64,000 nt of DNA from positions 124,001 to 188,000 of the forward strand of contig NW_024881599.1 of assembly GCF_019059575.1 (NCBI RefSeq), in the 5' to 3' direction. Position 1 is the first letter of the stretch. Each line of letters starts with the position of its first letter. The translations under genes were made by a program, and so were the position numbers. This document shows positions 1 through 64,000 of the stretch, one piece after another. The notes under the pieces were generated by a model that saw only the letters and a program-made list of their open reading frames with translations, had not been told where the DNA came from and searched no databases. The stretch is from Amphibalanus amphitrite. Taxonomy: Eukaryota; Arthropoda; Thecostraca; Balanomorpha; Balanidae.

Positions 1-155
1 CGCAGGCATCACGGCATCACGCAGGGGCACCTTGGGCCTGTCGGGGGCATCACGGGCCTGTTGGGGGCACTTTAGGCTTGTCAGGGGCACCACAGTCCTG
101 TCAGGTCCCAGGGGCATCAGCAGCCTAGCAGGGGCACCCTAGGCCCGCCAGAGGT
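1..155. repeat. GGGGCACC/GGCCTGTC tandem repeat
   Basis: This is a degenerate tandem array built from units of roughly 20-27 bp around GGGGCAC and GGCCTGTC. The same unit returns at about 395-475, just before a C-run that ends in GATCCGCCAG. It looks like the interior of a repetitive element whose left end is outside the window. No coding region is visible. Confidence 0.6.
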
Positions 156-391
156 ACAGCCCACCGCTAAAGTAATGTAGGGTTTTACCAAACTCAACGG
201 TTGGCTTTGACTGGCGATTGTTTAATGCGAAGTGATTGAAAAGAAGATGTCAATAGCTAAAGTTGCAGCTGCAAGGGTGACGATACATATAAGCTACATT
301 CAAAGTTTCATTGTAGTCTGGCTAATCGTTCCTAAGCTTCAGAAGCAGAACATACCCATGACTGAAACCCCACATTACTTCTGCTGTGGAC

Positions 392-803
392 TGTACCACA
401 GGCCTGCCAGCGTCCAGGGGCACCACAGGCCTAGCAAGGGCACCACGGGCCTGTCAGGGGCACCTCAGGCTCCCGTGCCCCCCCCCCCCCCAGATCCGCC
501 AGTGATGCCACACCACGCGAAACACCGCCAACTACCAGCTGCCGCGCCATAAACACGTGCCAACAACAGTCTTTTTTTTAAGGTCGACTCCGCTCGCGCA
601 ACTTTTGACTGACCCTCACTGCTACTATATTGCTTCCATATTATGCTGTGGAAAGCTTTACTTCACCAAGTGGCTAAAAACCTCCATCAAGGCATATTTT
701 CTTAGCAATTTTTCTGGCGTTTTGGGGGGGGGCCAAACAGGCCACTTTAGGCCTTTGGGGGGGGGGCCATGGCCCCCGTGGCCCCCCCCCCCCTGGATCC
801 GCC
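392..803. repeat. two GATCCGCCAG-ending repeat termini
   Basis: Two G/C-homopolymer blocks each end in GATCCGCCAG: one at about 478-505 and one at about 720-803. The same terminal motif (GGATCCGCCA) closes the element inserted in the LINE at 50841-52588. These are therefore probably right-hand ends of two copies of that family. The ORFs overlapping here are low complexity and not credible genes. Confidence 0.45.
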
Positions 804-810
804 AGTGGCC

Positions 811-2480
811 ACGGGGGCAGTGATCATGTGGTGTTGAGGGATGATATCATGTGATGTTATGGTGCTGTGCAGTGTGCTAGCTACTGGACAGTGCCTTGGG
901 AAGAGCAGTCGGGGAGAGCTGACGATAGATAGACGAGTCTGGCAGTAGGGGCCAAAGAGATCCCGAGGCTGCACTCGTTGGGTTATACGCTAGAAGAAAT
1001 GATGCAGTGTCAATGAAAATGTTTTGAAAAGACTGTCCAATGCGCATTGCCCAATGGTTGACTAGGTAGGGTAGGTAATCGGTACGTATGTGCCCAATGC
1101 AAACCAGCAAAAATTCAAATTCCAGATGTAGCAGCATCCAGCCGCAATACCGGCAATACCCAATTAAATTCAGTCCACCGGTCTGTAAGTACACCCAATT
1201 TCCAATTCGTTCGCTCCCGGGTCCTATTCGGCGCCCACATTCCGGCTCTGGCAGCCAGTTTGGCAGTCCGGCTCGCCTCCAATGACGCCGGTGAGGAGCG
1301 CATTGTCGCCGTCCCGGCAGTCAATGGGCGGCGATGGCCAATAGAGTCCCCATTGTCGGACCGTGCCGTGCCCCGGGGCCATATCGGCTCCAGGGGCAGC
1401 GGCGACGCGCGGCCAATAATTGAAACGAAACGGCTCCCGGGACCGGTGATGATTACTTGAATGTAATATTGATACCCAGCTCGACTTCTAATGGCTGGGC
1501 CGATCGTTTTAGCGACAATAAATTGAGCTGTTAAAGAAGGGATGCGGATGATTTTAGCGTTTGGTGGACTCAGAGTCGAGGGTTCGACGAGGCATTAGAT
1601 CAGGTGACTCTTGCTTGTAATTACAGATGTGAACAACGCTAACAGCTTGAGAGCACGCACTATGGATGTTTATTGACAACTCAATTCAAAGATTCTCTTT
1701 TCGCTGATAACCTATCACGAACACCATCGCAGTATATTCAGATTATTCTGGCTTTAAATAAGCCAACCTATGTATCCCATCCCAATCCCATGGTCCAATC
1801 AACTCGTTACGAGAAGGATGGCACGAGCTTACGGAATCATCACGGGAGAAACACCGCTATTGGTCCCTCTCTCCCCGACAAATAATTAGCGAAGACGTTT
1901 CTCGTTCACGGCGGGGTTGCCTGGGCAACCATCTATCGATCTGGTTCTGCCGCGCAGCTGACTCGCCATGTGAGGCCGGTGCAAATATGCCGCGTCATCG
2001 CCCGGCTACCGGGCTGGCGGCGAAAATCGGGACGTGACGAGGTGTCAGTTCTGTCAGGTACGGAGGAGCACGTGGCCAGTTAGCTTGTAATCTAACGACT
2101 GAGAGTTTCCGAGAGTTCGATGTTGAGGGAACATCGTAACTTTGCTGCAGTTGTGTTGATCTTACTTTTATGCCAGCAGCTGACAGTGATCGATTTAGAT
2201 TAAGAATACAAATAAGGAATGAGTGATGGTTTGTCTCACTCTCGTCTCTCCTCTGATGTTCTGTCCGTCACCGTATGTGTTTTGGTCATGCCCTTTAATC
2301 CACGCACCAAAAATCGGGATGTCTCCGGTAGGTATACTTACCGGAGACGGACAGTTTCGGTTATTCATATTGCTTTTGAAGGAGAACACCGATAACCCAA
2401 GTATTTGGATGAGGAAGCCGCCAAATTGCAGTGGAAGTAAGCCGCACTGCTCAATATTCATTGCTTATAGCCCCACTCTC
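811..2480. other. stretch without recognisable gene
   Basis: I see no exon-like sequence, RNA gene or clear repeat here. The sequence alternates AT-rich and moderately GC-rich stretches. On the minus strand it is the intron or downstream region following Vsx exon 2. Confidence 0.5.
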
Positions 2481-2488
2481 GCAACTCA

Positions 2489-2556
2489 CCATATGTACAC
2501 ACCATATGTACACCATATGTACACCATATGTACACCATATGTACACCATATGTACG
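2489..2556. repeat. CACCATATGTA minisatellite
   Basis: About six tandem copies of an 11-12 bp unit (ACCATATGTACAC) ending in a TACGTAC-containing palindrome. It lies in the Vsx intron downstream of exon 2 and is non-coding. Confidence 0.8.
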
Positions 2557-2686
2557 TACTACGTACATTGTAGGTACACATCAAATCTCAGTCCCTCAGT
2601 ACGAGCCTCCCTTTGAACCGGCCGCCCTCCCCGGGCCCTGCCGCCCGGCCGCCCGCTCCGAACCGGCCGCCCGCTCCGGCACCCAC

Positions 2687-2864
2687 CTGTGCTGGGCGCG
2701 TGCTCCATCCCCCGCAGGTCGAATCCCGCGAACTGCGCGCCTGCGCCCGTGGTCGGCACGGCGTGGCCCTGTACCCCGGAGGGCAGGAAGCCAGCCGCTG
2801 CCGCCGCCGCCGCCGCCTGGTACATCCGTGATGTGGCCACGGAGTTCAGGTGGTCGAAACTCGG
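2687..2864 (-). CDS. Vsx: Vsx homeobox gene, coding exon 2
   Basis: This exon has an acceptor (TTTCCAG) before 2864 and a donor (GTGGGT) after 2687. It is 178 nt, entered in phase 0 and left in phase 1. It encodes FDHLNSVATSRMYQ, a poly-Ala tract and a Gly/Ala-rich segment ending FDLRGMEHAPSTG. It follows exon 1 (6019-6252) in the right phase. The sequence lies between the N-terminal octapeptide of exon 1 and the expected homeodomain, which would be encoded left of the window. The poly-Ala tract is typical of homeobox genes. The identification depends mainly on exon 1, and the exon itself is inferred from splice signals and frame. Confidence 0.7.
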
Positions 2865-2957
2865 CTGGAAACGGACGGCAGACGAGCCAGCTTAAACAGG
2901 GATGTAGACAAATAGTCGAAACTCGGCTGTAAACGTACGATAGACAAGCCAGACAAA
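2853..2957. repeat. duplicated splice-acceptor region of Vsx exon 2
   Basis: A block of about 40 bp starting GTCGAAACTCGGCTG and ending AAGCCAG/GAGCCAG occurs twice, at about 2853-2892 and 2918-2957. The first copy contains the acceptor and first bases of Vsx exon 2. In the second copy the acceptor core has changed (CTGGAAAC to CTGTAAAC on the plus strand). Confidence 0.7.
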
Positions 2958-5900
2958 CCCTCATGGGCTGCTGTGCAATGTGCAATTTAAATACAACTTT
3001 TATTCATAATATTGTTAGTGCTTATTTTTGTGCGAACGAAATGATGAAAAGAAAAATTGACAATTTTGGACACTGTACAGTAGCGGCGGAACACCTTCAA
3101 TTAAGGTGGGGCACTGCTGACTTTTGGTCCCATTCTTTCCATGCAACACCCATAGGGCTAATGTTAAAATGGCAAAATCAAGGGGGTACCTACGATGCCC
3201 CGGTGCAACCCCCCCCCCGTTCCGCCGCCTATATGACACAGTATGAGGAACTATTCCCCGAAGTTTCTCCCTTATATTTCTATGTATCGAATATTCTTTG
3301 GCTTTAAAATATTCCCAAAGCTTCAGAATGTGTTTGCTGTGTGCTGTGTGCTGTGCTGTGTGTTTGCTGTGTAGAAATAATTTAAAGCCACAAACCGCAG
3401 TACTCGTGCTGTAGCACCATAACCGTGAAACGTGGAAACGCATTGCCCGTTGTTTTCCGACGGACAGGCAAAGTTGTACGCTTCGGTGCAATTTGCCCAG
3501 TATGAATAAAGTATGATCGAAAATAAAAGAGACAACAGTTTCGGGCATAGTTCATCATCAGATTTCTAGATTGATGTTTTATTTCATCAATATACCTACT
3601 AATTATAATGAACCTCAAATAACCGCTTTCTCATATTAGAACTACTGAATCTTGACACTCTCAGTTTAGCACTCATAATTATGGCAGGTAGTAGACATTC
3701 AATATCAAATTGCAAAAGGGACGACAGCGAAACTTATTAAACAAAGAAGCTGTTTGTCAAACGGTTGTACGGTTGTAAAGACACAAAACCCTTAAAATGT
3801 TACAGGGCGGATCAGACCCGTCTGGGACAGGCCCTCGTTAAAAAAAAACACGTTTTATTGGAAAGAGTTGGTTCGCTCTTTGCGCTCTCTGGTAGGTGAT
3901 AATGAGACAATTTATCCGGAGAGGTAAATCGGCCGCCCCACCTGTAAGAAAATTAACGCCATGAATAGATAGCCCTTTAAGTAGTTGACATTTCTAGTGT
4001 CACTGTGCGGGAAGGTATCAAAATTCTGCCTCCCGTAATTTTTCTTCAAAGCCAGTGAAATTTGAATTTGGACGAAAAACGAGCACTTTTACTGCCGTTG
4101 GAAACGTTGTATTGCATGACCTAACCTTAGTTGTTAGCAAAATTCGACATCCGGGTACATACTAGCACAGAAAACAGTAGTACTACTGTTATCTGTGATA
4201 CTAGTGATGTCAATTACGGAAAATCGGAGTACCGATACCTAACCAAATACCAACCAAAACCGTGGAGAAATACCGAAACCAAACCAACTTGGGAACATGA
4301 GGAAAATACTAACTTTTTACCGGTTTCTTAGCCTCTTAAACATTAGCGAGGGTTCATGATACCAACAAAATACCAAACACATTAGGATTGAAATACCAAA
4401 TACCGAGTTGGTATCGGTTTGGTATCGGTATACCAAAAAGTTGGTATCCGATTGACATCTCTAGTACATACCATGCGTTGGTGGGTTCGGTATCTGGAAG
4501 AACAATTCATCTTTTTTTTCAAAAACTCTTTGCGATTTATCCTTTTATTATGTCGATGCGGGGCTATTTGGCCGGTACATACCTAGCTGGTTAAATTGGC
4601 CAGCGCTTTCAGGATCGTTACTAGAAATCGTGTCTCTAAAAGGGTGATGTCGATCTACATAGATGGTATTACGGCACAGTCTACCTTCAAGGGAGTGCAG
4701 GCTAAGCCATCAGACTGCGCAGTAGCTGCCGGGTTCTGGTCACTTGGCCTAAAGGAGAAGTCCATGGCCACGAAACGGGAAAGCGCTGAGAAGGCTACAA
4801 ATTGCGACAATGGTTTAAATTTATTTGAATTGCCATTTTTGATGGCAGCATTTCGTTCATGACGTCGGAACAATGCAAACATGCGTTCGGTAAATTCGAT
4901 CGGCTAATCACTGTTTTACTTCAATTGACATACGAGTATAAGCTGTTTACTTTTAAGGTAACTTTTCCATTTCGAAGAGCGTCGTGAAGCTAATGATAAA
5001 AGTTAAAACAAACAAATGCAAAAATTAGTTATAATTCAAAAGTCAGCAGAACGTTTAAAATAATTACGTTCTCATGGTTCTCAAAGTGTGACACAAACTC
5101 CGCAGACCAGAAATTAGCCAGTCCTTCGAATCGAAATCCAACGTCGATCTAAGCTGAGAAATGTGCGTAGAAAACTTTCCGTTGATGACACTGAAGTTTC
5201 GCCACTATTTATGTTTCCGGCCTCTAATTGACACCGGCCCCATACCATAGCCCTCATACCCCACCGGCCAAGCATTTGGCCACCTTGCAGACCTTTGTTG
5301 AACGTCAAAATGTTGACATTAATGGTTGTTCTATAATCTTAGCCCTTAGGCTTTCTGACCCGCGGATAGAAAAATGAATGCAGAAAAGCTACCGTTGATT
5401 AGATGCAGAAACAAGTGGTGAGTTTTAAGATACCTATATTGTTTTCCAAAAAACGACCAATTTACTCCACTCTCCCTTCCCCGTAATTATATTGGAACAT
5501 AGCAATGGACGGTTCAGGCATCGGTGGGTCCGTTCCGTGATGGTGCTGGTCGTTGCTGGGGTGAGGGGGGGGTGGTTGTAAGAAACCATGCTCTCCCATA
5601 AGACTTCCTGACCTCCGAAAACTTATCAAACTTCGCCTACTTATACCTATGTTGAGGCAGGCTAGCTGGATGAACTTTTGTTTTATATTCGCCTTCTTTG
5701 CAAGGGAAGCCACACAACTTCGGCGAAGTTCGGTCTCTCCGGAAGATGCAAATACCTACCGCAAGTGCCCCCCATCAAGTGCCCGCAAGGCTTTTTCACA
5801 CTCTAATGCAGGTTCACCTTCCTAGAACTTCGAAGACTATATACTTTGATTTACGTTGACCGACTCTTAAAGTCGCTAAGCCATGCCATCCAATTATACA

Positions 5901-6018
5901 GCCAAACTGCTTTGTGTGTCCACTGCCCATGCCGGAATGTCCTACATAACATCGAAAATGATTGCAGAAGCAGATGTGCTTTGAAAAATGTGAAAACATA
6001 TGACAGAGAGCGACTGAC
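2865..6018 (-). other. Vsx intron 1
   Basis: This is the intron between coding exons 1 and 2, 3.15 kb and mostly AT-rich. It holds a CTGTGTG microsatellite near 3329-3372 and a MITE-like repeat at 4199-4467. No other coding sequence is evident; the ORFs here are short and unremarkable. Confidence 0.6.
4199..4467. mobile_element. MITE with CTAGTGATGTCAAT ends
   Basis: The left end reads CTAGTGATGTCAAT and the right end ATTGACATCTCTAG, which are imperfect inverted repeats. The interior is made of TACCGATACC/GGTATCGGTA-type short repeats on both strands. TAGTGATG-type ends resemble hAT-like MITEs, but I could not define a clean 8-bp target duplication, so the superfamily is open. Confidence 0.45.
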
Positions 6019-6252
6019 CTGAGCGAAGAGCGGCGTCCGGCTGTAGGGCGGTGTATGTGACGGAGGCGGAGGTGGCGGCGGCGGCGGCGGGGGCGGCGGC
6101 AGCCCGGTCCGCTGCTCCTGGTGCAGTCCCAGCAGCTCCTGTATGGCGAACGGGGAGCGCTGGTGGTGCCCGCCGCCGGCGGCCATCCCGTGACCCAGCA
6201 GTGTCCCGGGAGGCACGCCCATCCTGCTCCTCTCCGGGTGTAGTACACTCAT
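6019..6252 (-). CDS. Vsx: Vsx homeobox gene, coding exon 1
   Basis: The exon starts at ATG (6252-6250) with MSVLHPERSRMGVPPG and ends in PLFAQ at a CAG|GTCAGT donor, phase 0, 78 codons. The key motif is SPFAIQELLGL at about residues 33-43. This is the N-terminal octapeptide (Groucho-binding, eh1-like) of Vsx/Chx10 paired-like homeobox proteins, which act as transcriptional repressors in retina and interneurons. A poly-Pro tract follows. The homeodomain and CVC domain would lie on exons left of the window. A GTG-initiated extension upstream is less likely than this ATG. Minus-strand frames overlapping this region are shadows. Confidence 0.8.
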
Positions 6253-6560
6253 CTCGGACTCCGACTGGGCGCCGCGCCGCGGGCCGCCGCACACACACTG
6301 ACCGCAGCGGCTGGATCACCTAGCGCGGCCCTAATTACCACTTGGCCCACCGACCCGCCGCCCGAACCCCGGCGCCAATCTGGCTGAGCCGAGCACGGCG
6401 CCCATACGTCGGCCTATTAGAGGCCGCCCCGCGTCACCGCCGAGGCCCCGCCCACCGCGGCCGACCGGCCAATCAGCGCCGGAGGAGGCAGTCCGACGGG
6501 CGGGGAGGTAATTGGTTTGTTAGCGGTCGACGAACCGCGAGGCTGCCCGCCAAATGCACC
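6253..6560 (-). promoter_or_regulatory. GC-rich region with CCAAT boxes upstream of Vsx
   Basis: This CpG-rich segment lies immediately upstream of the Vsx start codon. It contains GGCCAATCAG at about 6467-6476 and an inverted CCAAT (AATTGG) near 6510. Position and composition fit a promoter or 5' UTR. No TATA box or initiator could be fixed. Confidence 0.4.
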
Positions 6561-6696
6561 CCCCCCCCCCCCGCCCAGGGAGCAGTGAGAGGGAGGGGTC
6601 GGAGACGGGAGAGCACCCACCGCCAAATGCACCCACCACCCGGGGAGCCGAGGGGGGGGGGGCAGAGAGCACCCACGGCCACGTCCCACCGCCAAG

Positions 6697-8667
6697 TGTA
6701 GGGGAGAGAGGTCATATTGCGCCACCTTAAGGATATCGGCCTATTGTGGCAAAAGTTGACCAGCTGTCATGCTTGATGATATCTCAAATTGTACCTCAGT
6801 TATTTTGGCATCAAATTACAACTCCTAATTTGTATCACACCCATAAAAATTAACCCTCGCCCCTGTGGTTTTTCCTGAATAGCAAGAAAACGGCGGCGCG
6901 CAGCGCCGCCAAATTTTCAGCACCTTCCCGGGCATCTATTTGACACCTTCACACCAAATTTCAAGTCTTAGGTCACCTTAGGTCAGGAGTTATTGAGGTC
7001 AAACTGAGGTCATGTTCGAGCAAAAATGAGCAAAAAACATGCAATCTTGAAACGCTCACCAAATCTACAGTTATCAAGCAATTTTAAAGTTCTTTATATG
7101 GTCTAGTAGACAAAAAGCGGCGCTACAAAACTGCTATCTCGGATTTTTAAAATTTTTGGTTTTTGACCAAAAAAAATTCAAAAAATTGATTTTCTTTAGA
7201 AAAACTAGAAAAAAATCCAACATTTTCCGAATTTCGAAAAAACCGGAATATATGTGATAGTCCCAGCGCTCTTCTATATACATACCAAATTTCAGATCGA
7301 TATCTCGTTTTTTGGCCAAGTTATAGCGAAAAAACTGTTCAAAAATGATGACGTCAAATTTTTGAACTCAATTTTTAGCGATTCTAGACCACGTACGGCA
7401 AAACAAAGACCACCATTGAACTCCCCGTGACGAGCTGCATCGATTCGATACCCATTTTATGCAAAAATATTAACTTTGAAATTTGACCTAATTTGACCTG
7501 ACCTTGACCTGACCTTGACCTGACCTTGACCAAAACGTGACCTAAGCTGGACCCAAAGGCTGCCTGACCCACATAATCGCATTTGTCATGTAAAATTGAC
7601 CATAAAACATGTATCACACGACACTTTCATATTGTGACCCCCCCCGTGACCTGACCTCTGTGACCTGACCTGGTATCAGTTACCTCAAATAGCAAAATAT
7701 GTGTTTGAAGAACATTTCCCCATCGATGATTTTCAATGAAATGCATTTTACTCGATTTTACAACGCATTTCTTGAAATGCCTGTAAACGGTGAAAATTGG
7801 ACCTTTGACCTGACCTGTGACGTCATCGGTTTGACCTAGGTTATTAAATTGGGTCACAAGGTAGTTCCCCGTTGGGGCTATCCAACGCCGTTTACCGCTT
7901 GTCGCTATGTTGCGTGGTTCTCGAGATCTTAGGGGGGGGGGGCAAAATGGCCCCCCCCCCCCAACCGGGCGCGTTGCTCGGCAGAGCCCGACGGGGCGCG
8001 GGTTAACAAGAGAAAAGTTTTCCGACGCACCTGCAAAGGGCGCATTTACGGACTACCCCATCAAAAAGCGCCCATGCCTCTCATGTAAAAGCGCCCTATT
8101 AAAAACAACGGTTTGCCACCTAACTAAGTGTAAGTAGCCTATTTGAACGTGTCAGCCCATTAACCATTTATGCTGTGAAGGATAAGGTAATGGTAAGGTG
8201 AGCGCTCTAATAATCAAAGTGTTCAATGAAATGTGTCCCAACCACCAGATGCTGTTTCTCTGGGTTGAAGAATAGGGCGCAAATAGGGTGGGCGCAATTA
8301 CGAATGGAACACATTTTTCATGAGCTTCAAATATGGCGAGGACAGCGAAGCCACGGTGGTGATAAACTTTCAAAACTACCATTAAACGAGCAATTAACAA
8401 TGATTATTAGTTGAATCACTATCTCTAAGATAAACCATGACACTAGAAAGGTCGAAATAGACTGTTTCGCGTAAGAAAATAAAGGAAATCACAAAAAAAT
8501 GGTCTGCGAGAAAGCTGAGACACCTCACCTGCCCCCGTGGACCGGAATAAGAGCGAGTTATTGGTGGTGAAGTAAATGCACACATTCGAGCATTCATTGG
8601 AATCGAATTTTGGACAGGAGGAAGGTGTGGCGCATTTAAGAACATGGCGCAATATGACCTCTCTCCC
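6697..8667. repeat. inverted repeat pair flanking a TTAA element
   Basis: GTAGGGGAGAGAGGTCATAT (about 6700) recurs in inverse orientation as ATATGACCTCTCTCCCCTAC (about 8648). The arms are about 26 bp and separated by 1.9 kb that includes the TTAA element at 6850-8006. G-rich sequence with similar GGAGCAGTGAG words adjoins both arms. They may be the ends of an older element. Confidence 0.4.
6850..8006. mobile_element. TTAA element 1 (piggyBac-like, non-autonomous)
   Basis: The element is bounded by TTAA on both sides. The left end reads CCCTCGCCCC and the right end GGGGCGCGGG, an imperfect terminal inverted repeat. A G-run/C-run hairpin lies near the right end (7932-7964). The interior has the arrays of TGACCT/AGGTCA seen in the sister copies and no transposase ORF. 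It shares long blocks with the copies at 16055 and 54995. TTAA duplication plus CCC-initial termini point to the piggyBac superfamily. Confidence 0.7.
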
Positions 8668-8756
8668 CTACCCGCCGCTCGGGTCTCGGGGAGCAGTGAG
8701 GGGGGAGGGGGTAGGAGAGCGGAGGGGAGGGGAGCACCTGTAGACCGCAACACTGG

Positions 8757-9738
8757 TTAACCCGCGTCGGGCCGGTACCCGACGCCAGCCGTGCCGGGCC
8801 CGGGGGTGTCTGAACACACACCCCCGCCCCCCCCCCCGTCTAACTTGGCTCCTGGGCCACGTAGCGACACGCGGTAAGCAGCATCCGAAAGAGTTTCAAA
8901 AATAGAAAACACTAAGTTTTTTAAGGTCAGGTCAAAGGTCAGGTCGCCAGAGGTCATCAGAGGTCAAATTTTGCATATTTCAACAATTTTCGAAAACCCG
9001 GCGCATTACTCGGGAACCAATAGAGCTACAGCGCCGGAGTAAAGCGCATTCGATTCAATATCTCTTTCAACGCTCTTTAGCCGTCATGTCCTCAGATTTG
9101 ACCTCAGGTCAACGGTTTAGCCCCCAGAGGGCAAAAACCATTTTTATGAAAAACGTTTTTTTTTTTTCGTAATAACTTTTGCTGACTCAAGAACGTGGCA
9201 ACCTTTATTTTGCCATCATCATGTTATTCTTGTCGAGACGCGTCGAACGAATTATAATTTAACCTTGAAAGGTCATTTCGAAAATCTAAACGCAGGTCAA
9301 GGTCATGACCTGACCGGAAAAAAGTCATGTTACATATCAATCGATCCGTGTCGTCGAGCTGAACATCGTCTTTCCATCGCTCTAGCAGGTCTTTATCAAA
9401 AGTTATTGGTCAAAAAACTGTTCGGGACCTGATATGACCTCAGGGACGTAAGGAGAGGTCCGTCACGGGTACCATTTTTTGGTTGACCTGGTCAGGCTTA
9501 CCTGTAAGCCGATGTTGAGGCGATCGTTCAGTTGGTGTAGCTATGACGAGGATTCTAACTTCTTCTGATGAGAGGTCACTTGACGTGACCTGGTGACCTG
9601 ACCTTGAGAGACCTGGGTCTGAAATTTACACATTTGCGGAAAAGATGTATGAACAGGTGTGGCAAAAACGGATACCTGCGAAAAACCGCAAGGGGGTGTT
9701 CAACCCTACCCCCCCCCCCCCGGCCCGGCGCCGGTTAA
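8757..9738. mobile_element. TTAA element 2
   Basis: It begins TTAACCCGCGTCGGGCCGG and ends CCGGCCCGGCGCCGGTTAA, giving TTAA on both sides and related termini. The interior carries many AGGTCA motifs, including a near-palindrome GGTCAAGGTCATGACCTGACC cluster at about 9297-9316. It belongs to a second subfamily shared with 18045-19242, 28280-28808 and 58353-59373. No ORF of note. Confidence 0.7.
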
Positions 9739-9855
9739 GTGTCTTCTTCAACGTGTTTTGTGTGAGTAAGCGTGATAGTGGTCGAATCACAGGGCATTTG
9801 ATACCCCAGGATGAAGGATCATACACTCAGAGACCATACCAGATGCGTACAGGAT

Positions 9856-10617
9856 TTAACCCTCGCCGGCACAGGCCATTTTGCGTCCTTCGACGGCACA
9901 ATGGGGGGGGGGGGTACGACCCCCCCTCGCGTTTGGCCCCTGATCGAGCTAGAGCTTCGCGGAAAAAACGAGCGTGTTGCCCGTCACGAGAGGAAGCCGA
10001 TGATACCCAATTTTAAGGTCCTAGGTCATCGGTTGACCTTCCAGGTCAGGTCAATGACCCGAAAACCGGGAAAATCGGGACCTGTTAGATAGAAAGTCGT
10101 AAAGTGTGGCTGCTGTGTGATTTTCCGGGGTGCTGATCACGAATATCGTGTTAGTTTTGATCAGAGATGATGGTTTTAAGTATTTAGACCAGGTCGGGTC
10201 AGGTCAGGTCAGGTCAACCGGTAGGGGTTGTGACGGGTACCTATTCGTAATACGTGTCAACCGACTCTGACAGCTTCGTAACATGTTACGAAGGCACCAA
10301 AACTACTTCGTAAATGTTCAAATGGTTGCTAAATTCGAATTCAGCTCCAAAAACTAACCTAGAAACATGTAAAACTCGAAAAAGTGAGCCGAGGTCACCC
10401 GAGGTCACCAAAGGTCAATGACCTGACCTGACCTTCAGGTGACCTTGACACCCACCCTAATGTATGGGAGCAACATCAAATCACATGTTTGAACGTTTGA
10501 AACCACGAAAAGCTTGCAAACGCGCGGCTAATGCGAGCCGATATACGCCGAATCGCATTCCGGCCAAACATGGTCTCGGAAAAGAGGTCACAGGTCAAAG
10601 TTCATTTGGTTCAGGGT
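9856..10617. mobile_element. TTAA element 3, left part
   Basis: The element starts TTAACCCTCGCCGGCACAGG. Its right end lies beyond the Ty3 insertion, at 15655, and reads CCTGTGCCGG...GGGTTAA, so the two parts form one element of about 0.9 kb with matching inverted ends. AGGTCA arrays lie at about 10010-10050 and 10190-10216. It is interrupted after AGGGT at 10613-10617. Confidence 0.75.
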
Positions 10618-10974
10618 TGTAGCGTGACGCAAGGATGAATGTGAGCCGTATAAGTGTGAGTCAGCTTCAGCGTCGAGCTGTGAACCGGTGACCCAGCGTT
10701 GGTCATAGCCGCCGGCATCTGATGCCGGCAGGGCCGAGTTACACCCTGCAAGTAGCTGGGCCGGGCATGACGTATGGGAGCATGATTGGCTGGTTATGAT
10801 GTGAGATATATGACGTATGACAGCGCGATTGGTTGGTGATGATGTGAGATGTGTGTCTGCGAGCTGTGGATGTGCCAGGAGGGGGATTGTGAGTTTAGTT
10901 GGCTGGAAGGTGTAGAGGAGAGCAGAATAGATCTTCTTCTTGTGCTGGACGGTGACTTTTAAGTCAGTACGACA
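10618..10974 (+). repeat. 5' LTR of Ty3-type element
   Basis: 357 bp, starting TGTAGCGTGACG and ending GTACGACA. It is repeated at 15140-15496. The following internal sequence begins AGCTATTTCGG. Confidence 0.93.
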
Positions 10975-11003
10975 AGCTATTTCGGCCTTCTCGACTAAGT
11001 GTT

Positions 11004-11801
11004 GTGATTATGTCTGACGTAGAAGAGGGCAGTGGTGCACCGGTAGCTGGTACCAATACCATGGAACCAGAGTTTCCTGCGCCTGCATTCGATCTGCGGG
11101 CAATACCGGAGTTCGACGGCAGCGGTGACGTCGTCAGATGGCTGGAGCAGGCGACACAGCTGTGTGCCCTGCGTCGTGTGTCACTGGCCGCTGTCATACC
11201 CACACGCCTGAGGGACCAGGCGTACGAGGTGTGGGCCACCCTCTCCTCCACCGAGCAGCGGGATGCTGCAATCGTCCGCCAAAAACTGCATCGTGCATTT
11301 GCATTGGGACCCGACGCGGCTATGTATGAGCTGTATCACCGACGTCTACAACCGGGCGAGTCTGTGGATGCCTACCTGGGATCAGTCAAGCGGCTGATAT
11401 CCCTCATAGGTTCAGTGTCCAACGAAGTGATGACGACGCACTTCCTGCAAGGTCTGCCGCCGGAGGTGCGGCTAACAGTACGTAACAGTGCTGGAGATGA
11501 AACTCTCTCCTTGGAGGGAGCCGTCGCCGTCGCTAGGTCAACGTTGGCGATGGCGGCCAGGGAGAGAGCGACTGCATCGGTGGCTGTCGTCCAGCCGCCG
11601 CCATCATATGTACAGCAGCAGCGGGGAGCCAGAGGGACGGGTCGCCGTCCACCACTGCGGTGTTGGACCTGTAACCAGGTAGGCCACATCGCCCGGCTCT
11701 GCCCAAACGGGCACGGCGACGGCGCTACATCAGCGCCACGGGCTCCGCCGTCGCCAGCTGCCGCAGTGACCCAAGAGCCCCCATCATCGACATCAATGTA
11801 A
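11004..11801 (+). CDS. Ty3-type element Gag
   Basis: A 265-aa open frame starting 30 nt after the 5' LTR. The middle section, with FLQGLPPEVRL, resembles retrotransposon capsid proteins (DUF/UBN2-like). Near the C-terminus there is one CCHC zinc knuckle, CWTCNQVGHIARLC (about residues 222-235), a nucleic-acid-binding motif of nucleocapsid. The protein would form the intracellular virus-like particle. Pol follows in the -1 frame, and the protease motif of Pol is readable without a start codon of its own, so -1 frameshifting near 11760-11800 is the likely expression route. No degenerate stops are present. Confidence 0.88.
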   Translation: MIMSDVEEGSGAPVAGTNTMEPEFPAPAFDLRAIPEFDGSGDVVRWLEQATQLCALRRVSLAAVIPTRLRDQAYEVWATLSSTEQRDAAIVRQKLHRAFALGPDAAMYELYHRRLQPGESVDAYLGSVKRLISLIGSVSNEVMTTHFLQGLPPEVRLTVRNSAGDETLSLEGAVAVARSTLAMAARERATASVAVVQPPPSYVQQQRGARGTGRRPPLRCWTCNQVGHIARLCPNGHGDGATSAPRAPPSPAAAVTQEPPSSTSM

Positions 11802-11804
11802 ATG

Positions 11805-14800
11805 GGCGCAAGTGCCGAGCACTCGTCGACACAGGGTGCAGCGAGACAGTGGTGTGGAAGGGCATGGTGTCCTGCTGGGAGCGGAGTGACGCCAGCTTGG
11901 TCGCTGTCAACGACAGCCCGGTGCTGTGCTGTGGGCGGGCTGTGGTCAGCCTTGGAGTGCGCGGGGCGACAGTGAGTGTGCGGGCGGTCGTCGTACCGGC
12001 CCGGTTGCTGGGCGTAGACGTGTTGCTGGGCATGACCGGCATTGACGCCCTGCAGGGCGTGAGTGTAAGTGGAGGATCCGTTCGCTTCGGGAGCGACAAC
12101 CCAGTTGCGAGCGTCGACACGGCTGCTGTGGTGCAGCGTGAGGCCCCGCCGGAGCGGGAGGTGTGTCGAGCGGTCGACACGGCTGCTGTGGTGCAGCGTG
12201 AGGCCCCGCCGGAGCGGGAGGTGTGTCGAGCGGTTGACACGGCTGCTGTGGTGCAGCGTGAGGTCCCGCCGGAGCGGGAGGTGTGTCGAGCGGTCGACAC
12301 GGCTACTGTGGTGCAGCGTGAGGCCCCGCCGGAGCGGGAGGTGTGTCGTGCGGTCGACACGGCTGCTGTGGTGCAGCGTGAGGTCCCGCCGGAGCGGGAG
12401 GTGTGTCGAGCGGTCGACACGGAGCCGGAGCTAAGGATTGACGAGACTGACTTCACGGCTGTGTTCGATGATGTGTGGACAGTCCGTTGGAAATGGGCCG
12501 GTGGCGTGGCTCCGCCCCCGCTTGGAAACTCGATAGCTCAGTACGGTGTGCCGAGTTGTGCGCGTGAAAAATTCGATGCAGAGCTGGCGCTGTGGATTAG
12601 TGAGGGCTGGCTGCGCGAATACGATGAGACGATGTACGGTCCCGCACAGGGATTGATCCCGTTGATGGTGGTTACTCAGGCAGCGAAGGACAAGGTGCGG
12701 CCGGTGTTAGATTATCGGGAACTCAATCAACACCTGACACGTCACACAGCCGACGCTGACGTCTGCGTGGAAGAGCTGCGAAGGTGGCGACGTCACGGAC
12801 GCCGGGTCGCTGTCCTGGATCTGAAGAAAGCTTTTCTTCAGCTTCGTGTGGACCCGGCCCTGTGGCCGTACCAGACAGTCATCGTGCAAGGGCGGCGGTA
12901 CTGCCTGACCAGGGTCGGCTTTGGGCTCAGTATCGCGCCTCTGATCATGAAGGCTGTGGTCAGGAAGGTGCTCGCACAGAGCCCCGGGTTGGCAGAGGCA
13001 GTGCTGCCTTACGCCGATGATCTGCTGGTCAACGAAGCGGTGGTCTCGGCTGATGAGGTTGCCGAGCACTTCGCTCGATTCGGGCTCACATGCAAGCCGC
13101 CGGAGCGGGTCGCGACCGGTGCACGTATGCTGGGCCTTCGTGTCGCCGAGAGCGACGGGCCGGCACTCCAGTGGAGTAGGGACGGGGAGTCACCAACGCA
13201 GGCTCCACCCGTGCTAACGCGGCGATCTGTCTTCGCGTGGGCCGGCCAGCTGACATCTCATGTGCCGGTCGCAGGCTGGCTGCGGCCGGCCGCTGCATGG
13301 ATGAAGCGGACTGCCAACCGCCTCAGCCCGGACTGGGACACTCCGATCGTCAGCGAGGAACTACAACGTGAGGTGGATGAGGTGTCACGGCGGTTTCGAG
13401 CATGTGACCCGGCACGCGGCCAGTGGTGTGTGACAGGGACGAGCGTCGTGGTGTGGACCGACGCCAGCTCCATCGCCCGCGGTGTCGTGCTCACTGACCC
13501 TGACACGGGCGCCATCATCGAGGACGCGTCCTGGCTGCGTGCCGAATCGGAGAGGGACGTGCACATCAATATCTCAGAACTGGATGCCGCTCTCAACGGT
13601 GTCAACCTGGCGGTAGCATGGGGCTTCCGTCGCCTGACGCTCCGGACAGACTCGGTGACGGTGCACCGCTGGCTGAGTGACGCGCTGTCGGGTAAGGCAA
13701 GGCTGCGAACCAAGGCGCAGTCCGAAATGCTTATCCGACGGCGCGTGGCTGTTTTCCGTCAGCTCGTCATCGAGTACGAACTGGAGGTCACTATCGAGCT
13801 GGTCGCGTCAGCGGTCAACCGTGCTGATGAGGTGACGCGGGTGCCCAACGCCTGGCTGCAGACTGCCGACCAGCCAACCACTGATTCGTCCAAAGCACAA
13901 CCGGTGGCTGTCGCTGCCATCACAAGTGCCTCAGCGAGTGACATCCGCACCATCCACGAAAACATCGGTCACCAAGGAGTGAGGAGAACGTTGTGGTACG
14001 CCCGACGTGAGCTGGGGGTGAGGCGGGTGTCAAAACCAGCTGTGCGAGACGTGGTCAGACGATGCCAGACGTGTGCCTCGATTGACCCGGCGCCGGAGCG
14101 CTGGCCCGGTGGGTCACTCGGAACAGAACGCACGTGGGATCGCCTGGCCATGGATGTCACCCACGTGCACGGCCACCCATACCTGACGCTGGTGGACTGC
14201 GGGCCGTCGAGGTACGCCATATGGCGACGGCTTCGCCGGGCAGGAGCTCTGGAGATTGTGAGTGAGCTGGAGAACGTGTTTCTAGAGCGTGGAGCCCCGG
14301 CGGAAATACTCACGGACAATGCGACAGAGTTCCGTGGCCGGGTCATGTTAGCGTTCGCGGCTCGCTGGGACGTATCCATCCGGTTCCGCGCTGCCTACGA
14401 GCCCGGCGGGAACGGCATCGTCGAGCGCCATCATCGTACCATCAAAGTGATGGTGGCCCGGCAGTCCTGCTCCGTTGCTGAAGCAGTCCATCGATACAAC
14501 GTGACACCGAAGGATGGCAGTGACCCGGCCACAGCTCCAATCAACGGGGTGCTTCGACACCCTGGCCGAGACGTTGACGTGACGCCCCGCAGAACCTCAG
14601 ACGAGCCTGGTGACGCCCTGCCGCTGAAGAAACCCGGTGTATACCAGGTAGGGGACAAGGTGTGGGTTCGGCGGCGGGGCGACCGATGTTTTGTAAAGTC
14701 AGACGAGGGTATTGTGACAGGCGTCGTTTCGGCCCAGACAATCGAAGTCGATAATGTCCCACGACATGTGCGAAACCTCCGACATCGGTTGACCGTCCCT

Positions 14801-15094
14801 GAATGTCCGAGGCCAGGGGCTCTGCGAGCGCCAACGGTGGAGTGGTCTGATGACAGCGAGTGTGATGGCGTGTGTGTGTCGCCAGCTCCGAGTGATGTGA
14901 CGGAGTCGGACACGCGGCCGCCCAGCGTCGCTCAGTCCCCGAACCCCGATCCACCGACCGGGTCCGATGTGTCCGCAGACGAGAGTGAAACGTTCGTGCC
15001 TGCGACGCTGCGGCGTGGTACGCGTGTTCGAAGAGAGCCGGAAAGATATGGCGATGGTGTGCCAGAGGATGTAGTTGATGCGTTGATTGAATGA
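11805..15094 (+). CDS. Ty3-type element Pol (PR-RT-RH-IN)
   Basis: The open frame runs without stops to 15094 and has no ATG at its beginning, in the -1 frame relative to Gag. The aspartic protease motif LVDTGCSET is at 11822-11848, with DTG at 11828-11836. Five in-frame 20-aa repeats follow (12116-12420), then the reverse transcriptase with catalytic YADD at 13010-13021. RNase H begins near VVWTDASS. The integrase has an H/C zinc-binding module (HENIGHQG... CQTCAS), the catalytic DVTH, LTDNATEF and NGIVERHH segments, and a C-terminal tail. All catalytic signatures look intact, so this copy could be active. The start given is the approximate beginning of the protease reading; the true start depends on frameshifting. 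Confidence 0.88.
12116..12420 (+). repeat. five 60-bp in-frame repeats in Pol
   Basis: There are five tandem 60-bp units of the type GACACGGCTGCTGTGGTGCA..., each encoding VDTAAVVQRE followed by a Pro/Glu/Arg-rich half. They lie between protease and RT. Units differ by only a few bases (Ala/Val and Ala/Thr swaps), so expansion is recent. The frame is preserved. Confidence 0.92.
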
Positions 15095-15139
15095 CATGTA
15101 ACATGTAGAGTAATGTGGTTCTTCAGAACCAGGGGGTGA

Positions 15140-15496
15140 TGTAGCGTGACGCAAGGATGAATGTGAGCCGTATAAGTGTGAGTCAGCTTCAGCGTCGAGC
15201 TGTGAACCGGTGACCCAGCGTTGGTCATAGCCGCCGGCATCTGATGCCGGCAGGGCCGAGTTACACCCTGCAAGTAGCTGGGCCGGGCATGACGTATGGG
15301 AGCATGATTGGCTGGTTATGATGTGAGATATATGACGTATGACAGCGCGATTGGTTGGTGATGATGTGAGATGTGTGTCTGCGAGCTGTGGATGTGCCAG
15401 GAGGGGGATTGTGAGTTTAGTTGGCTGGAAGGTGTAGAGGAGAGCAGAATAGATCTTCTTCTTGTGCTGGACGGTGACTTTTAAGTCAGTACGACA
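15140..15496 (+). repeat. 3' LTR of Ty3-type element
   Basis: 357 bp, matching the 5' LTR at 10618-10974. It is preceded by the polypurine tract AGGGGGTGA and followed by the target duplication AGGGT. Confidence 0.93.
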
Positions 15497-15655
15497 AGGG
15501 TCATGAAATTTTCAGGGTACCTAGGTGTAAAATTGATCGATGCGAGGGTACTGAAAGTTTCGCCGCGATCGGCCGCTTTTTACGCGAGTTATTCGCGAAA
15601 AAAACCTTAAGGGGGTTGCATTAACCCCCCCCCCTGTGCCGGTGAGGGGGGTTAA
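15497..15655. mobile_element. TTAA element 3, right part
   Basis: This is the continuation of the element that starts at 9856. It ends in a C-run/G-run hairpin and CCTGTGCCGGTGAGGGGGGT followed by TAA. The end is complementary to the left terminus CCCTCGCCGGCACAGG. Confidence 0.75.
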
Positions 15656-16054
15656 GATCCGAGCAAAGGGAACAACAAAACATAAAAACGATCCCAACGC
15701 TCTTCCGTTAGTGTTGATTCCTGATTCAGCGCGGGTGAAGAATAAAATAGCAATGTTAGAGTGAGTTTGCGAAATTTGTGGATCCGCGGATTTCCTAGGG
15801 AATCCGCGAAGTCCCTAGTGGCTCCGCGGATGAACATCAAGTCTAGTATATTCGCGGATAAACGGGCGGGGATCCGCGGATGAACAAGACTCTTCAGGAT
15901 AACCGCGAACTCCCTGAAGAGTTGACGAGATCCGCGAACCACCCGGGGAATCCGCGGAGTAACGATTCATTCTAGTGAGTTTGCGAAGTTCCTATGCGTT
16001 TCATACAGCTATCTAGACTAGAATGCATGGGATATTGGGTAGATCATCTGCGAC

Positions 16055-17429
16055 TTAACCCGCGCCCCGTTGGGGTCTGCCGAGCATCCCCCCCCCCTAA
16101 GATCTCGAGAACCACGTAACAAAGCGACAAGCCGCAAACGGTGTTGGATAGCCGCAGCGGGGAACTACCATGTGACCCAATTTCATTGACCTAGGTCAAA
16201 GCGATAACGTCACAGGTCAGGTCAAATGTCGAATTTTCACCGTTTACAGGCATTTCAAGAAATGTGTTGTGCTTGTAAAATCGAGTAAAATGCATGTCAC
16301 TGAAAATCAACGATGGAAAATTGTTCTTCAAACACATATTTTGCTAGTTGAGGTCACTGATGCCAGGTCAGGTCACAGAGGGTCACAATATGAAAATAGC
16401 ATGTGATGCATGTTTTATGGTCAATTTTACATGACAAATGCGATTATTTGGGTAAGGCAGCCTTTGGGGCCAGTTTAGGTTATGCTCTGGTGAAGGTCAG
16501 GTCAAGGTCAGGTCAAATTAGCTAAAATTTCAAAGTTGATATTTTTGCGCGGGTTAATAGGTACGTTTTGGGTTCTCGTATCGGAGTTCAGCATTGCCCC
16601 TCCAGTCCAAATGTTCCCCAGAATAGATATACTGTGGCGCCGGGCTGGAGCGGCTGTAGGCGCGGTGCTGACCGGTCGGGTCAGGTCGGCTGTGGCAAAA
16701 GGGCAAGTTGTGGGAGGGGGCAACTGCCCCACCAACTGTGCAGCCCTCTGCAAACTGCGTGGTAGGTATTCTTTTTTCGACAAAACTGAGAATACCTAAC
16801 GCGAATACTATGCTATCGGTCACTCGGAAATCGTGACAGCAAGACGCATGAGACTCCGCACGTTAGATTGACATTATCATCGTGCTCATTTTACATCCAA
16901 TTTGGCAACGAAACCCAAAAGTTTATATTTGCCCCCCAAAAAAACTTTTGCATTTTATTGCCACACAAGGCATATACTTTGCTTAGTGATAGACCCAATC
17001 GAAGGAGTGGAGCATGGCTCATCTATTTGCAGTGAGTTCCGCCTTTGAGTAATTATCGGTTTTGTCCAAAAAAGAATACCTACCACGCAGTCTGCTGAGG
17101 GCTGTACAGGAAGCTCCGCCTCTGAGGAAGAGTGAGCATTACTGTTATTCATAGTTCATACACACTTGCATACATTCACATGATCGCTCAGATGCCTTTC
17201 CAGCTTTCCATTCAATATTCATGGTTGGGAGAAAAGTAAGCAGACTGGTCGCAGAAGTTCAACCACGCCAAAAATGGCTTACCGTCTATTATTTAATTGT
17301 ATATTGATATTTGCGAGCGATGTCTAAGCGAGATGAAAAAAGTAATTCGCAAACTCACTAGAATGAATCGTTACCTACTTAGCGAATTCCAACAGCAACT
17401 GGGAAAACACCAAGACGGGCGAGGGTTAA
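16055..17429. mobile_element. TTAA element 4, inside the foldback centre
   Basis: It is flanked by TTAA at 16055-16058 and 17426-17429. The left 0.5 kb is the reverse of element 1's right part, with the same G/C-run end and AGGTCA arrays. Homology stops near 16546, where another GGGTTAA appears. The remainder (16558-17425) is different sequence. The structure is therefore probably composite. Confidence 0.55.
16739..17107. repeat. inner inverted repeat
   Basis: GCGTGGTAGGTATTCTTTTTT with CAGCCCTC-type flanks occurs near 16739-16787. It recurs in inverse orientation near 17057-17107. The arms are about 50 bp and separated by about 270 bp. This is probably a nested foldback or MITE. Confidence 0.6.
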
Positions 17430-18044
17430 GTCGCAGACGATCTAACCAATATGCCCTTGCATTCTTGTCATAAGATAGCTGCATGAAACGCATAGGAACT
17501 TCGCAAACTCACTAGAATGAATCGTTACTCAGCGGATTCCCCGGGTGGTTCGCGGATCTCGTCAACTCTTCAGGGAGTTCGCGGTTATCCTGAAGAGTCT
17601 TGTTCATCCGCGGATCCCCGCTCGTTTATCCGCGAATATGTATACTAGACTTGATGTTCATCCGCGGAGCCACTAGGGACTCCGTGGATTCCCTAGGGAC
17701 TCCGCGGATCCACCGATTTCGCAAACTCACTCTAACAGCAACATAGTCCACCTCTCACATGGTATTTAAACTTAGCTTGCATTAGACCCTACCTACTATC
17801 CCATTCTAGCGTCGATTTCTACTCGATTGCAGACCCTAACATGAACGGCGTGCAGCTAATACACAGCTACGATTGGCCTCACTTCAGAAATGATCGGCTG
17901 CCCCATAACAGTCCTTTAAACGGTCAGAATCGATCAGCGACCTAAACGACCCATTATGTGACGATATCTCTCCATTAACAGGTTAGAGCGCCATGTGGTC
18001 AGTTGGTCACCGCAATTCTTTTACGAAGCTAAATGCCACACGGT

Positions 18045-19242
18045 CCCGCGCCGGGCCGGGGGGCATTTGTGTTTGAACACCCCCCCCCCTGCGGTTTTTC
18101 GCAGATATCTCAAAAACGGCGGCGCGGAAGGCCGCCGTTTTTGGCACACCTGTTTGTGCATCTTTTTCGCACATGTTGTGAAAATTTCAGACCCAGGTCG
18201 CCTTAGGTCAGATCACCAGGTCACGCCAAGTGACCTCACCTCAGAAAAAAATAAGAATGCTCGTCATAGCTACACCGATTGATCGATTGCCTTGAAACTT
18301 TCAGCGAATGGTAAGAGCAACATTATCTATAAAGTGTATATCTCGGAATTTTGATATCGGTGACCTAAGGTCAGGTCAATTTTGCGGCCTCTCCATTAGG
18401 TAGGTACATACCTATAAGTCAATGGGAGAAAATTGAAAAGCGTCTGTTTTGCACGAACGCTATTCTAGACACGCTCAAACATCGAGATGTAGGTAAAATT
18501 GACACACTGAACCGGAAAATGGCAACTGTGACCCCTCGTTATGTCTCAGAGGTCATCTCAGGTCACGAACAGAATCTAACAGTTTTTTTCGCTAATAACT
18601 TCTGATAGAGGCGTGCTAGAGCGCTGAAAACGCTTTAGATGTGTTCGGCTCGACGTTGCGGATCGACTGATATGCAACATGACCTTTTCCGGTCAGGTCA
18701 CGACCTTGACCTAAGGTCAAATTTTCAAGTTGACCTTTCAAGGTCAAATTATAATTCATTCGACGCGTCTCGATGAGAGGAACACGATGCTGGCAAAAGT
18801 AATGTCGTGGCTCTTTCGAGTCAAAAGTTATTGCAGAAAAAAACGCTTTTCGTAAAAACGGCTATTTTTGGAGTTTTTGCCCTCTGGAGGCTAAACCGTT
18901 GACCTGAGGTCAAATCTGAGAACATTAATCAGAAAGGTCTGTAAAAGGGCTATCGAATACGCATTTCCGCGGCGCTGTAGCTCTATCGGTTCCCGAGATA
19001 GCCGTTGGCACTTGGCAGTTTCCAAAATGTTGAAATACTCAACATTTTACCTTTGGTGACCCCTGGGGACCTGACCTTTGACCTGACCCAAAAAATGACC
19101 CTAGTGTTTTCGTCCTTATTTTGGACGTTCTTTCGATTGCCGCTTACCGCGTGTCGCTACGTGGCCCAGGAGGAAGGGGGGGGGGGTGTTCAGCCCCCCC
19201 CCCGGCCCGGCGCGGAATCTCAGAGCACCGGCCCGGCGCGGG
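18045..19242. mobile_element. TTAA-family element 5 (decayed target site)
   Basis: The ends are a perfect 15-bp inverted repeat, CCCGCGCCGGGCCGG at 18045-18059 and its complement at 19228-19242. The flanks are now CGGT and TTAG rather than TTAA on both sides. The interior is colinear with the reverse complement of element 2, with the same CGACGCGTCTCG block and AGGTCA arrays. Related sequence with further AGGTCA motifs continues to about 19770. Confidence 0.65.
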
Positions 19243-20095
19243 TTAGAGCATGCAATAATTTTCAGATTCTCCTAGTCGCATGTAGCGCACCTTTAAGTCT
19301 GGGGCTCCGGAGTCGGAGCCGGAGTCAGCGTCGGTCGGAATCGGGAGTTCTTCCCGGAGTCGGAGTCGCAGTTTCGCCAAAATCTTACTGACTCTGACTC
19401 CGGGGTCGGTGTACATACACGTATATAGGTAAGTACATACAGGTTGGATACAGGCTGGGCCAATACGATCCCTTATCGCCGCTTCGAGCCTAATTGAGCT
19501 AGAGCCTCACGGAAAACACGAGCGTTTGCTCCGTTACGAAACGCAGCGACTGGTACCCGATCTTAAGGTTTCAGGTCAACCGGTGACATCTGAGGTCAGG
19601 TCAAGTGCTCCAGGGCACGAGTTCGGTTTTTGGTAAATAACTTCACCAAAAACGGTCGCAGAGCCGCGATTTTAGCACCATTGCATTCTGCTCAGGCTCG
19701 TTGAATATTTTTTGTTTGGGTGAGGCTGCAGCTTTAGACGTTGACCTCACGTCAAGGTCAGGTCAGAAACACTCGGGTCGCGATGCTGGTCACGAAGGTA
19801 TGCCAAATCTCAGCTCTCTAACCGTACTTCTACCCTTCTACCTAGCTTGGGACCGTCGTAGAGTTGAAAAATAGACTGTCTTGCTTGATGGGTGCCGGAT
19901 GCCCTCAAATGGATAGCTTTTTTGGAATTCGGAGGCCCCTGGGGTGGGACCAGTCGCTCTGCCCATCCGCTGGAACGACCCTCAGTCGCCCTGCCCTACC
20001 ACTCTGGATCGTCTCTCCGGAGCCCTGTTCTTCGCTGTTTGACCGACTACCCTCCTCCGTCTTCGTCTTTTTTACAACAAAATTCGTCTTATTTC

Positions 20096-20606
20096 GTTAA
20101 AGGGACTATCCCACCTTTAACATGGGGTTTGAGTTGAGATAGCCAAGTTTGCGGCGAGGTTCAGAAACCACTATCTATCTAGGTTGCAACCCCCGCGGCT
20201 TCTTGGTGTTGAAGAAATTCGTTCCCTTCATTTGAAAATGGGCCTTGTACAAGGCCCTATCTTCAACATGGAGCGACCGTTAGTGTGACGTCACCTCGTT
20301 TAGTCATTCTGATTCAAATGGGTTTGTTCGTTGAAAGATCGCTTAAAACTTGGTCTGAACTTTGTTGTGGTGCCTACAGAGTAAAAAGAATCAGCTTTAT
20401 GACAGTAATGTGGCCTGGGGAAGGAGGTAATTTTGGGCTGTGACGTCACATATTTGAAAGTTTGTGTTTGGAATACCTATGGGAAGCCTAAGATGTTTAA
20501 TGAAAAATAAATGCCAGAACCGTGTTCCTGGTCATCCAATCTATAAAGTCGGGCACAATTTAACTGGTTTTAACAACATTTTAGAAGGTGGGATAGTCCC
20601 TTTAAC
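20096..20606. mobile_element. MITE with AAAGGGACTATCCCACCTT ends
   Basis: GTTAAAGGGACTATCCCACC (20096) and its reverse complement (ending 20606) form terminal inverted repeats of about 22-25 bp around a 0.5 kb AT-rich interior without ORFs. A GGGCCTTGTACAAGGCCC palindrome lies inside. The superfamily was not determined. Confidence 0.7.
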
Positions 20607-20639
20607 AACAGAGCGTCCCTGCGTTCATTTCCTTCATAA

Positions 20640-20900
20640 TGATGGGCTCTGCCCGCGGGGCCGGCCGGCAGCCGCCGCTGCGGGGAACAGCCGGCGTCAC
20701 CGTCCTGTCCCCGCCCGCTGATTGGCTCTCAGTGTCCGCTGTCCTGATTGGCCCTCATTTGGGGACGGCAGGGACGGGGTGGGGAGCGGAGGAGAGGGAG
20801 GCCGACCACACGGCACCGACGGCAAAGGTGTGTGGGTCAGACGGGCCGGGCGGTGGGGCGGTTCAGAACTCCCAGTTTCGCCAGGAAGAGGGACTGGAGC
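20640..20900. promoter_or_regulatory. CpG-rich block with two inverted CCAAT boxes
   Basis: This GC-rich block contains two GATTGG words, at about 20719 and 20746. That could indicate a promoter, but no convincing gene starts next to it on either strand. Overlapping ORFs have low-complexity translations. Confidence 0.25.
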
Positions 20901-21139
20901 GAAACAGAGGCTGTTTTGCTAACGCCAACGGGAGTGTGTGATGAAAATAAGGAAAGGACAGCATATACGAGATATGCCTCGACAACAAACATAACCGAAA
21001 TACAAAGCACACGATTAAAATTTTGGGGACGACTAACACGTGAAAAGGAGCCACTTTCTCGACTTCCCTGCCACACTAGAGTTCATTCAAAACCAGCCCA
21101 CGGCTGCGCCTGCAGCAATGCCACACCACACACCACTGG

Positions 21140-22963
21140 AGCCATTCGCAGATTTTATTGGTGAGAAACCACTGTTCCAGTGACGGGCGTACGGACACGA
21201 AATCCACAGTTGTCCCGGGGAGGTGACTACACATCCTGAGGGGCGGCCAGCGCAGCTCGATGCCCACCTACTGACAAAACACAGCGGGCGCCAAGGTGCC
21301 CGCACTGTGCCGTATTCGACAGGAGACCCGCGTGACGGGTCATCATCCATCGCCGCCTCCAGAGCGCTCGAGCCCTGCGGGGTGGGTTTACCGAGAGAGG
21401 GCAGACGCTCCAATCACCGTGAACAAACACTGACCGAATCCGCGCGATTGGTTAGTAAGTACGATCACAACAGGAATCTAGTACAGGTACAAAAATAAAT
21501 ACAAAAGCCAACAGCAGGACGTGGACGCTACACTACCTCGCGGTGCCCGGTGGTGTAGGGGGGGGGGGGGACGCGGGGGGATACTCATTGTGCGTGGGTG
21601 GTCCCGATTCCGTGCAGGCTACACCGGTAGTTGCAGGCACCGTCATTGGACTAATCGGAGTCTCCCACTGGGAGTAACACGTGAATCCCGGCTCGGGTCT
21701 GAGCCGTCAGTGTCACAGTGCGAGTCTGGGGGCGGTACTGAACCCGCAGCGTATGCCGCGGCCCAGGAGCAGCCGACCTTGCAGACAGGAGCAACCCCAC
21801 GACAGGAGCGAACGGCCCAGCCTCGACACTAGCGGCTGCGTCACGAGCACAGTGTGAGTGCCCAGCGCCCAGCACCTCCGTCCAGCGGGAACACACACAA
21901 ACTAAGGCCAGTAATTCACAAACGTACTGGCGGGCTGGCAGCGAACGCTGAATACAGCGCCGCGCCGGTGCATTCACAATTGAAAGCCTGTAAAATTTAA
22001 CTCTGCCTACGTACACGCTGCATTAGTAAAACATTGCATGGATAATTTAGGCACCACACGATGGAAAGTCAACAAAACAAACACAACACAACAGCTATCC
22101 TGAGTCAGTCCGTAGTGAATTAGCCACCTCCCTGTCATCTCACGCCGGCTGGCTGCCCTTCAAATCAATTTCCTAAACATTCACACTCACAATCGCACAT
22201 ACACATATCGATATATACACATGCTATCATTGAACGCAAACCGCATGATGAGCCTACAATACAGCGGCTAGCCTCTGAATTGAAACTTAAATAAGGAGGG
22301 GTCAATAATTAGGAATCAATTACTCCTAATTTATTTACGCACACAATCGTATGAACAGCATGACCAGTGGCAATTAATTTGCGTCTCGTTTCAATCATTA
22401 TATCAAACGGTGCTCCCTTAGAGCAAGATAATAAAATCCAACCTACCTGAATTCGGGTCATTTCTCAAGGAAATAACTTCAAAGAAATGGCCGTTATTTT
22501 TTCAATTTAAAACATCTTTGGTACAAACTGCATTATGCTAATGACGTTCCCTGGCCACTCATCACTTCCCCAACAAGCTTCCGCGACTTGACATGCGTAG
22601 TTCGTGTTACACACAGAAGGAAACGCCCTGTTCAAGCGTAGACTGCCTTCCTGACTGAACCAAATTTATATGAGTATGCCCCTCACGGCAAAGAGCACAT
22701 AGTACCCGCCGATCGAGTGCTGTTAGACTAGTCAGTTCCAGCAATAAATATCCATCATTTCTTTGGCAAACTATCGGACATAACGTGTGCCGAATGGCGC
22801 CCAAAGACACCATGAATATGAAGCGTGAAAAGATGTGGCGCGAAGCGAAAAAGGAGAGGGCAACATCGAAGCTACACTTCATCTAACCATTCTCGCGCAC
22901 TCATCCTTGCGGTCAGCGCCGCCCCGCGAGCGCCGACGTCGGTTTGGTTTCCGGCGGCTACCG
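21140..22963 (-). other. possible 3' UTR of the BTB-psq gene
   Basis: This is sequence downstream of the psq stop codon. On the minus strand AATAAA signals occur near 22330 and near 21153, either of which could end the transcript. There are no credible ORFs. The extent is inference only. Confidence 0.3.
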
Positions 22964-23095
22964 TCAGACAGCAGGCAGGGCTCCCCCGGCCTCGGACGGC
23001 GGTCCCTGCTGCGTCCGTGAGTAGGCGCTCCTGACGCCCGTCTTACGCATCCACGACATGATCCGGGGCAGCGTGATGTTATACTTGCGAGACGC
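22964..23095 (-). CDS. BTB-pipsqueak gene, exon 7 (terminal)
   Basis: The exon begins after an ATTTCAG acceptor in phase 0 and ends at TGA (22966-22964); 43 codons. It encodes ASRKYNITLPRIMSWMRKTG, the second half (recognition helix side) of a psq-type helix-turn-helix whose first half is on exon 6. A short Ser/Pro/Gly tail follows. Confidence 0.8.
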   Translation of the reverse strand, partial: ASRKYNITLPRIMSWMRKTGVRSAYSRTQQGPPSEAGGALPAV

Positions 23096-23508
23096 CTGAA
23101 ATGGCGAGAAGGCTGTGTTTAAAATTGAGCCTAAGAACCACAAAAGGGTTCACCTAAAGTACAATGATAGAACGCATAAATGGCGATGTTGGTTCACGGA
23201 ACAGTTTAAGTCTTTTCCATAGAATACGCGTGAATTGCTGAGCATAGACTAAACCACATCTGTAAATTTATTGCTACCTATAAAATCATTGATGAAAGAA
23301 CTTTAAGCGCTAGTATGCCAAGTAGCATAATTTACTTCCATCCAAACTACCCTCGAAAGCGTTCGTACTCTCCCCCCCCCCTCAAGGCTCTGGCCGATTC
23401 CCCCCCTTCCATTTCGGCTGCCACCACTAGCCCAAATAAACTCGTAGATGCCGGCAGCCGCCCTGCACCGCCCGAACGCAGGGTACATTGAGTGAAGCCT
23501 AGACGTAC

Positions 23509-23597
23509 CTTGGAGGCGGTGATGGCTCCCGACTCTATCTCGGAGAGAGCGCTGCGCATCTCCTGGCTCATCATGTACGTCCGCGGCTTCCGCTTAC
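23509..23597 (-). CDS. BTB-pipsqueak gene, exon 6
   Basis: 89 nt between a TTTTTCAG acceptor and a GTACGT donor, entered in phase 1 and left in phase 0. It encodes KRKPRTYMMSQEMRSALSEI followed by ESGAITASK, the first half of a psq HTH motif that exon 7 completes. Confidence 0.8.
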
Positions 23598-23955
23598 CTG
23601 AAAAACACAGCGGCTCGGTTACATGAAGTGCGCGATACAGGGGTGAGGTGTTTACTTCTCGTGGGTACGTCTTACTTACGTGATGGTGCTGCACTTCGAA
23701 CTTATATAGGCATGGCGCAAAACACCGAATGTGATGTAATCGAGCACAATGAGGTAAACACTTTCTCGTAGTTTTTAGGCCAGAGAATATACATTTATTA
23801 TGAAAAGAAGACGTGCACTAGTCATTAAAAATGATCCAACAGTGTATATTTCAGTGGCATGCATTACGTCTCTCTAATGCCTCCCGTTCCCGAACCAACC
23901 AGTCATTGCCTACATGTTACCAACTGCCCCCTCGCCGGCCTCGCCCCTCACTCAC

Positions 23956-24132
23956 CGGTCATGCCAATGCGACCGCGCGCCTTGACGCCCTGCCGGCGCA
24001 TGTTGAGGTACAGGGTCGGGATGGGCACGTCGAACTCGATCGAAGCCTCGGCCACCGTCAGCTCGCCGGCGGCGATTCGTTGCACCGCCGCCTGCACGTG
24101 CGGAGAGTGCGACGTGTTCCTCTTGTAGCCGC
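23956..24132 (-). CDS. BTB-pipsqueak gene, exon 5
   Basis: 177 nt, phase 1 at both ends, with clean CAG acceptor and GTGAGT donor. It encodes a complete psq-like HTH: HVQAAVQRIAAGELTVAEAS, then IEFDVPIPTLYLNMRRQG. The protein therefore carries two psq-type units in tandem (this one, plus exons 6-7). Confidence 0.8.
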
Positions 24133-24351
24133 CTGACGGTCACCGAGACAGAGTTACGGAGCTGTGTGCGGGGCTGGTTGTAAGAATCTTCGTGAAGCGT
24201 TCATAATTACATCATAGGAGCGACGCAATGCTGAAAGCTCCATGGAGTCAAACTTCAAACTTGCATTATATTCATGCAATAAGCCTATCACGCTCTAGCT
24301 GGCGCCTTGAATGTCCAGACAACTACCGTCCGCTTTACGGCCCGAACTCAC

Positions 24352-24736
24352 CGTGTGAGGACGGCTCTGATGTCACGCCCGGTGGACGTACGGCGGTCTC
24401 CGAGCCCTGAGCTGGTGCTGGGCCGGCCACCGGTCCCGGCCCGGCCAGCGCCGGTCCCGGCCCAGCCGCCGGACCTGGTCCAGCCGCCGCTCCCGGCCCG
24501 CTCAGCGTCACCTCAGCCGGGCCGGGCGCGCCGCCGGTCCCCGGCAGCAGCGAGCCGTGCTGCTCGGCCGGCGGCGGCGCCAGCCTGGTCTCGGGGGCCA
24601 GAGTGACGGACATCTCTGCCGTCGGCGGCGGCGGCAGCGGCGTCTCGGCCACCGGCGGGCTGTCGGCCGCGCCCACTGAGATTGACAGCAGCCGGGTCAC
24701 GTCCAGCGGGTCTCCGCCGGCCGCCGGAGGGGGCGT
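24352..24736 (-). CDS. BTB-pipsqueak gene, exon 4 (linker)
   Basis: 385 nt, phase 0 in and phase 1 out, with a GTCAG acceptor and GTGAGT donor. It encodes a low-complexity Pro/Ala/Gly linker beginning TPPPAAGGDPLDVTRLL between the BTB domain and the DNA-binding psq motifs. The 19.8 kb intron upstream of this exon holds two large retroelements. Confidence 0.7.
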
Positions 24737-24942
24737 CTGACGACACACCGGGGACGCAGGCCGTTCAGGAGGAGCACAAACACCAGAAGCGAAGTCATTA
24801 CATGAGGAGACAAGACGTCTTCGAGATAAAATAGCTAGTAATGTATAAAAAGGGGTAAAATTGGTATAAGAAGAGACTTGCCGACCTCAATTTTAACGAT
24901 GAACTTAATATGAATGCACCTCACATATTACCAATTCATTAT

Positions 24943-26133
24943 TGTTGCAGACGTTCTTCAACTTGACTCAGTGGACTGTATAACTGTGTGTGTGTTGACG
25001 TCTCGCATCATTTGGTGTGGCGACCGGGACCTGACAGGATATAGGTTGATATGGTAATGAGGCGAAATTGGGAATTTATAATATAAGAAGGGGATGCTAT
25101 ATGAATGGATATAATTTTGGATCAAGGTTTAAGAGCACTCTTTTCAGAGCGACAAAGGAACCCTCTTTACAGAGAGCATGTTAAGACCTAAAAGGGTATG
25201 CAGAGCCCTCTTTTCAGAGAGACAAAGGAACCCTCTTTACAGAGAGCATGTTAAGACCTAAAAGGGTATGCAGAGCCCTCTTTTCAGAGAGACAAAGGAA
25301 CCCTCTTTACGGAGAGCATGTTAAGACCTAAATATAGAGCCCTCTTTACAGAGAGACAAAGGAACCCTCTTTTCAGAGAGCAAGAGGTATTAGGAAAATA
25401 AGGAATCAGATAGGAATGATAAGTAGACCCGGTCACTGTGAAATGAAAGACTGTGCGAAGACTGTGTGCCACTCTCCCCGTGCTCTTATCCGCCGCTGCA
25501 CTCCACTCTTCACCATTCACAAACACAAGATTCTTCCGAACTGGTGAGTATTGCAGATGGCGAATAGGCGATGACAACACAGTATCACTGACAAGAAGAG
25601 TTGGCCAGAGAGAGCGAGACAATGCTCTCTCGGCGCCGAAAAGTAAAGAAGTGAGAGCGAGGGTTGCTCCCGCCCCGTTTATGTACTGGGTCGGGAGGAC
25701 ACAGATGGCGACGGAAGTGATGAAATAACAAAGAAGCTACACACTACACAGCGTCCTGGTAACCCTACCACGCGGTCGGCACATGTCGGCCTAACGGCTC
25801 CGACCCGCTGGGGACACAGTTCCACGTGCGACGCCACGCCAGCCCACCCCCCTCCCCCCGGGTCAGTCCCTCCGGTAACAGCGCATCCTTTCATACCACT
25901 GCAGCTGTAAGACACGGTCGCCGGGAGAGAGGAGCGTCCCGTCACCCGATCACTGCCATAAACTCTCGCGCGGACGGCCCATCTGCCGGCGGCGTGGCGG
26001 GGCATGGGGGGGGGGGGGAACGGCGGCGGCGCGGCGCGGCGCCGGCCGGGACCACGAGTCGGCCCGACCCGGCAGCTACAATTGGGGCCGACAATGAGCC
26101 ACAACATTAAATGCGTGCAGTTTGTCGGCAACA
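24943..26133 (-). repeat. 3' LTR of BEL/Pao element
   Basis: 1191 bp, TGTTGCAG...GGCAACA on the plus strand; its mate is at 37285-38475. It contains a short tandem array (about 25140-25385) of ~60-70 bp units around AGAGACAAAGGAACCCTCTTT. On the minus strand it is preceded by the purine-rich tract ACAGGGGGGAGTGA (26134-26147), the expected polypurine primer. Confidence 0.93.
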
Positions 26134-26700
26134 TCACTCCCCCCTGTGTTTGGATATGCACTCCAAACACACGTAAGGAGACGACAAACGTTCTGGCACA
26201 TCCACCGACGGTATCTCCGTGCTCTACTCTTTTAGTACACCGTAATTAAGGGTGCGCTAACTTCGGAGGTGGCTCCGCTCAGCGTTGGTGTCCGAGCACT
26301 ACTACTCCGATTCTCAGCCAGTAGATGTCACCAGGGTAGAGCGCTTTTTTCCCACGTTAATGACCTTCTCCCCCTCCTCATTTCACGGCCCTTACGATAA
26401 CGACGTTTGGTTACTGCGCCGGCGCGGCGGGCGGCGCCGACTGAGGGAGATCATGGTGTGTAAACACCGCGCGGAAGGAACACGTCTCTCGACAGGCCTT
26501 CCCGGCGCCGTCCTTAGCCTGGTGTAGGTACGTCCTACTACCCAGTTAGAACGAAACTGATTATTTGATATGGATACATGTTATCGAATATTGAGTCTGC
26601 CGCAGCTCTAGTCACAAGAATGCGTCTGATATCCTCACATGATTGACCTGACGGCATTGTTTTAGTGAAATGCAGTGCTAGATTCACATTGCTACACATA
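26134..26700. other. BEL/Pao cargo, no recognisable gene
   Basis: Next to the 3' LTR there is a C-run, which is the polypurine tract on the minus strand. Unique-looking sequence follows. I see no coding domain. Confidence 0.5.
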
Positions 26701-26759
26701 CTACCGTCTACCAGTAAAACGCCTTATAGGACGACAAACGGAGCGAGCGAGAGGGTGGG

Positions 26760-27290
26760 CCTTGCACGTGGGAAATTGTGAGGGGGTACCTCCAACTGAC
26801 TTGTGCACGGTACCCTACTAACCGGTCTCTAGCAATGTGCCATATTTGAGCGCAATCGACCCAGCCGTTCTCGAGATCTAGAAGCGGCACCCTGCACGTG
26901 CGCACGTGCAAAATGGGTCCCAACTGACTTTTGCACGGCACCCTACTAACGGATCCCTAACCGCTAACCAAATCTGAACGCAATCGGTCCAGCCGTTCTC
27001 GAGATCTGGAATCGACCCCTGCACGTGCGCACGTGCAGCAGCACCCCACATGAACTGTGGGACATGAAAATGCATTGCCTAGTGGGTGCCTACTGCCTAC
27101 CTACATGCAAAGTTTCGGCGCAATCGGCCCAGTAACTACCGAGGTATTGCAATTGTTACAAACATGACTCCTCTTCGTTTTGCACGTGGCACGTGCATAG
27201 CGGGTCACCCACATGCATCGAAAGAAGTCAAATACTTGGTAGAAGGAATCAAGCTACCCTACAAAAATAACCGCAAGTAAATCGGACCAG
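26760..27290. repeat. ~125-bp repeats with GCACGTGC palindromes
   Basis: About four degenerate units share CAATCGNNCCAGCCGTTCTC, GAGATCT, CCCTGCACGTGCGCACGTGC and CGGTACCCTACTAAC-type words. The palindromic GCACGTGC core contains an E-box (CACGTG). They lie within the BEL/Pao cargo. Confidence 0.6.
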
Positions 27291-27341
27291 CGGTTGCTGA
27301 GTTTTTTTTTCTGAGCTAAGTCTGATGACATCATAGTAGAA

Positions 27342-27683
27342 GTGAAATGTTCCAAAAGTGCAGAGAACACTTCACTGGAAAGACTGGCTGCGTCTTCTAG
27401 TGGACTAACTATTTTTTTTTTTATTGACGACAAACTTGAGCTAAAAAAGAGTCAAGAATATTACACCCAAGTTCAGTGCCAGTTGGCTTGCACTGGTGCA
27501 AAGTTCTGTGACTTTTTTGTCTGGACACCAAACGAAACGTCATGTCAGCGCATAGCTGCTGACGAAACGTTCATCGCAAACAGACTGGAAAAAGTGAAGG
27601 CATTTTATGATGAGTTCATCGTGCCTGAAATGATAGATCCCCGCAAAGCACGACACATGCCGTTCCGTGAGCGGTCAAGGTAG
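27342..27683 (+). pseudogene. YqaJ-like nuclease C-terminal fragment
   Basis: This ORF encodes YYTQVQCQLACTGAKFCDFF, followed by VWTPNETSCQRI and a FYDEFIVPEM-type tail. That pattern is characteristic of the C-terminal half of YqaJ/lambda-exonuclease-type proteins found in many invertebrate mobile elements. The N-terminal half with the first catalytic acids is missing, and sequence upstream of about 27410 does not continue the domain. It therefore looks 5'-truncated. It lies antisense to the BEL/Pao pol, in the cargo region. I rate it a remnant of another mobile element captured or inserted there, without evidence for a function. Confidence 0.6.
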
Positions 27684-27744
27684 GAGGGAGCCCAAGGGCA
27701 AAGACGTGAAGGAAAAAAAAACATACAGTGTCCTTTTTCATAAA

Positions 27745-27870
27745 GCCTGGAATTGTAGAATTGTAGTTGTAGTTTGTAGGTTTGTACTTTCGATTGTACA
27801 AATCTGTTTCATAAAGGAAAAAGTACAATCCGAAAGCACAAACTACAATTCCACAAACGTACAACTCACA
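27745..27870. repeat. imperfect inverted repeat
   Basis: AATTGTAGTTGTAGTTTGTA and, about 70 bp on, CACAAACTACAATTCCACAA form an AT-rich hairpin. A TTTCATAAA word occurs nearby three times. This is probably a small MITE. Confidence 0.5.
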
Positions 27871-28279
27871 TTCGGCAATTGTCAGCCAAAAAAAAAAAAA
27901 ACTAGGAATCTGTTTCATAAAAAGAACGGTTCCTCTGATTTTGGGATTTCCTTGATGGAAAATACAATCGAAATCTACAACGCCCTAACCGTGTGTAGAA
28001 TTTCGGAGATGAAGTATAGGAATCAGCTTAACATTGCTAATATATTTTAATTCAATAATAACCATGCTCAGATACACAATATGTATTAATACGAGCGAGA
28101 GAGCGCAGCGAGCGAAGCGAGGTCTTTTCAATATAACGGAAAAATCTCAGTATTGAGCGGCCCGGTCCGGCCCGGCCAGTAACACTTTTGAGAGGCTAAT
28201 ATGTCAGCAACCGCTGGACCGATTGGCCTGCGGTCTTTTTAATTGGATAGTTCTGTTCCTTCTACCCCGTAATTGACTA

Positions 28280-28808
28280 CTCCTGATGCATTTCAGAGAC
28301 CCGTCATCGTCATCGTCATCAAAGGTCACCAAAGGTTTTTGGCCAATAACTCCGTACAGGAACAAGATACAGACGCGTGGATGGTCTCATTGTGTTCAGC
28401 TCGTCAAGACGCATCGAATGATATACATGATGACCTCGAGGTCACGTGACCTGAGGTCAACCTTTGACCTTGACCTTTCGAGGTCAACATATATATCATT
28501 CGATGCGGATTGCCGAGAGGATCACGATGATGCCCTTAGTTTGTTCCTATCTTGACTAATTCGAAAGTTATTCGAGAAAAACTCCATATCTAGCGCCGCC
28601 ATTTTGACTTTTTCGACCCCTGTGACGTCATCTTTGACCTGACCTGAAAATGACCTTAGTAAAAATTGTAGATCTTCACCGTGCGTATCCGATGCCGTTT
28701 ACCGCTTGTCGCTGTCTTGCTTCGTTCTCGAGATCTCAGGGGGGCGGTCATCCGCCCCCCCCCCGTCGGTGCGAAGTTGGCGCAGACCCCCGTCGGTGCG
28801 CGGGTTAA
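28280..28808. mobile_element. TTAA element 6, 5'-truncated
   Basis: The right end reads CGTCGGTGCGCGGGTTAA, preceded by the G-run/C-run hairpin and a GATGCCGTTTACCGCTTGTCGC block as in its relatives. AGGTCA/TGACCT arrays lie at about 28430-28500, flanked by inverted GCATCGAATGATAT words. No left terminus was found, so the copy is partial. It is located in the BEL/Pao cargo. Confidence 0.6.
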
Positions 28809-28849
28809 AATGTAAGAGCTGTATATACAGAAATCACGCACTGCTTTCA

Positions 28850-29685
28850 GCAGGGCACTTCGGCTGCAAACTTGAAACGGAACAGAGTATAATCTCATTC
28901 ACTCCACCCACCATCCGTATTTTCCTCCGACAACCCCGAGTTCGCTTCTGTTCCGGCAGAGTTTCACGGCCACCGGCACACGCGGGAACCCCAGACCGTA
29001 AATCACCGTGTGTTGACAGTCCCTCCCCGCCGGTCGGCGCGACTCGCGGGTTTTATTACATGGGGGAACGGCAGGGACCGAGGCGGAGACCCATACGACA
29101 TCTAGCGGCACTCCCTTGAACCAACAAAACCGTCAAAAAGTGTATATGAATCGGGCTTAATTCCAGTCACAGTTCAGATATTTCTGAAAAGTAAACTTCA
29201 TTTTCGTGTGAAGAAATGTTCTGTGCCCATTTCTATGTAGCCAGTTTTTTGTTTTATGCCTCACACAAAAATTGAAAGATGAGCAAAGTTTTACTTTCAT
29301 TTTTTGCAACATTGCAAAAAGAAAATGGAAAATCGGAGTACATAGAATTGTTGTCAACTTTGAGGAGATGCGGGTGCCATTCATTTTTTTTTGCGCCTAC
29401 TTTGAATGACATTTAATGAATTTCGGCTCAAACTTTTCAGTTTTTCCACCTTTATCGTGCAATATCAACGTGAATATTGCACGGAATCAAACAACTTGTC
29501 CAAAGTAGGCTTTGTATACCCATGGAGCAGGTACATGCCAAATTTGAGGCTAATATCTCAATCGGTTTTCAAGATATTGCGGTTTTTCACCTCCCATTGA
29601 CTTAACATTAACATCGCACCCTTAACTACGTGAACAGTGCTCGATTGTCTACCCGCGATCGTCAGAAACCCAGAAGCGAGCGTCG
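28850..29685. other. BEL/Pao cargo, no recognisable gene
   Basis: Mixed-composition sequence without a convincing ORF, RNA gene or repeat boundary. It lies upstream of the J-domain gene. Confidence 0.4.
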
Positions 29686-29836
29686 TCCCAACGGTGCCAT
29701 AAAAAACGGCCATCGCCGGCCGGGCCGGGAGGGCACGGATAGGCCTATGGGCGGATGCGGGGCTAATGGGCCACAAGGGACACCGTAAGGGTGGCACACA
29801 ACACTCGATCGGCTCAGTTACAAGGAGGAGCTCATT

Positions 29837-30069
29837 ATGTGCGCAGCTTACTTCATCCCTCCCGGTGAGGCCGGTGCCATCGCCCCGGAGTGGTCACCCG
29901 AGAGCTTGTTTGACGCCGCGGGCCAGCTGCTGTCCTCACCGGAACAGATTCTGGGCGTCAATCCGGAGGAGGATGGTCCCGAACTGGACCGGTCGGTGCG
30001 GCGCGCGGTACGGCAGCTGCAGATGACGTATCACCCGGATCGTCGAACTGGCAGCCGATTCTTGTCCAG
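29837..30069 (+). CDS. J-domain/coiled-coil protein, exon 1
   Basis: The start ATG at 29837 gives MCAAYFIPPGEAGA. About residues 33-70 form a DnaJ-type J domain: EQILGVNPEE, then RRAVRQLQMTYHPDRR with the HPD signature that stimulates Hsp70 ATPase. The exon ends at AG|GTAAGT, phase 2, and joins exon 2 (30250) in frame (R|LINIAAEWL, matching the last J-domain helix). The product is about 288 aa. It lies inside the BEL/Pao element on the strand opposite to pol, between pol and the 3' LTR. The intron survives because the gene is antisense to the element's RNA. Host-derived chaperone cofactor is the simplest reading; function in the element is unknown. Confidence 0.6.
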
Positions 30070-30249
30070 GTAAGTGTCTACTAACTACGCAGCTTATACA
30101 CTTAGCACTGTTATCGTCCATGCATCGCACGGCGAACACTCAAACTCCCGAAGGAAGGTCATTATAGTTCACTGCTTATTTCACTTGTGTGACGGTCGTA
30201 TACGAATTGTCACTCGCTCGCTCACAGTGTTCATGCTCTCTGGCCACAG

Positions 30250-30883
30250 GCTGATCAACATCGCGGCCGAGTGGCTGACCGAGCACCGGGCAGCTTACCG
30301 AGCGTGGGCGGCCAGCGAGGTGGGAGCGGCGCAGCTGGCACGTGCTGCTCTGGCTGGGCCTGCACCTCTGCGCACGCCTCTGATCGCCGCCCTCGCCGCT
30401 GAGGGGCGGCGGGCGCAGGACGAGCTGGACGCCACTGCTGCCCGCGAACGTCGGCTGCAACTGGAGCAGCAGCAACTGCGGGCCGAGCTCGCCTCCAGTA
30501 CCGCCCGAGAGGGTCTCCTGCAGAAAGAGCGTCAGCGGTTTGACGCCGAGTGCCGTCAGAGGTGCGCTGCGGCAGAGGAGGAGGTGGCCGCTATGGAGCA
30601 GACCGTGGTGGCGGCCGAGCAGGTAATTGCCCTGCTGCGCCGGCGGCTCGACCAGACCGAGGCGCACCGGCGGGCCGAGCGGCACGCTTTGGGCGCCGTC
30701 GCGGCCGCGCAGGCTGCCGAGCTGGCAGCTGCCGAAACCATCGGGCGTCTCCGGTCCTGTGCGCCTCCGACGTTGCCTCCGCTGTTGGCCGACCACCTGC
30801 GACAGACGGCTGCCGGCCACGGCAGCGGCAGCAGGGCGCGCAGGGCGGCTCGGCAGCTGTTGGGCTGGCTTGCCGAACGGTGA
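30250..30883 (+). CDS. J-domain/coiled-coil protein, exon 2
   Basis: It follows a GGCCACAG acceptor. After the end of the J domain (LINIAAEWLTEHRAAY) it encodes a long Ala/Gln/Arg/Glu-rich coiled coil with heptad-like leucines, including LQLEQQQLRAEL and VIALLRRRLDQTEAHR. The tail is basic, LLGWLAER, and stops at TGA (30881-30883). A donor-like GTGAAT overlaps the stop. Splicing to an acceptor at 30961 would replace the last residue with RAVGVVSS and stop at 30984-30986, so an optional third exon exists. I do not recognise the family beyond the J domain. Confidence 0.55.
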
Positions 30884-31194
30884 ATGTGACCGTGCCCTGT
30901 ACGCTATGCTTTGTCATTGTTACGTAATACAGAGCGACTGCCGTATACGTCTGTTTTGCAGCGCGGTAGGAGTGGTTAGCAGCTGATGATCTTGCCACTC
31001 GTCGCCCGCAATCTCCTCCTTCGTGTCCCATCACCGTAGTATTCCGTTCTACTTCATCGTCTTACTATTGCTTCTCCTCCAACGTTTGCATTTCCTCTCC
31101 TTTCTTCCCCTTTGATTTCCGGCTCATCTCCGTTTCCTCTCATCACATCCCTCCTTGACTCCTTCTCCCAACTCCTTCTTCTTCCACCTCACGA

Positions 31195-34100
31195 CTACTT
31201 GCACTCCTCCTCCAAGAAGCATATTTTGGTAGTCGGTCGCGTGTACAGCTTGCCACTGGCGGTCCGGATCTCGGCTGAGCGGACCCGGCCATCGGCCGCA
31301 GGAAACACGCGGCTGACGCGGGCCAGCGGCCACGAGCCCCGTGACATTGCTGGCTCGACCATCATCACGAGATCACCGACCTCCAGGTTGCGTCGCTCTT
31401 GATACCACTTGCTTCTCTGTGTGAGCGTCGGTACGTACTCCTTTGTCCATCGTCTCCAGACGTGTTCCGCCACGGCCTGAGATTGCTTCCACCGGCGTCG
31501 GCTGCACACGTCCCGCTCTCCCACGAGGCCTGGTGCCAGATGCCTGTGGGCGCCGCTGAGCAGGAAGTGGTTTGGCGTAAGGGCCTCGGGATCGGTCGGC
31601 TCGGAGCTGACGTAGGTGAGGGGGCGGCTGTTCACCATATGCTCCACTTCAGCGAGCACCGTCATGAGCACCTCGTCGGTGAGTGTCTGGCGACCCACAA
31701 CAATCCTCAGGGAGTTCTTCACGGAGCGGACCATCCTCTCCCACACTCCTCCCATGTGACTCGCTGCCGGAGGATTGAAGTGCCAGTCCACCTCAAACGC
31801 GCTGAGCTTCTCTGCCAGTTTCTTTTCCATGGCACGGAGCTCCGCTCTCAGTTCACGCTGGCTTCCGACGAAGTTGGTGCCGTTGTCAGAGAAGATGGCT
31901 GCTGGCTTTCCCCGTCTGGCGAAGAGGCGCCGCAGCGCCATGATGCAACTGTCTGTGTCCAGGCTGTATACAACTTCCAGATGAATTGCTCTGGTGGCCA
32001 TGCATGTGGCGATCAGCCCGTATCTCTTTTCAGTTCTGCGAAAACGCTTCACGAACAGAGGCCCGAACATATCTACCCCGGTACTGCTGAAGGGCCGGGT
32101 GGCGTCAAACCTTGCTGCGGGCAGACTGGCCATTCGCGGGGGCCTCGGGAGTGCTCTGAGCCGCCGGCAGGTGGGGCACCCCTGCAAGAGTTGTTTCACT
32201 GCAGCTCTTCCCCTCACGACCCAGTACTTCTGTCTGGTTTCGTTCAATGTCTGCTCAACGCCTGCATGACCGCAGCTCTCATGCCTTTGCAGGATGACAA
32301 GGCGGGTGACTTCGCCTCGAGGAGGAAGTATGACCGGATGCCGGGCATCTTCTGGGATTGGAGCGTTTTCCAATCGTCCGCCGACTCTCATCAGCCCATC
32401 ATCGCTGCTGTACGGCGACAGCGGCAGCAGTCCGCTCCTTTTAGGCAGCTCATTTCCAAGCGCCAGGCTGCGTGTTTCTTCGGGATAGGCGGCTCTTTGT
32501 GCCCGTCTTAGGATGAGGACTTCAGCTTCGTCCAGCTCTTCAGACTTCAGAGGGCCAGTGCGGCGTGTCTCGCCGTTCGACGCACGTGCGGCTGCGTTGT
32601 GAGCGAAGCGTTTCATCCACGCCACCACTCGACGGTACTTCAGCCAGGATGAAAACTTGCTGGGGTCAGGCTCCAGCTGGTCGTCGTCATGCACTACACT
32701 GGCCAGGACGCTCGGCCTCACTTCCTCCATGTCATCCATCAGCGGTGCAGGTGGCGTTTGCGCCGGCCAGTTCTCTTCGTCGTCGCTCAGGAACGCTGGG
32801 CCGCTCAGCCACCGGCTCTGGGACGTGAGTTCGGAGGCAGCCAGTCCTCTCGAGCAGTCGTCGGCTGGGTTCATCTTTCCTGGGACGTGTCGCCACGTGC
32901 CGCCTGCAGTCAACTCCTTCACTTCAGCTACCCGGTTAGCCACGAAGGTGTGGAACCTCCTTGACTCATTTGAGAGGTACTGCGGGACCACGCTGCTGTC
33001 TGACCAGAAGAACATCGCATCGGGCTTGCGCGAGAGCTCCTCCACCACGGTACTGGCGAGTCTGGCTCCCAGCAGAGCGGCCTGTAGCTCTAGCCGTACG
33101 ATAGACAGCTTTTTCAGGGGCGCCACCCTGTTCTTGGCTATCAGGAACCTGCACTGGTGCATGCCGCTGGTTGTAGTTGACCTCATGAAGATGACAGCTC
33201 CGAAGGCTGCTTCTGATGCATCGCAAAAGACGTGGAGCTGTTGACATTTCACGTCCTCCTCCGGTCTGATGCACCTTGGGATGCTGATGCTCTGCAAGCA
33301 TTCGGAATCGCGGAGCCAGTCGCGCCACTCTTCCATCTCTGGTTCAGGCAGGGTGTCGTCCCATGCCAAATGGTGGGACCACAGACGCTGCATCATGAGT
33401 CTGGCCTTTACCGTGAACGGTGAAGCTATCCCAAGCGGATCGAATACGGAGGCTGTTCGGCTCAGGACTCCCCGCTTCGTCAGCGGTTCATTGGCTTCCC
33501 GGAGACGAAAACCCAGGGTGTCTTGGTTCTCGTTCCAGACGACTCCTAGAGCCTTCTCAGCTGTAGCCGTCGGCGCACCCAGGCAGAGGTTACCGTCCGG
33601 ATTGGCCAGCTCGTTGGTTGAAGTGCCTTCCAGAACTCCGCGTCTGTTGCTCCTCCATTTAGTCAACTTGAATCCTCCTTCAGCGAGGGCTCGGGTGGCC
33701 TCTTGCTTCACATGCTTGGCGGTGTTCACATCCACGTCAGACAGCAAGAAGTCGTCCATGTAGAAGCTTCGTTGGATCTGCTCGGGTTCTCTGGGAGGTG
33801 CTGTCCCTTCTTCATTCCAGTGATCTTGGAGGGCTCTTCTGAGGACATAGTTGGCAATGGCTGGTGACGATCGAGCTCCGAAGATCAGTACCTGCATTTG
33901 GTACATATCCGGTGGCCGGTTGCTGTCCATATCTCGCCACAGGAAGCTCAGGGCGGGCTGGTCGTCTTCGTTGATCATTATTTGATGGTACATCTGCGTG
34001 ATGTCTGCTGCGACTGCCACAGGGCCCTCCCGGAAGCGGAGGAGGACACCTGGCAAGCTTTGCAGCAGGTCAGGACCGGTTAGCAGCTTCCCATTCAGGG

Positions 34101-36444
34101 AGGTTCCGCGGTAAGCCGCAGCGGCGTCGAAGACGACCCGTACCTTTCCTGGTTTATTGGGATTGGTGACCGCGTGGTGAGGCAGGAGCCACCGCCTTTT
34201 GGTAGGAGCCGAAGCCTCTTCAACCGTGAGCTTTCTGGCATGTCCTGCGGCGATGTAGGCTTCAATCGTGGCCCTGTATTTGACGGCTATGTCCGGCTGC
34301 TTCTCCAGCTTTCTCTCTGTGGCTTGAAGTCGCTTCATGGCCAGTACTTTGTTGTTTGGAAAACTGGCATCGCTCTCCCTCCACAGCAGGCCCGTCTTGT
34401 ATCGTCCTTCGTCTTTGGTTGTATTCTCTTCCAGCATCTTGAAAGCCCTTTCATCCTCCCTTGATCGGGGAGCTGTCGCGCGGTATCTAGTCCCGAAAGA
34501 CTCTGTAGACCACCACTCATTAACAGCCGCAGACAACTCGTCCTCCGGCTCCGTCAGTAGCAGCTTCGTGGACATAACTTGGCGCAAGCTGCTGGGAACA
34601 ATGGCCGAGACTGATCCTGTCAGTGCCCACCCGAGGTCGGTCTTCACGGCCACTGGTTGATTGGGGCGTCCCACACGCGTCTCTCTTTGCAGGACTGCTT
34701 CCAAGACGTTGGCTCCGATAAGCAGTTCCACCTGCCCCCCGTCGTACTGTGGGAACTCAAGTCCGCGAAGATGTTCGCATCCTTTGAGCTGACTTCTTGC
34801 TACCACAGGGGCAGTCACGTTGAGAGCTGGGACGGACCACACTTCAGGGATTTTGATGTCATTCTTCTTTCCATCAGGATCCAGTGTGCTTATGGTCAGT
34901 GAGACGCGCTGCGAGGGCTTCTGGACGCCACTTCCTTCCACATTCTGAATTCGGAGTTGGCGACAGTGTCCGGTGATCCCAAGGTCGCGCAGAACGTCTT
35001 CACGGCAGAGGGATGTTTGTGCCCCGGTATCGAGCAGCGCAAGAACCTCTTTCGAGCCTCTGGTGCCATGGACTTGGACCCGAACTACCTGAAGCAGGGT
35101 GTCCGTCTCCTCGTTCAGTGAAGCCGCCACGAACGGCGCGCTGTTACTGCCTTCTTCCTTGCGAGGTTTGTCGGGTACCGCTTGTCCTTTGTTGCCATGA
35201 AGCAGGGGATGATGCTTGAACTTGCAGCCTTCGATACCGCACCTTCTGGCCACCCTGCACCTTCGGCTCCAGTGCCCTTTTCCGAGACACGAGAAGCACA
35301 GTGTCTCAGCGCTCACGATATTCATTCTTGCTTCGGTAGTTTTGGCCTTGAACGTCGGGCAGTCTGGGAGCTTGTGCGTGTCCTCACACACCACACATGC
35401 CCGTCGGGATTCTGGATCTGCCGAAGAAGTGACGCCTGTCGCGAATGCCGACTTTCTTGCCGTCCCACCGTCCCTGGACTTGGCTGCTTCTGTCCTGTCG
35501 TTTGTCACAAACTGGCTGCCAGAGTGGCTAAGGACATCGACTTCTATCTTCAACCATGAGCTAAACGCCTCCAGGGTGGGTCGCACTGGTCGGAGCCTAT
35601 GCACTTCTCGGCCCCACTCTCGACCAAGCTCGACTGGTAGCTTCTCCACCACTCTTCTCAAGTTTTCGCTGCTCGCTAGGTCGCTTGAGTAGCCCAGATT
35701 ACGAAGAACTGTCACCGTGTTGTGGACGACTGAGTAGAATTGCTCCATGGCTGGGAGATCCATGAGAGATGACGGGGTGCAGGTGAAGACCTTCCGCAGG
35801 TGGGCTTGTATGATGTCTTCGTCTCTGCCGAAGCGTTCCTGCAAGGTTTTGAGAGCCTCCTGGTAGAGTTCCCCGTCGAAGAGCATGCCGTTGATTGCTT
35901 GTGCAGCTGGTCCCTCCACCGCATTCTGAAGGTGGGCCATGCGCTCGGAGTCTGACAACGACGGCTGATTATGCACCAAAGCTTTAAACAGCCCAATCCA
36001 GCGTGGCCACTCTTGAGCGCTTCCTCGGAAGGTCGGCAGGGTCAGACGTGGGATGCTCTTCACAAACGCCGATTGTTGATGAAACAAAGGCTGTTGCTCA
36101 GAGCGAACATCTGTCACCCAGTTAGCGGGATGCTGTCCGTTCTTGCTGCTCGGCAGCTTGGCGCTGTTTGCGGCTGTCTGCTGCTCAGGTTGCAGTGTTC
36201 GGCGCTCTTCTAGTGGCGGTGGTCTACGCCGAGACAGGTCGACCGTTACTGGACCCTCCGCCACATCACACTCCCTGGGGATCAGAGCGACGTTCTCGCC
36301 ATCGAAATCGTGCCGTCTCTCCCATTCGAGATCGCTCTCAGCCGCCTTGCAGAGACGTGCCTTCACAAGTGCTCGTTCAACCTCTTCCTCCATAGCCTTC
36401 TCCTCCAGCATGTCCTCTTGCTCTTTCGTCTGCCGCTTCAGCAT
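31195..36444 (-). CDS. BEL/Pao Pol (DUF1759-PR-RT-RH-IN)
   Basis: A 1749-aa intact frame. In order, it has a charged coiled region and a DUF1759-type Gag-like segment (about residues 128-260, with LPTFRGSAQEWP). A Cys/His-rich zinc-knuckle region (CVVCEDTHKLPDC, CFSCLGKGHWSRRC) follows. Next come an aspartic protease with LLDTGAQTSLC (about 470), reverse transcriptase with FYMDDFLLSD (about 900), and RNase H with HVFCDASEAAFGAV. Last are an integrase with an HHCC-type zinc module, GVDMFGP, FSDNGTNF and MGGVWERMVR catalytic segments, and the C-terminal DUF5641-like WYQERRNLEVGDLVMM region usual for BEL/Pao. No lesion is seen. It overlaps the upstream ORF by 7 nt in the -1 frame. Confidence 0.92.
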   Translation of the reverse strand: MLKRQTKEQEDMLEEKAMEEEVERALVKARLCKAAESDLEWERRHDFDGENVALIPRECDVAEGPVTVDLSRRRPPPLEERRTLQPEQQTAANSAKLPSSKNGQHPANWVTDVRSEQQPLFHQQSAFVKSIPRLTLPTFRGSAQEWPRWIGLFKALVHNQPSLSDSERMAHLQNAVEGPAAQAINGMLFDGELYQEALKTLQERFGRDEDIIQAHLRKVFTCTPSSLMDLPAMEQFYSVVHNTVTVLRNLGYSSDLASSENLRRVVEKLPVELGREWGREVHRLRPVRPTLEAFSSWLKIEVDVLSHSGSQFVTNDRTEAAKSRDGGTARKSAFATGVTSSADPESRRACVVCEDTHKLPDCPTFKAKTTEARMNIVSAETLCFSCLGKGHWSRRCRVARRCGIEGCKFKHHPLLHGNKGQAVPDKPRKEEGSNSAPFVAASLNEETDTLLQVVRVQVHGTRGSKEVLALLDTGAQTSLCREDVLRDLGITGHCRQLRIQNVEGSGVQKPSQRVSLTISTLDPDGKKNDIKIPEVWSVPALNVTAPVVARSQLKGCEHLRGLEFPQYDGGQVELLIGANVLEAVLQRETRVGRPNQPVAVKTDLGWALTGSVSAIVPSSLRQVMSTKLLLTEPEDELSAAVNEWWSTESFGTRYRATAPRSREDERAFKMLEENTTKDEGRYKTGLLWRESDASFPNNKVLAMKRLQATERKLEKQPDIAVKYRATIEAYIAAGHARKLTVEEASAPTKRRWLLPHHAVTNPNKPGKVRVVFDAAAAYRGTSLNGKLLTGPDLLQSLPGVLLRFREGPVAVAADITQMYHQIMINEDDQPALSFLWRDMDSNRPPDMYQMQVLIFGARSSPAIANYVLRRALQDHWNEEGTAPPREPEQIQRSFYMDDFLLSDVDVNTAKHVKQEATRALAEGGFKLTKWRSNRRGVLEGTSTNELANPDGNLCLGAPTATAEKALGVVWNENQDTLGFRLREANEPLTKRGVLSRTASVFDPLGIASPFTVKARLMMQRLWSHHLAWDDTLPEPEMEEWRDWLRDSECLQSISIPRCIRPEEDVKCQQLHVFCDASEAAFGAVIFMRSTTTSGMHQCRFLIAKNRVAPLKKLSIVRLELQAALLGARLASTVVEELSRKPDAMFFWSDSSVVPQYLSNESRRFHTFVANRVAEVKELTAGGTWRHVPGKMNPADDCSRGLAASELTSQSRWLSGPAFLSDDEENWPAQTPPAPLMDDMEEVRPSVLASVVHDDDQLEPDPSKFSSWLKYRRVVAWMKRFAHNAAARASNGETRRTGPLKSEELDEAEVLILRRAQRAAYPEETRSLALGNELPKRSGLLPLSPYSSDDGLMRVGGRLENAPIPEDARHPVILPPRGEVTRLVILQRHESCGHAGVEQTLNETRQKYWVVRGRAAVKQLLQGCPTCRRLRALPRPPRMASLPAARFDATRPFSSTGVDMFGPLFVKRFRRTEKRYGLIATCMATRAIHLEVVYSLDTDSCIMALRRLFARRGKPAAIFSDNGTNFVGSQRELRAELRAMEKKLAEKLSAFEVDWHFNPPAASHMGGVWERMVRSVKNSLRIVVGRQTLTDEVLMTVLAEVEHMVNSRPLTYVSSEPTDPEALTPNHFLLSGAHRHLAPGLVGERDVCSRRRWKQSQAVAEHVWRRWTKEYVPTLTQRSKWYQERRNLEVGDLVMMVEPAMSRGSWPLARVSRVFPAADGRVRSAEIRTASGKLYTRPTTKICFLEEECK

Positions 36445-37139
36445 GTCCTCTTGCTCTCTCTCTTCTGCCTTTCTCGTTCCTTTCTTGCCCTGAGATGCTT
36501 CAGCTCGAGGGCCTTCATCTCTGCAGTTATTTCAGCCTCCCTTGCCACTGTTGAGGCCTTTGAGCATTTTGAAGCCCGGGACCCACTGACCTTACTTCCG
36601 TCTCGCCGTGGAGCGAGCGACATCGGCTTCCCCTCTGTCTCGGACGCTGAGCAGCCTGAGGACTTCAACTTGATGGCATCTTCGATAGCCTTGACTGTTG
36701 AGGCGTGCCTGGCAGTCATCCGGGTGGCATACTCTTCTGATTCTTCTATCTCACTCACTTCCTGCACCTTCTCCGCGTAATCATCATTTATCTTCAGGAC
36801 GCCGTCCAGCGCCGTGTTCAGGGCCTCAAGCCGCTTCCTTAGTGCCTCTTCGTTCGCACGGCAAGTGATTTGTGTCTCAGCCGCGTTACAGGCACGGGTG
36901 AACTGGGCGGCCTTGCGGCCACGCTGCAGCTTCAGGACCTTCAGCTCACTGGTGGCTGTTCCTTCCTTCACTCCGTCATCGACCCTGTTCTGCGGCATCG
37001 CCTTCCCGTTGCTTTCCTCTGTTGAGTCTTGAGGCGTCAGGGCTCCCAACTCTCCAGCAGCACGTCCATTCTCTGCTCCAGCGCCGTCGCCGCTCCGTAG
37101 CATCATCTCTCTGTCGTCTCCCTCCTTTGAATCTTCCAT
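36438..37139 (-). CDS. BEL/Pao N-terminal Gag-like ORF
   Basis: A 233-aa ORF starting MEDSKEGDDREMMLRSGDG, predicted as charged coiled coil. It lies between the 5' LTR and the long Pol frame. The longer ORF continues in the -1 frame. Its upstream reading (AEEREQEDML) is open and resembles the downstream KEQEDML repeat, so either -1 frameshifting or an indel around 36440-36500 would join them. BEL/Pao elements normally have one Gag-Pol frame, so the split is noteworthy. Confidence 0.7.
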   Translation of the reverse strand: MEDSKEGDDREMMLRSGDGAGAENGRAAGELGALTPQDSTEESNGKAMPQNRVDDGVKEGTATSELKVLKLQRGRKAAQFTRACNAAETQITCRANEEALRKRLEALNTALDGVLKINDDYAEKVQEVSEIEESEEYATRMTARHASTVKAIEDAIKLKSSGCSASETEGKPMSLAPRRDGSKVSGSRASKCSKASTVAREAEITAEMKALELKHLRARKERERQKRESKRTC

Positions 37140-37284
37140 TAACCTTCACTTAGATCCTGCAGGGGGCGAGTTGATACCACTTGACGAACACTGGCGAGGG
37201 TTGCTACTGCGGGCTGTGCCTCTGGACCTCTTCCTCTGACTTCTCACCTCTGGCCGGGATCATCCGGCCCGGAGGACCAGAAAA

Positions 37285-38475
37285 TGTTGCAGACGTTCTT
37301 CAACTTGACTCAGTGGACTGTATAACTGTGTGTGTGTTGACGTCTCGCATCATTTGGTGTGGCGACCGGGGCCTGACAGGATATAGGTTGATATGGTAAT
37401 GAGGCGAAATTGGGAATTTATAATATAAGAAGGGGATGCTATATGAATGGATATAATTTTGGATCAAGGTTTAAGAGCACTCTTTTCAGAGCGACAAAGG
37501 AACCCTCTTTATAGAGAGCATGTTAAGACCTAAAAGGGTATGCAGAGCCCTCTTTTCAGAGAGACAAAGGAACCCTCTTTACAGAGAGCATGTTAAGACC
37601 TAAAAGGGTATGCAGAGCCCTCTTTTCAGAGAGACAAAGGAACCCTCTTTACGGAGAGCATGTTAAGACCTAAATATAGAGCCCTCTTTACAGAGAGACA
37701 AAGGAACCCTCTTTTCAGAGAGCAAGAGGTATTAGGAAAATAAGGAATCAGATAGGAATGATAAGTAGACCCGGTCACTGTGAAATGAAAGACTGTGCGA
37801 AGACTGTGTGCCACTCTCCCCGTGCTCTTATCCGCCGCTGCACTCCACTCTTCACCATTCACAAACACAAGATTCTTCCGAACTGGTGAGTATTGCAGAT
37901 GGCGAATAGGCGATGACAACACAGTATCACTGACAAGAAGAGTTGGCCAGAGAGAGCGAGGCAGTGCTCTCTCGGCGCCGAAAAGTAAAGAAGTGAGAGC
38001 GAGGGTTGCTCCCGCCCCGTTTATGTACTGGGTCGGGAGGACACAGATGGCGACGGAAGTGATGAAATAACAAAGAAGCTACACACTACACAGCGTCCTG
38101 GTAACCCTACCACGCGGTCGGCACATGTCGGCCTAACGGCTCCGACCCGCTGGGGACACAGTTCCACGTGCGACGCCACGCCAGCCCACCCCCCTCCCCC
38201 CGGGTCAGTCCCTCCGGTAACAGCGCATCCTTTCATACCACTGCAGCTGTAAGACACGGTCGCCGGGAGAGAGGAGCGTCCCGTCACCCGATCACTGCCA
38301 TAAACTCTCGCGCGGACGGCCCATCTGCCGGCGGCGTGGCGGGGCATGGGGGGGGGGGGGAACGGCGGCGGCGCGGCGCGGCGCCGGCCGGGACCACGAG
38401 TCGGCCCGACCCGGCAGCTACAATTGGGGCCGACAATGAGCCACAACATTAAATGCGTGCAGTTTGTCGGCAACA
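37285..38475 (-). repeat. 5' LTR of BEL/Pao element
   Basis: 1191 bp, nearly identical to 24943-26133; a handful of substitutions are visible, such as GGGGCC/GGGACC and GAGGCAG/GAGACAA. Internal sequence after it (minus strand) reads TTTTCTGGTCCTCCGGGCC. The TGG 5 nt inside could begin a tRNA primer-binding site. It is followed on the right by the target duplication ATTAT. Confidence 0.93.
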
Positions 38476-38480
38476 ATTAT

Positions 38481-39009
38481 ATTCTGATATCTGCCATAAA
38501 TACGATAGGAAACTCCGCGTCATAAATCATATCACGCACAACATACATCACCGTGTACAGTTCTCTCAACTCTTCTTTCCATGACCACTTATAAACTGCA
38601 AAGTGCACAGTGACCCCTAATTATTCATCGCCATCCTCCACAACCTATATCCACAACCTAAAAAGGCTCGTGGATATTAACAACGCGTAACTGCGACTAA
38701 AAGCTCCCACGAAATTAAAGCCGGCAATATCGTATTGATATTGCCGTATGGATATATCCATATATGTCGTATGGATATATATGAGCTGATTGCACCGAAG
38801 AAATCAACGGGAAGATGCGTTGAATTGCAACTGTATGAAGTCGGCCCATGAGAAGTAATCAAGTTTCTCTTGGGATTGCTATTGTCCGGATGGTGTAGCT
38901 TTCTTCGCTCTTCGTTTTGAATATTTGTTCGACATCTTTTACTCCAGTGCAAGATTATGCTCGGCCACTCTTTTCCAAGACTTCATTTAATAACTTGAAC
39001 TCAAGCGCA
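38481..39009 (+). other. 5' region of the PHD-RT-USP element or intron
   Basis: AT-rich sequence upstream of the PHD-RT ORF. It contains a palindrome GGCAATATCGTATTGATATTGCC-like block (about 38722-38745) and two TCGTATGGATATAT copies. The left boundary of the retroelement could not be fixed, because no copy of its 3' flank (TATCCTGGCTC) occurs here. Confidence 0.35.
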
Positions 39010-42000
39010 ATGACCCGGAGATTAACCAGCAAACATGTCACATACCCTTGCGGCGCATGCAGCCGGGGTGTCGGGAGCGGCTCAGTTCAATGCCACCAAT
39101 GTAGCCGGTGGTTCCATGGCCGCTGCGCAGTCCTCAACCGGTCGAATTTGCTGCGACTCGCGAAGCTCCACACGGAATGGAGATGCACCACCTGCCAAAA
39201 TACTCCTGTCGCCCAGCCCTGCGACCCGCAGCGTCCTACCTCCAACGGCGAGAACAGCCCACAGCCGCCTCGCGACGCCTCAACACCAGCCTCCTCGCGG
39301 TCACCGACACCGACCAGCCAGCCAGCGCGAGACGCCTCACCACCAGCCTCCTCGCCGTCACCGACACCGACCAGCCAGCCAGCGCGAGACGCCTCACCAC
39401 CAGCCTCCTCGCCGTCACCGACACCGACCAGCCAGCCAGCGCGAGACGCCTCACCACCAGCTTCCTCGCCGTCACTGGTTCCGGTCAGCCAGCCACCTCA
39501 CGACGCCAGAGACCAGCCGTCCACCCAGAGTCCTGCTGAGTGTGTCGCCTGCTCCATTCGCAGCCGCAGGAAGACAACAATCACCTGCGGCTCCTGTAGG
39601 CAACTATGGCATACTTCCTGCGCTAAGGTCCCTGCAAGGAAATCCCATCACCTCCCTGTTTGGCATTGTCCTGCATGCCTCGGCCGCGAGTCAGCCCAGC
39701 TCTCTGACGCTTTCAACGGAAGAGAGGTTCCAGACACTGGCGTCGTCGAAGGACTGGCAACTCTAAGGAGAAGCACTAAACTAATCTCGCGAATACCTAA
39801 AGGCGTAAGGCCCCTGGTGGCCGATGCCCTATGCAGCGCCTTAGAGGATGCCCTTAAGCTACGCACAATCTGCGCGTGGTGGACCTTCCTGTCTTTCGCG
39901 TTCTTCGCGCTACGCACACCAGGAAAAGGCGATAATAATGTCAGTGCCGCAGCGAGCATCAGGCAGCAGCTCTCCAGCCCCAACCAAACCATGACACCAA
40001 ACCTGCTTCCCGAACCACCAACAAATGACTCAGCACGAGAACATCAAAAGCCTGCCACTGACGCCCTGGCCCGTCGGATCCTCGGGAAATGTGCAGATGG
40101 CGACATCCGGGCGGCCCTAAGGCTACTGACCTCAGACGATACAGTTGCCGAGCCTGACGCCGAAGTAATCGCCGAGCTAATGCTGAAACACCCAGCAGCT
40201 CCCAAGGACGAGCTTCTGCCGCCACCGCCCGCCCCATCAGACCCAGGGCCGCTCACGGTGACGCCGGAGGAGGTGGAGGCCGCTATCAACTCGATGCCTC
40301 CGGGATCATCAGCAGGCCTAGACGGCATCAGGCCGCTACATCTACGCCAGCTTATATCCAGGGAGGCGGCTGAGAGCGGCCGCCGTCTTTTGCACTCTTT
40401 GACGGTACTCACCAACCTGGTGCTGGCCGGTGAGGTGCCGGATTGTGCCAGGGACGCCCTTTTCAGCGCCTCACTATGCGCACTCAGGAAGAAGAGCGGC
40501 GGATTGCGGCCCATTGCAGTCGGGAGCGTCTACCGACGCCTGCCATCCCGCATCGGAGCACGCTTCGTGGCAGACAGCCTTGGTGCCGAACTCCGTCCTG
40601 TCCAGCTCGGGGTAGGAACGTCCCTGGGCTGCGAGGCGGCGGTCCATGCAACGCGCAGTTTCATTGAAGCCAGCCGACAGTCAGCTGCTCCACACGTGCT
40701 GGTCAAACTTGATGCGTCAAATGCTTTTAACACGGTGCGGCGCGACGTCTTCTTGACCCGCATTAGGGAGCGATGTCCGGAGGTGTACTACCTAGCCTAC
40801 CAGGCCTACAGCTCACCCAGCCCACTCATCATCGGAGGGCAGACCATCGCTTCGGCCTGCGGTGTCCAGCAAGGCGACCCGCTCGGACCGGCCGCGTTTG
40901 CTATCGCCATTGACTCCTGTGCCAGAGCAGTGTCAGCACCTCTGAACATCTGGTACTTGGACGATGCAACGCTGGCCAGTCCAGCCAGCGCGGTCGCTGC
41001 TGACATCGCAACACTTCCAACAGCGCTGGCAGCCGCTGGTCTCTCACTGAACGCGGCCAAGTGTGAGGTGGCCTTCATTGGCGCCGAAGATTCGGACCAC
41101 CGCCACGCTGCCATCAGCGCCATCTGCTCTGCGCTGCCTGACGTCAAAGAGACTGAGCTCACAAACCTATCTCTGCTTGGCTCTCCCCTGACCGACGGCA
41201 GCATAGGAGCAGCAGGGGAGGCAGCCTCTGCTATGGTGCAACGCCTCTGCACCCGGCTGCGCGAGCTAGACAGCCACACTGCGGTGTTTTTCTTGGCGCA
41301 CCACGTATCGGCACCGCGTCTGACGTACCTGCTGCGCTCCGCACCGGCGTTCAAAGCCCCACACGTACTCCAGGCTACTGACGAAATGGTGCGCAGCACA
41401 CTAGAAGCGGTCTGCAACGTGGCCATAAACCCTGCGGCATGGGAGCAGGCGTCGCTTCCAGTGAAGTTCGGCGGCCTGGGCATCCGGTCAGTCGAGGCAC
41501 TGGCGCTACCAGCGTACATTGCGTCGGTAAACGCAGCACGCCCCCTCATCCGTTCCATCTGTCCGAGTGTGACTGATGAACTCTCAGACACCTTGGAGAC
41601 CGCAGTCAGCGCGTTCCTTCATCGCACAGGGGTGGACCGACAGCAGCTGCCGGACGGTGAGCTGGTCAGTAGTCAGCGCGCGTGGGACACCGTCGCCTGT
41701 ACGGTGGTCCAAAGTCGCCTACTGGTACCAGCCAACCAGATCGACCGAGCTCGGCTCATCGCCGCCGGCCAGCCGCACACAGCGGCCTGGATCCAGGCGG
41801 TGCCGGTGCCGAGTCTCGGGCTTCACCTCGACGACGAAACCGTCCGCGTCGCTGTGGCCCTGAGACTCGGCGCCCCGGTTTGCGAGCCGCATCGGTGCCG
41901 TCTGTGTGCGCGCCCCGTCACCCCACTGGGACATCATGGCCTCTCCTGCCAGAAAAGTGCGGGTCGCCACTCGCGTCATGCCCACTTGAACGACGTGGTG

Positions 42001-42735
42001 CGTCGCGCTCTCTCCGGCGCTGGCTTTCCCGCCATTCTGGAGCCAGTCGGCCTCGACCGGGGCGACGGCAGACGACCGGATGGCATCACCGTCTTCCCCT
42101 TCCGCGAGGGCAAGTGTCTGACGTGGGACACGACCTGCGTCGACACTTTCGCCGACCACATAGCGGTGGAGTCCGCACTGAAACCGGGTGCAGCTGCAAG
42201 GCAGGCCGAAGAGCGAAAGCGGCAGCGTTATGCGGACCTAGCCAGGAGGTATAGCTTTGTTCCGGTGGCACTGGAGACAACCGGTGTCTATGGTCCGGCC
42301 GCCGCCGCTTTCGTCCAGGACCTGGGGAGACGCCTGGCAACCTGCACGGGTGAGCGTCGCGAGACGGAGTGGCTGCGACAGCGGCTGTCCGTGGCCATCG
42401 CTCGTGGCAACGCGGCCTCCGTCCTCGCCACCGCTCCCCAATCTGGCATAGAACAAGCAGGCCAAACCCGCAGGGCTGCCTCCACCGCTGGGAGCAACCC
42501 AGGGACGACGCGCCGGTGGCCGCGGAGCCACGCGGTAACGGCGGCTACGCCATCGGCTAGCTGTGCGCCTGAGGTCGAAACCAGCGGCAAGAGGAGCACA
42601 AGAGCCACGCCGCCCAAGGCAGATTCTCCGACTGAGATCAACCTGGGCAACTCGTGCTACCGGCGCGGCCTGGTCAACCTTGGGAACACGTGCTTCATGA
42701 ACACCGTGCTACAGGCGCTGTTCCATTCAGAATAG
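39010..42735 (+). CDS. PHD-RT-endonuclease retrotransposon ORF, 3' fused to USP
   Basis: ATG at 39010, with the frame open upstream to 38917; 1241 aa to TAG at 42733-42735. It has two PHD-like zinc fingers (about residues 14-63, CGACSRGVG...WFHGRC; about 178-225, CVACSIRS...HTSCAK), separated by Pro/Ser-rich 19-aa repeats. Reverse transcriptase spans about residues 430-690 and includes GLRPIAVGSVYRRL, LDASNAFNTV, GVQQGDPLGP and IWYLDDATLA. A CCHC-type finger (CRLCARPVTPLGHHGLSC, about 960) and a restriction-like PD-(D/E)xK endonuclease (RRPDGITVF, LTWDTTCVDT, about 1020-1045) follow. These are R2/NeSL-like non-LTR features. The last ~40 codons before TAG no longer belong to that family; they encode GLVNLGNTCFMNTVLQALF, the Cys box of a ubiquitin-specific protease. 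Confidence 0.85.
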   Translation: MTRRLTSKHVTYPCGACSRGVGSGSVQCHQCSRWFHGRCAVLNRSNLLRLAKLHTEWRCTTCQNTPVAQPCDPQRPTSNGENSPQPPRDASTPASSRSPTPTSQPARDASPPASSPSPTPTSQPARDASPPASSPSPTPTSQPARDASPPASSPSLVPVSQPPHDARDQPSTQSPAECVACSIRSRRKTTITCGSCRQLWHTSCAKVPARKSHHLPVWHCPACLGRESAQLSDAFNGREVPDTGVVEGLATLRRSTKLISRIPKGVRPLVADALCSALEDALKLRTICAWWTFLSFAFFALRTPGKGDNNVSAAASIRQQLSSPNQTMTPNLLPEPPTNDSAREHQKPATDALARRILGKCADGDIRAALRLLTSDDTVAEPDAEVIAELMLKHPAAPKDELLPPPPAPSDPGPLTVTPEEVEAAINSMPPGSSAGLDGIRPLHLRQLISREAAESGRRLLHSLTVLTNLVLAGEVPDCARDALFSASLCALRKKSGGLRPIAVGSVYRRLPSRIGARFVADSLGAELRPVQLGVGTSLGCEAAVHATRSFIEASRQSAAPHVLVKLDASNAFNTVRRDVFLTRIRERCPEVYYLAYQAYSSPSPLIIGGQTIASACGVQQGDPLGPAAFAIAIDSCARAVSAPLNIWYLDDATLASPASAVAADIATLPTALAAAGLSLNAAKCEVAFIGAEDSDHRHAAISAICSALPDVKETELTNLSLLGSPLTDGSIGAAGEAASAMVQRLCTRLRELDSHTAVFFLAHHVSAPRLTYLLRSAPAFKAPHVLQATDEMVRSTLEAVCNVAINPAAWEQASLPVKFGGLGIRSVEALALPAYIASVNAARPLIRSICPSVTDELSDTLETAVSAFLHRTGVDRQQLPDGELVSSQRAWDTVACTVVQSRLLVPANQIDRARLIAAGQPHTAAWIQAVPVPSLGLHLDDETVRVAVALRLGAPVCEPHRCRLCARPVTPLGHHGLSCQKSAGRHSRHAHLNDVVRRALSGAGFPAILEPVGLDRGDGRRPDGITVFPFREGKCLTWDTTCVDTFADHIAVESALKPGAAARQAEERKRQRYADLARRYSFVPVALETTGVYGPAAAAFVQDLGRRLATCTGERRETEWLRQRLSVAIARGNAASVLATAPQSGIEQAGQTRRAASTAGSNPGTTRRWPRSHAVTAATPSASCAPEVETSGKRSTRATPPKADSPTEINLGNSCYRRGLVNLGNTCFMNTVLQALFHSE
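39278..39505 (+). repeat. 57-bp in-frame repeats between the PHD fingers
   Basis: About four tandem 57-bp units, GACGCCTCACCACCAGCCTC..., each encoding DASPPASSPSPTPTSQPAR. The first and last units are degenerate and the frame is preserved. Confidence 0.9.
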
Positions 42736-44352
42736 CTGCGCGGCGAGGTGCTGGCGGCGCGGCCGTCCCCCTCCCGCCCGCACCTGGCGGCACTACAGCG
42801 AGTGTTCGCCTTCCTGGCGTTCTCGGAGCGGCCCGTCTACAGCCCGGGCGAGTTCCAGCGGACCGCTCTGCCGCCCTGTTTTGAGCGGGGCCGGCAGCAC
42901 GACTGCTCAGAGTTCCTCCGAAACTTTCTGGACGCCTTGCATGAGGAGGAGCGGTCTCCGGCAGCTTCCCCTGCCGCACCGGTCGCGGTCCCGCCGCCAG
43001 TCCCTCCAGCTGCTGCCGCCGCACGCGCCAGAGACGACTCCAGCGTGCCGGGAGCAGCGGCGATGGAGCGGCCGCGGTCCCGGCGCCGGCACCGTTCCTG
43101 CGACACTGCGCGGGCCGGCGGGAGATCGCCGCCGGTGCAGCTCTCTGACCTGGCCAGCGACGATGTGGTGATGGCAGAGCCGGCCGGAGACAGGGCGGAG
43201 CGGACTGCCGCGGAGGGGGAGCCCACAGAGTCACCGGACACTGGCGGGACGCAGCAGACTGATCCGGACGGCCAGGCGCAGGGCGAGGTGGTGTGTGAGC
43301 ACGGTACTGGCGATGCCGGAGCTGAGGAGCCGCCCGCCGGCCTGGTCCGTCGGCTACTGACCGGACGGGCTGAGACTACGTTCACCTGTCTCACGTGCGG
43401 CGGCGCTTCGCGCCACGAGAACAGCGTGACGGACCTGCACCTGGCTCTGCCGGAGTCGGTGACACGGTCACTGACGGCAGCTGCCGCGGGCGCCGGGGGA
43501 GCCGAAACTGCGCCGGCGTTCGGCCCCGCGCCGCGGCCGGTCGGTTGGCGGGGCACGCCACCGACGGACAACCAGACAGAGATCGAGCTAACCGTATCGC
43601 AGCTGCTGCTCGACTACCTGACGCCGGAACGACTGTGCGGTGATAACCAGTATTACTGTACCAAGTGCACCGGCCTGCGGGACGCCGAGCGCCAGCTGCG
43701 ACTGCTCTCTCCGCCAGCCAACCTGGTCGTCTCCTTGATGAGGTTCGCGGTTGACCGGCGCACCGGTGCACGCCGCAAGGTTCTCACCCCTGTGGAGCTC
43801 ACCGAGTGGCTGACAGTGCCGCTAGCCACCGGCCCGCCCGCCCAGTACCGGCTGTATGCAGTGATAGTCCACGCGGTCCATTCGCTGGACGCTGGCCACT
43901 ATTTCTCATTCTGTCGCGCCTCCGGTGGCGGTGGTATTGATGGGATGGACGATACCGGCTGGTGGCGGCTGGACGATACGTCAGCGGTGCCGGTGCCGGC
44001 GGCCACCGCGCTGGGCCGGCCGCGCCGCTCCACCGAGGCAGCCTACACGCTGCTGTACCGGCTGACCGATGCAGCGGTGGCGGGGGCGGCGGGCGGCTTG
44101 TCGGCGCTGGCCGCCCTGCCTGGCCCGCTGCGAGCTGCCGTGGAACGAGACAACGCCGTTTTCCGACGGGAGCGGCAGAGCCGGACGGCCGGCGCACTGC
44201 CGATGGTCCACGACGGACGGCCGCCGCCGGGTGCCGGCTGCGGCGGCGACAGCGGGCCCGGCGTCCCTCGGATGCGTCAGCCGACGACGAGGCGAAGCGG
44301 TCCAAGCAGGAGAACGGCCACAACGGCGTCAACGGCCAGGCGGCGCCCCTGA
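42646..44352 (+). pseudogene. USP35/38-type deubiquitinase domain (retrocopy)
   Basis: A USP catalytic domain runs in the same frame as the RT ORF, broken by one TAG at 42733-42735. The Cys box is NLGNTCFMNTVLQALF (catalytic Cys 42691-42693). After the stop come RVFAFLAFSERPVYSPGEF and HDCSEFLRNFLDALHEEE, a long insert, a CLTCGG...YYCTKC zinc ribbon, and the His box LDAGHYFSFCR (His 43897-43899). The Asp is in WWRLDD (43972-43974). Spacing and motifs match USP35/USP38. The domain has no introns and ends in a poly(A) tail, so it derives from a processed mRNA. A second lesion is likely near 44250: the acidic PSDASADDEAKRSKQENGHN tail reads in another frame. Both the fused and the free versions would remove ubiquitin if expressed intact; actual expression is unknown. 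Confidence 0.8.
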
Positions 44353-44466
44353 TATGCGTCCGCCCCGACCTAGACCCGCTGCCCCGCCCTTCTGATCTGG
44401 TTCACCCGTGCATGATGTCTCGCCGCATCATTTTATTGTGCTGTTAAATTTACCTGTTTTGGTGTA

Positions 44467-44498
44467 AATAAACGCAGTCAGGGCTTTCAAAAAAAAAA
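44467..44498 (+). terminator. poly(A) signal and genomic A-tail
   Basis: AATAAA at 44467-44472 is followed 16 nt later by a run of ten A (44489-44498). This is the mark of target-primed retroposition of a polyadenylated RNA. The psq exon-3 donor begins only 13 nt further, at 44511. Confidence 0.85.
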
Positions 44499-44511
44499 TA
44501 TCCTGGCTCAC

Positions 44512-44724
44512 CTGAGTGTCCGCTAGCGGCGCCTGCCCCCCGACCGGTGCGTCGTCCCGCTCGGCCTGCCAGGGCGCGCGGCTGGCCAGGGCCGCGGCCG
44601 CCGCCGGCCGGTGCTCGGTGCGCCGCGCGCCCTCCGCCTCTGCCTCCTCCGCCTCCTCCTCGGAGCTGCTCTCTCCGTCTGCCGGCAACCGCACCAGGCC
44701 GCGGATCTGCAGACGCTCCGCCGC
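44512..44724 (-). CDS. BTB-pipsqueak gene, exon 3
   Basis: 213 nt, phase 0 at both ends, with a GCGTCAG acceptor and GTGAGC donor. It encodes AAERLQIRGLVRLPADGE, the end of the BTB fold. A Glu/Ser-rich acidic stretch (SSSEEEAEEAEAEG) and linker ending PLADTQ follow. The RT-USP retroelement lies just inside the intron that starts at 44511. Confidence 0.82.
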
Positions 44725-45065
44725 CTGACGCAGGCAACGCAGCGGACGCAGACCGTCAGAGATGGGAGAGGTGGAATACGACAGACGAGGTGCAGTCGCG
44801 AATAACTTTTTTAATAAATTTAGCTCGAATGTTTGAATGAACGGATTCACAGCGCCGGAGCCCACGCTAAGCAGAGCTTGTTGCGCAGACCCCGACCCCT
44901 ACCGTCCGATCGCGCAATTCCGGGTATCGGGAGAATTAAGATGCCATAGTTTAACATGCCCTTCAAAGCCGGACACGGCCTGTCCCACTCAACTGACTTC
45001 AACTGGCTGCGGCTGCTCCCACCAACCGCAGACCATACCCGTCAGGAGTCTCGAATATCGAGCGC

Positions 45066-45135
45066 CGGAGCGTCTCGAACCCGGGCTCTCACTACCGGGA
45101 GTCCAATGCTCTACCAACTGAGCTACGGGACAGGC
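45066..45135 (-). mobile_element. tRNA-derived SINE-like sequence
   Basis: On the minus strand the segment reads GTAGCTCAGTTGGTAGAGC (A-box region), then CCCGGGTTCGAGAC (B-box region), at normal tRNA spacing. The anticodon arm does not pair and the acceptor stem is absent. It is therefore a tRNA-like SINE head or tRNA pseudogene rather than a working tRNA. It lies in the psq intron between exons 2 and 3. Confidence 0.6.
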
Positions 45136-45331
45136 AAACTTGATCGCTTTAACAGAAATGTATAGAATTGATTATTAATGGAACCATGATTTACGATCCC
45201 AGATGTCGAGACTTTCAGGTCTATGCCTCTGCAAGATTACTTTGCTAATACATAAATATGCAGATACGACTAGCCCAAAGACCTCACGCTCTCCATAACA
45301 CATCACTGTGGAGCTTATGGTGCGCCCCTAC

Positions 45332-45463
45332 CTTGAGCAGCGACTCGAGCCGGCCCTGGTCGATGGTGGCCTCGCCGCAGTACATAAACTCGATCAGCGT
45401 GCGCAGCTCTGCCTCCGTGACGTCACTCAGCATCACAATCGGCGTCTCCTTGGCCGGTATTTT
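45332..45463 (-). CDS. BTB-pipsqueak gene, exon 2
   Basis: 132 nt, phase 0 at both ends (CCCACAG acceptor, GTAGGG donor). It encodes KIPAKETPIVMLSDVTEAEL and RTLIEFMYCGEATIDQGRLE, the central BTB/POZ core including the conserved F-M-Y-x-G-E turn used in dimerisation. Confidence 0.88.
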
Positions 45464-45875
45464 CTGTGGGTGCAAAACGGAGCAGTCAAAGAAGGCAGAG
45501 CAGGGTGTATGAACATACAAAATGGTAGAAGTCATACGAGTGGATGGGTGTTAAATGGCTTTGAAGCCTAGATGACCTTCTTTGAACTTTCAAAAGAAGG
45601 GTGGATGAGCTCTGACCTCAGAAAAAAAGATTGTGGCCAATGATCATTGATCATGTGTTTGTTGAAGCATGCATGATAGACAATGAAATAGGTAGCAACA
45701 AATCAAAAATAGCATAACAACCTAACAAAGTCATTTGACATGATAGCATGATGAAATCACAAGAAATAAATCATATCAAGACAACTAATGCAGTCAGCTA
45801 ACCATTCTTGGCCACAAACCAGTTCAGAAACACCATCCTGAGTGCAAAGTATTCTGCACCAGTGGGCCCACCCAC

Positions 45876-46089
45876 CTGCAGAGTTTTCTCGAAGTAGGCG
45901 CTGCAGGAGGCCAGCACCACACGGTGCAGCTGAAACACCTCACCGTCACAAGCCACCATTACATCACTGAACAGGTGACTGCTGAGGGCGCGCAGCAGGT
46001 ACCGGTCCCAGTTCTGACGGTACTTGTTCCATTTTAGAGAGAATTGCTGTGTAGAACCCATTGCTCTGGTCTGTATTGGTTTCAGCGCC
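45876..46089 (-). CDS. BTB-pipsqueak gene, exon 1
   Basis: Coding starts at ATG 46061-46059 (MGSTQQFSLKWNKYRQNW) after a short 5' UTR that follows a TCTGCAG acceptor; the donor is CAG|GTGGGT, phase 0. It encodes the N-terminal half of a BTB/POZ domain of the tramtrack/bric-a-brac class: LFSDVMVACDGEVFQLHRVV, then LASCSAYFEKTLQ. The seven exons (1311 coding nt before the stop) give about 437 aa: BTB at the N-terminus, an acidic and Pro/Ala-rich linker, and two psq HTH motifs at the C-terminus. Such proteins are nuclear DNA-binding regulators (pipsqueak, bric-a-brac and relatives) that bind GAGA-like or A/T-rich sites and dimerise through BTB. The exact paralogue is not decided. The reading is continuous in all seven exons and splice phases agree throughout. 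Confidence 0.88.
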
Positions 46090-47190
46090 CTGCAGATCAG
46101 AATCAGAATGGGCAGGGCAGGGATGAGTGGAGTGTGGCATTTATCATCACTTGATGGTAAATGTATTTATTTTAGCAATTAGCTCAAAGATATGATTCAA
46201 CTCATCAGTTCTGAATCAGAACTTCACTTAGAGCACACTATGACATTTTAAATACGCCTGCGCCCAGTTCATAGGTACTTTTTCGATAGAATTCTGACTT
46301 CTGATCCTTAAGTTGAGTGTATCACAAGTAGATGATGAGCATGGTCCCATATATCACTGTGAAAACGTTTCCAACTAAATTGGTGTTAAATATCATCTTG
46401 GTTCATTGAACATGGTAATTTTGATTCATCTTTCCCATTCCCGGCCATTCTCATGATACAGCTTAATCCGTGGCGGCACTCAGCATCTATGTAACAATAT
46501 GCTGAAAATCATAATTTACCCGTGTCGATCGAAGTCACAAAATCAACAAACAGGATCCCCGATAGTGTAAAAATGGAAACCTCGGTGTATAGGGCCTTTG
46601 AAATTGCCAGAAAACGAAAAAAACGAGCCATAACATACCGCGCCACATTCGTAACCAACGAATCCTCCAAGGCCGTTAATATTTTCTAACCTTTAGAAAC
46701 CAATGTAAATTTTAAATGACGTCATCAAACTGCCACAAAAAGTAGTCACTATTTTGTAGTATTTTAGTTATTTTTTTTTTTGTATTTTGAAAAAGCTTTC
46801 GGTCCGAATATGTACAATTCGAGTCTAATTACACATGTTTAAGAAATGTTTGTGTCGCTGCTCCCGTCAAACTCTTGATATAACATGACGTAATCATAAA
46901 AGTTTTGGAAACACTTATTCGCATCCTCATTTGTTGCCATTGGTTTGTTTGTTGTGGTTTGTTTTGGAGGGGGTGTCTCGGAAGCGGAGGTTTGAAAGTA
47001 TAAGTGGGTGTCGTTTTTTTCTTAAAAGTATAAGTGGTTTGTCTCCGAGTAAAGTTTATTATTTATTAGGCGTTTTAGACAGAGAAAAAGGCAAAAACTG
47101 AACTCGAGAAAATCGAACATTGTCTAATATTAGCAAGTGAATTATTCCTGATTAATTGCACCCTGGTGCCTTAGACTTTAATATTAGAAC
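46090..47190. other. upstream of the BTB exon, no recognisable gene
   Basis: AT-rich sequence, probably the psq first intron and/or promoter. No coding exon or defined repeat is visible, apart from two AAGTATAAGTGG words near 46996-47036. Confidence 0.45.
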
Positions 47191-47196
47191 ACTGAA

Positions 47197-48141
47197 CAGT
47201 AGGGTGTGTCGTAATTAAACTTTTTATTTCAAATCATGGTGCTCCTATGATTTTCTTTTGCTCCTGCACGGTAGAAGGCCAGCTGTATAAGAAAAAGATC
47301 CTAGAAATAAAAACCCATACTGCCGCATCATGTCAAAGTTTCGATGAAAATCAGTTTCTGGCGTTGAAGTCTCCACATACAACCCGATTTGTATTCCATT
47401 TTCCTGATATAAATGCCTTCGCTGACCAGTTTGGTGCCTAAAGGAGCATTCTATGAACCACCCTAGGGGGTTTGTGGCGAATATTTGGAACACTTTTGGT
47501 GAGAAAATGTCCAAAATCAACATGGTTCTAAACGCATGCATCTGGTAGTAGGAAGCTAACACCACAAAAGAGACATATTGAGCTTTAACACCTGTAATGT
47601 TGAGGCAATGTGGTGGCGGATCCAATAGAAGTCTTAAGGTTAAGGCACATGCTTGCTAAAACTTTTAAACATGATTCCCCCCCCCCCCAACACCACCACC
47701 GCCAAAAACATGCAGGCTTAGGAAGGTATTGTTTCCAACCGACCTGCCCGACTAACAACGTCCGTCAAGTGACTACCATTGACCGCCATTCCCGTTCATA
47801 AACGTTAGCTGCCGGTCATCATCCATCGCCAGTCCGTGGATCCGGCTTTGCAAATTACTGGAATGTGCCCCCCCGGCCCCCACACACACACACACATCAC
47901 GGTTAGATCCGCTTCTGAGGTAACGTGTTGGACGGTACTCGTCACGCGGTGCATGGCGCTTAAACTAGTCCTTGTGCTTTGCATCAGATTATGGGTGAGT
48001 GTGCCCTGATTTAACCAATGTATTTTCAGCCAGTCAAAATCGTCCCACACCCATGCGATCATCTGATGTTTCGGATAATTGGATTATTTATTCAATAAAC
48101 GCCTCACGCATACGACATATTTCAGGGACAGCATTTGCGAG
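47197..48141 (+). mobile_element. ~0.94-kb repeat, copy A
   Basis: It starts CAGTAGGGTGTGTCG and ends near GGGACAGCATTTGCGAG. It matches the inverse of 56956-57886 along its length, including the CCGGTCATCATCCATCGCCA block. A CA microsatellite is internal. No transposase ORF. The ends suggest a DNA-transposon-derived element, but the class is not certain. Confidence 0.65.
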
Positions 48142-48189
48142 TTAAGCGATTGCTTCAGAATGTACTGGTGACCGACTGACAGCTCTCAG

Positions 48190-49384
48190 CACGTTGATAC
48201 TTTTCGTCCATACCTGTTAGGCGGCTACAGCTGATATACAGCCGTGCCTCTGCTTCTCAGTGGCAACCGACTCAGCTAACCCCATCACGACCTTTACGGC
48301 CCCTTCATTCACGGCCCGCTCCTCTGCTACCGCATGAATGAGCCCATCATCCGCGGCTCGTTTCGGTTGTCTTCATTTTCAGATTCGCTGTGATCTGTGT
48401 GTTTGGAAATGACTCGATGATCAGTCAGGTGCTCTTTTCCAGCAAGTCCGACAGCTCACTCAGTCAAAGCGAACCACACACTTGTCAGCTCATATCGCGC
48501 TCTTCTGGGCCGTGCAAAAGAAAGCTACGCTGTCAGTAACGCTGGAAGCGCACACCTGTGAGTTCTGTGGGCCAGAACTCACGAAGACTCACAGGGACTC
48601 ACTGTTCTCACTCACACAGGGACTCACTGTTGCATCATCTACACCTACAGGCTGCGCAGAACGTTTCCGACGCCGTGGACGACGACGCTGCTTTTGGTGG
48701 TCGTTCACGATTGCCCGATGCGGTTCCGCATACAGAGCGAAAGTTAAGACAGTTGACGAGCTACGGCATGCTAAATATAAGGCTACCGACTCTGAATTCA
48801 ATTGCCGTACCTACCTGTCGGTCGCTACTGATCAAGGAAGCTACACACACGGTGTTGCTACAGAAACTGTTTAAAGTGTTAGAAACTTCCTGTCTTGCCG
48901 GGAGGTGCAGTCCGGACTCTGGCGAAGAACCTACGCACAAAAGCTCCTACTGTTAATAGCACAGCGTAACTTCTTACTGGGTTCATCTTGCTATGGTGCT
49001 GTTCTGCTCGCAATCCCCGCACAGGTTTGCATTTCGGCCGTTCAGGTGTCACCGCTAGACGCTAGGGCAGAAGCCGCACGGTCTCAGAAGTACGGAATAT
49101 AAGGAAGCGAGTTGCATGGTTGCCTCGGCCTGCTGCACGTCTGCTGCTGCTGTACCAACGCTTGCTCACCTGGGCTGATAGTAACCACTGCCGCAGCCTC
49201 CTTTGTCTTGTGCATGCCCTCGCCCATCCATCTCCTACCGTTGGCTTTACGAACCCGGATTGCCTGCGCCTTGCCTGCGCCTGTGGATTGCTGTTTCGTG
49301 TGGAACTGTTTTGGAGTGCTTTTGCCTTTAGGAGTTTGTGTGACTTTCTTGCACGTATATTGATAAGTTTGTGTTGGCTGCTTA
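48190..49384 (+). other. probable LINE 5' UTR region
   Basis: Sequence upstream of LINE ORF1 with moderate GC and several short, unconvincing ORFs. A short CACAGGGACTCACTGTT duplication occurs at about 48590-48630. The exact LINE start could not be placed. Confidence 0.35.
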
Positions 49385-49402
49385 TTGTGCATTGGTGGTA
49401 TG

Positions 49403-50641
49403 GTATCTCGACAGAAAGGAAGGGGACGTGGGAAGGGGGCACCTGCAAATAATGATCCATCTGACTCCATTGGTGTCCAGGCCGCTCAAGGTGCGGCCTC
49501 TTCAGCACAACAGAGGGCAGTCCCCGACGATACCAAGTGCGGAATGTGTAGCCTTGTGGTGGGTGATGAGGGGATTGGTTGTGACAGATGCTCAAATTGG
49601 TTCCACCCATCAGAAATGTGCATGGGGCTTTCCCAAAATGCTATCCATGTTATTGTGGAGAGTGAAGACAGTGATGCACTACTTTACCTGTGCACTGGTT
49701 GCCGTCTTAAGCCCGGATCAGGAACTTGGACGAGGTCAAGGCAGCGTCAGCCCAACACTGATGATGATGGACAAAATCAACTGATTATGCAACTTTTTCA
49801 AACAGTGAAAGGGCTTTGCTCTGAGGTAGCTAGTCTGGGGCAAAAGATTGGTACTTTCTTGACTCAGGGGCAGGCAAATTGCAGCAGCCAGGGTTCCGGT
49901 TCAGTGGGTACTGCAGTAGTTCCCAGCGCAACAGATCAGGCTCAGAATCCAACTCCTGTTAACCAGTCCACCCCAGCCCAGACTTCCCCAAAGGGAACTG
50001 ACACTGAGTATAGAGCTCTAGTGAGACAGGAAGTCAGAGAGATCCAGGAACGGGAGAAGCGACGGTATTCTTTGGTCATTCGGGGTCTGACTGCTACTAC
50101 CCCATCCGGAGTTGTGTCAGAATTTGGTGATATCACATCTTGTGTGCTCGGAACGAGGGTCACTCTTAGTGAGGTGATAAGAATCCCCAACAATCCTGGC
50201 CTCTGGCGTGCCAAGGTTATGGACACTGAAAACAGGAAATTGGTTCTAGACAGGGCAAAGCAGCTCAAGGGCTCCCGTTACGACCACATATTTATCCGAA
50301 AAGATCTCACATACATTCAAAGAATGGAACTGAAACAGAGGAGAGAGACCCTTGCCCAGTCATCGGCGGGGGCACGAGGCGGCCAGATTCAACCTGGTTC
50401 AGCTCGTGGTTCAGCCCAAGACCAGAGCCTGAGTGGTGAGGGGGCTGCTGTGGGGGCTGCTCCTGCAGCGGCGGCGGGGGCTGTTCCGGCAGCGGTGGTG
50501 GGGGCTGCTTCTGCCGCAGCTCCTTCAGTCGACTCCAATCAAACACAGCCTGAGACTGGAGGAGGATCAAATCCTCCTGCTTCCAACTCTGTGACCCCCA
50601 GAGATGAGGTCGATCGATCTGATGGTTCAGAGTCAAACTAG
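49403..50641 (+). CDS. CR1-group LINE ORF1 (PHD finger)
   Basis: The open frame starts at 49385, and its first in-frame ATG gives MVSRQKGRGRGKGAP. A PHD-type zinc finger follows: CGMCSLVV, GIGCDRCSNWFHPSEMC, YLCTGC. A central region (QEREKRRYSLVIRGLTATTP to IFIRKDLTYIQRM) resembles the RNA-binding/RRM-like portion of LINE ORF1 proteins. The C-terminus is Ala/Pro/Gly-rich. The protein would bind the element's RNA. It ends 32 nt before ORF2. No lesions. Confidence 0.8.
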   Translation, partial: VSRQKGRGRGKGAPANNDPSDSIGVQAAQGAASSAQQRAVPDDTKCGMCSLVVGDEGIGCDRCSNWFHPSEMCMGLSQNAIHVIVESEDSDALLYLCTGCRLKPGSGTWTRSRQRQPNTDDDGQNQLIMQLFQTVKGLCSEVASLGQKIGTFLTQGQANCSSQGSGSVGTAVVPSATDQAQNPTPVNQSTPAQTSPKGTDTEYRALVRQEVREIQEREKRRYSLVIRGLTATTPSGVVSEFGDITSCVLGTRVTLSEVIRIPNNPGLWRAKVMDTENRKLVLDRAKQLKGSRYDHIFIRKDLTYIQRMELKQRRETLAQSSAGARGGQIQPGSARGSAQDQSLSGEGAAVGAAPAAAAGAVPAAVVGAASAAAPSVDSNQTQPETGGGSNPPASNSVTPRDEVDRSDGSESN

Positions 50642-50673
50642 CATGCTCTACAAACAAGACATATCACTTTGTC

Positions 50674-50840
50674 ATGAAATGCTGTTTAGTCAATATGAAA
50701 GGGCTGTATTCCAAAATGAATTCCTTGGGTAACTTTGTTCATGTTAATGATCTTAAAGTGCTGTGCATAACCGAATCCCACTTGACAGCATCCATCCTCA
50801 GTTCAGCTATAGCTATTCCTCACTTCAACCTGCTAAGGAA
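50674..50840 (+). CDS. LINE ORF2, segment 1 (endonuclease start)
   Basis: ORF2 starts with ATG at 50674 (MKCCLVNMKGLYSKMNSLGN), and residues up to HFNLLRN are the N-terminal strand-turn of an APE-type endonuclease (KVLCITESHL with the catalytic Glu). The frame is cut by the element at 50841-52588. It resumes at 52600 in the correct phase after removal of one copy of the 11-bp target duplication. Confidence 0.85.
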
Positions 50841-51182
50841 CAAGGGCGGATCTAGGGGAACGTTTTGGGGGGGGTCACCAGTCGGCCGACATGCCAGGTC
50901 TGATGAATGAATTCTGACGACCGGGGGGGGGGGGGGGGGTAGGGAGCGAGTATGTCGAGATCCAATGACATTTGATCTTCGTCGTTTCTGAGTTGAAGTT
51001 TTATCGTAAGTCACTCGGCTCAGTAGTTTTAGTTAGTGAAACCCACCTATAGAGGAGCGTCGCCACGGATTTTTTTACTGGGGGGGGGGGGGGGGGCGGA
51101 TCGACCGACTTAAAAACCCAGAAGTAGTAGATATAGTTACCTCACTTATGCATTAGTCTAATGCCCAATGCATTAGTAGCAT

Positions 51183-51665
51183 ACAGTCACGATCTCTCTT
51201 ATTGACCTGTGTATGAATCGGCGGCGCGAAGCGCCGCAAAAATTTGAAAAAAGTTGTCAAAACACAGCTCTAAAACACAAATATTACAACCCTTTTAGCA
51301 TGCTAGTACAAGCCGGAGTTCCTTCACAGTGCACATATGAATTCCGATTCAATTTGACACGGTTGGTGTTATTACAGTCACGATCTCTCTTATTGATTGG
51401 TGTATAAATCGGCGGCGCGAAGCGCCGAGAACATTTGCAAAAGAATGTGTCAAAACACAGCTCCGCTCCAAAACACAAATTTTACCACCCTTTTAGCATG
51501 GCAGTACAAGCCGGAGTTTCTTCACAGTACACATATGAATTCTGATTCAATTTGACACGGTTGGTTTATGTAATTACAGTCACGATTTCATATTGACCTG
51601 TACGTATGTACATGAATCGGCGGCGCGAAGCGCCGCGAAAAATTTGCAAAAACATTTGTCAAAAC
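51183..51665. repeat. ~190-bp tandem repeat, about 2.5 copies
   Basis: Units start ACAGTCACGATCTCTCTTAT (51183, 51374 and, shorter, 51576). Each contains CGGCGGCGCGAAGCGCCG and CAAGCCGGAGTT words. It is internal to the TIR element. Confidence 0.85.
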
Positions 51666-51667
51666 AC

Positions 51668-52018
51668 AGAGGGGGTCTCCTCTCTACAGAGGACCACCGA
51701 TCTCTACTGCGGGCCTCCTCTTTTCACAGGGCCTCTTAACTACAGAAGGCTTCCTCTCTACAGAGGGCTTCCTCTCTACTGAGGGTCTCTCCCTTTCAGA
51801 GGGCCTCCTTTACAGAGGACCTCCTCTCTTCAAAGAGCCAGAGGACCTCATCTCTGCAAAGGGCTTCCTCTCTTCAGAGGGCCTCTTCTCTACAGAGAGC
51901 CTCCTTTCTTCAGAGGGCCTTCTATCTACAGCGGGTCTCCTCTCTTCAGAGGGCCTTCTGCATTCAGGCGGTCTCCTTTCCACAGAGGGTCTCCTCTACA
52001 GAGGGCCTCCTACCTACT
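51668..52018. repeat. GGGCCTCCTCTCTACAGA minisatellite
   Basis: A degenerate array of about 18-28 bp units of the form AGAGGGCCTCCTCTCTACAG. It is not a CRISPR array: the units have no constant repeat/unique spacer organisation. Confidence 0.85.
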
Positions 52019-52599
52019 GAGGAGTCAGAGGGGCCGACACAGACACTAGCGGTTATTCACTGGAGGCCCCAGGAAGTAAGAAGGGCCCTAGCTGTCAGGC
52101 TGGTCAGAGTGCCCTGAATGTCCTGACGTGATTTTTGGGATTCCCGTGAATTTCTTTCGCCTCCGACGTGATTTTGACCTGCCAGGGCCCAGGGGCACTA
52201 AAAATAAAACAAACAAAATAAAAAAATGGAAATAGGACATCACCAAAATTAAGTGGCCGAAATCCGTTGAGTTTTTAATTTTGCGTATAGGTAGGGGCAC
52301 CACGAATTAAATTCATGACCATCCCCTTGGAGTTTTCCTGGATCATCCCCTGGTGCTCGCACGGTTGAGACAAAAATGAGTAAGATTCTGGCCTTCAATA
52401 CGCCTTTTCACGCAACACGATCCAGAAAAACAAAGGTATTAGCTCAGAAGTGTTTGACATGTGATTTTGAGCATGCAAGACGGCGTCTATAGCGCATTTA
52501 GGTCTTCGGCTTTTGGGGGGGGTCAAATGACCCTCTCAGACCTTTTGGGGGGGGTCATGACCCCGTGGACCCCCCCCAGGATCCGCCACTGCTAAGGAA

Positions 52600-54994
52600 T
52601 GATGTTCAGGGTAGAGTGCACAAGCATGGCGTTTGTGCCTTTGTTCATGAGGATATTCTAGTGGACTGTGTGGTTTCCCCAATGAGTAATGTTCTTTTCT
52701 TTCGTTTAGCAAAGCAGGATGTCTACATCCTAGTAGTGTATAGACCTCCATCATATTCAGACTATGAGAACGAGGCTTTAGCCCATGCATTGGAAGAGTT
52801 AGTTTGTGGAAAGGAAGTAATTGTTGTTGGAGATTTTAATCTCCCTAACATTCATTGGAAGTCTAACAAAGAGCTCCCATCCCTTATGGTTCCACCATTA
52901 GAATCTATGTTTTTGAATGTCTTTATCGCTCTGGGACTGACCCAATGGGTAGTCGAGCCAACGTTTCCGAGTTCAGGAAATACCCTCGATCTTCTGCTAA
53001 CCTCCAATGACGACCAAATCGGAAATGTTACGGTCCTCCCTCCACTGCCTTCTTGTGATCATTGCCCGGTTTTGTTTGAATTCGTGTTTCAAGGTGACTT
53101 TGTTTCTGATTCGTCCCCAGGAGCCCCAAGGTATGATTGGCACAAAGGCAATTATGACAGGCTAAACGACCTAATAGCTATGATTGACTGGGACTTCGAA
53201 TTTGATTATCTTAGTGTATCCACTGCTGTTGACAAGTTCACTGAGACCCTGACCTCCCTGGTTACTCAGTGTATTCCCCTGAAGACTGCTCGCAAGGATA
53301 AGCCACCATGGAGAACCAGGCCCCCGAGAGGACTGTTGCGTCGTAGACAGGAGGCATGGGAGGGTTATAAAAGAGCCAGATTACGTTGTGGTCGTAAATC
53401 GGTTGTAGCCCTTGAAGCATATTCTGCTTTTGCTGCTGTTAACAAAAGTGTGCATAGTTTCGAGGCAAAATCTCAGGCAGACTATGAACACAGTCTCATT
53501 GATAGGTTTAAAGAGAATCCCAAGCTGTTACACTCATATATGCGCTCAAAAAAGTCTGTTCCGTCCTCCGTGGGTCCCCTGAAGCTTTCAAATGGAAAAC
53601 TTTGTTCTGACCTCGCAGCCATGAGTGAATGCTTGGCTTCATCATTTGCAGCTGTTTTTTGTCAGAATGTCCCATCTCTTCAAGAGCCACATCAGTTCTA
53701 TGAAGGTCACATTGATATGTTACATCTGTCTATTGACGTGGTGAAGTCCGAGCTTTTATCCCTCGATGTCAATGCTGCTATGGGTCCCGATGGTATCCAC
53801 CCTATGGTACTCAGGAGGTGTAGTGAATCCTTGGCCTATCCGCTCTTTGTGATTTTCTCCAAGTCACTCGAGGAAGGGACAGTTCCTGTGGCTTGGAAGA
53901 GCTCAACCATTATCCCTATTTTTAAAAAGGGGCATCGTTTCGAGCCACTTAATTATAGACCAGTGAGCCTTACCCCTGTTTGCTGCAAAACCCTGGAACG
54001 CATCATTACTAGCCACTTGCGGCTCTATCTAGAGGACAATGATCTTCTTTCTGATCATCAGTTTGGGTTTCGCCAAGGGAGATCCACTGCAGAGCAACTT
54101 CTTTTGGCTTACGACGAGATCGCGGACCTCATGGATTCTGGATATGTTGTGGACTTAGTGTTGTTCGATTACAGTAAGGCTTTTGATATTGTTTGCCACA
54201 AAGTCCTGTTAACGAAGCTCCAGTCTGTTGGCATTACCAGTCAGCTCTTAACATGGATAGCATCATTCCTATCTGACAGGGAGATGAGAGTGTCTGTTAG
54301 CGGACATCTCAGTGGCCCCAGACCTGTCCACAGTGGTGTGCCTCAGGGTTCGGTCTTGGGACCGCTACTTTTTTTGGTCTATATAAATCACATTGGCTCC
54401 AAATTGATATCAAAGTACAAGATATTTGCAGATGACCTCAAGATTTATTCCGGTGTGAAGTATCCTCGCGGACATTGCCCGACTGTGATTCCATCTGTTC
54501 AGAATGATATAGACTTGTTGGTCAATACGTCTGTATCATGGGGTCTCAAGATTAACAGAGAGAAATGTGCGGTCCTACGTTTCTCGAAAGGCTTTAAGGA
54601 CCTGGTGCCACCTTCATACTCCCTCGAGGGTAGTCCCCTTCCTGTCTGTGACTCACACGGTGACCTTGGTGTCCTGGTGGACACAAGGCTTAGATTTCAC
54701 GAACACATCGGATCTGTTGCACACAAAGCGTCTGGTTTATGTTACAGTTTTCTCAAGTCAACTGTCTGCCGCTCATCTGATTTCATGTTGTTCCTCTTTA
54801 AAACTCACATAAGACCACTGATAGAGTATGCTTCATGCGTGTGGAACACTGGCTACAAGGGCGATATGGTTAAACTGGAACGTGTGCTAAGGATGTGGTC
54901 TAGACATATAGATGATTTGCAGAATCTGAATTATGAGGAGCGTCTGCGAAAACTTGATATGTATTCAGTCGCAGGAAGGCTTCTGCGCGCAGAC
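52600..54994 (+). CDS. LINE ORF2, segment 2 (endonuclease and RT)
   Basis: This segment continues the endonuclease (VIVVGDFNLPNIHW, SCDHCPVLFEF with the catalytic Asp/His pair). It then encodes the reverse transcriptase: STIIPIFKKG, NYRPVSLTP, FGFRQGRSTAEQLL, LFDYSKAFDIV, GVPQGSVLGPLLFL and the catalytic FADDLKIY. The thumb and RT C-terminus follow. Motifs resemble CR1/Jockey-group LINEs and are intact. The frame is interrupted after GRLLRAD by the TTAA element at 54995. The LINE would copy its RNA by target-primed reverse transcription. Confidence 0.88.
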
Positions 54995-56174
54995 TTAACC
55001 CGCGCCCCGTAGGGGGGGGGCCGAAACGGCCCCCCCCTGTCCTTTTCGGTCGATATCTCCTAAACGGCTGGAGATATCGCCACCAAACTTTCAGGACCCC
55101 TCCGGGCATCAATTTTACACATTGTTACCAAAAATTTTTCCAGAGGCTATGATAGGTTGGCCACAAATGACGTCAGAGTGACGTCATGTTCTGTCATTTT
55201 CGACCGAAAAAAGACCTTCGCGAGAAGACCTGTCAGGACTACAGATTTGAAGATACAGAAAAATGATCAAGACATAAAAGGTGTAGAATTGACAGGGCTA
55301 CAAAACTTCTATCTCGAATTTTTGAAATTTTTGAGTTTTGACCCCCAAAAATCAAAAATGCATTTTTTTGGATATATTCGCCAAAAATCCAAAAAGTTTT
55401 TTGAGTTTCGAAAAAACCGGAATATATGTGATAGTGCCTACCGTCTTCTATCTACATACCAAATTTCAGATCGATACCTCGTTTTTTGGCCAAGTTATAG
55501 CGAAAAAACTGTTCAAAAATGATGACGTCAAATTTTCAAACTCAATTTTTGGCAATTCTAGAACTCGTAGAGCAAAACGAAGACCACCGTTAGACTCCCC
55601 GTGACGAGCTGCATCGAATCGATACCCATTTTATGCAAAAATATCAACTTTGAAATTTGACCTAATTTGACCTGACCTTGACCTGACCTTCACAAAAACG
55701 TGACCTAGGCTGGCCCCAAAGGCTGCCTAACCCACATAATCGCATTTGTCATGTAAAATGGACCATAAAACATGTATCACACGACACATTCATATTGTGA
55801 CCCCCGGTGACCTGACCTCGCTGTGACCTGACCTGGTATCAGTGACCTCAGATAGCAAAGTATGTGTTTGACGAACAATGTACCATCGATGGTTTTCAAT
55901 AAATTACCAATTTACTCGCTTTCACAGCACATTTCTTGAATTGCCTGTGAACGGTGAAAATCTGACCTTTGACCTGACCTGTGACGTCATCGGTTTGACC
56001 TAGGTCAATGAAATTTGGTCACAAGGTAGTTCCCGGGTGGGGCTATCGAACGCCGTTTGAATTTTGAAAATCGGATGGTAACTTTCCGAGATCTTAGGGG
56101 GGGGGGCCGATACGGCCCCCCCCCCCCCCTACGGGTGGTAGGGTCCGCCGGTAGCCCTACGGGGCGCGGGTTAA
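54995..56174. mobile_element. TTAA element 7 in LINE ORF2
   Basis: TTAA lies at 54995-54998 and 56171-56174. The left end is CCCGCGCCCCGTAGGG and the right end CCCTACGGGGCGCGGG, an essentially perfect inverted repeat. Removing the element plus one TTAA restores an uninterrupted LINE frame (GCAGAC-TTAA-TCCAAT), which proves the boundaries. It has G-run/C-run hairpins at both ends, AGGTCA/TGACCT arrays and no transposase. It is colinear with element 1. Confidence 0.92.
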
Positions 56175-56443
56175 TCCAATATTGGAAAATATTTAATGGT
56201 AAAAGTCATATAAAACCTGAGACGTTTTTCTCTCGTCCATTACACGGCTGCACTCGAGGCCATTGTTACAAGATACGAGTGCCACATGTTACACTAGATG
56301 TTCGTCGTCGCTCTTTCTCCATCCGATGTATACACATCTGGAACGGCCTCCCAGAAAACGTTGTGACCGCACCTGACTTAACTAGCTTTAAGAGGGCCTT
56401 GGCCGATGCGATTCGTGACGAACTGTACCAGCCTGCGGAGTAG
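56171..56443 (+). CDS. LINE ORF2, segment 3 (C-terminus)
   Basis: It resumes LINE ORF2 after the TTAA element with LIQYWKIFNGKSHIKPETFF, then RSFSIRCIHIWNGLPENVV, a conserved C-terminal signature of CR1/Jockey-group LINEs, and stops at TAG 56441-56443. The 3' UTR of the LINE follows for an unknown distance. Confidence 0.88.
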   Translation, partial: LIQYWKIFNGKSHIKPETFFSRPLHGCTRGHCYKIRVPHVTLDVRRRSFSIRCIHIWNGLPENVVTAPDLTSFKRALADAIRDELYQPAE

Positions 56444-56722
56444 TTGATGATGAGCAACTTCGTGTCAAATATTCTTGATTCACATGTATTTTTTCGTATG
56501 AGCTATTTATGAGGATGCTATAACTCCAGTTGCTATGTAACCCCTCTATACTCGCGAATTCTTATCTCAACTGGCGCATCCTTTGATCCTGGGTTCCCTT
56601 GCCTTGACTATCCTTAGGGCTGTCAGGCTTGGTGAACCCTACCAGGTGAGAATACCAGGTGAGAGTGTGGACTTCGCTGTAACTTTTTTGAAAATGTTAG
56701 AAAGCGGCGCTTCACCACTCAC

Positions 56723-56854
56723 CGAGCCACCTCCCAAGACGATCAGCGGCTCGGCGTCTATTCCGTCTACACGGCGGCATAGGAGCGGTCCGTAAACGTA
56801 AGGGGGCGGGGGTAGCTGGGTCAGTCGTCGGGCCAGCAGCAGACGCGGCGGTAT
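56723..56854 (-). CDS. candidate exon of unknown gene
   Basis: An open 132-nt segment lies between a GGTTTCAG acceptor and a GTGAGTGG donor, phase 0 at both ends. It encodes IPPRLLLARRLTQLPPPPYV, then YGPLLCRRVDGIDAEPLIVL and GGGS. It does not resemble a transposon protein known to me and no partner exon was found on this strand. It could be an upstream exon of the psq locus or a remnant exon carried by a repeat. Confidence 0.3.
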
Positions 56855-56955
56855 CTGAAACCGCCTCACACGTCGACTAAATGTTCCAACGTTTGAAAGA
56901 AGTTGGCGATTGGCGACTACTGTTGCATTGGGCTAGTGATGCTACAAATATTTGG

Positions 56956-57886
56956 CTCGCAAATGCTGTCCCTGAAATATGTTATGTGCGTGAGGGTGAA
57001 TAAATGCACCAATCGTCGGATGATTATATGGGCCTGGGACAACAAATATAGTAATTAAATCACGGTACACCTCCCACATTCGGATATAAAGCACAAGTAC
57101 GAACTAAGAGTTTAATCGCCATGCATCGTGTGACGAGTATCCACCGTCCAACACGTTACCTGAGAAGCGGATCTAAGCGTAATGTGTGTGTGGGGGGGAG
57201 GTGGGGGTGGGGGAGGCACATTCTTATAATTTGCAAAGCCGGATCCACGGACTGGCGATGGATGATGACCGGCAGCTAACGTTTATGAACGGGAATGGCG
57301 GCCGATTATAGTCACTTGACGGACGTTGTTAATCGGGCAGGTCGGTTGGAAACAATAAATGCCTAAGCCTAATACCTAATACCAAAGTTTTTAGGGGTGG
57401 TGGTGTTGGAGGGGGAATCATGTTTAAAAGTGTAAGCAAGCATGTGCCTTATCCTTAGGACTCCTATCGGATCTGCCACCACATTGCCTCAACATTACAC
57501 CTGTGTCAAAGCTCAATATGTCTATTTTGTGGTGTTATCTTCCTATTTCCAAATGCATGCGCCTAAAACCATGTCAATTTGGGAAATTTATGCTCCAAAA
57601 AAGTACAAAATATTCAACGAAAACCCTTTCATGTGGTTCCTAGGTTACTCCCTTGCATAGAATACCACTCACCAAAGATATTTATATCACGAAAATAAAA
57701 GAATAAACAGGCCGTATCAGGAGACTTCAACGCCAGAAACTGATTTTGCTCGAAACTTTGACATGACGCGGCAGGATGGGTTTTAATTTCTCGAAAGTTT
57801 TACTTGTACAGCTCGTCTTCGGTTGTCTTGGAGCAAAGGAAAATCATAGGAGCACCGTGATCTGTGACTAGCGACACACCCTACTG
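56956..57886 (-). mobile_element. ~0.94-kb repeat, copy B (inverted)
   Basis: This is the reverse complement of copy A at 47197-48141, with CTCGCAAATGCTGTCCC at the left and CGACACACCCTACTG at the right. Copies A and B flank the LINE in opposite orientation. It contains indels relative to A and no intact ORF. Confidence 0.65.
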
Positions 57887-57984
57887 AACAGTGGTGATGT
57901 CATGCTGGCGAACTTGTATTGCATTTAGATGCATTATCACCATGGACGACTGCTTACTCGACTGTGACTTCAGACTGACGCACG

Positions 57985-58110
57985 ACACTCGGAGTCTCAG
58001 ACGACGAAGGTTCTATGTCGTCTGACCAATCCTTTTCCATAACTACAGCCAAGCCCCTGCTGACCTTGAACGGGATTGGTCAGACGACATGGAATCTTTG
58101 TTGTCTGAGA
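57985..58110. mobile_element. ~125-bp foldback MITE, copy 1
   Basis: It begins GAGTCTCAGACGACGAAGG and ends in TCTGAGAGACTC. The arms GTCGTCTGACCAATC / GATTGGTCAGACGAC pair almost perfectly around an AGCCCCTGCTGACCTTGAAC loop. The second copy is at 60350-60475. Confidence 0.75.
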
Positions 58111-58352
58111 GACTCAGAACGCGAGGTGATTTTCAGTCGGGCTGAAGAGTTCCTAAAATTTGCTGATGCATTGTGCCATCGTCAGGACAACTCTGGCCAA
58201 AGTATGGGCAAGGTCTTCCAACTCTGGAGTGCTATGGCAAAGACCGGCTAACTGGACTAGAGCCATATTGACTCACTTAAACCCATGTTCCGACAGTGTT
58301 CCATTTACACCAGCCCAAATCTGGCATCTCAGAGTTCAGGGACAATACAGAC

Positions 58353-59373
58353 TTAACCCTATTCCTGGCGGGGGGGGGGGGGGGGGCCTCAGAAGCCCCC
58401 CCCCCTGAGGTTTTTTGGTTATTTCTCCCAAACGCTTTGAGCTAGGAAGCTCAAACTTTCTGACTTTTACTAAAAGGCTTTTACGCAACATTTCTGAAAA
58501 TTTTGAGTTGATCTGACCTCAGGTCAGGTCACCAGAGGCGGTTTGGTGACCCTACCTCAGAAAAGTTTGCAATCACGCCAGAGCTAGAGTTTTTGACCGA
58601 TCAATTTCTTCTCTTCAGGCTTTAGTTAGGGTACCAGTATGTGCAATTTGTATATCTCAGAATTTTCATATCTGTGACCTGAGGTCAGGCCAGACTCGTG
58701 ACCTTTACATTGCAAGCCTATGGGAAAATATTGAAACGCCTCCTGCTTCGTGTAAACGAGTCAAAACCATCCAATTCTTTCAGTATTATGGAAGATTATC
58801 TCATCGGTGATGATCCTGGTGCCGCTAATTGACAGGGGCACCGGCAAAGCTCATCTGAGGTCATGTGACGTCATAAATCGTTTTTCTGTAAATAAATCAC
58901 GACATGATGGTGCTAAAGACTTGTAAGTGGTACCAAACTGCTCGCCTGGTCAAGGCGCGTCGTTTGGTATGCAGCATGACCATACCCCACAACCTCATTG
59001 ATGAATGACCTGACCTTGACCTCAGGTCAAATTTCAAATTGACCTGTGAAGGTCATCACATACTTATTTCGCATCGCCTCGGCGAGAGCAACAAAAAATG
59101 TATTGGTTTTATGTCTCTATGTTTCTTAGTTTAAAAGTTATATAGGTAACTAATTCCAAAACATTTTATCGTTGATGACCTCTGGTGACCTCAATATTGA
59201 CCTGACCTGAAAATGTTTTATGTAAAAGTTGTAGATCTTTAAACGACCTATCAAACGCCGTTCGCCGTTTGTCGCTGCGATGTGTAGTTTTTGAGATCTG
59301 AAGGGGGGGGGGCGAATCGGCCCCCCCCCCGCCAGTTTCTTGTCCCGGCGGAGCCCGCCAGGAATAGGGTTAA
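58353..59373. mobile_element. TTAA element 8
   Basis: It is flanked by TTAA (58353-58356 and 59370-59373). The terminal inverted repeats are CCCTATTCCTGGCGGG and CCCGCCAGGAATAGGG, with adjacent G-run/C-run hairpins. The AGGTCA array-rich interior is shared with elements 2, 5 and 6. No ORF. It is located upstream of the first recognised AREL1 exon. Confidence 0.88.
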
Positions 59374-59584
59374 GCCAAACCAAATTGTTGGCTGGGTTAT
59401 GCCCCTGACTACTAATGAATAAGATCCCCACCCCCATGTCCATAAACCCCAACAAACAGATAACTCACCGCCTTTGGGCCATGTACCCACCTTATTCATG
59501 AAGCCACGAGGACTGATGTATGTACTGTGCCCCAAGGACCACAGTTGTGTTAATTTGTGACACCTTTGCCATTGTCTGCTTCAG

Positions 59585-59721
59585 AATGAAGGCATGGCTG
59601 GTAATAATTATCATTAGCATAGTCACTTGGTGGAATAAAAAGCCACGATGGAGCTGGGATGAGTCCAAATGGCTCTCAGAGCACGGCCTTGGGAGATACG
59701 AGGAGCTGCTGAGGCAGCATG
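59585..59721 (+). CDS. AREL1: AREL1-type E3 ligase, exon A
   Basis: The first recognised coding exon. ATG at 59586 gives MKAWLVIIIISIVTWW, a single N-terminal membrane anchor, then KPRWSWDESKWLSEHGLGRY, the start of a SAM-like helical region. The donor is CATG|GTAAGG, phase 1. The exon set A-G matches the N-terminal half of AREL1 (KIAA0317), a filamin-repeat/HECT ubiquitin ligase that targets pro-apoptotic IAP antagonists and cytokine-signalling proteins in vertebrates. The HECT domain would be encoded right of the window. A TTCAG acceptor just before the ATG suggests a non-coding first exon upstream. Confidence 0.7.
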
Positions 59722-59981
59722 GTAAGGGACTAGGGACATCTTGGAATGAAAGGATGGACCAGGTGCTCATAGAATCTCATATTGTGCCAATGTGCTGTCA
59801 TTTGTTGCTATTAGCAAACTTCGAACCAGTTTTTTTCACAACTCGTGTGGATATATGAAGGAACAAGTCTACATTTGTAACACCCGCAGTCTGCAATAAA
59901 TTATTTATTTTGCCATATAAGTATACCATTTCGTTGGGTTGTGTAGTTCTGTGACGCTAGCCTTTCTCCCTTTTGTGCCAG

Positions 59982-60138
59982 GAGTGGGTGGTCTGCTGGA
60001 TTTCGCCGACGAGCGGCGGCTGAAGGCCATCCCGAGCGAGCACCGCGGCCCGCTGCTGGAGGCCTCGCGCCAGCTGTTTGACCAGCTGGTGCTGAACTTC
60101 TGGCTGGTGCGCGAGCGCCAGGACGACCAGGCCGACTG
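59982..60138 (+). CDS. AREL1: AREL1-type E3 ligase, exon B
   Basis: It follows a GTGCCAG acceptor and joins exon A in phase (G|GA). It encodes VGGLLDFADERRLKAIPSEH and LVLNFWLVRERQDDQAD, continuing the SAM-like helical segment. The donor is TG|GTGAGA, phase 2. Confidence 0.72.
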
Positions 60139-60349
60139 GTGAGACGCCCTGTCGAGATGTGATCCAACAGGCGAACTGTTAGCATGTGTGTGAGGTGCCC
60201 CAACATGCCCCAGTTGCCTCTAACTTTTTATGGAATGCTCAGGCTGAAAAATTGGCTCTGCAGTTTGTTAGGTATCAGTTATCCAGCATTACCTATATCG
60301 TATTCACTGGTCTCCGCTCTCTGCTCTGTGATTTTACCCCGCGTTCGCT

Positions 60350-60475
60350 GTCTCTCGGACGACGAAAATTTTACGTCGACCGGCCAATCACCGCGTTCCA
60401 TAACCGCAGCCGAGCCCCCGCTGACCTTGAGCGGGATTGGCCGGACGACGTAGAATCTTCGTCGTCCGAGAGACG
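60350..60475. mobile_element. ~125-bp foldback MITE, copy 2
   Basis: GTCTCTCGGACGACGAAAA at the left and TTCGTCGTCCGAGAGAC at the right are perfect outer arms. The inner arms GACCGGCCAATC / GATTGGCCGGAC also pair, around the same loop as copy 1 (AGCCCCCGCTGACCTTGAGC). It lies in AREL1 intron B-C. Confidence 0.85.
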
Positions 60476-60716
60476 TCGTTGGTTTGAACAATTCAGGCTT
60501 GATAACTTTGGACACTCATCTAATGTTGATGTGCGACCCAAATGGTTTTCTATGTCTACGTGAACTTCTTACCTGTTTGGACTAAATGAAAATGTTCCAG
60601 TACCTAACGCTCGAAACACTGTTGACAGCTGTATATAAACTGCACAGTACCCGGTCCCCACCGTCCCGCACCCTGACAGCCGAGTCACCACACCGCCGAC
60701 CGGTCCCGCTCCCCAG

Positions 60717-60922
60717 GCTGCGGTCCCACGGAGTGACCTCGCTCGACCAGCTGTCCTCCCGGGCGGAGGTGGCCGACCAGCTCCTGGCGGGCCTGGCGGA
60801 GGCCGCTGCCCGGCTGCCCTCCGGACAGGCCGAGATGGCCGAACTTAAACAGCAACTGCTGGAGGAGATGCGGACCTCGCGGCATGTCGTCACCCCCACC
60901 GAACCACGGCCACTCGCCTGGT
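60717..60922 (+). CDS. AREL1: AREL1-type E3 ligase, exon C
   Basis: It follows CCCCAG and joins exon B in phase. It encodes LRSHGVTSLDQLSSRAEVAD, a second SAM-like start, and a helical EMAELKQQLLEEM. Only the donor T|GTACGT (phase 1) fits the entry phase of exon D; this end is less certain than the others. Confidence 0.6.
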
Positions 60923-61171
60923 GTACGTTAGTAAAGTAGACTGTCGTAACGTAACTCATAAACGCTCGTCCAGCGTCCGTGTTAGTTCGTAGTTGAATGA
61001 TTTCATTACCTATCCTCGCCTGTGTCTTGGTTTATCATTGGACATTGACATCCTAGCTGTGATTGAAACTCTACTACTATTTTCCTTCCTTCGTCTACTC
61101 AGTTCCTCCACCATGCGCTGTACATGCCTTCTTCCGTAGCCTTCGATGATTGTTTATGTCTGTGCTTGCAG

Positions 61172-61209
61172 CTGGGTGTAACCTTTTAAGCAACCTGGTG
61201 GCGCTGTCA
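61172..61209 (+). pseudogene. partial copy of the start of AREL1 exon D
   Basis: It is preceded by CTTGCAG. The sequence AACCTTTTAAGCAACCTGGT and what follows encodes NLLSNLVALS, matching NLLSGLVALS of exon D (61238) with mostly silent differences. It is followed by an in-frame TAA after ISV. Confidence 0.65.
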
Positions 61210-61237
61210 ATCTCTGTGTAACGGTTTGTGCGTACAG

Positions 61238-61452
61238 GGCGTAATCTGCTGAGCGGCCTGGTAGCCCTGTCGACCATTCTCCTCTCTGACCTCGTGTACC
61301 GCTGGTGGCGGGACGGCGCCGACGGCCGCGCCATCACCGAGCCGCTGCGGCACACACTGACCGCTCTGCTGCAGCTCACACTGCGCTGCCACGTGCGGCT
61401 CCTCTGGGAGGACCGGCGCAGGGTCGGCGGCGTCGTCTCCCTGGAGATCAAG
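61238..61452 (+). CDS. AREL1: AREL1-type E3 ligase, exon D
   Basis: It follows a GTACAG acceptor and is entered in phase 1. It encodes NLLSGLVALSTILLSDLVYR, then a helical HTLTALLQLTLRCHVRLLWE segment and GGVVSLEIK, the beginning of the filamin-type repeat. Donor AAG|GTCAGT, phase 0. Confidence 0.78.
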
Positions 61453-61919
61453 GTCAGTCGGGGGGGAGGGAGGGCTAGAGAGGGAGAGGGGAGTCAGGAA
61501 AGACTGTTGAAAGACTGTTGACTCAACACATCAAGACCTTACTTCTATAGGATCATTTCTACATCTAGGTCTTGTCGCGATCATTCACCCAACGTATCAA
61601 CGGCTGGGGTTGATACGTTGAGGGAGTTGTTCGGTGCTCACGTAAGCTCCAAAAGCATTCATCAGCACTCCTCGTTGAAACATAAGTGACCTCCAATTTT
61701 TATCTTGTAGGAACATCGACTCTCCATAATGACCACGACACATGTATTTTTTCCGCTGCCTTTCCAGTGTTCGCACCTCTCCTTTCCCCTCGCACCCTTC
61801 CCCACCCTGCACCCTGTTCTCATGACCCCCTCTCACCACGTCCAACTTCCCTCCCTCCCTTGACTCCTTCCCACTGAGCACTGACCCCTCCTCTCCCGCT
61901 ACCCCCCCCCCCTCCTCAG

Positions 61920-62145
61920 GTAGAGCGGGTGGACGGCCGGCCGTACGACCTCCGCTCGGACCCGGCCGCGCTGCGTGTCCAGGTTCACGTGCGCGGCGCG
62001 CCGGTGGCCTGTGCGCTGGAGTGGCGCGCTGCCGACGAGGTGCGGTGTTCGTTCCCCGCCCGCGCCGCCGGTACCTACTGGATCTCTGTGATGCTGGCCG
62101 GACGACACGTGGCCGGTAGTCCGTACCGGAGACACTTTCTGGCAG
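61920..62145 (+). CDS. AREL1: AREL1-type E3 ligase, exon E
   Basis: It follows CCTCAG and begins VERVDGRPYDLR. The reading to GTYWISVMLAGRHVAGSPY is the hallmark end of a filamin/ABP280 repeat (compare G-x-Y-x-I-x-V-x-x-x-G-x-x-V-A-x-S-P-Y in AREL1). Donor G|GTGAGA, phase 1. Confidence 0.85.
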
Positions 62146-62424
62146 GTGAGAGGCGCGGAGGAAGGGAGAAGGAGTATTTCATCGTTACTTAGGTATATCA
62201 ACAACTTATCATTGGTAAATTGTGAGGTCTTTTTCTTTTATTGCGTGACTGCCATAACGATTGTGCGGCAAGGCTTATTTCTCCAAACCCCTTGAAGTTA
62301 AAAACTCATTGCTTAGTAAACTCACAAATATTACGCCGATCCTCGTTTTGAAGCTACCTTTCGTCTGTGGGACGTCATTGACCCCTAAAACCAAACTCAC
62401 CCCCCCCCCCCCCCCCCCCCCCAG

Positions 62425-62594
62425 AGCGTCCGGACGCGGACCGGTCGCTGCTGCTGAGTCACAGCAGCACTGCCGTCATGACGCAGGGACAGCCGCACAG
62501 TATGTCGGTGGAGCTGCGGGACGCCTTCAACAATCCCTGCGAGCCCGACGACTGGGAGCAGCTCCGACCGCTGCTCACCGTGTCTGTCGAGGAG
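62425..62594 (+). CDS. AREL1: AREL1-type E3 ligase, exon F
   Basis: It follows a long C-run and AG acceptor and is entered in phase 1. It encodes ERPDADRSLLLSHSSTAVMT, then SVELRDAFNNPCEPDDWEQL and LTVSVEE. The RDxFxNP motif begins the next filamin-like unit, as in AREL1. Donor GAG|GTAGGG, phase 0. Confidence 0.82.
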
Positions 62595-62649
62595 GTAGGG
62601 ATGGATATTGGGTAAGGGTAGGGGTGTAAGGTGGGGTGGGTGGTGCACA

Positions 62650-62695
62650 CTGGCAGCAGCTGTCGCGGCCGCTGCTCACCGTGTCGGTCGAGGAG
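62650..62695 (+). pseudogene. partial copy of the end of AREL1 exon F
   Basis: This encodes WQQLSRPLLTVSVEE and is followed by a GTGGGT donor. It duplicates WEQLRPLLTVSVEE of exon F with one extra codon and mainly synonymous changes. No acceptor precedes it directly. Confidence 0.65.
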
Positions 62696-62987
62696 GTGGG
62701 TAGAGAGGGTTAGAGTGATAGGGATGCGGACGTGACGAGTGGCTAGGGTGGAGTGGAGCGAGACAGGACGGGACGCCGGGGAACGACGGAATGGAACTAT
62801 TTAGACAGGGCACAATTGATTATTGAACTGAAGGTATGTGAAGACTTGGTTGGTACTTGAAAGCATCAACGCAAGGGTTCAGGCAGACTAGCATGCTTAT
62901 TTTTGCGATTTGGATTATGAGCAGCCTGCTACAGGGCCGTTGGTTTTCCTTAGTTCTTTAACCACGTTAATTTTTTGTCCCCCCAGC

Positions 62988-63014
62988 TGGACACGGGGCT
63001 GTCGCTCATCGCTG
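62988..63014 (+). other. candidate 27-nt microexon next to AREL1 exon G
   Basis: CTGGACACGGGGCTGTCGCT and six more bases lie between a CCCCCAG acceptor and GTAGGT. They encode LDTGLSLIA in phase 0. This copies the first codons of exon G (LDTGLPVVA). It could be an in-frame alternative microexon or a decayed duplicate. Confidence 0.4.
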
Positions 63015-63063
63015 TAGGTTTTGGAGTCGTCAGCCTTCCCGTAACTGCCTGATCTCTCCCCAG

Positions 63064-63232
63064 CTGGACACGGGCCTCCCGGTGGTGGCCTACGAGCACC
63101 TGGAGCCGGAGCTGGGCGGTCGACGCGTCGGTCTGCGACTGGTCCTCTCGCGGCAGGGCTGCTTCAAAGGCACCGTGGCCTGGGACGGACGGCCCGTGCG
63201 CGGCGGCTGCTTCCATGTGGTGGTGCTCAGCG
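63064..63232 (+). CDS. AREL1: AREL1-type E3 ligase, exon G
   Basis: It follows CTCCCCAG, phase 0, and encodes LDTGLPVVAYEHLEPELGGR, then GLRLVLSRQGCFKGTVAWDG and GGCFHVVVLS. The R-L-x-L-x-R-x-G-C-F and final x-V-V-V-L-S match the second filamin-like unit of AREL1. Donor G|GTGAGT, phase 1. Further exons, including the HECT domain, lie beyond the window. Confidence 0.85.
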
Positions 63233-63427
63233 GTGAGTCTTGGTGCTCAGTGGTGGTGAGATGTGGTGCTCAGTAGTGGTTGTTGGGGTTGTATGTATGG
63301 TGATTTCTGGTGCACGATGGTGGCTGGATATAAATGTGATGGAAGAACGGGAAAAGGCGTGATGCAACCACGTCACATATAGCATATTTTTCAGTGAGCC
63401 TTTGTCTTATCCAATATATCTCGTGCA

Positions 63428-64000
63428 GTGTACAGGGTGTCTCAAAAGTTCGTTGACAGGTACCAGCCATGCTTTTTTGTCAATAATTCTGAATCAACAA
63501 GAAATTAACAGTCGAAATTTTGCATGGGCATTGGTGACAACCTTCCCCAAGCAGTCTCATTGTTTTCAAGTGCATTTGACCCTTCATGAGCTCTGACCAT
63601 GGGTCAGGCACGAAAATGTAGGTTGCAAAGTCGGGTATGTTGTGAAACTCTCTGTTTCAGGAGTAATGGGAATGGTTAAGTCGGAAATGACACATGGCTA
63701 AGTGTCGGCGAGGATGAGTGCAACATGATGATCATCTCATAAAAACGGTGGCTAAAATTTTTGAAGGACGAAACCATGCGAGACTAACGGCTTTTTGAAC
63801 GACCCTCGCACGACAGCAGACTCGTGTTCCGGAAAGCAGCTGAAAATGCGGTCATAACTATTGAAAACTGGCAAGAAGCTCACAGACAGAGGTTACCCAT
63901 ATTCAAAAAGTGCAGGTCATCATAAAATAAAGACAAATTATAATTTAAAATTGTTTATAATATCTATAACGCTAATTTTTGGGGACAATAACACAAAAAT
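63428..64000. mobile_element. mariner-like remnant
   Basis: The sequence starts ACAGGGTGTCTCAAAAGTTC, which resembles Tc1/mariner terminal repeats. It continues to the window edge without an intact transposase. The class assignment rests on the terminus only. Confidence 0.35.

Follow-up and report, generated by a model that had tools for sequence, protein, structure and literature searches.

A barnacle non-LTR retrotransposon from a family with probable turnover of C-terminal deubiquitinases

R2 retrotransposons encode a reverse transcriptase (RT) and a restriction-like endonuclease (RLE) in a single ORF, and we know of none that carries a PHD finger or a USP. A term search of a 2026 R2 survey (PMC13188248) found neither 'ubiquitin' nor 'PHD' in its text, and template jumps by R2 in vivo are reported in the accessible part of another study (PMC3414825). 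Among DNA transposons, Ginger1, Mutator and Helitron elements with OTU or Ulp1 domains have been described, the Ginger1 peptidase being C-terminal and of two kinds, and a Trichomonas protein joining transposase_11 to peptidase C19 provides one earlier case of C19 attached to a DNA transposase (PMC2836005, accessible text). Transposons that carry Ulp1 or OTU peptidases set a precedent for an element-borne USP. Among the literature matches listed, none was found to describe a USP carried by a retrotransposon.

The window analysed here is a 64,000-nucleotide stretch of the Amphibalanus amphitrite genome (contig NW_024881599.1, positions 124,001 to 188,000). The original prediction described a retroelement with an in-frame host-type deubiquitinase, in which a PHD-RT ORF continues across one TAG into a USP35/38-type USP with Cys, His and Asp positions present, and which ends in AATAAA and an A-run. 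This layout was confirmed by Pfam (PHD, RVT_1 and UCH, the last behind RT-RLE), by motif positions (Table 1) and by PDB comparison, in which USP35 was the best solved relative of the USP (5txk, E 1.3e-39). The UCH profile (PF00443, cut-off 23.9 bits) was matched on both sides of the TAG: positions 1-21 lay at the very end of the pre-TAG ORF, just below the cut-off when scored in the whole protein (E 5.3e-5, 23.4 bits) and above it when rescored as a 49-residue piece (1.9e-7, 31.4 bits), and positions 49-254 lay in the following frame of the same phase (8.7e-23, 81.7 bits). The RLE itself was named by no Pfam or PDB match; we take the RPDG...LTWD stretch to be its signature. No exact repeat of at least 9 bases of the 3' flank (44481-44560) that could mark a target-site duplication was found within 38000-39200, and one 8-base match there was judged to be due to chance. 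The insertion adjoins a splice site of a gene and is apparently intronic.

Table 1. Features of the retroelement in the window (positions are those of the window)
Feature	Position	Strand	Basis
PHD-RT-RLE part of the element ORF, 1241 aa/codons, stop-free	39010..42732	+	ORF listing, Pfam
Start ATG, matching that of P0016 and P0119 (relatives)	39010	+	their N-termini are similar from the same Met
PHD finger, aa 14-62	39049..39195	+	PF00628, E 4.8e-8
Second PHD-like zinc cluster, aa 164-206	39499..39627	+	weak: zf-HC5HC2H, E 6.9e-4, below curated cut-off
Reverse transcriptase core	40486..41073	+	RVT_1 (PF00078), E 4.9e-15; R2 proteins top PDB matches, E 1.2e-10
YLDD ([FY]xDD motif of RT)	40951-40965	+	motif search
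Putative RLE motif stretch RPDG...LTWD	42073..42129	+	motif position; conserved in aligned sister pairs
RGNAA, exchange boundary, about the last conserved stretch among RT relatives with different USPs	42403..42417	+	alignments
Linker	42418..42666	+	shared with P0001, P0015, P0022
NLGNSC in linker, near-copy of the true USP Cys box that follows closely downstream	42640-42657	+	
USP (peptidase C19) catalytic domain, USP35/38 type, TAG-interrupted	42667..44058	+	PF00443, PDB 5txk, type comparison
Cys box	42676-42702	+	
Catalytic Cys codon within NLGNTCFMN	42691..42693	+	computed from Cys box position
In-frame TAG	42733..42735	+	ORF listing
His box	43891..43911	+	motif search
Asp box	43960..43977	+	motif search
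Stop closing the USP frame	44350..44352	+	ORF listing
AATAAA polyadenylation signal	44467..44472	+	motif search
Genomic A-run, 3' end of insertion	44489..44498	+	motif search

The TAG lies 14 codons downstream of the catalytic Cys codon; thus, the window copy would yield a whole USP only by read-through. Three relatives (P0001, P0015 and P0022) share the whole linker and junction with the window and a fourth (P0002) shares the last part of the linker, and the TAG is missing in all four of these comparable copies, which have no stop there. At further USP positions P0001, P0002 and P0015 are alike and the window differs from them; one such position immediately precedes GHY of the His box. These four stop-free junction copies bear out the expectation that further copies sharing the junction would indicate a mobile chimera: as far as sequence comparison can tell, the window element belongs to a mobile non-LTR retrotransposon family of which it is a decayed copy, and the TAG, not the junction, is the defect of this copy. 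Matches in A. amphitrite were located on several contigs, possibly from more than one assembly. The NLGNSC in the linker was considered as a remnant left by a former USP belonging to the fifth type described below (cf. the RT relative P0047), a reading that was set aside because a local duplication is equally likely.

A total of 390 relatives of the RT+RLE part passed, and the following figures rest on the 120 listed. PF00443 was present in 22 of these 120, at RT identities to the window down to 46%, and the end of the UCH profile was reached in 12 of the 21 USP-carrying relatives scanned with Pfam. The other 98 listed relatives lacked PF00443, some ending right after the RLE, some perhaps being cut and some having other tails, including quite different short ones in the same slot, which indicates that the USP is not essential to every lineage. 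No enzyme family other than USP was detected by Pfam in the tails of 8 further relatives and the 21 USP carriers. The PHD finger was N-terminal in the window and many relatives; no Ulp1 was detected by Pfam in either the window or 21 relatives, and the N-terminus, where present, was PHD-like, with UCH at the C-terminus. None of 23 pattern matches in viral contigs encodes a relative.

The USP domains fell into the USP35/38, USP8, USP2 and USP30 types and a fifth type. PDB comparison assigned P0016 to USP8 (2e-90), P0068 to USP2 (3e-91), P0089 to USP35 (3e-44) and P0033 to USP30 (4.5e-48), and the remaining domains were typed by comparison with these four and the PDB-typed window. The fifth type (P0039, P0043 and P0047), presumably 'USP37-like' as we call it, had no decisive PDB match; the best for P0047 was USP28 (5e-15), and P0043 had none at 1e-12. 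A two-row USP8 group was rejected, as P0024 is a 65-residue fragment scoring USP8, USP15 and USP2 nearly alike; it and the untypable P0074 were left out of the firm type count. The Cys and His boxes were kept in every domain read to its end, and the Asp/Asn box was found in every complete domain except P0033, which has Ser-Asp at this position, as does the aligned human USP30. The fold was checked on a relative of the window element, the USP2-type P0134, whose AF2 model (57 rows) was confident in the RLE part, where the RPDG...WD stretch is well folded, and in the USP, which matched human USP2 with a TM of 0.91 (target length); the linker (271-485) was mostly below 50. For the USP35/38-type P0007, a model built from 16 rows reached a pLDDT of 48 and was set aside as poor.

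Among RT relatives, unrelated USPs were found at RT identities of 79% (window/P0016), 83% (P0023/P0025) and 83% (P0016/P0047). The reverse was also seen: the window and P0017 share 70% identity in the RT and 46% in the USP, whereas the window and P0007 share 50% in the RT and 65% in the USP. Homology ended just behind the RLE, with the breakpoint right after RGNAA in all three pairs compared. Together, the findings on the family suggest a C-terminal exchange slot that deubiquitinases have entered repeatedly. On the RT tree, the 21 firmly typed rows required at least 10 type changes for five types (least possible 4), and AU tests rejected a single RT clade for the USP35/38 type (p 1.5e-6), the USP2 type (1e-104) and the fifth type (3e-42); the USP8 test leans on the fragment P0024. 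When all seven labels were used, 17 changes were counted, against shuffled means of 22.6 and 20.9, a value as low being reached in none of 200 shuffles each. The labels are therefore less scattered than random, so vertical inheritance contributes, with some help from the near-copies (window, P0015 and P0022). It is very probable, judging from these sequences, that there is an RT-RLE-USP family and that the USP type turns over within it. The original proposal of capture in one 3'-transduction event is not in line with RT-USP pairs that recur down to 46% RT identity to the window and with at least five USP kinds changing RT partners.

The origin of individual modules was less clear-cut. No barnacle host USP35/38 was found in protein searches. 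Element USP2 domains were just modestly closer to one another than to host USP2; in a tree with 23 of more than 100 listed arthropod host rows, none from a barnacle, the 7 element rows stood apart on long branches, and a single element clade was not rejected (p 0.289). Accordingly, one capture followed by exchange and several captures are both compatible with the USP2 tree.

Taken as a whole, we lean modestly towards a PHD-RT-RLE-linker-USP family with a swappable USP acting in cis. The architecture of a single protein with a flexible linker before the USP, the diversity of the USPs and their disagreement with the RT tree are observed; host USPs of at least five kinds would have been captured at the C-terminal slot, and the modules would later have passed between RT lineages, exchange being presumed over repeated capture in each case. 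Exchange would probably proceed via the element RT switching templates between RNAs. Tethered to the RNA-protein and integration complex of the element, the USP would most likely act in cis, stripping ubiquitin from the complex or its immediate surroundings, and the complex might thereby be spared degradation or dislodging until target-primed reverse transcription is done. Since USPs of very different host specificity interchange, selection probably acts on deubiquitination in general, and the remainder of the protein presumably supplies the targeting. Protection of the element complex in cis is the tentative part of this explanation.

A role at chromatin, in which the PHD reads histone marks and the USP eases integration by deubiquitinating, at the target, H2A/H2B or repair factors, is unlikely. 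The USP30 and USP8 types, for which we know of no chromatin role in hosts, fill the same slot. The N-terminal PHD speaks for such a role, as do the fold neighbours of the P0134 USP, which include USP21 and Ubp8 structures bound to ubiquitinated nucleosomes, and a DNA-repair role has been proposed for transposon-borne Ulp1/OTU (PMC2836005, accessible text). Action in trans, with the USP disarming ubiquitin-dependent silencing or innate immunity and the swapping reflecting an arms race, seems improbable: the high turnover of USP type that suggests it also fits plain interchangeability, and no host target is known. The measured data favour cis protection over neither chromatin nor immune targets.

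Passive hitchhiking, in which the RT often copies host mRNAs into the 3' part and the USPs bring no benefit, would account for the dissimilar short tails and for the 98 of 120 listed relatives without a USP call. We consider it quite improbable, as at least five USP kinds occur yet no other enzyme family was found in the Pfam-scanned tails (8 + 21 proteins), and the catalytic boxes are retained across deep divergence. That deubiquitination itself has been under selection appears likely.

That most members are artefacts of assembly or of gene models is very improbable. Most members are ORFs from ENA or 'lgn' contigs of metagenome type, several carriers form single-sequence clusters (P0017, P0022, P0023, P0025, P0027, P0031, P0033 and P0081) and might be lone assembly chimeras, and two gene models (P0005 and P0135) erroneously join USP copies to ZSWIM8 and an LCAT-domain gene. 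Against this, the window is one continuous frame except for the TAG, and other clusters have 3-31 members (P0068, 3; P0089, 4; P0016, 5; P0021, 6; P0047, 31), in part located on contigs 178-618 kb long. Moreover, P0033 (5418 of 6003 bases), P0068 (4185 of 4607) and P0089 (4833 of 5448) nearly fill their contigs, leaving little space for introns. A single accidental chimera, whether a one-off joining to a USP35/38 mRNA or an RT landing beside an older USP retrocopy, would explain the poly(A) end and intronless USP of the window but is scarcely credible, barring artefacts in all of the records concerned, given the whole junction in three more copies and part of it in a fourth, and divergent families with the same architecture and other USPs.

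Overall, it is rather likely that this LINE lineage has an interchangeable C-terminal effector slot into which deubiquitinases from at least five host USP families, and also other short tails, have been put, taken out and put again, a phage-like modular evolution in which deubiquitination would be a repeatedly selected retrotransposon function. The family records how a LINE-type element repeatedly captured and replaced enzymes, going further than a single chimeric pseudogene, and it explains why some genes in the barnacle annotation are named 'USP38' or 'USP2'. Natural relatives with a different deubiquitinase or none offer a ready-made comparative experiment on the use of the peptidase to a retrotransposon.

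Compared with host USP35/38, USP2, USP8 and USP30, the element USPs have the catalytic domain and triad boxes in common, but they sit behind RT-RLE, where the N-terminal parts of the host proteins were not found. Ginger1, Mutator and Helitron likewise combine a mobile-element protein with a deubiquitinase or deSUMOylase domain, although they are DNA transposons with no RT partner, and the USP2, USP8, USP30 and USP35 types are unmentioned in the accessible text (PMC2836005). The Ulp1-bearing NeSL/Utopia elements are RLE-type non-LTR elements with a ubiquitin/SUMO-class cysteine peptidase in the ORF, as those of the window family appear to be; in the accessible descriptions, their peptidase has the Ulp1 fold and is N-terminal, with no swapping among peptidase kinds described, whereas that of the window family is a C-terminal USP. 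The window RT is homologous to that of R2 (9nl3, 9dou and 9nl2, E 1.2e-10), and R2/R1 hybrids and template-jump elements, including jumps to other RNAs, are a precedent for non-LTR RT chimeras; according to the accessible text, the R2/R1 hybrids join non-coding pieces (PMC3414825), whereas the window family appears to exchange an enzyme.

The ORF starting at 39010 encodes a PHD and a second, weaker PHD-like cluster, besides a Pro/Ser repeat, an RT (YLDD), and an RLE-like region, and positions 1–21 of the UCH profile (PF00443) are met in frame at its end, immediately followed by a TAG, 3′ of which the same frame encodes the remainder of the USP domain. In PDB searches, the nearest solved structures were R2 for the RT and USP35 for the USP. 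The original prediction of an RT ORF continuing in frame across a single TAG into a USP35/38-type deubiquitinase was thus borne out by the open frame on both sides, the UCH profile, and the USP35 match, and the predicted AATAAA and genomic A-run (10 bases) were both present at the 3′ end of the insertion. A Pro/Ser-rich tandem repeat was located between both PHD-like clusters. A second Cys-box-like stretch, INLGNSCY, was observed in the linker 36 nt upstream of the real Cys box (both within 42637–42702); it resembles the Cys box of the fifth USP type in the RT relative P0047 and may be the scar of a replaced USP.

Features of the RT-USP element and its surroundings (window positions)
Feature	Position	Strand	Remark
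BEL/Pao LTR element	24943–38475	minus	beside RT-USP element
BEL/Pao LTRs	24943–26133, 37285–38475	minus	99.66% identical over 1191 bp
BEL/Pao pol ORF	31195–36444	minus	Peptidase_A17
Tandem repeat	39262–39507		57-bp repeat
In-frame TAG	42733–42735		
Stop ending the USP frame	44350		
tRNA-like stretch	45060–45135	minus	by eye

A search with the window USP part yielded 14 matches, including the Amphibalanus amphitrite-named proteins P0002 (99% identity), P0003 (88%), and P0005 (98%), while the RT+RLE search added P0015 (99%), P0021 (64%), and P0022 (88% over 65% of the query), also named as A. amphitrite. The named 35/38-type matches were on contigs of 133, 703, 148, 618, and 210 kb, which possibly include the same locus in different assemblies. 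Further RT-USP copies sharing the junction were indeed found: the whole linker and junction were present in P0001, P0015, and P0022, and the last part of the linker in P0002, whose gene model misses the preceding stretch; the junction was not found in P0003 or P0005. All four junctions read through without a stop, and, judged from these sequences, the window copy is therefore a defective member of a family in which other copies keep the frame open through the junction. P0015 (named USP38) and P0021 (named USP2) are element proteins, and the A. amphitrite gene models P0005 and P0135 seem to fuse element-derived USP copies with host ZSWIM8 and an LCAT-domain gene.

PF00443 was called in 22 of the 120 RT+RLE relatives listed (390 matches passing), and the USP-part search and one other search revealed further joins of an RLE end to a USP (P0001, P0007, P0009, and P0134). 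In the Pfam scan set (20 RT+RLE matches plus P0007, with P0002 and P0022 outside it), UCH lay behind the RT/RLE part in 21 of 21 proteins, reaching the profile end in 12 and stopping short in 9. P0033, P0068, and P0089 nearly fill their contigs (1806 aa/6003, 1395 aa/4607, and 1611 aa/5448 bases, respectively) and are therefore probably single ORFs. PDB searches typed P0016 as USP8 (2e-90; runner-up USP15, 4e-75), P0068 as USP2 (3e-91; USP21, 2e-72), P0089 as USP35 (3e-44; 7e-18), and P0033 as USP30 (4.5e-48; next family, 2.5e-15). P0047 showed only weak matches (best USP28, 5e-15; none at 1e-15), and P0043 had no PDB match at 1e-12. The remaining carriers were typed by comparison with these; the most distant 35/38-type member was P0017 (40% to P0089), and the fragments P0024 and P0074 are of uncertain type. 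Cys and His boxes were present in every USP domain read to its end, as was the Asp/Asn in complete domains except P0033, which aligns Ser-Asp at the Asp box, as in human USP30. The predicted P0134 USP superposes on human USP2 with a TM of 0.91 by target length.

The USP type was mapped onto a tree of 121 RT+RLE rows (125 matched; P0001, P0002, P0009, and P0014 dropped for low coverage) and onto a second, carefully built tree of 42 selected rows, in which 29 of the 39 inner branches were starred. With all labels, including "none", each tree required 17 changes, and none of 200 shuffles was as low in either case (means 22.6 and 20.9, respectively); therefore, USP types are partly inherited. Clustering was absent for USP2 (5 changes/5 rows) and the fifth type (3 changes/3 rows). 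Because "none" may include truncated ORFs, we relied on typed rows, which gave 12 changes for 23 rows with six labels, and 10 when only the 21 rows of firm type, representing five types, were counted, where the minimum is 4. A single RT clade was rejected for each of 35/38, USP2, the fifth type, and USP8, the last leaning on the fragment P0024, whereas the two USP30 rows formed a clade. Pairwise identities revealed RT-USP incongruence in both directions.

Alignability was lost just behind RGNAA/RGNTA in three pairs of relatives with different C-termini (P0023/P0025, P0016/P0015, and P0074/P0081). Linkers spanned 39–242 residues among the carriers inspected and seemed unrelated by eye, close pairs such as P0031/P0033 excepted; that of P0134 was unstructured in the predicted model. 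USP2-type domains from different RT lineages shared 68–76% identity (51–53% for P0068), against 59–64% between P0025 and 23 host USP2s and a maximum of 67% for other element rows compared with host P0136; this mildly favours exchange over fresh capture for these domains. A tree including host sequences was compatible with either, a single element USP2 clade not being rejected (p 0.289).

Some USP-less relatives carry recurrent short tails behind the RLE, of two kinds, each in more than one RT group of the 121-row tree: DPELARYL-like (P0018, P0028, P0029, P0034, P0054, P0057, P0063, P0075, and P0078) and PWGELFGARPK-like (P0030, P0035, P0036, P0048, and P0083), i.e., 9 and 5 of 248 sequences, respectively, a set including host USP2 proteins. 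No Pfam match to the tails was obtained in the 8 proteins scanned. Thus, this position is not exclusive to USPs.

The neighbouring BEL/Pao element is a young insertion, given the identity of its LTRs. A gene on the minus strand that resembles, by eye, a BTB-domain gene has a 5′ splice site (CAG|GTGAGC) 13 nt from the end of the RT-USP A-run, both within 44489–44865; the RT-USP element is thus apparently antisense in an intron, almost touching the exon. The tRNA-like stretch near this splice site is perhaps a tRNA-derived SINE; ARAGORN called no tRNA within the 64-kb window.

The fusion, the diversity and turnover of the USPs, and their preserved catalytic boxes are directly supported, as is a flexible tether in one model. 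Template switching in the course of target-primed reverse transcription could account for the exchange of USPs; R2 is described as jumping between RNAs in vivo (PMC3414825). The USP may act on ubiquitin carried by the complex that the element itself forms. The USP kinds found in this position have different host roles, and their interchangeability points to a generic deubiquitination that is directed by the tether. Term searches of an R2 survey (PMC13188248) and a cockroach R2 paper (PMC7650587) did not return "ubiquitin". No report of a USP in a retrotransposon was among the papers listed, from a literature set that includes few subscription journals. The Dualen element carries an OTU. Published precedents are a Ulp1 domain in the NeSL and Utopia elements (PMC4640811) and OTU or Ulp1 domains in the DNA transposons Ginger1, Mutator, and Helitron, together with a single Trichomonas transposase carrying a peptidase C19 (PMC2836005).
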